33,887 nt of DNA from a virus. Shown in pieces: positions 1 to 33,887 of the stretch. The notes under the pieces were generated by a model. That model was not told where the DNA came from. It ran no database searches and saw only the letters and a program-made list of their open reading frames with translations. The position numbers and the translations under genes are program-made. Numbering within the stretch: the first letter of the stretch is position 1; each line of letters opens with the position of its first letter. Where the stretch lies: positions 1 through 33,887 of IMG/VR virus record IMGVR_UViG_3300020421_000079; one strand, given 5' to 3'.

Positions 1-2
1 AA

Positions 3-38
3 AAAGCAAGAACTAAAAAAAAAGACTTGTGTCATAAA
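3..38 (-). promoter_or_regulatory. bipartite repeated motif, copy A
   Basis: Minus strand: TTTATGACACA, 17-base spacer with nine T residues, then CTTGCTTT at the left edge. Spacing is the same as in copy C. The stop of the 100-aa gene lies inside the first block. The gene it would serve is beyond the window. Confidence 0.45.
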
Positions 39-334
39 ATTGTTTGTTTGAATTCTTCATTACCTATAGGTACTAGGTTTTTAAATTTAGTTCCTTTGCG
101 ACTTTCAATACGAATAATCACATTGTGCTTTTTTGCTATATCAATAGCGTGTGCTTTCTTGGAAGCATAGTCAGTTTCATAACTATCTCCCACTAACTGA
201 TACCCACTTGAATTAAAGAATTGTACCGCCCAAAGTTTCAGGCAATGGTCAAACCAAATTTCAATTTTTGCAAGTTCATCACTAAGATCATCTTTACTTA
301 AATTTTTGCCTTTAGATATAATTTTGTAACTCAT
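32..334 (-). CDS. hypothetical protein, 100 aa
   Basis: Starts MSYKIISKGKNLSKDDLSDE, with a strand region (KIEIWFDHCLKLWAVQFFNS), GYQLVGDSYETDYASKKAHA and a basic end. No ribosome binding site is visible before the ATG. The pattern of strand, Gly-Tyr turn and Lys/Ala helix is loosely like that of the small genes after terL. The TGA stop is inside the conserved block of motif copy A. No family is recognised. Confidence 0.55.
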   Translation of the reverse strand: MSYKIISKGKNLSKDDLSDELAKIEIWFDHCLKLWAVQFFNSSGYQLVGDSYETDYASKKAHAIDIAKKHNVIIRIESRKGTKFKNLVPIGNEEFKQTIL

Positions 335-371
335 AACATTTCAAAGGATGTGATTTTTATATTTTCCGGAT

Positions 372-659
372 TTAGTTAATTTTGAATTGAAGTCTGCCAC
401 TCGGAGTATAAGTTTCCTCAAACTCAATATTTCTCCAATCGATTTCAATAGTATCGTATATGTCATTTACTAAACTTCTTGCCTCTTGTATTGCCTCAAG
501 AAAAGTTTTAGTCCATGCGGTTTCCTTTGGGTCATGCAATGCTCTACCATTCTCACGAAAAGCTTGGTATGTAATTACATAATCGTAACCCTCCTCCGGA
601 GAATTCTCTGCGTTTTTAATTGTAAACTTAGTTCCTTTTGCGTTATTCATAGTATGCAT
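372..659 (-). CDS. hypothetical protein, 95 aa
   Basis: First gene after motif copy B. Two ATG codons compete (659 and 650), and neither has a ribosome binding site. The promoter-like TATAAT is so near that translation from a leaderless mRNA is possible. The product is a charged, mixed strand-helix protein (GYDYVITYQAFRENGRALHD, then a helix with FLEAIQEARSLVNDIYD) and ends with a beta stretch. No family is recognised. The gap 660-773 holds only the motif and hairpin. Confidence 0.55.
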   Translation of the reverse strand: MHTMNNAKGTKFTIKNAENSPEEGYDYVITYQAFRENGRALHDPKETAWTKTFLEAIQEARSLVNDIYDTIEIDWRNIEFEETYTPSGRLQFKIN

Positions 660-671
660 AATATATTATAT

Positions 672-714
672 TAAGCAAGATGCAACAAAAAAATTTTAGA
701 GGTTGTGTCATAAA
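672..714 (-). promoter_or_regulatory. bipartite repeated motif, copy B
   Basis: Minus strand: TTTATGACACA, 24-base spacer with seven T residues, then CTTGCTTA running into TATAATATATTATG at the start of the next gene. It follows a hairpin and precedes the 95-aa gene. The spacer is 7 bases longer than in copies A and C. The TATAAT next to the ATG could make a nearly leaderless transcript if it acts as a -10 element. Confidence 0.5.
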
Positions 715-720
715 GTCCTT

Positions 721-750
721 AGTCTAATTTGTACAAGACAAGTTTAGACT
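721..750 (-). terminator. hairpin at the end of the late block
   Basis: AGTCTAA pairs with TTAGACT (7 bases), with an inner 4-base pairing TTGT/ACAA and a small internal loop. It lies 24 bases after the stop of the 108-aa gene. The next T-run on the minus strand is about 30 bases further on, so intrinsic termination is only weakly supported. It may instead protect the mRNA end. Confidence 0.4.
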
Positions 751-773
751 ACACTCTAATCTTTTGAAATCAA

Positions 774-1100
774 CTAAGGGCTTGCCGGAGGAAATGTTGC
801 TGTCCACCAAGCAGACCAATCTCCGTGCATTTCAAGTTCATCTGCACTCTCTCCTGCACTAGTATAAACTGCACGATAAGAATCTTTAAACACAATCTCT
901 AGGTCATTGTAGACCGGAGAAGTTTGTCCTGCATTTAAAGCTTGTTGATGCTCTGTCCATGTATCGGCTTGGGCTGTTGCTACTGCATCGTCCCTCAATT
1001 GGTCTTGGATATTATTATTACCTGAATTTGATGAATACTTACTTTTAACTGCAAGTCCTCCGGTATTTCCGTAGTAATTCCAACTATTTGTATCTGCCAT
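774..1100 (-). CDS. hypothetical protein, 108 aa
   Basis: A GAGGA element precedes the ATG at good distance. The N-terminus is polar and flexible (MADTNSWNYYGNTGG, then Ser/Asn-rich), the middle is a helix with Ala, Gln and Asp, and the end has aromatic residues (GDWSAWWTATFPPASP). No membrane segment or catalytic motif is present. It is the last gene of the late block: a hairpin and the repeated motif copy B follow. A small virion protein is possible. No family is recognised. Confidence 0.6.
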   Translation of the reverse strand: MADTNSWNYYGNTGGLAVKSKYSSNSGNNNIQDQLRDDAVATAQADTWTEHQQALNAGQTSPVYNDLEIVFKDSYRAVYTSAGESADELEMHGDWSAWWTATFPPASP

Positions 1101-1105
1101 AATAT

Positions 1106-1378
1106 TTATTCCTCTTCGTTTTCAGTTTCGTTTCCAACAGCACCCATTGCTCCTGAAAACATCATTAAAGTTTTTGCAAAGATCGGATTAATGTCAGGTA
1201 TCTCCGTCTCGTTGCTCCGGAGGGAGTCCCTTGAAGTAGACTGACTCTTCTCCCTTGATTCGGTATCCAAGTCCGGCTCGTTCTTTTTCTCGTTCCCTGA
1301 TTTCCTCGATGGGTTGCCCTTTTGCATCTTGGAAGAATCTTGTTCGCTTGGTTTTGTTCTCTTTAGGTAATCGTTCAT
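1106..1378 (-). CDS. doubtful small gene overlapping the end of the giant gene
   Basis: The 90-codon frame from ATG 1378 overlaps the giant gene by 185 bases, and its overlapping part is low in complexity (Ser, Arg, Lys, Asn, Glu), as expected for a shadow of a Lys/Glu/Arg-rich frame. Only the last 28 codons lie beyond the giant stop. They contain INPIFAKTLMMFSGAMGAVG and an acidic end. A GGAG lies nine bases before an in-frame ATT at 1192, which would give a 28-residue protein. Its last codons form the ribosome binding site of the next gene. Confidence 0.25.
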   Translation of the reverse strand: MNDYLKRTKPSEQDSSKMQKGNPSRKSGNEKKNEPDLDTESREKSQSTSRDSLRSNETEIPDINPIFAKTLMMFSGAMGAVGNETENEEE

Positions 1379-4300
1379 TCTTCTCAGTATATTTAGGTTT
1401 CTTTATAAAGTCATCCACAAATATTTGTCGTGCGGACGCACTCATGGGGAATTGTCCGTTCTGCGCCATCTCGGTCAGGACATCGAATGAACTATGCCCA
1501 ACTGCCTCCTGCTTAATCATGTTCCATGTGACCCAATGCATTGAAAATGCAGAATCAATCCATGCGTATTGCGGATTCATTTTTGATACCTTTTGTGCCA
1601 ACTCACCGAAATAAAATTCAAGCGTTCTGTAGAGTGCGTGTTCAACCGGATTGTCTAAGGTGGAACCAATGGTCTTATAGAATCCTGAACGATCTTCAGG
1701 AGTCCCTGATTCATCGTATCGGTACGGACTGACTCCCCATTTGTTAAACTCTTTTGCCTGTTCCTTGGCTAATTTAATTTCTGCTTTGGTAGCACCTGAC
1801 TTGGGAGCCAAAATAGAATTTACTTTCTTTTGTCTATTTCTGACAGAGTCCTGAATTTGGTGTTCCCATACATTGACGAATTGCCATCTGTCCATGATCA
1901 CCACATTTGGATCTGCCATTAATGCTATTACAAAAGAGGTAACTTTATCCTTCACTCCTGCACCAAGGAATCCGGTTGCCCACATTTTTTCTCGAATGCC
2001 CTGCCCGTCTAAAGATTTATCGTTAAACAAATCAGTCAACTCAGCCCATCTGCCATTCCATTTAACAAGCATATCGTGAATTGCCTGAATATTCTGCTTG
2101 GCATTATTTCCTGCGACAACTTCGTTCTTCTGATCTTCAAACATATTGGCAACGATATCTACAAAAGTCCCTTTCTGACGATTGAGATTTCTGTCGTTTG
2201 CTTCCTTTGCAAATCCTGCTTTTCTTTCTTTGGAAAGTTTCGACATTTTCTTTTTAATGAAAGCATCTTTATTTTTAGCTTTCTTATAAGTCTGCATTTT
2301 CTTCCAACCATATCTCTCGTCACCAATTTTTTGGGCATCCCAAAAGGTTCCCTTGTCCATAGAATATTTCCCGTCTATGGAATCAAAGATTGCTTGCCAC
2401 ATTTGTTTGTTGTTAGTCAACCGCAACCATCCTGCCTCTTGGTTGTAGGGATCGAGCATACGGGACAGCAAACCCCATATAAATGCTTGCGAAACCATCT
2501 CCGGAGTTTTCTTCACATTGTACATTTGCTTGGCACTAGCGACTCCCTGTTTGGCTAAGTTTATCTGCTCGGGATTGTTTGCCATTGTCCTGTCCAACCA
2601 ATCGATTAGCAACTGAGGGTTGTTTACATAATCTAATAATTTTGTTGGGGGTGCAGGGATGTCAAAACTACCTACCCTATTAAGCCGGATTTGCGTAATC
2701 AAGGCATATGCTTCCGGTGTTGCATTGTTTGCCATTTGTCGCATCAAACCATCAGCAACCCTGTTGTCCTCAAAATAGGCATTCCATTTTCTTTCATCCC
2801 AATTAGCTGAATTTTTTGTAAGACTTTCCGTCTTGGGTATTACTCGATTTGGCAACTCAATTTTCTTTTGAGTATTCTCATACGATAGCATTGGAAATCC
2901 CATTGCTGTTTCCTTACTGAAAGTTTCAGTAGGTACAGAGGGCATGAACTGCAAAGAGTCCATGATAGGCAAATTAGCTACTTCCTCGTCCGTGAGATTT
3001 GTTCGAGAATCTGCGGTAAAGCTCTCGTGGCGAACTCTTCCCTTGTCTCGGTTTCTTGCATCTGCAAAGGCAAGTAGATTTTCAGGTCTCGCTTGTTTGA
3101 TTTTTTCAATCGAGATGGGGAAGTGTGGTGGAAGTATTTGTTCTGATTTGTCTTCATTTTTTGTTTCAATTTCTGTTCCGGTATTAATATCGTAAATGGA
3201 ATCCTGATCACCCCAAATTGCCATGCGTACTGCATCTAAATAATTCTCTACGGGAAATGCTACATCGAGCATGAATTGTGTATCGTCCTTTACCCATCCA
3301 CCAAGATGCGCACCTTCTTTTTTAAATCGATGTGCATGGTCTCGAATGTAAGACCACAATTCTGTCCGAGTCATTTCTTTGAGGGGAATTACAAACTCAG
3401 TTTCTTTTTCCGGAGCCACTACATACCCTGACTTAGCGTGTAGCTCATTAGATTGGTCTATAGTAAAGCCATAAGGGTTTGCCTTCATGTCTGCAATGAC
3501 TCGATCAAATTGCTGTGCTGTCTCATCCGTAAGAGCAACATACGGCATATAATTAACTTGTGATGTACTACTGAAAGTAAAGTTTTTTCTTTTTATTGCC
3601 GAATCTTCAGTAACAACTTTCGCTTGTTCATTTGGGTTTATTACAGCAAAAGTTTGTCCACCATATTCTGCACCAAGTCGAAAGGCATCAAATCCATAAT
3701 TCTCGTTTGCCCAAGTATTGAATGAATAATCGACTATGTTCATGTTGTACCCCATCTCACCCATGTCCATAGAATGCTCTAGCAAAATCCAATGTAAGTC
3801 ATTTGGATTATTTCCTTTAGTCGCAATTTCTACCATTGCATCTCCGTCCAAATATTTTCCATATTCAGTAGGATCACCATCAGCAATAACTCCGGTGTCA
3901 AAAAACACTTTATTTAAATCCATTTCAGGATTCTTATCTCTCCAATTTTCTCCTAAATAATTAGCAAGAAACTTTTTTATTCCGTTAAGTGGTGGAATGG
4001 TGTTAGGCATATTTTTTACAAAATCAATTCTTGAGTAATTAGCCATCCCAACTTCGAACTTTCCACCAACTCTCGAGTAATGCTCGTTCTCATAAAATAA
4101 CCTCAAAGCTTTTTTCAAAGTAAAGCCTCGTTCGTTGGCATAAAGTTTTGCATATTTTGGTAGTTGGTTCCACCAATCTTTTATCAAGTTCCTGTGATCC
4201 TGCTTCGATGAATCCCAAAGTTTTCCTTTCAAGACAAAAGTTGAAACTTCGGTTCCTCGATCTATTGCACTACTCACTCCATAACCGGATTTTCTTTGGG

Positions 4301-7300
4301 TGAAAAACCCTCGCAAAGAACCATACCTTTTAGTTTGCGAATCATCGTTGGGATCATCTAAGCGAAATGCCCCACGATCACTCATTTCTTTCGAATGGTA
4401 ATGTACAAATTCAATAGGAGAAACATTTCCTGCAAGATCAATTTCCTCACCAATAATTTCACCCTTGTGCCAATCTTTGAAAAATTTACTTTGATATCCT
4501 TTTTCCTGCCACTCCAAATCTGCTTCAACAATAATATTTGAGTCGGCATCTAATCCACCTTTAACTCCGGCAACAAAAGCATTACCCACTTGACCATCAT
4601 TGTGTTCTACTTCCGGCATGAAATTCAATTCACCATTTACTCGTTTTAAATGACTTGTTGCATTTAAAGCTTTATCGTTCCACAATGCACCGGATGTTAT
4701 ATCCCACCCCGTCAACCATTTTGGACGAGACTCACCAAAGCTTTCGAGGTTTACCTCAACACCTGAATAATCCTCCGCAACTTTCTTCCAATCAATTACT
4801 CCGTTACCATATATAGGAGAAAGATCATTAAAAAAATCTTTGCTTACTAAGTATTTATTTTCAAAATCCGTTATGGTATTTTTATTTACCTGAGCAATTT
4901 CGCTTGTGTTCAAATTTAACTTATGGGCTTGCTTTCCTATAATTCCAAAATGATTTCGATCAATAAACTGCATCCACCCATCACCCCTAGCAAACCATAA
5001 CCCGTAAGGCTTATTAGCGACTCCTCTTTCCTCAAATTCTTCTATAGGAGCTTGCTCCTGATTTATACTATTAATAACTTCATGCCTACCCACATGAATT
5101 GGTTCATTTTTATACCTCGAAGCAATCTTGTTTGCGAACTCAGAATCACCTTGAAGAAGTTGTGTTTCACCATAGGAATAGATATCAATATGTTGATACC
5201 CTTCAGGCATAAAGAATAATTTTTTGCCTAAAGTTTTTTGAACAAACTTCGGTCTGTCAGAAAAAGGTTTTAATGAAACTTTTGCATCAGTCGCGCGAGC
5301 AATGGTGTTGGCAATTATTGCTCTTTTGAGAGTAGATTCACCAACTCCTTGAAAAATTAATTCTTTATGGTTTCTAAAAAATGAACGAAAACCATCGGTG
5401 TTGGGATTCCGCTTGTCTGAGGCAAACCAAGGATGTTGCACACCATCTCCACCAATAACATAATCTAAGCCCAATGAGTTTCCTCTATCTTTTCTGTACT
5501 CTGTAAAAATAAACTTTCCTGAATCAAAGTCATATCGAAATGCATCAAGTTGATTAAACCAACCTTCCTCAAATATTGATTCATCTCGGTTTTTTAAAAC
5601 CACATCTTCTTTTTTGAAACCAATATCTTTCCAATCACTATGTTGCATTCTGTAGCGAACTAATCGTAATTCTTGCCGAGCATATGCTGTGACCTTTCGA
5701 ATAAATCCGTCACTTGGCACATCATCATTAGCAAACTTTATTCTTCCATACCCTTCTTCGAATGGAACATTATCTAATACATCAGTTGCAGAATCAATCC
5801 CCTCCATCATTTTTAAAAACTCAAAACGGGAAGGATCATTTTCGTAAAGTTCCTGAGCTACGGCATCAATAGTTCCACCTTCATATCCTTCAACTCCGGC
5901 AATTACCTGAACATCATCTCGACCCAAACCATTGTTAAATTGTTTGTCTGATCGCAAGTTTGCTGACCCTTTTCCGGTTTCTGTAATATGTGCATCCGTT
6001 TCAGATTTTAAAAGCTGAGAAAGTCGAGTTGAAATTGTTCTAAGTTGATTAACTTTTGTCAAAGAAGTGTGGACAACTTGCAGTCCTGCACCATCCGCAA
6101 AATCGTAAAGTGCTTGATAAATTGCCTTACCACTAAAATAGGAATTTGTAGAATTTCCACCATCATCTCCGGCAAGGTTACCTAATCGAGAAGTATCAAA
6201 TCCAATAATTTTGTCTTTTGTATCAATTTCTAAAGTTAATTCTTTAAAATCTTTTCTGTCACGAAGTCTTTGATCTGAAAATGTGATATTAAAACTAATA
6301 CTATCAGTATAGTATTGTGGGCTTGTATCCTGAAATCCAATTTCCAAGTCATCGTATTTTGCTAAATTATTTCTTAGCATACTTTCCAATTCCTCGATGA
6401 GTGCTTCTGTATATTCTGCACGATCATCCATTTCGAGGTCAGGCATATCCATTGAAAGCGTTTGCTTTTTATGGGCAAATATTTCAGGGTTCTGTCTTGT
6501 TGCACCAACCAAAAAAGTTCCAAGTCTGTCAATCTTTCCAAGTTGTGACTCAACAGGATTTAATGCAAAATCCATCAAACTTTCATTAAGTCTTAAATTT
6601 TCCTCGTCTCGATAGTAATCAGAATCCGGATCACGAATTAATAAGTCTAATTCTTCATCAGTATATTTATTATATTCTTCCGGCAAAGTTACAAAAGTGC
6701 TTCCTGTTTGACTCAAAGAATATCTTTTTGCACGAGGTGGAATTGTAGAATTTTCAAAACCATTCTGAGCAATGCTTGGCATATAATTATGTTTCACATT
6801 TTTGTAATCATATGCGTATCCACTTTTCCCTTCACCGGACATTCCTGCAAGTGCTGACACATCATAGGATTTCAAGGCTTGCTTCATGGTGTTAGCTTCA
6901 GAAGAAAACCATTCATTTAATTCAGGGTTCTGAATTTTTACTCCTGAATCACGCATTCCAAATGCCATCGTAAATAATTCATTCTCTCCAAGTCCAAGAG
7001 GATTTATTCTGCCTTCTTTTCCGGACTCGGTTAAAACTGATTGTGCGTGTTCCGCAAAATCTTTTTTGAAATCTTCAACTTTCCTACCGCCAAGCAATCC
7101 GGCTGAGTTCATTATCTCAATATTATTTTCAACGACATCTGCGTCCCATCCCATGACTTTTAAATTAGGATATATCGTCCTGCCATGCCTCAATGAAAAC
7201 CTTGGTTTCTTAGGACTGATTTGCCATGCGTAAGGAGTGATCGATCTTTCGAAAAACGGATTGTAATCAGATGCCTTAAACCAATTTGCGGAACGATATC

Positions 7301-9719
7301 CAAACTGAAGCATTTCTCTATTGTTTATTGCCTCCTGAATAAAATCGATTACCTCCTTTACAGCAGAATTATATTTTCCTGCCCGTCCAAACATCTCACG
7401 AGTTTTCCAATGCAGTTGCCTACCTTCGTTACCCTTTCCTATACCGGTAAAGTCTCCGGCATTCTCTTCTTCAAAATTTAAGGTTTCAAGTAACTCATTA
7501 AACATTTGCTCATCTTGAATGTGGAAGTGTCTGCCCATTGCTTTATTAATTCCAATACCTCCGAACAATGAAGTGTATTTTTCATCAGATGTTTGCCCGT
7601 TAGATTTGTCCGGTGTATGCTTTCTTCCTGTATCAATATCATTGGCGCGATCTGCAAGATGCTGTTTTCTTTTCTGAACATAATTATCTAAAACTTTTTT
7701 GACTTCCGGAGATGCTGTCATTGCTTCCGAAATCATTGACTTTGCAGGGTTACCTGAATCCGGCTCAACGACTCCTAGTTTTGCAAGTCCGGTTTTCATA
7801 GCATCAATTAAAGTATGCCTGATGCCTTTATTCATCTTCTCAAAAGCGTTAGGCTCATATTGGTATGCCATCGACCATTGCTCTGCACCTAGTTCCTCTG
7901 AGAGCAGTTTAGCATCACCTCTACCTTTCCAATTACCATTCTCATCAAATCCTAATTTCTCTGCTTGTACCGGAGAAGTTGAACGAATTTTGTTAGCATA
8001 ATCTTTTGCAAAATTAAAAGCTTCTTCATTCACTTTGACGGAACCCATAAGTTTTCCTCCGTCATCAAAGTATTCAAATTCGTACCCGTCTTCCTGTTCG
8101 TAATTTGCTAGGATTTGTCTGCGAGACATTGGAGATGATCCAAGCATTTCTCGGAACGCATGGTGACCAAATTCATGCAGAAATAATCTAGCACCAATTT
8201 TACTACCTTCCTTTACTTGCTTGTCGTGTATAAAAACAGAACGAGACTTGGGATCATAAAATGCAGATGGTATTGCACCAAGTTTTGTACCTTCCGGAAT
8301 CTCAATTTTTGAATCTGAATTTTCTGATTCTAAAATAATTCTTGTTGCTTCCTGATCATCGACAAGTTCCATCCGAAAATTTCCAAGTCCGGCAAGTTCA
8401 TCTAATGTCGAAACTGCAATTTTAGATGTGTCATCCAATGCACCAAAAGCTTTTATTTGTTCAATATTATTTGCCTGTTTTTTCTTGGCTAAATAATTTT
8501 CCATCCCCTGCAAAGAACGATCAGACAAAGTGCCATCAGGATTTCTAGAATTTAAAGTTTTTCCTGCTCCTCTTTCTCCGGCTCCGGTTGCACTTATTCC
8601 TAGTCCAACTCCGGAACCCATACCTATACCCTGACCCGTTGCAACTCCCACTTCATATGCACCTTTACCCTTGGCTCCCTCAATGCCAATTTGCATTGCT
8701 CCTGCTCCTAGTCCGGCAACAAATGAATTGAATAAAATATCATAAGCTTGTGTGCCTTTCATGCTGTTCAGCATGGTTGCAGTTTTTCGTGTTTGCTTAC
8801 TTACTGCATCTGATGTGGCAAGACGATGTAGGAATCGTGCATGACTCGATGGCATTGCAAAAATCTTTGCAACCTCACCAACTTCCATTGCTAATTTTCC
8901 TGCCATCTTCGCTACAATATTAGTGGCAAGAAGTCCGGTCATTCCGGTTGAAATTGTTCCGGCAACTCCTGTTGCACCTCCAACTGCTCCGGCAACACCT
9001 AGTGCCTGTCCTGCTCCGTATACTTCACCTAGCTTATATTTCTTAGCTAATGATCTCGGATATCCGGCAATGTCACTTACACCCATTAGTCCTGCTCCTG
9101 TGCGAGACAATGCTTTACCTGAAAGTTCTGCTGATCCTTTTAATGCTGACCTAGTCGCTTTAGGTAAAAACTTTAAAGCACCAACTGATGGAATTAAATT
9201 TGTGGCATCAGTAAAGTCGGCTAAGAACGATAATTTATTTCCGTATTGAGATGTGCTTGCATCAATAAATTTTTCACGGGCATCATTGAAATAATTCATT
9301 TCATATTGATGACGATACCATGCTCTCTCACCCCGTTCCTCTTCTGACAATTCAGAGTTAAAATAATCTTTAACATTCCCTACTAGAACTTTGAAAGTGT
9401 TATAGGTATCTCTTGCTCCTAATTCTGCACTTCGTCCAATAGTTCCCCATGCATCTTCAAAGTCACCTTCCTTGTCACCTAAGCCGAGCATTCCCATTGT
9501 CAAACTTTTACCATTGAGAAACTCAGGAACTTCTTCCATCGCATAATCGTACAAACCGGATGCGAGACCGGATGCAAACTCCCATGTTGCTTCACCCCAT
9601 CCCATTTCCTGCTGTCGTTTTCGTTCAGCTAGAAATCTTTGCTTGTCGATGTCCTCCGGAGTTGGAGTTCCAATTCCAAAATTTGCGGTACTTTTTGTGT
9701 CAAATAAAAATTCTGCCAT
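1194..9719 (-). CDS. giant multi-domain ejection/polyvalent protein, 2841 aa
   Basis: One uninterrupted frame of 8.5 kb, the last and largest of three putative internal virion proteins. Residues 1-200 are charged. Two Gly/Ala-rich hydrophobic stretches (about 240-290 and 326-380) could insert in membranes. HEFGHH at 515-520 in RLFLHEFGHHAFRE is a zincin metallopeptidase site, with candidate third ligands at Glu608-Glu613. Residues about 1770-2035 start with HYHSKE and end with AFRLGAEYGGQTFAVINPNE, similar in layout to ADP-ribosyltransferase-like polyvalent domains. A domain near 2138-2175 (GAHLGGWVKDDTQFMLDVAF) also recalls phage polyvalent proteins. The last 550 residues are helical. Phe/Tyr-Met-Pro motifs occur at five places. 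An AGGA precedes the ATG. The functions are inferred from motifs. A lytic transglycosylase domain like that of T7 gp16 was not found. Confidence 0.8.
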   Translation of the reverse strand: MAEFLFDTKSTANFGIGTPTPEDIDKQRFLAERKRQQEMGWGEATWEFASGLASGLYDYAMEEVPEFLNGKSLTMGMLGLGDKEGDFEDAWGTIGRSAELGARDTYNTFKVLVGNVKDYFNSELSEEERGERAWYRHQYEMNYFNDAREKFIDASTSQYGNKLSFLADFTDATNLIPSVGALKFLPKATRSALKGSAELSGKALSRTGAGLMGVSDIAGYPRSLAKKYKLGEVYGAGQALGVAGAVGGATGVAGTISTGMTGLLATNIVAKMAGKLAMEVGEVAKIFAMPSSHARFLHRLATSDAVSKQTRKTATMLNSMKGTQAYDILFNSFVAGLGAGAMQIGIEGAKGKGAYEVGVATGQGIGMGSGVGLGISATGAGERGAGKTLNSRNPDGTLSDRSLQGMENYLAKKKQANNIEQIKAFGALDDTSKIAVSTLDELAGLGNFRMELVDDQEATRIILESENSDSKIEIPEGTKLGAIPSAFYDPKSRSVFIHDKQVKEGSKIGARLFLHEFGHHAFREMLGSSPMSRRQILANYEQEDGYEFEYFDDGGKLMGSVKVNEEAFNFAKDYANKIRSTSPVQAEKLGFDENGNWKGRGDAKLLSEELGAEQWSMAYQYEPNAFEKMNKGIRHTLIDAMKTGLAKLGVVEPDSGNPAKSMISEAMTASPEVKKVLDNYVQKRKQHLADRANDIDTGRKHTPDKSNGQTSDEKYTSLFGGIGINKAMGRHFHIQDEQMFNELLETLNFEEENAGDFTGIGKGNEGRQLHWKTREMFGRAGKYNSAVKEVIDFIQEAINNREMLQFGYRSANWFKASDYNPFFERSITPYAWQISPKKPRFSLRHGRTIYPNLKVMGWDADVVENNIEIMNSAGLLGGRKVEDFKKDFAEHAQSVLTESGKEGRINPLGLGENELFTMAFGMRDSGVKIQNPELNEWFSSEANTMKQALKSYDVSALAGMSGEGKSGYAYDYKNVKHNYMPSIAQNGFENSTIPPRAKRYSLSQTGSTFVTLPEEYNKYTDEELDLLIRDPDSDYYRDEENLRLNESLMDFALNPVESQLGKIDRLGTFLVGATRQNPEIFAHKKQTLSMDMPDLEMDDRAEYTEALIEELESMLRNNLAKYDDLEIGFQDTSPQYYTDSISFNITFSDQRLRDRKDFKELTLEIDTKDKIIGFDTSRLGNLAGDDGGNSTNSYFSGKAIYQALYDFADGAGLQVVHTSLTKVNQLRTISTRLSQLLKSETDAHITETGKGSANLRSDKQFNNGLGRDDVQVIAGVEGYEGGTIDAVAQELYENDPSRFEFLKMMEGIDSATDVLDNVPFEEGYGRIKFANDDVPSDGFIRKVTAYARQELRLVRYRMQHSDWKDIGFKKEDVVLKNRDESIFEEGWFNQLDAFRYDFDSGKFIFTEYRKDRGNSLGLDYVIGGDGVQHPWFASDKRNPNTDGFRSFFRNHKELIFQGVGESTLKRAIIANTIARATDAKVSLKPFSDRPKFVQKTLGKKLFFMPEGYQHIDIYSYGETQLLQGDSEFANKIASRYKNEPIHVGRHEVINSINQEQAPIEEFEERGVANKPYGLWFARGDGWMQFIDRNHFGIIGKQAHKLNLNTSEIAQVNKNTITDFENKYLVSKDFFNDLSPIYGNGVIDWKKVAEDYSGVEVNLESFGESRPKWLTGWDITSGALWNDKALNATSHLKRVNGELNFMPEVEHNDGQVGNAFVAGVKGGLDADSNIIVEADLEWQEKGYQSKFFKDWHKGEIIGEEIDLAGNVSPIEFVHYHSKEMSDRGAFRLDDPNDDSQTKRYGSLRGFFTQRKSGYGVSSAIDRGTEVSTFVLKGKLWDSSKQDHRNLIKDWWNQLPKYAKLYANERGFTLKKALRLFYENEHYSRVGGKFEVGMANYSRIDFVKNMPNTIPPLNGIKKFLANYLGENWRDKNPEMDLNKVFFDTGVIADGDPTEYGKYLDGDAMVEIATKGNNPNDLHWILLEHSMDMGEMGYNMNIVDYSFNTWANENYGFDAFRLGAEYGGQTFAVINPNEQAKVVTEDSAIKRKNFTFSSTSQVNYMPYVALTDETAQQFDRVIADMKANPYGFTIDQSNELHAKSGYVVAPEKETEFVIPLKEMTRTELWSYIRDHAHRFKKEGAHLGGWVKDDTQFMLDVAFPVENYLDAVRMAIWGDQDSIYDINTGTEIETKNEDKSEQILPPHFPISIEKIKQARPENLLAFADARNRDKGRVRHESFTADSRTNLTDEEVANLPIMDSLQFMPSVPTETFSKETAMGFPMLSYENTQKKIELPNRVIPKTESLTKNSANWDERKWNAYFEDNRVADGLMRQMANNATPEAYALITQIRLNRVGSFDIPAPPTKLLDYVNNPQLLIDWLDRTMANNPEQINLAKQGVASAKQMYNVKKTPEMVSQAFIWGLLSRMLDPYNQEAGWLRLTNNKQMWQAIFDSIDGKYSMDKGTFWDAQKIGDERYGWKKMQTYKKAKNKDAFIKKKMSKLSKERKAGFAKEANDRNLNRQKGTFVDIVANMFEDQKNEVVAGNNAKQNIQAIHDMLVKWNGRWAELTDLFNDKSLDGQGIREKMWATGFLGAGVKDKVTSFVIALMADPNVVIMDRWQFVNVWEHQIQDSVRNRQKKVNSILAPKSGATKAEIKLAKEQAKEFNKWGVSPYRYDESGTPEDRSGFYKTIGSTLDNPVEHALYRTLEFYFGELAQKVSKMNPQYAWIDSAFSMHWVTWNMIKQEAVGHSSFDVLTEMAQNGQFPMSASARQIFVDDFIKKPKYTEKNERLPKENKTKRTRFFQDAKGQPIEEIREREKERAGLGYRIKGEESVYFKGLPPEQRDGDT

Positions 9720-9732
9720 AGTAATATCCTAA

Positions 9733-12216
9733 TTAGAAGTTTCCAAAAGACATTCTCTTTTTCGAAAATTCAGTTTTTAAAAAATTATCTCTTTTATATT
9801 TTAATTTTTTAATAATTTCTTCACTAGCATTTAATTCTTTTTTAGACATCCCACTTTGCTCTGATTGGATGTTTGCAATTTGTTGATTAATTTCGTCTTC
9901 TCGCATATTACCAATGTCGTTCATAAAATCTATACTACCCACTAACCAACCTAATCCACCGGAAATAAAACCACTTCCTAATGTTAATCCAAACTTTTTT
10001 AGAAATGATTTTCCAAGCACCTTTCCTGCTTTATCAGTAACTTGTTTATTCAATCTTTTGGTAACTTCTTTTTTAAGTTTTTCGTTTCCTTTTGCACCAC
10101 CATATTTCTTGCCAATTTTTCTGCCATTTCGAGTGGTATCCTCGTCTACATCTATACCAACTTTTCTTGCTTCTTCCCGTAGTGTTTTCGGATCATCTAG
10201 TTTTTCAGATAACATGATATCATATTTCTGACGGGATGTTAAACTTGAATCCATGCTATTGAATTTTGCTCCATCTTTTCCGGTAATGTTATCTCGAATG
10301 TATTCATTGGTATTGATTCGATTTTGAGCAAATTTTCCTACGGACATTCCGGCAGAAGCAGATGAAATTGCAGTTAAACTCTGCTTAACAACTTTTCCAT
10401 CGTCATCCATCTCTGCATCCATAGAGTTTCTAGGCGAAGACTTGCGTTCATTAATCAATTCTTGTGTCGCAATTTCTTTTGGATTCTTTGGCATCATCAA
10501 TGTACTTGGCTCAGGCTCAGGTTCTTGTTTCCTGCGGTAATAGTCAGACCCATATCCGGCTTTTTCTTCCTCAATTGCTTTTACTTGTGCAAGTGCAATT
10601 CGATGTGCCTTTTCTAGTCCTACTCTTTCCGAAGGGTGGAAATCAACATCTTCTTTTAAAAATCTATCGAAATCTTTTTCGTTTGCGATTCGACCATCAA
10701 CAATTGCTTTAAATATCGCTCTAACATTTCTTTTTGAAACACTAGGATCAACCTTTCCTAGACTTTGTATTCCACCCTCCAAGAAATCTCCAAGTCCGGT
10801 TGCTTCGTCAATTTCTTTAAGGGTTAATCCTCCAAATTGACTTTGTATTTCTCTAATAATGTTAGGCACATATTGACGAGTTGCCGTATTAAATTCTTCT
10901 CTCTTTGCATCAACTAAATCACGCATTGCGATCAAGTCTTTATCGTTAACGCTTGCACCTCCAAAAATTACTTTGTCACCAACTTTATATTCTCTCCCAT
11001 CTTGCCCTGACAATTTGTGATACAATCCACCTTCTGCAACATCTTGAGCAGTTAAAATCTTTTCTTGTCCAATACGCTTATCCATCAATCGTTCAATTAA
11101 TGATGATAATCTTTGATCACCCTGCACTCTTTTGACATCACCTTCCGAAAGAACTCCTGCACCCTGTGCGAGTTTTGCCATTTTAATAAGAGTGATGTTT
11201 GCACCAATTGAATTTCGGACTTCGTACCGCACCGAACCATCTTCCATTGGTATCTCAAAAAGTGAACGATCAAGAATAGATTCGATTTCTTTGATGTCCT
11301 GCATTTGTCCTGCAAGTACTTGATACCCTTGAAACCCCTGTGACTTAAATGATGCATCAGCAATCTCCCGTATTTTTCCTGCCGGAGCAGTTACTGATTC
11401 CATTCTCTTCAGCAAGGCATCTTTCTGCGGTTGTGGTAAGTTTGGATTCTCCGCTATGACTTGGTTATAATATTCGTTCATTTGCGCAGGAGATGTAAAG
11501 TTTACTTGCTTTAATACATTACCATCAAATTCTGTTTTGCGCATATTTTCCATTAGCGTAGGCACAACCAAACCACTATGCATTCCCATACCCATGCTCT
11601 TGTTAGTGCTTAAAACTGCTCGTTGTGCGATTGCCACATCACTTTCTGAAGCACCTTCATCAACCATGTTTTGAATAAACTTTTGTCCGGCTCCCAAAAG
11701 GTTATTCTGATTCTCAGGATTCTTTTTATAATTAGTCGCAAATGTCAGATAAGAATTTGAAAGCTTTTGTGTCTTTACAAGTTCCTCATTTTTCTGATTT
11801 GTAAATTGTAAGGCTTTTAACTGCTCCTGACTTGTCTGCATTAATGCATTGTGTTTTTGCTCTGCACGAAGTTCAGTTTCCTTACGATTTGCTTCTTCCT
11901 TAAACTTATCAATTCCACCAACAGATTTTATGTATTGGTCTCGAATTTTATCTCGAAACTTTTCATCTGTTTTCATTTGCTGTAACTCAGCAGAACTTCC
12001 ACCACTCGCTAAAAACTTTTCCTCAAAATCAGGACTTGCCATATAGTCCTCAACTTTTTTGTCGTTGGCTTTTTTCTCAAAATAAGCGGAACCAATCTGA
12101 CCAATGGCATTGCCAATTTTCCCATACGCTTCACCCCATGCTCTTCCGGCATTTTGAAGTGATGAGAAGTCCTGCCTCTGCTGTTGAATTGGAGTAAAAT
12201 ATGGTGATGGTTTCAT
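9733..12216 (-). CDS. internal virion/ejection protein candidate, 827 aa
   Basis: Begins MKPSPYFTPIQQQRQDFSSL, followed by a helical stretch with Gly/Ala (YGKIGNAIGQIGSAYFEKKA). Most of the protein is helical and charged. The middle contains IKMAKLAQGAGVLSEGDVKR and DLIAMRDLVDAKREEFNTAT, a pattern I associate with podovirus internal virion proteins. Near the end a hydrophobic stretch (TLGSGFISGGLGWLVGSIDF) could enter a membrane, as expected for an ejectosome part. The gene lies directly between the 935- and 2841-residue proteins and is probably the second of three ejected proteins. No catalytic motif is seen. Confidence 0.7.
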   Translation of the reverse strand: MKPSPYFTPIQQQRQDFSSLQNAGRAWGEAYGKIGNAIGQIGSAYFEKKANDKKVEDYMASPDFEEKFLASGGSSAELQQMKTDEKFRDKIRDQYIKSVGGIDKFKEEANRKETELRAEQKHNALMQTSQEQLKALQFTNQKNEELVKTQKLSNSYLTFATNYKKNPENQNNLLGAGQKFIQNMVDEGASESDVAIAQRAVLSTNKSMGMGMHSGLVVPTLMENMRKTEFDGNVLKQVNFTSPAQMNEYYNQVIAENPNLPQPQKDALLKRMESVTAPAGKIREIADASFKSQGFQGYQVLAGQMQDIKEIESILDRSLFEIPMEDGSVRYEVRNSIGANITLIKMAKLAQGAGVLSEGDVKRVQGDQRLSSLIERLMDKRIGQEKILTAQDVAEGGLYHKLSGQDGREYKVGDKVIFGGASVNDKDLIAMRDLVDAKREEFNTATRQYVPNIIREIQSQFGGLTLKEIDEATGLGDFLEGGIQSLGKVDPSVSKRNVRAIFKAIVDGRIANEKDFDRFLKEDVDFHPSERVGLEKAHRIALAQVKAIEEEKAGYGSDYYRRKQEPEPEPSTLMMPKNPKEIATQELINERKSSPRNSMDAEMDDDGKVVKQSLTAISSASAGMSVGKFAQNRINTNEYIRDNITGKDGAKFNSMDSSLTSRQKYDIMLSEKLDDPKTLREEARKVGIDVDEDTTRNGRKIGKKYGGAKGNEKLKKEVTKRLNKQVTDKAGKVLGKSFLKKFGLTLGSGFISGGLGWLVGSIDFMNDIGNMREDEINQQIANIQSEQSGMSKKELNASEEIIKKLKYKRDNFLKTEFSKKRMSFGNF

Positions 12217-12219
12217 TGT

Positions 12220-15027
12220 TTAGCCTTTCTTAATTTTTGTATCCATCCATTTTTTGATTACCGATTTCAGCCTTGGTTTTGTTGAAATAAATTCTGCAAA
12301 CCTTTCGCCAAACTTCAGGTATAATTTGCGGAACCATGATGGTGCATCGGAGAATAAATAGGCACGGAATAATAACCATTGCGGATTTGTTTCTCCATAG
12401 ACTTCTCTTGCTACCCAACATCCCGGCTTTGGAATCATAGCACTACCAATTTTCCCAAAGGCACTTCCAATTGCACCATACATTCCGGCAATTCTTTGCT
12501 GATTAGACCCGTATATATTAGCATTAAAGTTATTCTGCCCTGCTGTTTGATCTGCCATAAACTGAGCGCCTTGAGCAGGATTATATAATTGTGGTGCTGA
12601 GTTTAATCCAACTGCACCATTACCATAGACCCCTTGTCCGGTTCCAACACTCGCTCCGGATGTTCGTCCGGTCACAGCAAGTAATCCATCGGCTGAAGTT
12701 GCTTGCTCTAACCCTACTCTACTTTGCAAAAATGCTCTATCCATTCCAAGACCCTGCATTGCCATTTGAGAATTATATTGATCAAGTGCTTGTTGATTTT
12801 GATAGTCTAATTGCAAGGCATTAAATAGCATTTGTTGGCGAGCAAGCTCAGATTGAGCATTTCCTGCCTGAGCTTGTTGCTCCATGTTTTTTAATTCAAG
12901 TTCTGCTCTTTGATTGGCTAAATCTCCTTGCATATTGGTTTGCATAATCCCAATATCTGCTTGTTGGTTTGCCATTGAAGCTTGAGACTCTCTTGCCCCA
13001 AGATTTTGTGTGGCACCTTGGTTTGCTAATTTTGCTTGCATATCAAGGTTTGCTTGTTGTATGTCCCTTCCCTGATTTGCCATCGATGCTTGCAGTTCTC
13101 TAGCTTGTTTCTGATCCTGCAATTGGTTGTATTGCTGATCATATCCAAATTTTCGATTATAATACGCATCTGAGAGTTGTGCGTTTTGCATGGAAGTTTG
13201 CGTTTGCCTTCCTGCCTCGTCCTGCCTAAAGGCACCTTCCTGTCCAAGCGCACCCTGAGCGTATTGTCTTCGCTCATTCAGCCTTTGCCTTCTAGCACCC
13301 TCGTTGGCATTTACCTCCCCTAATATCGCACTTAGGTCTCTTCCCCTGCCTCGTGCGGTTGAAGCAATTCTTGCGTCCTCTGTAACCCTTCGAGCCTCCC
13401 TATCTGACAGATTGCCTCCAAGTGCAAGAGCATCTACAGCATCTGCTGTAATCGCACTACGCAACCCTCCCATATCACCAAGTGCCGGAGCAATAGAACC
13501 CTGTGCTTGCTCGGTCATATCCTTTAAAGGAACATTCATATTGCCTTGCGATGCATCTGCAATAGTTGCTGTATTTTCAACTCCGGTATCTGCTCTCCCT
13601 GCTACAGCATCCGCAATTACACCCCTGCTATTAACTCTATTCAAACCCTGCGCTAATTGTCCTTGATTTGAATACATTTGTGAGGCTCCAAGTCCTCCCA
13701 TGCCGTTTCCTGCATTGATTGCTTGAGCTAAAGAATTTGCACCTTGCTGTGCTACGCTTTCATTATTTTGAACATTTTGCTGTCTAGCATCAAAGTCGCT
13801 CATCTCCTGATCAAACATTGCCTGAGCCTCTGCCTCGGAAATATAAGTTTCTCCATTTGCGATATCTTGCATATGGGTATTATATTTTGCAATTATAGCA
13901 TCCTGCTCTGCTTGCGGATCGTAAATTCCTTTTCCTGCATTCCGTAAATTTTCTTGGGCTTGCATTGCCGGATCGGTATAAACCGGAGGAGTGGTTGGTC
14001 TTGGGTTTCCGGTTGGCGAGGTAATTTGTGGAGTTTGAAATTGGCTTGCGAGTCCAAATAAAGATTTGTCTCCATATGATAATTTTTGATCATCACTAAA
14101 TGCAGATTTTTTTGCTAGGGTTTCTGTTTCATCGAGTGCCTTTTGAATGCTTCCCTTAACTTTCTCGCCAACTTTTTGCGCTCTTCCGGCATCTACATCT
14201 TCTTGAGTTGCGGTGAAATTTCCTCGGTACGCATCAGTTAATTCCTTACCAAAAGTTTTGGCTAAATCTGCCTCAGTATTAATTTGTTGTTTCTTTGCAA
14301 GCTCAAGCAAATCCTGCTCCATCTTAGATGTTCCTGCAAAACTGCCATCCTCATTAAATCCTGCTCTTCTTGTTGTTCCGTCACTAAATTGTTGCGGTTG
14401 TTTTCCTCCAAGAATATCTAAGGCTCCACCTTCACGGGTTGTCTTTCCTGCCATCTCCGGCTTGCGAATAACTTCACCATCAGCGTTTTTCTTGTAGATG
14501 GGTTTCAGATCACCTCCACCAAGTTCTTTTACTTTTGCAAATGCATCTTCCAAAGATGTTCCGGTAAACTTTGAAAACTTTCCATCTGAACCTTGCACCT
14601 CAATATCTTTTCCGGTGTCAATATCAATGATACGATATTGGTTAGCAGTAATTGTTGCAGGAGGGTTATAGGTATTCCAATTATAATTATTGGTAGTTTC
14701 TTGTCCATCCCCGTCTAAATATAATAGTCTTCCCCCTCCATCTGTTTTGTGCTTTTCGTATACTTGTGGAACAACTTGGTATCTACCACCCATTCCTCCA
14801 CTATATCCGGTTACTTGCCTACCTTCAGAATCGTATTCAATTGTTTCTCCTAACAAAGATTCTTCTATGATTTCTTGATCTAATCGAGCGTATGCTTTCC
14901 TACCATAATTAGGATCAGATTCAGCCTTGTAAAGTTGTGGTGCTAAATCAATTTGGGCTTGCAATGCATCACGCATTGATTCGCCATATTCATTTGAAAT
15001 ATATTGTGGTTCTGATCCTCCTCCCAT
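12220..15027 (-). CDS. internal virion protein candidate with CFI-box-like end, 935 aa
   Basis: Position between the fibre genes and two more giant proteins, size and composition suit a T7-type internal core protein ejected into the cell. Residues 1-300 are mixed. The central part is rich in Gln, Ala and Asn and has repeats such as QASMANQGRDIQQANLDMQ and ESQASMANQQADIGIMQ, forming long helices. The final 66 residues are different: GCWVAREVYGETNPQWLLFR from Cys870, then aromatic and basic residues (PSWFRKLYLKFGERFAEFI). This resembles the CFI-box C-terminal module of bacterial proteins (CFIATAAYG), with Trp-Val-Ala-Arg in place of Phe-Ile-Ala-Thr. A strong AGGAGG precedes the ATG, and three bases separate the stop from the next gene. 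Confidence 0.75.
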   Translation of the reverse strand: MGGGSEPQYISNEYGESMRDALQAQIDLAPQLYKAESDPNYGRKAYARLDQEIIEESLLGETIEYDSEGRQVTGYSGGMGGRYQVVPQVYEKHKTDGGGRLLYLDGDGQETTNNYNWNTYNPPATITANQYRIIDIDTGKDIEVQGSDGKFSKFTGTSLEDAFAKVKELGGGDLKPIYKKNADGEVIRKPEMAGKTTREGGALDILGGKQPQQFSDGTTRRAGFNEDGSFAGTSKMEQDLLELAKKQQINTEADLAKTFGKELTDAYRGNFTATQEDVDAGRAQKVGEKVKGSIQKALDETETLAKKSAFSDDQKLSYGDKSLFGLASQFQTPQITSPTGNPRPTTPPVYTDPAMQAQENLRNAGKGIYDPQAEQDAIIAKYNTHMQDIANGETYISEAEAQAMFDQEMSDFDARQQNVQNNESVAQQGANSLAQAINAGNGMGGLGASQMYSNQGQLAQGLNRVNSRGVIADAVAGRADTGVENTATIADASQGNMNVPLKDMTEQAQGSIAPALGDMGGLRSAITADAVDALALGGNLSDREARRVTEDARIASTARGRGRDLSAILGEVNANEGARRQRLNERRQYAQGALGQEGAFRQDEAGRQTQTSMQNAQLSDAYYNRKFGYDQQYNQLQDQKQARELQASMANQGRDIQQANLDMQAKLANQGATQNLGARESQASMANQQADIGIMQTNMQGDLANQRAELELKNMEQQAQAGNAQSELARQQMLFNALQLDYQNQQALDQYNSQMAMQGLGMDRAFLQSRVGLEQATSADGLLAVTGRTSGASVGTGQGVYGNGAVGLNSAPQLYNPAQGAQFMADQTAGQNNFNANIYGSNQQRIAGMYGAIGSAFGKIGSAMIPKPGCWVAREVYGETNPQWLLFRAYLFSDAPSWFRKLYLKFGERFAEFISTKPRLKSVIKKWMDTKIKKG

Positions 15028-15365
15028 TAGATTTTCCTCCTAAGTATTTTTGTAAGTTCGTAAAATTTTACTTCTTTATTTTTCAATTCTCTTTGCCATC
15101 CAATGAATGGAAGTGGATACGGAATCTGTTCAATAAATTGCGAAACACCACTTTCTCCAATCGCACATCTTACATACCATGCATCAGCGCCAATTGGATT
15201 CCATTGATTAATGTGATCACCTTCATCTTTCCTGACGGGTTTGCCAAAAAGTATATGATTGGGAGATGAAAAAAAGTATCCATTCTGTATGTACATAGAC
15301 ATATCCTTCCACGGATCACATCCAATTTTGTCATAGAAACTTTTTAACTCTCCTAAAATATTCAT
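15027..15365 (-). CDS. small protein before the ejection proteins, 112 aa
   Basis: A compact protein with NGYFFSSPNHILFGKPVRKD, the aromatic block DAWYVRCAIGESG and a Pro-rich turn (EQIPYPLPFIGWQREL), ending in basic residues. The pattern of an LFGxPV segment, then WYV, then PYPLPFIGWxR looks familiar from phage proteins that accompany large internal virion proteins, but I cannot name the family. It is coupled to the fibre before it (ATGA) and to the 935-residue protein after it (TAATG). Its last codons carry the AGGAGG used by that gene. Confidence 0.6.
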   Translation of the reverse strand: MNILGELKSFYDKIGCDPWKDMSMYIQNGYFFSSPNHILFGKPVRKDEGDHINQWNPIGADAWYVRCAIGESGVSQFIEQIPYPLPFIGWQRELKNKEVKFYELTKILRRKI

Positions 15366-16798
15366 TTGTACGCTATTTGAACATCATTTAAACGAGAACC
15401 TACCGCATGAAATGAAGTGTCGATATACAAGTCATCTCCGTTGCTAAAAGTTGGATGAGTGTAAAATGTTAAATAGTCCTGACCGACTACTTCAGCAACT
15501 TCCCACCAATCGGCTCGACCAAATCCTGAGATTCCTGCCTGTGCGCCAAACCTAGTCCCATCATCTTGCTCGAAGCTTGGAACACCACTATTATTAACAA
15601 AGTAAATAGTCACAATCTCGTCCTTAACTGCGGAACTAAAATCTCTCAGGATCAAAATTTTTGTCCCAACTTCGTAAGATGCATTTGTGTTTGCCTGATA
15701 AATATCTTCTCTTTTCTGAAAATGAATTTCGTTATTTGTTGAATAGTGTCGAATGCGAAACCAATCACCACTTTCGTAAGATTTTTGGTTGTCTAAAAAT
15801 GGTTGGTAAAAATCTATGTTTCCACCTCCAAAATTTAATTTAAATGGAATATCAACTTCGTAGTCAGAATCCTGATTGACAAGTCCAACCCTGACTGACC
15901 GAGTCGCATGACCAATTTGAAATTGAACATATCCATCTTTTTGCCCATCAATTTTTTGAACTGATGATGCTCCTGCGTTGTACCCATCGACCCCGCTAAT
16001 TTTTTCGATAGAACCACCTGTAAAAGTCTGAACTGAACCACCACTCACCTCTCCTTGAAACAAGGATATTGAGCTTACTTCACGAGTGCCATGTGTAGTT
16101 GAAAATCGCAAACCATAGGTTGTTTCCGTTGTTTCAAATTCTACAAATCCGTCTGCGTAAGGAATATTTTTAGCCGATCCATACGGAGTCTTGTTTGAAC
16201 GCAATGTGTGAACCCTAATTTCCCCTGCTTCGTTTGTATCAGCACGGGTAACTTTAGCTACTAATTTAGTCCCACTCGCAATCGGATTACTGAACATCTG
16301 CTGAATGGAAACTGCACCCCCATCCCCCTTAATTATGCCTTGTGCAAGCTTGGTTTGGTCTAGTGGAACCGAACTACTTACAGACCAATTTTCGGGAATT
16401 GTAGCTTGCACATTGTTTTGCATTTGAGACGCACTTGCAAATATGCTTTGTGACGAATTAGTTAAACGCATCCCCCCATTGGACTGAACTAAATCGATTT
16501 CGTATACCTCTCCGACTGATGCAGTTTTACCTCCGTTAGACCAAGATATTAAAACTACAACCTCAACCCCAATTCCAAGCGTAGCTAAATCGAAGTTAGT
16601 ATTTAAAAGTTTTTCGCCACTTAGATTGATCTCCGACAAATTAGTCCAAGTGACAGGCTCAATCGTGAAGTTGCCTGTGGGTGGTGGAGTTTGTCCACCT
16701 AAGTTGACAATAGCATTCTCAGCACTAGTCAAGCGAATGTCTAGGTTCTTTATTTCAGAACCTACCTTCGTGCCTACCTGTGCGAGAATATCAGTCAT
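15362..16798 (-). CDS. tail fibre / receptor-binding protein candidate, 478 aa
   Basis: Begins MTDILAQVGTKVGSEIKNLD, a tag shared with the preceding fibre, followed by a coiled-coil (LDIRLTSAENAIVNLGG) and a Pro-rich linker (QTPPPTG). The rest is beta-rich with several domains, including a lectin-like stretch (DGQKDGYVQFQIG, then SVRVGLVNQDSDYEVDIPF) and DGTRFGAQAGISGFGRADWW. This form fits a receptor-binding protein. No depolymerase or catalytic motif is seen. The stop overlaps the next ATG by four bases. Confidence 0.65.
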   Translation of the reverse strand: MTDILAQVGTKVGSEIKNLDIRLTSAENAIVNLGGQTPPPTGNFTIEPVTWTNLSEINLSGEKLLNTNFDLATLGIGVEVVVLISWSNGGKTASVGEVYEIDLVQSNGGMRLTNSSQSIFASASQMQNNVQATIPENWSVSSSVPLDQTKLAQGIIKGDGGAVSIQQMFSNPIASGTKLVAKVTRADTNEAGEIRVHTLRSNKTPYGSAKNIPYADGFVEFETTETTYGLRFSTTHGTREVSSISLFQGEVSGGSVQTFTGGSIEKISGVDGYNAGASSVQKIDGQKDGYVQFQIGHATRSVRVGLVNQDSDYEVDIPFKLNFGGGNIDFYQPFLDNQKSYESGDWFRIRHYSTNNEIHFQKREDIYQANTNASYEVGTKILILRDFSSAVKDEIVTIYFVNNSGVPSFEQDDGTRFGAQAGISGFGRADWWEVAEVVGQDYLTFYTHPTFSNGDDLYIDTSFHAVGSRLNDVQIAYK

Positions 16799-17355
16799 TA
16801 GCTATTAGCAGTATTAAATGCAGACTCAAAAGTTGAGTAGTCACCAAGTGCTACATTGTTAATTTTTACCCCTGCGGAATTTGGAACTTTAATTTCATTT
16901 ACCGAAAGTGCAGTTGCAGTTGAGCCAAGCAAAGCTTGAAACTCACTAGAATTATCGTTCCAAACAAACTTTGCTTTGTCCTGCGAATTACCTCGATTAA
17001 CTTCAAGTCCTCCGGTTTGTGCAGTTTCACTTCCGTCACTCTGAAGATTTACCTCAATTATATTATCTTCAACGGAAAGCGTTGCAGTATTAATTGTAGT
17101 AGTTGTTCCGGTAACATTTAAATCTCCAATTTCAGCACGAGTTGCTTTTAAATCCGAAAAAACACTTGTACCATCTACTAAATTAGCAATTGATGTTCTA
17201 GTTTCTCCTAGCGAAACTTTTGTTGAATAAGGAGACAAATCAATATTGTTTAACGAAACTTTCGTTGCGTAAATATTTCCCAAACTTACTCGGAGGTCTG
17301 AAAATTCACCTCCAACTTTTTCACCTATTTTTCCTAATATATCTGTAGCACTCAT
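16798..17355 (-). CDS. tail fibre protein, short, 185 aa
   Basis: Starts MSATDILGKIGEKVGGEFSD, nearly the same tag as the following fibre. A helical or coiled part (VSLGNIYATKVSLNNIDLSP and a close repeat STKVSLGETRTS) is followed by a beta-rich region with TGTTTTINTATLSVEDNIIE, a pattern frequent in phage tail fibre and spike proteins, and then WNDNSSEFQALLGS. The protein probably forms a trimeric fibre or fibre base. No ribosome binding site is obvious before the ATG (A-rich leader). Its stop shares one base with the ATG of the next fibre gene. Confidence 0.7.
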   Translation of the reverse strand: MSATDILGKIGEKVGGEFSDLRVSLGNIYATKVSLNNIDLSPYSTKVSLGETRTSIANLVDGTSVFSDLKATRAEIGDLNVTGTTTTINTATLSVEDNIIEVNLQSDGSETAQTGGLEVNRGNSQDKAKFVWNDNSSEFQALLGSTATALSVNEIKVPNSAGVKINNVALGDYSTFESAFNTANS

Positions 17356-17363
17356 AATTTTTT

Positions 17364-17612
17364 TTATTTGTTAAGATCGAATTGTAAATTGAATGAGGAT
17401 TCATCTCCGTACTCCTCACGAATAGTTTGCATGGCATTATCATCTGCGTACTCCAAATCGTTCCATGAGGTGAAACCATCTCCAATCTTTAGCCGATTTG
17501 GTTGTCCTGTTGCGGTAATTTCGAAACCAATTTCACCTTGGTGCAGAGCAGGATTAGTTGTTTCCCAAGCGAGAGTTTCATCCCTACGCATCTGCATTCT
17601 ACGAATAGTCAT
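17364..17612 (-). CDS. fibre-base/tropism-determinant N-terminal-like domain, 82 aa
   Basis: The pattern IRRMQMRRDETLAWETTNPA, then LHQGEIGFEI and RLKIGDGFTSWNDLEY is the standard form of the small domain at the N-terminus of many phage fibre and tropism-determinant proteins. Here it stands alone as one gene and not fused to a fibre. Such domains join the fibre to the virion. The tail (DDNAMQTIREEYGDESSFNL) is acidic. It is coupled to the previous gene by an ATGA overlap, and the next fibre gene starts 8 bases later. Confidence 0.75.
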   Translation of the reverse strand: MTIRRMQMRRDETLAWETTNPALHQGEIGFEITATGQPNRLKIGDGFTSWNDLEYADDNAMQTIREEYGDESSFNLQFDLNK

Positions 17613-17878
17613 GCGTGACCTCCGTCTAATGTAAATGATTCAGCATAGACAGAGTCAGCATGACCTCCGTCAATAATTGCCTCGATAAAATCAACTCCTC
17701 CGGTAACCAATCCATTTAAAGCTAAGGTTCCGTTAATTGTCAGAGTTTCACCCACTCCGATATTTATTGCATCGGTTGGAACAAAAACTGATGGAGTTCC
17801 AATCTTACGAAAAGTATCGGTGTTTATTTCTGAACCAATATCAGGAACTTGTCCGGCAACTACAACAGCAGTAATCAT
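17609..17878 (-). CDS. small beta-rich virion protein candidate, 89 aa
   Basis: Rich in Gly, Thr, Val and Ile, with strand-like repeats (GVGETLTINGTLALNGLVTG) and the ending SFTLDGGHA, while an earlier DGGHA occurs at IIDGGHADSV. The repeat of DGGHA at two places suggests a short internal duplication. No catalytic or membrane feature is seen. It overlaps both neighbours by four bases (ATGA), so it belongs to the fibre gene set and is probably a small structural protein. No family is recognised. Confidence 0.55.
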   Translation of the reverse strand: MITAVVVAGQVPDIGSEINTDTFRKIGTPSVFVPTDAINIGVGETLTINGTLALNGLVTGGVDFIEAIIDGGHADSVYAESFTLDGGHA

Positions 17879-18291
17879 ATTATTTCAGCCTCCTTCTTTG
17901 GAAGATTTTTAAGGAGTTCATTAAATTGTTTTGCAGTCATTTGTCGCTTGACCTCAACTCGATGTGTAGGCTCCCCCTGAATATCCTTTATTGCCTTTAG
18001 AAGATGCGTGATGGTCTCCGGTAACCGGACAATATGCATCTTACTCATTTCCCTGTTCAGTTGATTTAAACCCTGCATTAGACCAAGCTTACATTGGTCT
18101 AAAACATTCTGCGTAAATTCTTCGTGAGAAAGAGACGAGATGGCATTCATTTGCTCTTGTTGAGTCTTAGTTAATGCCAAGGGATGAGTGGAGTCCATGT
18201 ACTCTCCTACGATGTCTTTACAAGCGTGTTGCAATGGAGCCAATCCCATTTTCTTTCTCCGGTTCTCAGCTATTTTAGGTCTTCCTGCCAT
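17875..18291 (-). CDS. helical protein with AT-hook-like start, 138 aa
   Basis: Begins MAGRPKIAENRRKKMG, a basic start with the Gly-Arg-Pro core used in AT hooks and in the first residues of several small terminases. The rest is helical, with an acidic-to-basic change and a Lys-rich end (RVEVKRQMTAKQFNELLKNL). A small DNA-binding or small-terminase-like protein is possible, although it lies 14 kb from terL among tail genes. A virion-associated protein is the alternative. Start and stop each overlap the neighbouring genes (TGATG before, ATGA after). Confidence 0.55.
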   Translation of the reverse strand: MAGRPKIAENRRKKMGLAPLQHACKDIVGEYMDSTHPLALTKTQQEQMNAISSLSHEEFTQNVLDQCKLGLMQGLNQLNREMSKMHIVRLPETITHLLKAIKDIQGEPTHRVEVKRQMTAKQFNELLKNLPKKEAEII

Positions 18292-19787
18292 CAGTACTCT
18301 CCTGCCATTCTTCCGTTAGAAATAAATCCTTCTATGCTCAGAGAATTTAATTCAACCTGACCCGTAGATTCCAATTCGATATTTACTGCATACCCTCGTT
18401 TACGAATATTAAAACGATTCTGCTCTTCCGTATCCGTTGCATTTATTTGCTTTGATAAAATCGTGCTTGCCGGATTTCGAGTATTTACTTTGATCGTAAG
18501 ATTTGCTTCTCCGGTAGTCTTGTACCCCAAGGTTCCACGGGTAAATTTTTTGATCTCCCGTGTTCCTAAAATGTAATCACGGGATTTTACTTTTAGAGTT
18601 ATCAGAGTAGAATCATCAGTATCCTGAGACTCATATTCATAAACTGAATCGTCAGTTAAAATGTAAAGCTTTCCTCCAACTGAGTTAACATCTAAAACTG
18701 AAACAGGAAGGGTATCTAAACTAATAAATTGCGAATTTAAACTATCATAAACTACGCACGAATTTAAGGTAGTTGAATTATCAATTGGTAAAAAGAAATA
18801 AACTAAATTTTTGTGGTAGTGAACAATTGATTTTTCAATCACATCCAAATTTACACGAGACATTGTTTTTATAATATCTTTACTTAGCGGATTTTGGTCT
18901 AAGGTCATTTTCGAGATAGCAATGCCCATCCCTTTATTTGCATCACTCGTTGGAACTAAAACCTGAATATTTCCTTCATTTGAAACAAAATAAGTATATG
19001 ACCCGTTCTGTGCATATGCTCGATGTCCGGCAATTCCGTATTGCCTAGAAATTTCTGAAGTTGAAGAATCTAGGGTATGAATATTATTCACAGCATGAAT
19101 GCTTTTCTTGTTAAACACGAGCAACTGAGATTCTTGCATTACACCCAACCCCAAGGTTTTATCCGCAGTTCCTTTGTTTAGAAAAAACTCTCCGGTTGCT
19201 AGTTGAAAAAGATTTTCATTTAAGATATCAGAGCATATTACGCTTGTGGGAGAATCTGCATAATTAGGAACAATTAATCTGTTGTTCAGGTAAGTCCCAA
19301 ACGGGGCATCCGGACAGACTACAAATGTGCCATCCGTGATTGATGCAGTATTTGGTAAATCATCGTACCCTGCTCCTGCCGTTCCGTTCCAAACTTTTGG
19401 ACGATCTCCCTCGCTAAACAAAATTACTTTGTCAAAAGCTTGAATGCCCATAACTTCGTCAGAATCAGAATATGGAAAATTAATTGACTCTGTTCCGCTT
19501 GCTAAAAGACCATGTGCTGAATCTTTAGTGACAACTAATAAATCATCATTTTGCGAATTAGGATTTAAGAATTGAACCAAACACTTTCCTCCGGTTATTC
19601 CGGTAATTTTCTTTAGTCCTTTTCGAGTAACTATTTTACCACTTTCAAATCGTGCATTTTCACTTAATGTAACGACTCCCTCATTTAAATTTGTTGGTTC
19701 AGCCTGTTCGTTTATGCCCAAAAATCCAACATCACCATCTTCGGCAAACGGATCATCAAGTTGGAAAGTTGAGCGATACCTTGGCAC
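18291..19787 (-). CDS. tail nozzle/stabiliser-like beta-propeller protein, 498 aa
   Basis: The start GINEQAEPTNLNEGVVTLSENARFESGKIVTRKG (in the first 60 residues, quoted in parts: GINEQAEPTNLNEGV and ARFESGKIVTRKG) is the usual beginning of podovirus tail proteins that say each protein is built of repeated beta blades, such as nozzle or packaged-DNA stabiliser proteins. Repeating hydrophobic strand patterns run through the protein (KVILFSEGDRPKVWNG, YLNNRLIVP, KLYILTDDSVYEYES). It would close the tail tube below the adaptor. Initiation is at GTG 19787 with a GGGAT-type site upstream. The neighbouring stops and starts overlap by one base on both sides. Confidence 0.75.
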   Translation of the reverse strand: MPRYRSTFQLDDPFAEDGDVGFLGINEQAEPTNLNEGVVTLSENARFESGKIVTRKGLKKITGITGGKCLVQFLNPNSQNDDLLVVTKDSAHGLLASGTESINFPYSDSDEVMGIQAFDKVILFSEGDRPKVWNGTAGAGYDDLPNTASITDGTFVVCPDAPFGTYLNNRLIVPNYADSPTSVICSDILNENLFQLATGEFFLNKGTADKTLGLGVMQESQLLVFNKKSIHAVNNIHTLDSSTSEISRQYGIAGHRAYAQNGSYTYFVSNEGNIQVLVPTSDANKGMGIAISKMTLDQNPLSKDIIKTMSRVNLDVIEKSIVHYHKNLVYFFLPIDNSTTLNSCVVYDSLNSQFISLDTLPVSVLDVNSVGGKLYILTDDSVYEYESQDTDDSTLITLKVKSRDYILGTREIKKFTRGTLGYKTTGEANLTIKVNTRNPASTILSKQINATDTEEQNRFNIRKRGYAVNIELESTGQVELNSLSIEGFISNGRMAGEY

Positions 19788-20026
19788 TATTTATCCCGTC
19801 TCCAATTTTCTAAAAGCCGATCAAGCTTTGTTTCGATACCATCAAGTCTCTTAAAAAGAGTTTCGTTCTCAGAGGTATTTTTTGCCATATCAACCTCAAG
19901 ACTACCAATTCTTTTTGACTGACATTTCATTTCACCTAAAACAGACTTTATCATAAATCCTCCAACGGCAAAAAGCACTCCACTCACTACTTGCAACGCA
20001 TAAAAAACTAAACCACTATCTTCCAT
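19787..20026 (-). CDS. membrane-anchored coiled-coil protein, 79 aa
   Basis: One N-terminal membrane segment (VFYALQVVSGVLFAVGGFMI, residues 7-26) is followed by a soluble helix with heptad spacing (IGSLEVDMAKNTSENETLFK, then LDGIETKLDRLLENW). This architecture is common in small phage proteins next to tail genes, some of them holin-like or spanin-like. With the lipoprotein gene just upstream it could form a two-part membrane system, but the sequence does not decide. Its TAG overlaps the GTG start of the following tail gene by one base. Confidence 0.65.
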   Translation of the reverse strand: MEDSGLVFYALQVVSGVLFAVGGFMIKSVLGEMKCQSKRIGSLEVDMAKNTSENETLFKRLDGIETKLDRLLENWRRDK

Positions 20027-20432
20027 TTTTTATTTTCTTAGTTTGCCAATGCGTATAGACCATAGGCACTAAAATCCATAGCGCTAGACCAATAACACAA
20101 AGTTTTAAAACTCCATAAATTTCAGTAAAAATGTGATCAAAAAATCCTTCATCTCTTGCACTTTTTAGTTTCTCTGTAACTACAGCATTCACATCTCCGG
20201 TTGTAAGTGCCTTCAATACTCTTACCTCAGAATCAACCTTATCTGATCCTTGAACTATTAAGTATCCTGCCCCTGCTCCCAATCCGGCTCCCAACCCTGC
20301 GGTAACCGGAGAACCTCCCAATGCTCCAACCCCTCCACCGACAACAGCAAGAGAGGGTGGAAGAAGTGGTTTAAGAGATGTACAACTTATTGTACAACTG
20401 CAAAGTCCTAAAATTATGAAAAGTTTCCACAA
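20016..20432 (-). CDS. putative membrane lipoprotein, about 138 aa, non-ATG start
   Basis: No ATG is available. From TTG 20432 the product begins as a signal peptide (MWKLFIILGLCSC) with cysteines in lipobox-like positions (LCSC, TISC). A Gly/Ala-rich hydrophobic stretch (VVGGGVGALGG to GLGAGAGYLIV) follows, then a charged soluble part, and a second membrane segment near the end (LKLCVIGLALWILVPMVY). An earlier TTG at 20495 overlaps the previous gene. The order signal peptide, cysteine and membrane segment beside a membrane-anchored coiled-coil protein suggests lysis (spanin or holin type) or a role in DNA entry. No endolysin is visible nearby, so the role is unproven. The 3' end overlaps the next gene by 11 bases. 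Confidence 0.55.
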   Translation of the reverse strand: MWKLFIILGLCSCTISCTSLKPLLPPSLAVVGGGVGALGGSPVTAGLGAGLGAGAGYLIVQGSDKVDSEVRVLKALTTGDVNAVVTEKLKSARDEGFFDHIFTEIYGVLKLCVIGLALWILVPMVYTHWQTKKIKNGR

Positions 20433-20436
20433 AATT

Positions 20437-20847
20437 TTAGTCCATTGAGATGGTAAATCCACCAACCGGAATTTTAAAGATATCCCCTTGGTCAATTTGA
20501 CTAGGTGTATTTAAAGCACCATAAGCCAATAACTGACCTCCCGTAGATGCGTTAAATAATCCGGCATGAGTAATTGTCCCCCATGAAGCATCTGCTGATG
20601 GAAACTGAGCATCTGAGTTTGTGCTAATTGCTCCGGAAGTTACTGATCCAAAACTTGCTTGCATTCTTGTGTATCCACTTCCGTTAAGTTCAGTGCCTCC
20701 TCCGGCATCAGTGGGTGCTTGAGTAAATAACCCTATAAATGCTCCACTTCCGGCACTACCTGCTTGACCATTACCAAAATTGGCAGTTCCTGCGGTTGAA
20801 AGAGCAGTTAACACTCTCGATTCTAAATCATCTGTAGCTTGTGACAT
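20437..20847 (-). CDS. phage tail-fibre-type domain protein, 136 aa
   Basis: A strong AGGAGG precedes the ATG. The body contains the recurring phage pattern FIGLFTQAPTDAGGGTELNG, then GYTRMQASFG, a segment WGTITHAGLFNASTGG and a last strand GDIFKIPVGGFTISMD. Such small beta domains are found as separate proteins or as parts of tail fibres in many phages. A virion-surface or fibre-base role is likely. The N-terminal helix (MSQATDDLESRVLTALST) may attach it. It follows the adaptor gene and the stop is four bases before the putative TTG of the lipoprotein gene. Confidence 0.7.
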   Translation of the reverse strand: MSQATDDLESRVLTALSTAGTANFGNGQAGSAGSGAFIGLFTQAPTDAGGGTELNGSGYTRMQASFGSVTSGAISTNSDAQFPSADASWGTITHAGLFNASTGGQLLAYGALNTPSQIDQGDIFKIPVGGFTISMD

Positions 20848-20879
20848 ATATATATCCTCCTATTTTTAATATTAAATGT

Positions 20880-23108
20880 TTATAAATTTTCGATAGTTAC
20901 ACTATCTAAGTCTAAAATTTGATATGCTTTACTTAGAGCAACCCCCAAACTTCCTGCCACTTGTGCAGGTTGATTTTTATCAGTATTTACTTCCGGAAGA
21001 AATCCCATTGCAACATGAACTTTGTTTGAGTTTGCAATGGTATTAATTGTGATATCTATTTGATTTGTTTGATTACTACCCGTTGAATTATATTGAGGGT
21101 AAAGTTTATATATAGTTCCACCCCAATACGCTTTTGTTTGAGTGAATTGACTATATTGCGGTGCATAGGGTAGTGGCTCAAAATTTGTATATTGCCCTCC
21201 TCCACCATTTGTAGTTTCCGTTACCCCAAAAATACTCTGCCTGTGATGATCACTAAAGCTTATAATTGGAATAGGATAACCATTTGGAGTCATGGTATTA
21301 TTTTCCGGAGTTTGATAAAAGGGAGTTAACGATTGCCCATTTAATTCAACAGAGGCATTTATACCACCTCGCATATCAATTGTGTTTAGCAAAAATAGAG
21401 TTATTGGATAGTTTCCAATATAAATTTCAGTACCACTTCCATTTTGCATCGATGTGCTTGCACTAGTCATAAATGGAGTCTGATTTGCTGATAGCGGATC
21501 ATCGTTAGCTAACATACTTCCGTGCGATCCAAGACTTTCAAATTTCATAGTGATTCTATGATCACCAAGTCCAAGCTGAGTATTTGTGTCGGTTAAATCA
21601 ATTGCACGACTTCTACCAAGAGCAAAATATCTGCCACTTGTACTAGTTTTGCTGTTAAACCATTCTTGCTTTCGTTGCTCGATAAATACGGGCATCTCGT
21701 ATTGAGCCTGAACACTAAGACCCATATTTATATTCACTCTGTTTGCAAATAGTCTTTCGACTATTACGGGTGCAACATTTAATCCAAAACTTGAATCTGC
21801 CTCGTTCGAATAAACATAATTTCCAAATGGTGGTGCAACGGAAATTGTAATTGAAATTGGGTCAACACTACTTGCTTGCCCTGCATCAAAACCACTCAAT
21901 TGAACATCAATGGTTGATGTAATTACTTCTACAGATTTTGTTTTTAGTGCCTCACTATTAATTGCAGGGACTCTTAAATTTGAATGACAAGTTGTAGTTC
22001 CGTATTTCCTGCGAGGGTCTAATATATCCTGAGCTTCAATTTCAGTTTCTAAGGAAAAATATAAATCTAAAGTCGATTTAACATATGGGTTTCTTCCCTG
22101 AACTAAGCTACTTAGTTTAAATGTTAAATCACTTTCTGCCTCAACCAATCTTCCAATCAGGTGAGGTGTTGGCTCAGTAATCTGCGATTGGCGAGCATTA
22201 ATTAATTCACTCGAATTTGGGGAGATTGAAAATGGTTTATTTTTGTTTGCCTGAAGATCAATTTTATCGGTTTCTCTTACTAGCAAGTCTAAAATTTTAA
22301 GCTCTTGTAACCCTGCTTTTTCGTGCTGACCTTCTCCCACTAACCAACTCTGATACGCATGAGCCTTTATTGCTTGTGCCAAGAATCTTGGAATTGAACT
22401 ATCTGTAGATGTCGGTGTAAATGTTGGTGCTTCAATTTTGTACACCATCCAAATTTCATTCACCACAGAGTCAATTGCCTCGAGGTAAACTCCTTCTCTA
22501 CCCTCTCGAAAATTTAAATGTTTAGTATTAGAATAGCGAGGGTCATTAGTGTAACAACCCAAACAATTTCCAATAGTATTGTAACCATATTGCTCATAAG
22601 GAATGTACCTTTCAAAAAATGTGTCAACCTCCTGAAAATAGGTTGTATTCGTTACCTCGATTCCATCAGTTAAGAAATTTGTTTTTCCAAGTGGAGACAA
22701 CGCAATGCAGACATAACTTTTATCATTATGACTAACCCTTGCCCCAATGCCATATAAACCATCCTCACTCCAAGGTGAGTCTTCAGTTCTGTCTCCAATC
22801 TCATACCAATCTAAAAGTTCTGATGGTTCAGTATTGCTGTTCCCATCTCCATGCATTCGGTAAAATTTTCCGGCATGATAAACTTCACTACCTAACTGAT
22901 AAGGAGTTGAGCTTGACCAAACATCTCTAAAATACCTTTTTTCAGTTATTGTAAATTCACCCCAAGGGTAATAGTCCCAACAATAATTTACCGCATCGTT
23001 TATATACTCTGCCAATATGCTCTTTTCATGAGCAAGAACATTGTCAGGATCGATTCCGGCAATGGAGGCAACACCTCGTTCGATTGCCGAATATGTGGTT
23101 GTTCTCAT
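20880..23108 (-). CDS. head-tail adaptor with receptor-binding-like extension, 742 aa
   Basis: The N-terminal 60 residues (MRTTTYSAIERGVASIAGID, then helices with YINDAVNYCWDYYPW) match a pattern common in podovirus adaptor proteins that sit under the portal, like gp11 of T7. Residues 64-132 contain two repeats with identical spacing of W, Y, G, V, Y, similar to the small carbohydrate-binding module of chitinases (CBM5/12). Helical adaptor sequence continues to about residue 300. The last 400 residues are beta-rich, with Ser, Thr, Asn and Gly, and look like an added surface or fibre domain, giving about three times the usual adaptor length. The ATG overlaps the previous stop by four bases. 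Roles of the C-terminal half are inferred. Confidence 0.7.
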   Translation of the reverse strand: MRTTTYSAIERGVASIAGIDPDNVLAHEKSILAEYINDAVNYCWDYYPWGEFTITEKRYFRDVWSSSTPYQLGSEVYHAGKFYRMHGDGNSNTEPSELLDWYEIGDRTEDSPWSEDGLYGIGARVSHNDKSYVCIALSPLGKTNFLTDGIEVTNTTYFQEVDTFFERYIPYEQYGYNTIGNCLGCYTNDPRYSNTKHLNFREGREGVYLEAIDSVVNEIWMVYKIEAPTFTPTSTDSSIPRFLAQAIKAHAYQSWLVGEGQHEKAGLQELKILDLLVRETDKIDLQANKNKPFSISPNSSELINARQSQITEPTPHLIGRLVEAESDLTFKLSSLVQGRNPYVKSTLDLYFSLETEIEAQDILDPRRKYGTTTCHSNLRVPAINSEALKTKSVEVITSTIDVQLSGFDAGQASSVDPISITISVAPPFGNYVYSNEADSSFGLNVAPVIVERLFANRVNINMGLSVQAQYEMPVFIEQRKQEWFNSKTSTSGRYFALGRSRAIDLTDTNTQLGLGDHRITMKFESLGSHGSMLANDDPLSANQTPFMTSASTSMQNGSGTEIYIGNYPITLFLLNTIDMRGGINASVELNGQSLTPFYQTPENNTMTPNGYPIPIISFSDHHRQSIFGVTETTNGGGGQYTNFEPLPYAPQYSQFTQTKAYWGGTIYKLYPQYNSTGSNQTNQIDITINTIANSNKVHVAMGFLPEVNTDKNQPAQVAGSLGVALSKAYQILDLDSVTIENL

Positions 23109-23434
23109 ACCACTACATTAGCACTCTTTGACTTTATAGAAATTAATTCCCCAAATCGCTTTTCCATATATTTTAAAAACGATTTATCTCTCCAAATTCC
23201 TTCGCCAAGTTTGCCTTCCCAAAAATGAAAAACCTCCGGACAAACTTTCATTTTAAGTCTGCCAAAAGGTAAGTTTTTTCTTTCCCCTCCGGAAACTCGT
23301 TTCTCAGCTTCCATAAGTTTAATTTGCTCTCTCTCAGCATTGCCTAGCTCAGCGCGGTACATATCTGCAAGAACCCCCCAAACCTCTTTTGTGAGGTTTT
23401 CTTTTCCTACGATAATTTCTTCCGCGCCGAGCAT
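23105..23434 (-). CDS. hypothetical protein after capsid, 109 aa
   Basis: Charged helical protein beginning MLGAEEIIVGKENLTKEVWG, with a helix rich in Glu, Lys and Arg (about residues 25-50) and a basic end before ISIKSKSANVVV. It sits between capsid and adaptor and its stop overlaps the adaptor ATG (ATGA). The ATG at 23434 lacks a clear ribosome binding site, and a TTG two codons earlier is possible. Place and size would suit a head-completion or capsid accessory protein. No family is recognised. Confidence 0.55.
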   Translation of the reverse strand: MLGAEEIIVGKENLTKEVWGVLADMYRAELGNAEREQIKLMEAEKRVSGGERKNLPFGRLKMKVCPEVFHFWEGKLGEGIWRDKSFLKYMEKRFGELISIKSKSANVVV

Positions 23435-23440
23435 AAACAA

Positions 23441-23469
23441 TAACTAACTAACTAAGCAAATTAACTAAG
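23441..23469 (-). other. cluster of stop codons after the capsid gene
   Basis: Immediately after the capsid stop, the minus strand reads TTAGTTAGTTAGTTA, placing TAG in each of the three frames. Together with the capsid TAA it blocks readthrough in every frame before the next gene. Confidence 0.6.
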
Positions 23470-24513
23470 AGTGTATTTACCATGATCAAGTCCACCGGAG
23501 TAAGACTTCATGGCAAATACCGACTCAACCAAACTTCTTGCACCTCCACCGAGATCAGGAAGCTCACGGACATTCGTTTCTTCTGCAAAAGCTACTTCAA
23601 GTTGGCTCATGTTCAAAATGAACAATGTGTTCTGCCCAACAGAAGCATCATAAGCACCGGAACCATCCCGTGCATCCTGCTCCAAGAAGCTCGATAGGTT
23701 CAAGGTTATCACGCCAAAATCCGTGTCGATGATATCAATGGAAGTAGCAAGCCTACCTTCATCAGTATCACGATTAGACATCACAATGTTATTTGTTCGT
23801 GGAGTGAACAAAGTGAACTCAGAGATAGTCTTCTTTACTCCGGTTCCGCAAAGACCAAAAAAGGACTTATCGGACTCTCCGGTTTGCTCGTAAATAGACT
23901 GAAGAATACCACGCAAATCTTCTTCTTTCGCACTTGCTGTAGCAGATGATGCAATTGAATCAGATGGAGTTAAGAAATCAGTTGGAACAGGCAAGGTGCC
24001 TTGTGCTGAACTTGTGATCCATTTTCCCAATCCACGAGTTTGATAAGGCGCTGAAGAAGTTTCCTGATTGGTCTCTTGAGAAGAACAAAGAGTACTTTCT
24101 ATATCGCGCTTATGTGCCACTAAACTTTTCGCAATCGAATTTGCCATTTCCTTCTTGAAGCCGACTCCGGCAATATCAGAAGTCATGTTAGCAAGACGAG
24201 AAACTTTTGGAAATCTACGAGCGTACTGAACATACACTTGGCACTTCGCCCTATCATCGTAATTTTCAAAATCCGAAGAAGTAGTATCAACTCCATCTTG
24301 TGGAATCGCATCAGAAACTCCGCTTGTGTAAGTTGCTCCGGCAACGATATTGGTTTTATGCTTATCAACACCCCACTCTAAAAGTGAATTCTTTGGTGCT
24401 GATCCTTTTTTTACCTGACTTAAAAATGGTGTACTCTTTTTATCAATAACTACCAAGAGGTCTGCTAATGATTCCCGTTTAAGTGATTGGTCTCTTTCAA
24501 CTATTCCTGCCAT
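23461..24513 (-). CDS. major capsid protein (DUF5309/SU10-like), 350 aa
   Basis: The shell protein, presumably HK97-fold. The first 60 residues match the form seen in the DUF5309/SU10 capsid group: a helix, then KKSTPFLSQVKKG (26-38) and a strand before EWGVDK. A segment with NYDDRAKCQVYVQYARRFPK (about 84-103) corresponds to the family's central strand region. The end (SYSGGLDHGKYTL) is also usual. Length is normal. A very strong ribosome binding site (GGGAGGG) precedes the ATG, as expected for the most abundant virion protein. The gene follows the scaffold candidate, and its stop is followed by repeated TAG codons in all frames. The family name is from memory of patterns, the capsid role also from gene order. 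Confidence 0.85.
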   Translation of the reverse strand: MAGIVERDQSLKRESLADLLVVIDKKSTPFLSQVKKGSAPKNSLLEWGVDKHKTNIVAGATYTSGVSDAIPQDGVDTTSSDFENYDDRAKCQVYVQYARRFPKVSRLANMTSDIAGVGFKKEMANSIAKSLVAHKRDIESTLCSSQETNQETSSAPYQTRGLGKWITSSAQGTLPVPTDFLTPSDSIASSATASAKEEDLRGILQSIYEQTGESDKSFFGLCGTGVKKTISEFTLFTPRTNNIVMSNRDTDEGRLATSIDIIDTDFGVITLNLSSFLEQDARDGSGAYDASVGQNTLFILNMSQLEVAFAEETNVRELPDLGGGARSLVESVFAMKSYSGGLDHGKYTLS

Positions 24514-24534
24514 AATTTTTCCCTCCCTAGGATT

Positions 24535-25470
24535 TTATAATAATGATTCAATATAACTAGACGCAGAATCGAGATCACCTGACTGAGCTTGTTCATAGAG
24601 TTTTTTCTTTGTGGAAGTTTTACCTTTCACAACACTAGGATTTGCCCTGCTTGGTGCTGAAGGAATCTTGGGAGCAACAGAGGTTTTTTTTGTGGCAGAA
24701 GTTTTTGCTTTTATTGCTTTAAAACCTTCGACTGCATAACCTATGGTTATTAGTCCATATGGGTCTTTTTTAACATAATTAGCAATGTCCGGATTCATAG
24801 AAATAATTTTATTCATTTCCACTTTTTCCGGTGAACCATCATCCTTGAGCCAATCAAAAGTTTTAAGTGCGATTTCGTGATTTTGCTGTCGTAATTGAAT
24901 CCTCTGACCAACTGCCGGAATGTTTTTCCGTAAGTCTCTATCGGTCTGTGCCATCAATTTTCTAGCTTGATCAGAATCTACTTCATGCTCACTTCCGGAT
25001 TCGTCAATGTACTCTCCCCCGTTAGGGTTTTCGAGCAACCAATCTCGTAAGTGTTCAGCATCATTTTCTCTTTGTTTCAAATCTTCAAAAGTCTCAACAC
25101 CTTCAAATTGATCTAACCCTTTCTGCGGTTGCTTTTTTAAGGATTTTATTTCCTCTTCAAGCAATTGCTTTTCAGCTTCTGCTTGATTTTTAGCTTCAAT
25201 CAATTTGCCAATTCGTTTTTTGACTCCGTCTGAATCTTCTGTTTTAGCTTCAGGCTCCGGTTCAGGTTCAGGTTCAGGTTCTGAAATTTCAGCACCTTCT
25301 TCCCCTTCTTCTTCCACCTCTGATTCTTCCTCGACTTCTTCAGTCGATTTGCTGTCAATGAGCGATTCGTCTACTCCGCTTGCCTCCATAATGTCGGCTA
25401 GAGAGACGATATTTGATTCTTCGTTTTCTGCTGTTTCAAGAGGCGCGACCTCAGTTTCTGTGTCTGTCAT
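24535..25470 (-). CDS. capsid scaffold protein candidate, 311 aa
   Basis: Scaffold proteins guide capsid assembly and then leave. This protein has the expected form: an acidic, disordered first third (MTDTETEVAPLETAENEESN and a long Glu-rich stretch with a Glu-Pro repeat), a Lys/Glu coiled-coil (about residues 85-115), and a helical end with basic patches (STKKKLYEQAQSGDLDSASS) of the sort that contacts capsid protein. It lies directly before the capsid gene. ATG 25470 gives the natural acidic start. A GTG at 25545 would add 25 residues that look like translated leader. Neither start has a good ribosome binding site. The leader instead contains two small hairpins (25479-25494 and 25541-25554). 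Confidence 0.75.
   Translation of the reverse strand: MTDTETEVAPLETAENEESNIVSLADIMEASGVDESLIDSKSTEEVEEESEVEEEGEEGAEISEPEPEPEPEPEAKTEDSDGVKKRIGKLIEAKNQAEAEKQLLEEEIKSLKKQPQKGLDQFEGVETFEDLKQRENDAEHLRDWLLENPNGGEYIDESGSEHEVDSDQARKLMAQTDRDLRKNIPAVGQRIQLRQQNHEIALKTFDWLKDDGSPEKVEMNKIISMNPDIANYVKKDPYGLITIGYAVEGFKAIKAKTSATKKTSVAPKIPSAPSRANPSVVKGKTSTKKKLYEQAQSGDLDSASSYIESLL
25249..25278 (-). repeat. hexamer repeat encoding Glu-Pro in the scaffold gene
   Basis: Five consecutive hexamers, four of them identical (TTCAGG on the plus strand, one CTCCGG), encode a Glu-Pro dipeptide repeat in the scaffold protein. It is probably an extended acidic linker and a site of slippage. It is coding and not a CRISPR or regulatory repeat. 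Confidence 0.8.
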
Positions 25471-25590
25471 AGGTTTGGATTCGTTTTGACGAATGGAATA
25501 ATTTCTCAAGTTAAGTACTTGGGGACAGACTGAAAATTGCTTCACATAAGTGAAACATCAAGGAAGACAATGAACTTGTGGCAAGTTGGG

Positions 25591-25842
25591 CTAAATTTGC
25601 CTATACCACACTTTACGAGTTAGTTGCTTGTGGTTCTCGTTCCAAGATGATCCACGATGCATTTCGAGACTTCCATTCTCTAATCCCTTACGGATTAATT
25701 TGTGACATCGTGCATGACCTACTCCGGCATTTTCTTGAAATTCTATTGCCGTAAACCAACCTTCTCCCTCCGGTTCATTTCCTTGCTTTCCGGATAAAGT
25801 TTGTAAAGTTTTTGCCCAATTTATGTTTTTTGGTTTTGCCAT
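25591..25842 (-). CDS. winged-helix-like small protein, 83 aa
   Basis: A GGGGA element precedes the ATG at good distance, inside the end of the phosphoesterase gene. The core GWFTAIEFQENAGVGHARCH followed by KLIRKGLENGSLEMHRG has the form of a winged helix: helix, turn, recognition helix, then a wing ending in KVWYRQI. Small proteins like this are common in phages and plasmids and are presumed to bind DNA. The target is unknown. Its location just before the scaffold and capsid genes would suit a local regulator, but that is inference. Confidence 0.6.
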   Translation of the reverse strand: MAKPKNINWAKTLQTLSGKQGNEPEGEGWFTAIEFQENAGVGHARCHKLIRKGLENGSLEMHRGSSWNENHKQLTRKVWYRQI

Positions 25843-26546
25843 AAAAATTCCCCGTCAAATTTTCGAACAGGATAGCAAGCCCAAGATTTATTTGAGTAAT
25901 ACCCGTAAACCCATCCTGCTTCGTGTGCCAAACGATTTACCTTCGCTCGATTCCAATCCATCGCACAAGTTGCTAGGCATCCGGCTGAAAATCCGGCTCC
26001 CCCTCCTCGCCTTGTAATTGAGGCAAATTGAATGGAATGAATGTGACCATGAACAACTAGACCTCCTGATTGACCAAAAGTTTCAGCATGACGCTTGGTT
26101 GCAGTTACCCCGTGATAAAACCCGTGAATAAAATTTATTTTACCCAATGACAATATTCCCTTTTCTACATCGTAAGGATAAAGCTTACACTTCATGGAAC
26201 GACATTTCTTTTCAATATCTTTAATACCCATCTTTGCGGTATCACGGATTATTCCTACTGAATGCTTTTTAGCAGTTTGCCACAAACGATCATCATGGTT
26301 GCCAAGCAAAAAATGGTGAGGGCGAAACTTATCTAAAAATTCCATTCCTGCTTCAACATCTGCTTCCATCGAAGCATTTTTTTCAGCTACATCAGCACTT
26401 CGCATGAGAGGTGAAAAATCAAAAAGATCACCTCCAAATATTCTTACATCCGGATTAAATTCTTTAGTAAATTTTAGTAAATTTTCTACAGCATCGTAAT
26501 CCTGCTTGTCTCCGTGCAAATCGGAGCAATAGACAAAACTTTTCAT
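25821..26546 (-). CDS. calcineurin-like metallophosphoesterase, 241 aa
   Basis: All five blocks of the metallophosphoesterase superfamily are visible: SDLHGD (Asp9, His11), GGDLFD (Asp40), LGNHDD (Asn83, His84), a histidine block INFIHGFYHG (His141, His145) and VVHGHIH (His166, His168, His170). These residues bind two metal ions and cut phosphoester bonds. The substrate could be a nucleotide, nucleic acid or phosphoprotein and is not shown by the sequence. The end has six cysteine/tryptophan-rich segments of unknown use. It lies within the capsid gene block, between portal and scaffold, and is coupled to a 49-residue protein. Its 3' end overlaps the next gene by 22 bases. Start ATG 26546 is preferred to a GTG one codon earlier. 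Confidence 0.9.
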   Translation of the reverse strand: MKSFVYCSDLHGDKQDYDAVENLLKFTKEFNPDVRIFGGDLFDFSPLMRSADVAEKNASMEADVEAGMEFLDKFRPHHFLLGNHDDRLWQTAKKHSVGIIRDTAKMGIKDIEKKCRSMKCKLYPYDVEKGILSLGKINFIHGFYHGVTATKRHAETFGQSGGLVVHGHIHSIQFASITRRGGGAGFSAGCLATCAMDWNRAKVNRLAHEAGWVYGYYSNKSWACYPVRKFDGEFLWQNQKT

Positions 26547-26695
26547 CACTCCTCAATGACGATAATGTTTCCTATCAATTCAAATTTTAAAGTTTCTAGG
26601 ACTCCGACACATTGACGAATGGTAAGTCCTTTTTCTAAAAATTCGTTTACTTTTTCACCTAGTTGGTCTTGTAACTCATCTTCCCATTCTTCCAT
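26546..26695 (-). CDS. acidic protein, 49 aa, coupled to phosphoesterase
   Basis: The frame begins MEEWEDELQDQLGEKV and continues as helix to a hydrophobic end (LIGNIIVIEE). An AGAGGA element stands about eight bases before the ATG, inside the end of the previous gene, which it overlaps by 37 bases. Its TGA shares a base with the ATG of the phosphoesterase gene (TGATG). The good ribosome binding site and exact coupling argue for translation. No family is recognised. Because of the coupling it might act together with the phosphoesterase. Confidence 0.6.
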   Translation of the reverse strand: MEEWEDELQDQLGEKVNEFLEKGLTIRQCVGVLETLKFELIGNIIVIEE

Positions 26696-26964
26696 TTTTT
26701 ATATTCCTCTATTTGAGATTTAAGTGTGGTTAGGGAATCAATTCGTCCGGACGAATGACTTAACATTTCGGCACTCTGTTTAGGGTCAGAGATATCTGAT
26801 ACAGCAGATAATAAATTATTATCGATTATTGAATCTAAAGCTTGCCAAATTTTCGAACCCTCACCTTGGTCTTTAAAAATTTGTGCGATTTCGTCCTGTG
26901 TTAGTAATTTTGGATATTTTACCAACCGGACTCGTCTTTTATCAAATAATTTTAGAAAATTAAT
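26659..26964 (-). CDS. small helical protein downstream of portal, about 101 aa, start uncertain
   Basis: The C-terminal part is well defined: helices around SKIWQALDSIIDNNLLSAV, then SDPKQSAEMLSHSSGRIDSL and a basic end. Small helical proteins of this kind sit after the portal in many podoviruses, with unknown role. There is no ATG at a sensible place. Upstream ATG starts at 27060 and 27039 (codon 8 of the longest frame) would overlap the portal gene by about 100 and 80 bases. A strong GGGAGGG ends four bases before an in-frame ATT at 26964, and a TTG stands at 26925 behind a weaker GAG. The coordinate given assumes ATT initiation. The open frame itself is convincing, its start is not. Confidence 0.6.
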   Translation of the reverse strand: MNFLKLFDKRRVRLVKYPKLLTQDEIAQIFKDQGEGSKIWQALDSIIDNNLLSAVSDISDPKQSAEMLSHSSGRIDSLTTLKSQIEEYKKWKNGKMSYKTN

Positions 26965-29110
26965 ATTGCCCTCCCTGCTGTGGCTGAGATTGCGACTGAC
27001 CAATAACAGGCTTAACTCCGACTCGACCAATCTGTGCATTCTCTTTTTGCATAATTCCAAATTGTAGAAATTTCATTCTGTTTTCTGCTAGTTGTTTAAC
27101 CAATGGTTTTTCCTGCATTTTCTGCTGAAGTTCCTGCGAGGTCTGAAGAAGTTGCTGTGCAACCTGAGAACGAAGCTCAAAGTTCAAACCTTCTTTTGGT
27201 TGCGGTTCAATTTCTGCCATTATTTTAATCCATGAAATTTGTTCATCATCGATTTCCTGTTGGCTTGCAGTTGCCGGATCACGGACAACACTTTTTGCCA
27301 ATTGTGGGTCAATTGACTCTGCCATTAAGGTAACCAATTTGTTCCGGTCAATTGCGGATTCTGTATCAAATTGAGTAAGCTGAGTTACTGAAGCAATTTT
27401 CTTTTCCATGAACTCAGGGTTCAAAGTATCAACTGAGAATCTAAGGCTTAGGTCATATCGTCCCTGAATATCGTCCGGTTGAATTGCGATTTCTTCCGGC
27501 GCACCTCCAACAATCCGAGATACGAATTCAGGACTCAAGTATTGTTGGCACAAGCAAAGTGCCTGACTGAGCGCCTCTCTCCATGAATCAAGCCAACGAT
27601 TCACCATGCATTGGTTATATAGTTGATTCGTCATTGGGTCTTGAGACTGACCAAAATATTCATTTGCATCTGCTTCTGCCCGTTCTTCAGCCTCTATGGA
27701 ACCGGAAGATGGTGCAGGAGGATTTAACCATTGTATATCATCCGGACGGGTAATTGTTATTTGTGATGCCGGAGCAATAATTGTGTTCAATGCTCCTCTT
27801 CGAGCGTTGGTCAAAAGAGGAGGTAAAGTGCTTATTTGACCTTGGTCATTTCTAAGGTCACGCTGAACTTTTATTTCGTATTGGTTAGGTGCGCAGATTT
27901 CTGAAATACCCCGTGAGTCCATAATCGAGCGAGATAGTCTTTCTCTCGAAAAAAGAACAAATGGCATTTGATTATGCCCGTACTGCAAAAGTTCATGTTT
28001 CCCGTAAGAATCATTTACATGAGGGGAAAATGCTGTGCAGTAAATTGCCGGAACATTCGTATCTTCATCATAGCATCTTTTGTAAGAATAAAAGATTTCG
28101 TACAGATCGTCATAGTCTCCCTGAATGCCTCGCCCAAGCGTATTTTGTTGAACCATTGAGGATCGGTAATTCATGTCTGCTACTCCGGATGCACCTCCGG
28201 CTTTTTCTAAAACAGACTCTACAAATTCTTCGTCAAAACCTTCAGTATTGATTTTGTCCCGTAGCTCAGTTTCTGACATCCATTCTCTACGCATGATAAC
28301 CCTTGCACGATCCAAGTCGGTGCAATTTGCATCAACGAAAATGTCATCATACAATCGATGTGCTACAAATCGTGGGCGATTCTCATGCTGTACCGGAGCC
28401 GGAAGCTTTGCCTCTCCGGTTTCACGAAATTGTTTAAGACCTTTTTTTAGCGCCTTTTCTTTTACCCCAACAAATATTTGGCTCATTAGCATGAGTGCCT
28501 GATCAGTCATGTCCGGATCATTAAGCATCATTAAAATTTGCTCAACATCCTGTTCCTGACCTCCCATATCTTGGATCAACATAACTAAATCTTGGACGGA
28601 AAATCGTTTCATTCGCATGATCGTTTCCTGTTGCCAATAAATTCCAAGAATAGCAATTGCCGGAGAGGATGAAAAAAGTTCCTGTGCTAAAATTTCTACT
28701 TCCCTTCGTAATTCAGGAAGCATTTTTTGCTCGATAAAATAAGACAAAAGTGAACCCCAATTTGAAGCTTTTTTATTATCCTCTACCTCAACTCCGGTTA
28801 CACTTAAATTTGCTCGAAAGAATGCCTCGGAAACCATGTGGACATGACGATTGATATGCTTGTCAGCAACCCTGATCTTGGTATCTGATGCACCTTCCCA
28901 AGGATGTGGTCTGTGACCAATATATTCTTCGTGCTTTCGGTTATCCGGACTTTCACCCTCCCATTTACAATATCTAATATTATCGTAATCTGATCGAAGT
29001 TGTAGATTTCTTCCGGCATCTTCTATGATTTCAGCTAATTCGGATTGAAGTTCTGCAACATCCGGTTTATCGGACATTTTATTTTTATCTTCATTGTATC
29101 CCAAACTCAT
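26960..29110 (-). CDS. portal protein, 716 aa
   Basis: The portal forms the ring at the capsid vertex through which DNA is packed and to which the tail attaches. Recognition rests on the N-terminal region HPWEGASDTKIRVADKHINR (about residues 69-88), a pattern typical of podovirus-type portals, on its length, and on its place before scaffold and capsid. The long middle is mixed helix and strand, and the C-terminal 120 residues are helical and Gln-rich (QQLLQTSQELQQKMQEK), as expected for a barrel or crown region, ending in a flexible QSQSQPQQGGQY. The start at 29110 has a GGAGG at good spacing. A later ATG at residue 12 is weaker. The gene's last codons carry a GGGAGGG that may serve the next gene. 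Confidence 0.9.
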   Translation of the reverse strand: MSLGYNEDKNKMSDKPDVAELQSELAEIIEDAGRNLQLRSDYDNIRYCKWEGESPDNRKHEEYIGHRPHPWEGASDTKIRVADKHINRHVHMVSEAFFRANLSVTGVEVEDNKKASNWGSLLSYFIEQKMLPELRREVEILAQELFSSSPAIAILGIYWQQETIMRMKRFSVQDLVMLIQDMGGQEQDVEQILMMLNDPDMTDQALMLMSQIFVGVKEKALKKGLKQFRETGEAKLPAPVQHENRPRFVAHRLYDDIFVDANCTDLDRARVIMRREWMSETELRDKINTEGFDEEFVESVLEKAGGASGVADMNYRSSMVQQNTLGRGIQGDYDDLYEIFYSYKRCYDEDTNVPAIYCTAFSPHVNDSYGKHELLQYGHNQMPFVLFSRERLSRSIMDSRGISEICAPNQYEIKVQRDLRNDQGQISTLPPLLTNARRGALNTIIAPASQITITRPDDIQWLNPPAPSSGSIEAEERAEADANEYFGQSQDPMTNQLYNQCMVNRWLDSWREALSQALCLCQQYLSPEFVSRIVGGAPEEIAIQPDDIQGRYDLSLRFSVDTLNPEFMEKKIASVTQLTQFDTESAIDRNKLVTLMAESIDPQLAKSVVRDPATASQQEIDDEQISWIKIMAEIEPQPKEGLNFELRSQVAQQLLQTSQELQQKMQEKPLVKQLAENRMKFLQFGIMQKENAQIGRVGVKPVIGQSQSQPQQGGQY

Positions 29111-29301
29111 GCCATGACCTCCGGTTTGATGATTTCTTCAATCTCTTTCCGGACAAAATAAGCTCTAGCACCCTTACGGAAATATCTTGGTTTTAGGATA
29201 CCATCAAGAATCCATTTGGTAATCTCGTTATCATCGAGACCCAACCAATCTTTTACTTGTCCTCGCCTTAATAGGGCGGTAGTTGGTGCAACTTGATCCA
29301 T
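29107..29301 (-). CDS. excisionase/MerR-like small HTH protein, 64 aa
   Basis: The sequence RRGQVKDWLGLDDNEITKWI (residues 12-31) is a helix-turn-helix with the wing following (ILKPRYFRKGARAYFVRKEI). This is the usual form of the excisionase/MerR-like domains found in small phage DNA-binding proteins. The family binds DNA as regulator, excisionase or small-terminase DNA-binding part. It is a second candidate for the packaging-site recognition protein, since it is coupled directly to the portal gene (4-base ATGA overlap). The GGAG before its ATG has almost no spacing and is held in a hairpin, so translation may be controlled. Confidence 0.6.
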   Translation of the reverse strand: MDQVAPTTALLRRGQVKDWLGLDDNEITKWILDGILKPRYFRKGARAYFVRKEIEEIIKPEVMA

Positions 29302-29325
29302 CTCCGAAAAAACACATCCGGAGAT
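29300..29325 (-). promoter_or_regulatory. hairpin over the start of the 64-aa HTH gene
   Basis: The arms ATCTCCG and CGGAGAT pair perfectly over 7 bases with a 12-base loop that includes six T residues. The 3' arm contains the GGAG and the first bases of the start codon of the following gene. As RNA it would hide the start. As DNA it is an inverted repeat next to a DNA-binding-protein gene. Confidence 0.45.
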
Positions 29326-29335
29326 AATCTGTCAA

Positions 29336-29521
29336 CTACTTATTTTTTTCCCTGACTACAATTTCGTCAATTGCTCTGCCAATATTTGGATTCTTGGTAA
29401 GTAAATACTTTTTAGTTTCCGGCTTTACCATAGTGGTAACCATTACTCTGCGAAGCTCAGTTGGCAGTTTTGGTCTGCCATGCTGATTTGCTCTTTTTCC
29501 TCCCCATGTTGATGTAGTCAT
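29336..29521 (-). CDS. ribbon-helix-helix-like DNA-binding protein, 61 aa
   Basis: After a flexible start with GRPKLP, the pattern is a short strand (RRVMVTTMV), a helix (KPETKKYLLTK) and a second helix beginning with Asn-Ile-Gly (NIGRAIDEIVVRE). This order and size match the CopG/Arc-type ribbon-helix-helix fold, in which a dimer puts the strand into the major groove. The leading GRPK is also a minor-groove contact motif. The start is coupled to the upstream stop (TGATG), with a GTG one codon earlier as an alternative. A small repressor or architectural protein is likely. The assignment is by pattern only. Confidence 0.55.
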   Translation of the reverse strand: MTTSTWGGKRANQHGRPKLPTELRRVMVTTMVKPETKKYLLTKNPNIGRAIDEIVVREKNK

Positions 29522-29709
29522 CACTTGATTCTCATATAAGAAGAAGTATCACGCAAGCTAAATATCTTCTTTGTATTTGTATTTATGACAATACAGCATG
29601 ATTTGCTATCATAAACTAACTTTTGGAGTAAAGGAGATGCCTTTGCCTGACTTGGTGGAATCTCTAAAATTTCTGCTAATCTAGCTTTTACTTTTTTATC
29701 TGCACTCAT
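29521..29709 (-). CDS. hypothetical protein, 62 aa
   Basis: The ATG at 29709 lies just after the stop of the previous gene and begins MSADKKVKARLAEILEI. A longer version from TTG 29754 would overlap the upstream gene by 38 bases and is less likely. A basic helix is followed by IPPSQAKASPLLQKL and a beta-rich end with two adjacent cysteines (SKSCCIVINTNTKKIFSL). No convincing ribosome binding site is seen. The stop shares one base with the next ATG. No family is recognised. Confidence 0.5.
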   Translation of the reverse strand: MSADKKVKARLAEILEIPPSQAKASPLLQKLVYDSKSCCIVINTNTKKIFSLRDTSSYMRIK

Positions 29710-29716
29710 ACTGATG

Positions 29717-29971
29717 TTATGATTTTCCGGTATGAAGGTTAATGAAATCGACAATGTCTCTTTTCCTAGTCGATTTTAAATGACAAAGTTTTGGCTCATC
29801 ATCGATATCTTCATAAAAAGCTGTACATCCATCATCATCCGGATCATTTAAAACTTCTTGTGCGCATTTTTGCTGTTCACGAATCCACTTTTTTGCTTCT
29901 GCTTTATTGCAGAAAAACATTTCTGTATTGTGACCTTCAAATGAGTTATATGATACTTCGTAAATTTTCAT
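29717..29971 (-). CDS. hypothetical acidic protein, 84 aa
   Basis: Starts MKIYEVSYNSFEG behind an AAGGA-type ribosome binding site that lies inside the end of the preceding gene, with an ATGA overlap. A predicted strand, a helix (NKAEAKKWIREQQKCAQEVL) and an acidic loop with DPDDDG follow. Asp and Glu are frequent in the middle. The strand-then-Lys/Ala-helix pattern is loosely like that of the 69-aa neighbour and of the 100-aa protein at 32-334, so these may be distant relatives, but similarity is too low to claim. No function can be named. Confidence 0.6.
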   Translation of the reverse strand: MKIYEVSYNSFEGHNTEMFFCNKAEAKKWIREQQKCAQEVLNDPDDDGCTAFYEDIDDEPKLCHLKSTRKRDIVDFINLHTGKS

Positions 29972-30177
29972 TGTATTTTTTCCTTTCCGACAAACCGGAT
30001 ACTATGTTTTCCATAATGTAGTTCGTCTACTTCTTTGTATTTGGTTAGTATTAATTCTTTTAAATATTGTTGAGCTTTTCTTTTTCCTGAAAAGTGGGCA
30101 ATGGGGTATCCATTCCGGTGTATAGACCAAGGTTTGCCATAGCAACTTGAGAATCCGTCATAAACTATTTTGTCCAT
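29968..30177 (-). CDS. hypothetical protein, 69 aa
   Basis: The start at ATG 30177 is favoured because the sequence ATTAGGAGGTATAACA stands directly in front of it, the best ribosome binding site of the cassette. A longer frame upstream would overlap the 82-aa gene fully. The product begins MDKIVYDGFSS, has a small beta-rich part (GKPWSIHRNGYPIAHFSG) and then a basic helix (KRKAQQYLKELILTKYKEV). The beta-then-helix form resembles small phage proteins of unknown role. Its stop overlaps the next ATG (ATGA). Confidence 0.6.
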   Translation of the reverse strand: MDKIVYDGFSSCYGKPWSIHRNGYPIAHFSGKRKAQQYLKELILTKYKEVDELHYGKHSIRFVGKEKIQ

Positions 30178-30406
30178 TGTTATACCTCCTAATCGTTTCA
30201 AACTCTGCCTCGGAGATGAATAAATCATCGTTAAAGCAATAGTATACATGAAGGTGAGTCCGTGAGTCCCAAAGATAGATGTACCACTTCCGGTTAAGGT
30301 AGGTAGGTACTTCGTCACCACAGCATCCTATGCGAATGCCAACGGGGTAACCGGATTTCCAATTATACGGACAAGCATCCGTGCGAGATTTAAGTTCTGT
30401 TTTCAT
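30158..30406 (-). CDS. hypothetical protein, 82 aa, Cys/Tyr/Trp-rich
   Basis: Small protein rich in aromatic residues and with four cysteines (Cys12, Cys28, Cys29, Cys57). The N-terminal half looks beta-rich (WKSGYPVGIRIGCC, then KWYIYLWDSRTHLHVYY) and the end is a charged helix (SEAEFETIRRYNN). No family is recognised. A metal-binding role for the cysteines cannot be shown. The 3' end overlaps the next gene by 20 bases and supplies that gene's strong ribosome binding site, so the two are probably translated together. Confidence 0.5.
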   Translation of the reverse strand: MKTELKSRTDACPYNWKSGYPVGIRIGCCGDEVPTYLNRKWYIYLWDSRTHLHVYYCFNDDLFISEAEFETIRRYNNGQNSL

Positions 30407-30412
30407 ATCGTT

Positions 30413-30583
30413 TTAAACTCTATTTATCTTAAAATGCTCCCTAAGTTCGACTATCTGATCTTTAATTTCTTCGATAGTTAGTGGTGATTGTATTCCACTT
30501 TGCTTTATTACAGATAATGCGGTTTTAAGAGTGATGATAGCATTTTCAGCGACATCCTTTTTAGTTAATTTTTTTTTGTTCAT
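30413..30583 (-). CDS. hypothetical protein, 56 aa
   Basis: First gene after the repeated motif copy C. It begins MNKKKLTKKD and continues as two helices (residues about 10-30 and 37-53) joined by GIQSPLT. It is Lys- and Ile-rich. A GTAGGT element sits just before the ATG. The stop is six bases before the ATG of the next gene. No family is recognised. The helical and basic start would suit a small regulator or inhibitor, but this is a guess. Confidence 0.5.
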   Translation of the reverse strand: MNKKKLTKKDVAENAIITLKTALSVIKQSGIQSPLTIEEIKDQIVELREHFKINRV

Positions 30584-30610
30584 ACCTACAACTTACTTTA
30601 TCTTATATAA

Positions 30611-30646
30611 AAAGCAAGTAGAAAAATCTTTTCCCTGTGTCATAAA
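30611..30646 (-). promoter_or_regulatory. bipartite repeated motif, copy C
   Basis: On the minus strand this reads TTTATGACACA, a 17-base spacer containing a T-run, then CTTGCTTT followed by the A+T-rich TATATAAGAT. The same two blocks occur at 672-714 and 3-38 and I find the 11-base block nowhere else in the window. Copy C precedes the cassette of small genes between terL and portal. A promoter or activator site for the downstream genes is the simplest reading, since the blocks lie upstream of genes. The blocks do not fit bacterial -35/-10 spacing well. Confidence 0.5.
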
Positions 30647-30705
30647 AATAATCCAATAATTGATAACACCATGATGGTGATAAGTACGATAGTTTGATTG
30701 CACAT
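30640..30705 (-). CDS. possible 21-aa hydrophobic peptide
   Basis: A 21-codon frame starts at ATG 30705, between the terL stop and the next clear gene. After a short polar start (MCNQT) the rest is almost purely Ile, Leu, Val and Phe, long enough for one membrane helix. Its TGA lies inside the conserved TTTATGACACA block. No good ribosome binding site precedes the ATG, and an A+T-rich spacer can give such a peptide by chance. If real it could be a tiny membrane protein. Confidence 0.2.
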   Translation of the reverse strand: MCNQTIVLITIMVLSIIGLFL

Positions 30706-30710
30706 AATAC

Positions 30711-30742
30711 TTAACCGCTAAGTCCTAGGAGTTATCGGTTAA
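30711..30742. repeat. 32-base near-perfect palindrome over the terL stop codon
   Basis: The two 16-base arms match at 14 positions (left arm TTAACCGCTAAGTCCT, right arm AGGAGTTATCGGTTAA). The centre is TCCTAGGA. The terL TAA lies inside the right arm. There is no run of T residues after it in the reading direction, so it does not look like a standard intrinsic terminator. A binding site for a dimeric protein or an mRNA-end hairpin are the main options. Confidence 0.6.
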
Positions 30743-32382
30743 TAAGTCCCTCCGGCATGAATTACACCGGAATCGGTATCGATATAGTTGGCTCCGGAGA
30801 GGCAAAAATAACGGGCGCAATCGATGAAATCTTTTACTTTGCCTGTTTTTCCGTCCTTTCCGGTGTAGATTGAAAGTGCGAATCTGAGGTTCTTGCAGTC
30901 CTCATGCACATAAAATCTCGGTGCATTTGCCGGACTTATTGGTTCTGCCTCATTATAGTCCAAAAGATCGTTAATTAAGGCAACTCCCTCTTCTATTCTC
31001 GTTCCAACAGAGGGTTCAAAGAACATTCCCAAGTCTGCCATCTGATCAATAAGCGTAGTAATGCCGGATTTCATCGGAGTGGGTGCAGATCCAAATCGAG
31101 AGTCCATAATTCGCATGAAAATGTCTTCATCCTTCTCTAATCCTTCAAAAATCGATTTATATTTCGCCAAGGAAAATCCTAATGGGTTCTGAGCCTCTCC
31201 AACATCCCCGTCCAAGTGCTTTCCTGCAATTGCCCACTCTCCCAAGATGCCATACCCATCAATTGGTGTTACCTGATCAGGAAATTCTCGGTAAACATAG
31301 CATTTTCCATCCACAGCAACCCTGATCCATAAACATACCCAATTTTTTCCGTGAGATGGGTCAACTACCATGTAATTAGTACCTTCTTCCGGAATTTGTT
31401 CGCTATTTACCACATGGCAATCTCCCCAACGAGGGAATAAAGTTCCGGCAATCTTGGTTGGAAGTCCATAAGCCCTAGTTAGAATTTTTTGCCTACTATC
31501 ATGCTTCAAGGTACGCTTCAATGCTTGATAATCATTGAATTTATTCCATGCTGAGTGAAAAAACACAATTCGAGTATTGTCCTTCAATGGTTGCATGATC
31601 ACCGGAACTTTAGAATCCGGTAGTAGCTCAGGATCAGCATCAATTGCCTTTATCGTTCTTGCACCATCCATGTATTCCCTGATTGTGGGAGTGTATCCGG
31701 ATACCGGAGTAAAGGTAATAAGCATACCTCGGTAAGGATATCCCTTCATCCATTCCGGATGATCATCATTCTGAACAGGCTTATTTGCCCTTGTGGTAAG
31801 TCGGAAACGCAAACTCGAAATGTGTTCCAACGTGCAAAGCTCGTCTAGCCAAACTAAGTCCCATTCTGATCCCTCAAGTATCCCTGTATCAAGGTTTTGC
31901 GAATAATTCCGGAAGAATACCCTGCTTCCATTTGGAGCAACTAAACAGGATTCTGTAAACCCTCCCTTTTTCGAGAAAGTCATGTTTGTCACTTTCCCTT
32001 TCTTAGCCTGTTTCCACTCCTTTGGTATAAAATCCCAAATGTATTGCTGTTGCTGTTCAATCGATGTTGAAGCTGTGGTATGCATGCACAAAACATTAGC
32101 ATCAGGAATGTCGTTCACCAACTTCATCACCCTCTTACTTGCGAAACACGATTTCCCTGAACGATTTCCCCCAAGTATCACAAGTTCATCGACTTGTGAA
32201 AACTCTTCGTCTGCCATTGCCCAATGATCCGGTTCATATCCATGATGAAAAGGGTCTTTCTTTTCTCGCTCAATTAATTTTTCCCTTTCCTCAAGTAAAG
32301 ACATGGTTTCCTCCATGCCCAATGCTTCAGCCTGTTCTGCTGTGGGAATCTCGAAATAAGGATGTGGTGTAGGATGAAACAT
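30739..32382 (-). CDS. terL: terminase large subunit (packaging ATPase/nuclease), 547 aa
   Basis: This is the motor that pumps DNA into the prohead and cuts the concatemer. The ATPase half shows a Walker A motif GGNRSGKS at residues 71-78, a Walker B motif DLVWLDEL near 175-182 with catalytic Glu181, a following RFRLTTR segment (192-198) and the coupling motif LITFTP (221-226). The C-terminal half has the RNase H-like nuclease signature: Asp341 in MVVDPSHG, Asp427 in IMDSRFG, and Asp508/Asp511 in VKDFIDCARY. Length is normal for the family. All key residues appear present, so the enzyme should be active. The ATG overlaps the stop of the preceding small gene by one base. The TAA lies at the edge of a 32-base near-palindrome. 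The portal gene is separated from it by about 1.6 kb of small genes, whereas in many phages the two are close. Confidence 0.95.
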   Translation of the reverse strand: MFHPTPHPYFEIPTAEQAEALGMEETMSLLEEREKLIEREKKDPFHHGYEPDHWAMADEEFSQVDELVILGGNRSGKSCFASKRVMKLVNDIPDANVLCMHTTASTSIEQQQQYIWDFIPKEWKQAKKGKVTNMTFSKKGGFTESCLVAPNGSRVFFRNYSQNLDTGILEGSEWDLVWLDELCTLEHISSLRFRLTTRANKPVQNDDHPEWMKGYPYRGMLITFTPVSGYTPTIREYMDGARTIKAIDADPELLPDSKVPVIMQPLKDNTRIVFFHSAWNKFNDYQALKRTLKHDSRQKILTRAYGLPTKIAGTLFPRWGDCHVVNSEQIPEEGTNYMVVDPSHGKNWVCLWIRVAVDGKCYVYREFPDQVTPIDGYGILGEWAIAGKHLDGDVGEAQNPLGFSLAKYKSIFEGLEKDEDIFMRIMDSRFGSAPTPMKSGITTLIDQMADLGMFFEPSVGTRIEEGVALINDLLDYNEAEPISPANAPRFYVHEDCKNLRFALSIYTGKDGKTGKVKDFIDCARYFCLSGANYIDTDSGVIHAGGTY

Positions 32383-32540
32383 TATTTCTTTTTCTTCTTT
32401 GCCGGAGGCTTTTTCTTGGTCTGTAAATTTAGCAATTTGGCAAACATTCCCTTTTCAGAATTTACCATTTTTTCCTGAAACTTTTTCAGTTCTTTCTGCT
32501 CACCCCATTGTTCAACAATTCGTTCACTTTCTCTGCTCAT
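32382..32540 (-). CDS. small basic protein, 52 aa, coupled to terL
   Basis: A 52-codon frame fills the whole space between the helix-turn-helix gene and terL. It starts at ATG 32540, one base after the previous stop, with a GGGAGAGGG-like ribosome binding site in the end of the upstream gene. Its TAA shares a base with the ATG of terL (TAATG). The N-terminal half is a Glu/Lys-rich helix and the end is a run of lysines (KKKPPAKKKKK). The basic tail suggests nucleic-acid or terminase contact. No family is recognised. The exact fit between neighbours and the coupling argue that it is translated. Confidence 0.65.
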   Translation of the reverse strand: MSRESERIVEQWGEQKELKKFQEKMVNSEKGMFAKLLNLQTKKKPPAKKKKK

Positions 32541-32541
32541 A

Positions 32542-32976
32542 TTAATATTTCCCTCTCCATCTTGGACATCTGCCTTTCATCACCCAAATCCCACCCCCTG
32601 TGGCAGGAGGACGAGCAAAAAGCTTCATTCCTTTTAAAAAATTCCTGTTGTCAGATACCCTGACTTTTACATCTCCACAAATCACCATTCTTGTGTTTCT
32701 CGGAATCAAAGTAATTTCCATTTCCTTTTCCTCCGGCACTTCCAAGGGTTCACTCATTTCATCAACCAATAATTCTCGTTGGATAATATTTCTCACCTCA
32801 TGCTCACCCTCCTCGTGATAAGTAATTTGATTACTCACTTTTACCCAACTCGATGTGGCAATAACCCCATCCTTTCGCCAATCAGATAAAACTTTTCGTT
32901 CAATCCCTAATTCCTGTGCTAACTCAATCTCACTCTTCATTTGCAATCTCATGTTCATGGGGTGGACTGACAACAT
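32542..32976 (-). CDS. helix-turn-helix protein, small terminase candidate, 144 aa
   Basis: The N-terminal part carries a helix-turn-helix of the terminase/excisionase kind (IELAQELGIERKVLSDWRKD, about residues 16-35). A central acidic helix rich in Glu follows, then a C-terminal beta-rich part with an RPPATGGG turn and a basic end. DNA-binding protein plus oligomerising region, two genes upstream of terL, is the usual place and shape of a phage small terminase, which recognises the packaging site. A transcription regulator is the main alternative. The start is uncertain: ATG codons at residues 1, 7, 9 and 13 are all possible. The one at residue 13 (32940) begins right before the helix-turn-helix. 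The stop is followed after one base by the ATG of the next gene. Confidence 0.6.
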   Translation of the reverse strand: MLSVHPMNMRLQMKSEIELAQELGIERKVLSDWRKDGVIATSSWVKVSNQITYHEEGEHEVRNIIQRELLVDEMSEPLEVPEEKEMEITLIPRNTRMVICGDVKVRVSDNRNFLKGMKLFARPPATGGGIWVMKGRCPRWRGKY

Positions 32977-33031
32977 CCTCGTTATCCCACATCCATCCCA
33001 AGGTTAAAAAATAATCTAATTCCTGTTCCAA
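32930..33031 (-). CDS. possible 33-aa protein with TTG start
   Basis: This short frame bridges the gap between the nuclease-like gene and the helix-turn-helix gene. It would start at TTG (33031) behind a purine-rich AGGAAAGG stretch, and an internal ATG also exists at residue 12. The product is acidic and Trp-containing (the middle reads GWMWDNEDVV). It overlaps the 3' end of the upstream gene and the 5' end of the downstream one. No family is recognised and the short length makes chance a serious alternative. Confidence 0.25.
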   Translation of the reverse strand: MEQELDYFLTLGWMWDNEDVVSPPHEHEIANEE

Positions 33032-33498
33032 GGTCTTACCTTTCCTTTAAATTTTTTAAATAATTTCTGAGGTATAAACACACAGCATTGATAATCTGTA
33101 ATCACTTTCTTTTCCGGTCTATCAGTTCTACCCCATACCTTAATCCTTCCATATCCATTTACCTCTTTCACATTCGCAATTGCTTCAGTTCCACATCCAA
33201 AAGATACCGCCAAAAAGCACTTCTGATTGCATATGGTAGTTTCCCTCACTAATTCATCCCATTTGCTCTTTGCCACAAAATACCATTCGTAATCGCCAAA
33301 CCCATGTTTCGAGTGCTTGACCTCAATCCATCCCAATTGCCATCCCTCCCTATCCTCAATTCGTAAGTCCAAAATAGCAGTATCCTCAGTATTCTTCATA
33401 CTCAATTGATGACTTGCCCAACGCTTTTCTATTCTATCCGCAAACCTTCTTTGTCTGATCTGATCAGCACGAGTTTGCATTTTCCATTCTTGTCCCAT
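33016..33498 (-). CDS. putative PD-(D/E)XK-fold nuclease-like protein, 160 aa
   Basis: An acidic residue in a predicted strand (ILDL, Asp44) is followed about 15 residues later by IEVK (Glu59-Val60-Lys61). This spacing and arrangement match the core of the PD-(D/E)XK nuclease fold, as seen in Holliday-junction resolvases, VRR-NUC domains and many restriction-type enzymes. The N-terminus is strongly basic (RADQIRQRRFADRIEKR) and could bind nucleic acid. The gene lies just upstream of the terminase region, so a job in DNA end processing, recombination or packaging is plausible but inferred. It is translationally coupled to the gene before it. The fold assignment rests on the motif only, and a non-enzymatic use of the fold is possible. 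Confidence 0.6.
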   Translation of the reverse strand: MGQEWKMQTRADQIRQRRFADRIEKRWASHQLSMKNTEDTAILDLRIEDREGWQLGWIEVKHSKHGFGDYEWYFVAKSKWDELVRETTICNQKCFLAVSFGCGTEAIANVKEVNGYGRIKVWGRTDRPEKKVITDYQCCVFIPQKLFKKFKGKVRPWNRN

Positions 33499-33740
33499 TA
33501 TCTGTTCAATTTTATAAATAAAAATTTACGATCAAGTGGTAGGCTTTCAATCATCCGGTGTACTTTCCATAAGGCTGAAATATATATTTGATCATTTTTT
33601 CTCGATATACCTTTTTTACCCTTACTTCTCTCAATCAAATTGTGCAGTTGAAGATTTAGTAAATTGTACAAATATTGAAATTCTTTGCTAGTTAGTCTAT
33701 CCGGTTCAGACTCTGTCAGCATATCTAAATCTATTTTCAT
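33498..33740 (-). CDS. hypothetical protein, 80 aa
   Basis: Small, highly charged, mostly helical protein with many Leu, Lys and Arg residues and no membrane segment. The N-terminal part (about residues 14-38) reads as amphipathic helix, followed by a basic stretch KGKKGISRK. No family is recognised. Its stop codon shares one base with the ATG of the next gene (TAATG), which indicates translational coupling to the PD-(D/E)XK-like gene. The length of the open frame, the coupling and the same-strand context support a real gene. Function is unknown. Confidence 0.6.
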   Translation of the reverse strand: MKIDLDMLTESEPDRLTSKEFQYLYNLLNLQLHNLIERSKGKKGISRKNDQIYISALWKVHRMIESLPLDRKFLFIKLNR

Positions 33741-33749
33741 AAAAATAAT

Positions 33750-33887
33750 TCAGGCAGGGTGTTCAATGCAGGAAACCAAGTAAGGGGATAATTCACTAAA
33801 ACCCTCTTGATTTTGAGAGGAGATTAATCCTCCGTCTATAACCATGTCAGCAACATCTACTGAATCTATGCCCCTGCCTGAAAAGTT
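33750..33887 (-). CDS. 3' end of an unknown gene (runs off the right edge)
   Basis: An open frame enters from the right edge and stays open for 45 codons before a TGA. The visible tail has an ordinary mixed composition and ends SCIEHPA. No domain can be named from so short a piece. It is read in the same direction as all the genes that follow, and its stop lies 9 bases before the ATG of the next gene, so it is probably the preceding gene of the same operon. An 11-base inverted repeat (33749-33759 with 33872-33882) flanks almost the whole visible part. The start and most of the protein lie outside the window. Confidence 0.5.
   Translation of the reverse strand, partial: NFSGRGIDSVDVADMVIDGGLISSQNQEGFSELSPYLVSCIEHPA

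Follow-up and report, generated by a model that had tools for sequence, protein, structure and literature searches.

The closest described relatives in kind of the protein analysed here are the polyvalent proteins (Iyer et al. 2017, PMC5512222), giant multi-region proteins of phages, encoded in the late block, and of conjugative elements which, in the available text of that paper, form mosaics of domains that include an HExxH region, modules resembling solo phage proteins, and ART domains with an H-Y-D active site (His, Tyr and Asp lying in strands 1, 2 and 5, respectively). Processing of these giant injected proteins by a zincin has been predicted since that 2017 paper, the available text of which names no cutting site; the same source describes that DdrB of P1 is cut before packaging, and that the virion RNA polymerase (vRNAP) of N4, which also bears an HExxH, is packaged unprocessed. 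The N4 structure paper (PMC12633501) again notes the HExxH domain of vRNAP, a protein of about 3,500 residues that is delivered with two other ejection proteins. In polymorphic toxins (Zhang et al. 2012, PMC3482391) a carrier receives stand-alone modules by exchange of its C-terminal cassette, and self-processing peptidases are often present.

The window, i.e. the entire 33,887-base IMG/VR virus record under analysis, encodes a protein of 2841 aa which shares with the polyvalent proteins its giant multi-region build, late-block position, HExxH region, ART-like H-Y-D order, modules akin to solo phage proteins and domain mosaicism. It differs from them in that no defined polyvalent domain profile matches it, and in lacking the Asp that is found three residues after the HEXXH in their phage-type set, as given in the available text of PMC5512222. 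Judged from sequence, assignment to the polyvalent class is plausible; the preliminary description of the protein as polyvalent-like holds as regards several unrelated domains in one chain within a virion/packaging gene block, but not as regards a match to any defined polyvalent domain. In overall layout the protein also resembles N4 vRNAP, as a giant HExxH protein with two companions that may be ejection proteins; no RNA polymerase region was recognised in it. Whereas polymorphic toxins exchange cassettes at the C-terminus, the giant protein has an internal slot, lies in a phage late block and carries candidate modules to which neither a toxin domain nor an immunity gene was assigned. The window cassette belongs to the same domain family as the phrog_8582 proteins (among them Mycobacterium phage Wanda gp198 and Gordonia phage Kudefre gp8), but these are separate genes of about 150-170 aa whereas the cassette sits inside the 2841-aa chain. 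The closest kind of protein is the polyvalent one, although it would work like a cassette-swapping polymorphic toxin. Neither a repeated tripeptide connector nor a motif-bounded slot was found described for polyvalent proteins in the available text of PMC5512222 or in a literature search, and an earlier description elsewhere is possible.

Genomic setting and orthologs of the giant gene

The large genes of the window are on the minus strand, and the giant gene shares strand and block with the terminase, portal and head genes (Table 1). The gene for the internal-virion-like protein is followed by two smaller genes and then, in a row, by those for the 935-, 827- and 2841-aa proteins, a three-gene block which closes the structural genes, is kept in the ortholog contigs and is supported by gene order together with the conservation of both preceding genes. 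None of the three proteins has a PHROG match at E < 0.01, no similarity to the T7-type gp14/15/16 families was detected for them, and of the T7-like ejection proteins proposed earlier only the gene order is similar. As the head protein is just 24-28% identical to those of C75C1, HTVC106P, VA-RY-3 and similar phages, the window represents a podovirus-like phage that stands well apart from those in isolation.

The open reading frame (P0001) lies exactly at the coordinates first given for it, on the minus strand. Full-length orthologs are present on three IMG/VR contigs, L001 and L003 (2673 aa each, both 54% identical overall to the window protein) and L002 (2913 aa, 50%); L001 and L003 are near-identical over much of the chain, and the whole comparison comprises four sequences. 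No homolog was detected at E < 0.01 in 50,697 phage records, nor any in about 85,000 species genomes (two scans, with A1 and A11). When viral contigs were scanned further, using the whole alignment or parts of it, the contigs recovered were again these three, a DNA-pattern search of viral contigs for HEFGHHA yielded no other giant protein, and the compared proteins of capsid-related phages (relatives by head protein) were without similarity to it.

Table 1. Features of the window; residue numbers refer to the 2841-aa protein.
Feature	Residues	Coordinates	Strand	Remarks
Terminase large subunit		30739-32382	-	phrog_2, 3.9e-17
Portal		26960-29110	-	8e-5
Major head protein		23461-24513	-	phrog_1328, 1e-27
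Head protein		20437-20847	-	phrog_240, 7e-25
Internal-virion-like protein, 498 aa		18291-19787	-	partial match to phrog_511 'internal virion protein', E 1.6e-4
935-aa neighbour		12220-15027	-	partner conserved in part: local similarity in orthologs
827-aa neighbour		9733-12216	-	conserved partner, 36% identity to L001 ortholog
Giant ORF P0001, 2841 aa		1194-9719	-	ATG start, AGGA four bases upstream; three full-length orthologs
N-terminal region	1-430	8430-9719	-	two Gly/Ala-rich hydrophobic stretches; presumed packaging/ejection role
Zincin-type region	420-720	7560-8462	-	HE[FH]GHH and LLSEE[LI]GAEQWS invariant in four orthologs; no profile match
HEFGHH motif	515-520	8160-8177	-	single HExxH
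LLSEELGAEQW	605-615	7875-7907	-	invariant; candidate third metal ligand E608/E609/E613
Region	720-978	6786-7562	-	highly conserved, 66-68% identity in orthologs; no relative found
Connector motif 1, YMP	979-981	6777-6785	-	HNYMPS
Region	982-1502	5214-6776	-	no relative found
Connector motif 2, FMP	1503-1505	5205-5213	-	LFFMPE; left slot edge
Slot cassette, 194 aa	1506-1699	4623-5204	-	related to stand-alone family phrog_8582
Connector motif 3, FMP	1700-1702	4614-4622	-	LNFMPE; right slot edge
Region	1703-2056	3552-4613	-	invariant H1773/H1775, Y1799, D2011; no profile match
Connector motif 4, YMP	2057-2059	3543-3551	-	VNYMPY; AMP in other three proteins
Region	2060-2257	2949-3542	-	common to Rhodococcus phage E3 gp68: tblastn 0.01, hhalign 92%
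Connector motif 5, FMP	2258-2260	2940-2948	-	LQFMPS
C-terminal region	2261-2841	1194-2939	-	strongly conserved, 66% identity in orthologs; no relative found

The zincin-type site and other regions of the chain

A zincin-type site is likely to be present. Its HEFGHH was located precisely where the preliminary description had placed it and reads HEHGHH in all three orthologs, and in each of the four proteins it is followed downstream by the Glu residues of an invariant SEE..AE segment; one HExxH is observed in the protein as against 0.06 expected by composition. Pfam profiles, those for zincin, ART and LPD domains included, gave no family match to the whole protein or its pieces, and none of the four genomes was matched by MPTase-PolyVal (PF18818) at E <= 10. 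The order of elements given by AlphaFold fits a zincin, yet confidence is low near the active helix and no fold match was significant; both models are poor, with mean pLDDT values of 31 and 36, and neither job yielded a PDB match of significance, while the scattered hits at E 1-4 to a zincin from bacteria are meaningless at that confidence.

The membrane-like stretches reported previously amount to two modest hydrophobic stretches in the N-terminal region (residues 239-257 and 328-346, Kyte-Doolittle means of 1.3-1.5), which are present but are Gly/Ala-rich and not clear transmembrane helices. In the region at residues 1703-2056 the invariant residues follow the H-Y-D order, which may be read, at the level of the motif, as ART-like; neither profiles nor structure models lent this support. 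That the chain contains several domain-like segments was borne out, as two of them have recognisable phage relatives outside the ortholog group and these differ by region, phrog_8582 for the slot cassette and Rhodococcus phage E3 gp68 for residues 2060-2257; the MuF matches of the latter region in Acinetobacter phages, at E 0.8-4, are not trusted. An HhH-GPD glycosylase, plausible by eye in the C-terminal region, was rejected, as PF00730 gave no match and hhalign and Smith-Waterman scores of this region against E. coli Nth (endonuclease III) were within those of shuffles.

Connector peptides and the exchange slot

The regions in the C-terminal two-thirds of the protein are separated by five copies of the tripeptide [FY]MP, all of which lie in that part of the chain. 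Five copies compare with 0.25 expected by composition and with a maximum of four, five never being reached, in 20,000 shuffles, post hoc figures as the motif was noticed upon reading the sequence, for which the slot described below represents independent support. No [FY]MP occurs in the other window ORFs of 100+ codons. The codons of the motif vary between copies and between orthologs, and it is thus the peptide, not the DNA, that is conserved. The residue two places before the F/Y is usually hydrophobic, giving the consensus hydrophobic-x-[F/Y]-M-P, and at 4 of the 5 places the 20 residues preceding the motif are less conserved than average, as linkers would be.

Alignment of the four proteins revealed one dominant difference, located between motifs 2 and 3. 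In L001 and L003 this slot is empty and the flanks are joined exactly at the motif with one copy left (...LGQGLFFMPEPSWSAG...), while the window reads ...LGKKLFFMPE-cassette-GELNFMPEVEHN... and L002 reads ...DDSLFFLPE-cassette-SQIHFMPEPSWSAG... with another cassette, the two cassettes having no detectable similarity to each other. The window cassette groups with phrog_8582 (E 5e-4, with shared GLW and WD..SG.W positions), and those phrog_8582-type relatives that were opened are short separate genes (150-180 aa) of actinophages and environmental phage contigs. The L002 cassette matches phrog_4700 (2.4e-5), and its start, RIYHGS, appears similar to strand 1 of the ART domains of phages. L001 and L002 are 68% identical in the 60 residues to the left of the slot and 90% to its right; as the flanks are otherwise close, the change of slot content between these two was comparatively recent. 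Two indels elsewhere (54 and 70-72 aa) do not coincide with the motif, and one varying slot is seen among the four sequences. The arrangement suggests that the segment between two motif copies serves as an interchangeable effector slot. The [FY]MP connectors together with the exchangeable slot, which the preliminary description did not mention, are the strongest evidence of modularity.

Possible roles of the connector

We lean, with a little better than even confidence, towards the giant protein being a polyvalent-type, virion-associated multi-effector in which connector-joined regions and a motif-bounded slot are cut or held apart at the connector, the in-cis zincin being the candidate protease. 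The N-terminal part of the chain would serve packaging/ejection, a further region would be a zincin-like metallopeptidase, and a run of effector-like modules would complete it, the regions being joined by the recurring peptide; gene order suggests that it would be packaged with its two neighbours and enter the host with the DNA. The slot, as the alignment shows, takes unrelated small modules akin to phage proteins elsewhere, or none, and kinship with solo phage genes as well as the ART-like signature point to an effector role for such modules. The connector would then be the point at which the chain is either cut or kept apart, allowing the modules to work separately after entry, and our guess for the first candidate protease at the connector, whether before packaging or after entry, is the zincin in cis. 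The earlier view of a large, modular, zincin-bearing protein that is probably delivered agrees with the gene order, the retention of the site in the four orthologs and the phage-related modules. Against our reading stand the AMP that replaces motif 4 in the orthologs, the FLP at one L002 copy, the two indels away from the motif, the lack of any match to zincin, ART or LPD profiles, the poor quality of both models, the small sample of four sequences with a single varying slot, and the example of N4 vRNAP, which goes into the virion uncut despite its HExxH domain.

A more specific proposal, which we regard as rather doubtful, is that the in-cis zincin would recognise [FY]MP as its site; the protein would then be an injected self-cutting polyprotein with a plug-and-play slot, and a free-standing phage module that came to be flanked by the tripeptide would be delivered and released. 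A short, repeated protein-level motif bordering a natural exchange slot does represent a concrete candidate for a cutting site, and it could help to recognise where modules begin and end in giant phage proteins missed by domain libraries.

It is conceivable, and carries an appreciable if minor probability, that the delivered protein is modular but that the connector is never cut, acting instead as a strand cap or as a docking peptide, bound by a chaperone or used in threading the chain through the tail, with the zincin acting on host proteins or being a relic. N4 vRNAP is likewise packaged whole, and C75C1, a distant relative by capsid protein, carries, in a giant ORF devoid of HExxH, another peptide, [LAMIV]P[DE][FV]x[VI], in 11 copies, so that repeated peptides in giant phage proteins need no zincin and, by analogy, may serve folding or threading instead. 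Taken alone, this leaves unexplained why the zincin-type region is kept in 4 of 4 orthologs.

That the giant protein is an ordinary structural or ejection protein of a podovirus, with neutral decoration as its variable parts and an incidental HExxH, is unlikely. Its gene comes last in the structural block, behind two more that encode large proteins, its N-terminal segments are Gly/Ala-rich and hydrophobic, and in the capsid relatives HTVC106P and VA-RY-3 proteins of ordinary size (927 and 691 aa), albeit with no detectable similarity to it, end that block; however, unrelated modules in one slot that are kin of separate phage genes, a conserved HExxH and an invariant SEE..AE segment are unlike plain decoration. 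Internal translation starts, by which the modules would also be made as separate proteins, are very improbable, since, although every [FY]MP or AMP copy holds an ATG followed by a proline codon, the ribosome-binding-site check gave no consistent site (best anti-SD match of 0-5 bases at scattered distances), both the residue preceding the Met and the following Pro are conserved, and L002 has a CTA codon in its FLP copy. The codons of the motif vary between copies and between orthologs, and it is thus the peptide, not the DNA, that is conserved.

Length variation and a repeated peptide in giant proteins

Besides the exchange slot, two further sizeable indels were found among the giant-protein orthologs, neither of which is flanked by the [FY]MP connector motif. 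The giant ORF of Phage C75C1 (OQ984151), a distant relative by its capsid protein, is CDS0001, which encodes 2769 aa and runs across the record start (38751..7576). This product contains no HExxH; it carries 11 copies of [LAMIV]P[DE][FV]x[VI], of the type Y-x-L-P-[DE]-F-x-V, as compared to 0.04 expected from shuffling.

Smaller genes of the window

The 82-aa ORF is, judging from its profile matches, predicted to be a stand-alone fibre-attachment domain. The calcineurin-like metallophosphoesterase gene was observed to lie between the portal and head genes.

Features of the window and of the giant protein
Feature	Window position	Strand	Basis
Indel, residues 1247-1300; window longer by 54 aa	about 5820-5981		Ortholog comparison
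Indel, after residue 2480; other orthologs longer by 70-72 aa	about 2280		Ortholog comparison
82-aa ORF	17364-17612	-	Many tail fibre/tail assembly PHROGs, in their N-terminal part
742-aa structural-block protein	20880-23108	-	Small carbohydrate-binding module match, PF02839, 2.3e-6
Calcineurin-like metallophosphoesterase	25821-26549	-	PF00149, 1.3e-8; phrog_221
Putative PDDEXK phage endonuclease	33016-33498	-	PF24579, 3.5e-6
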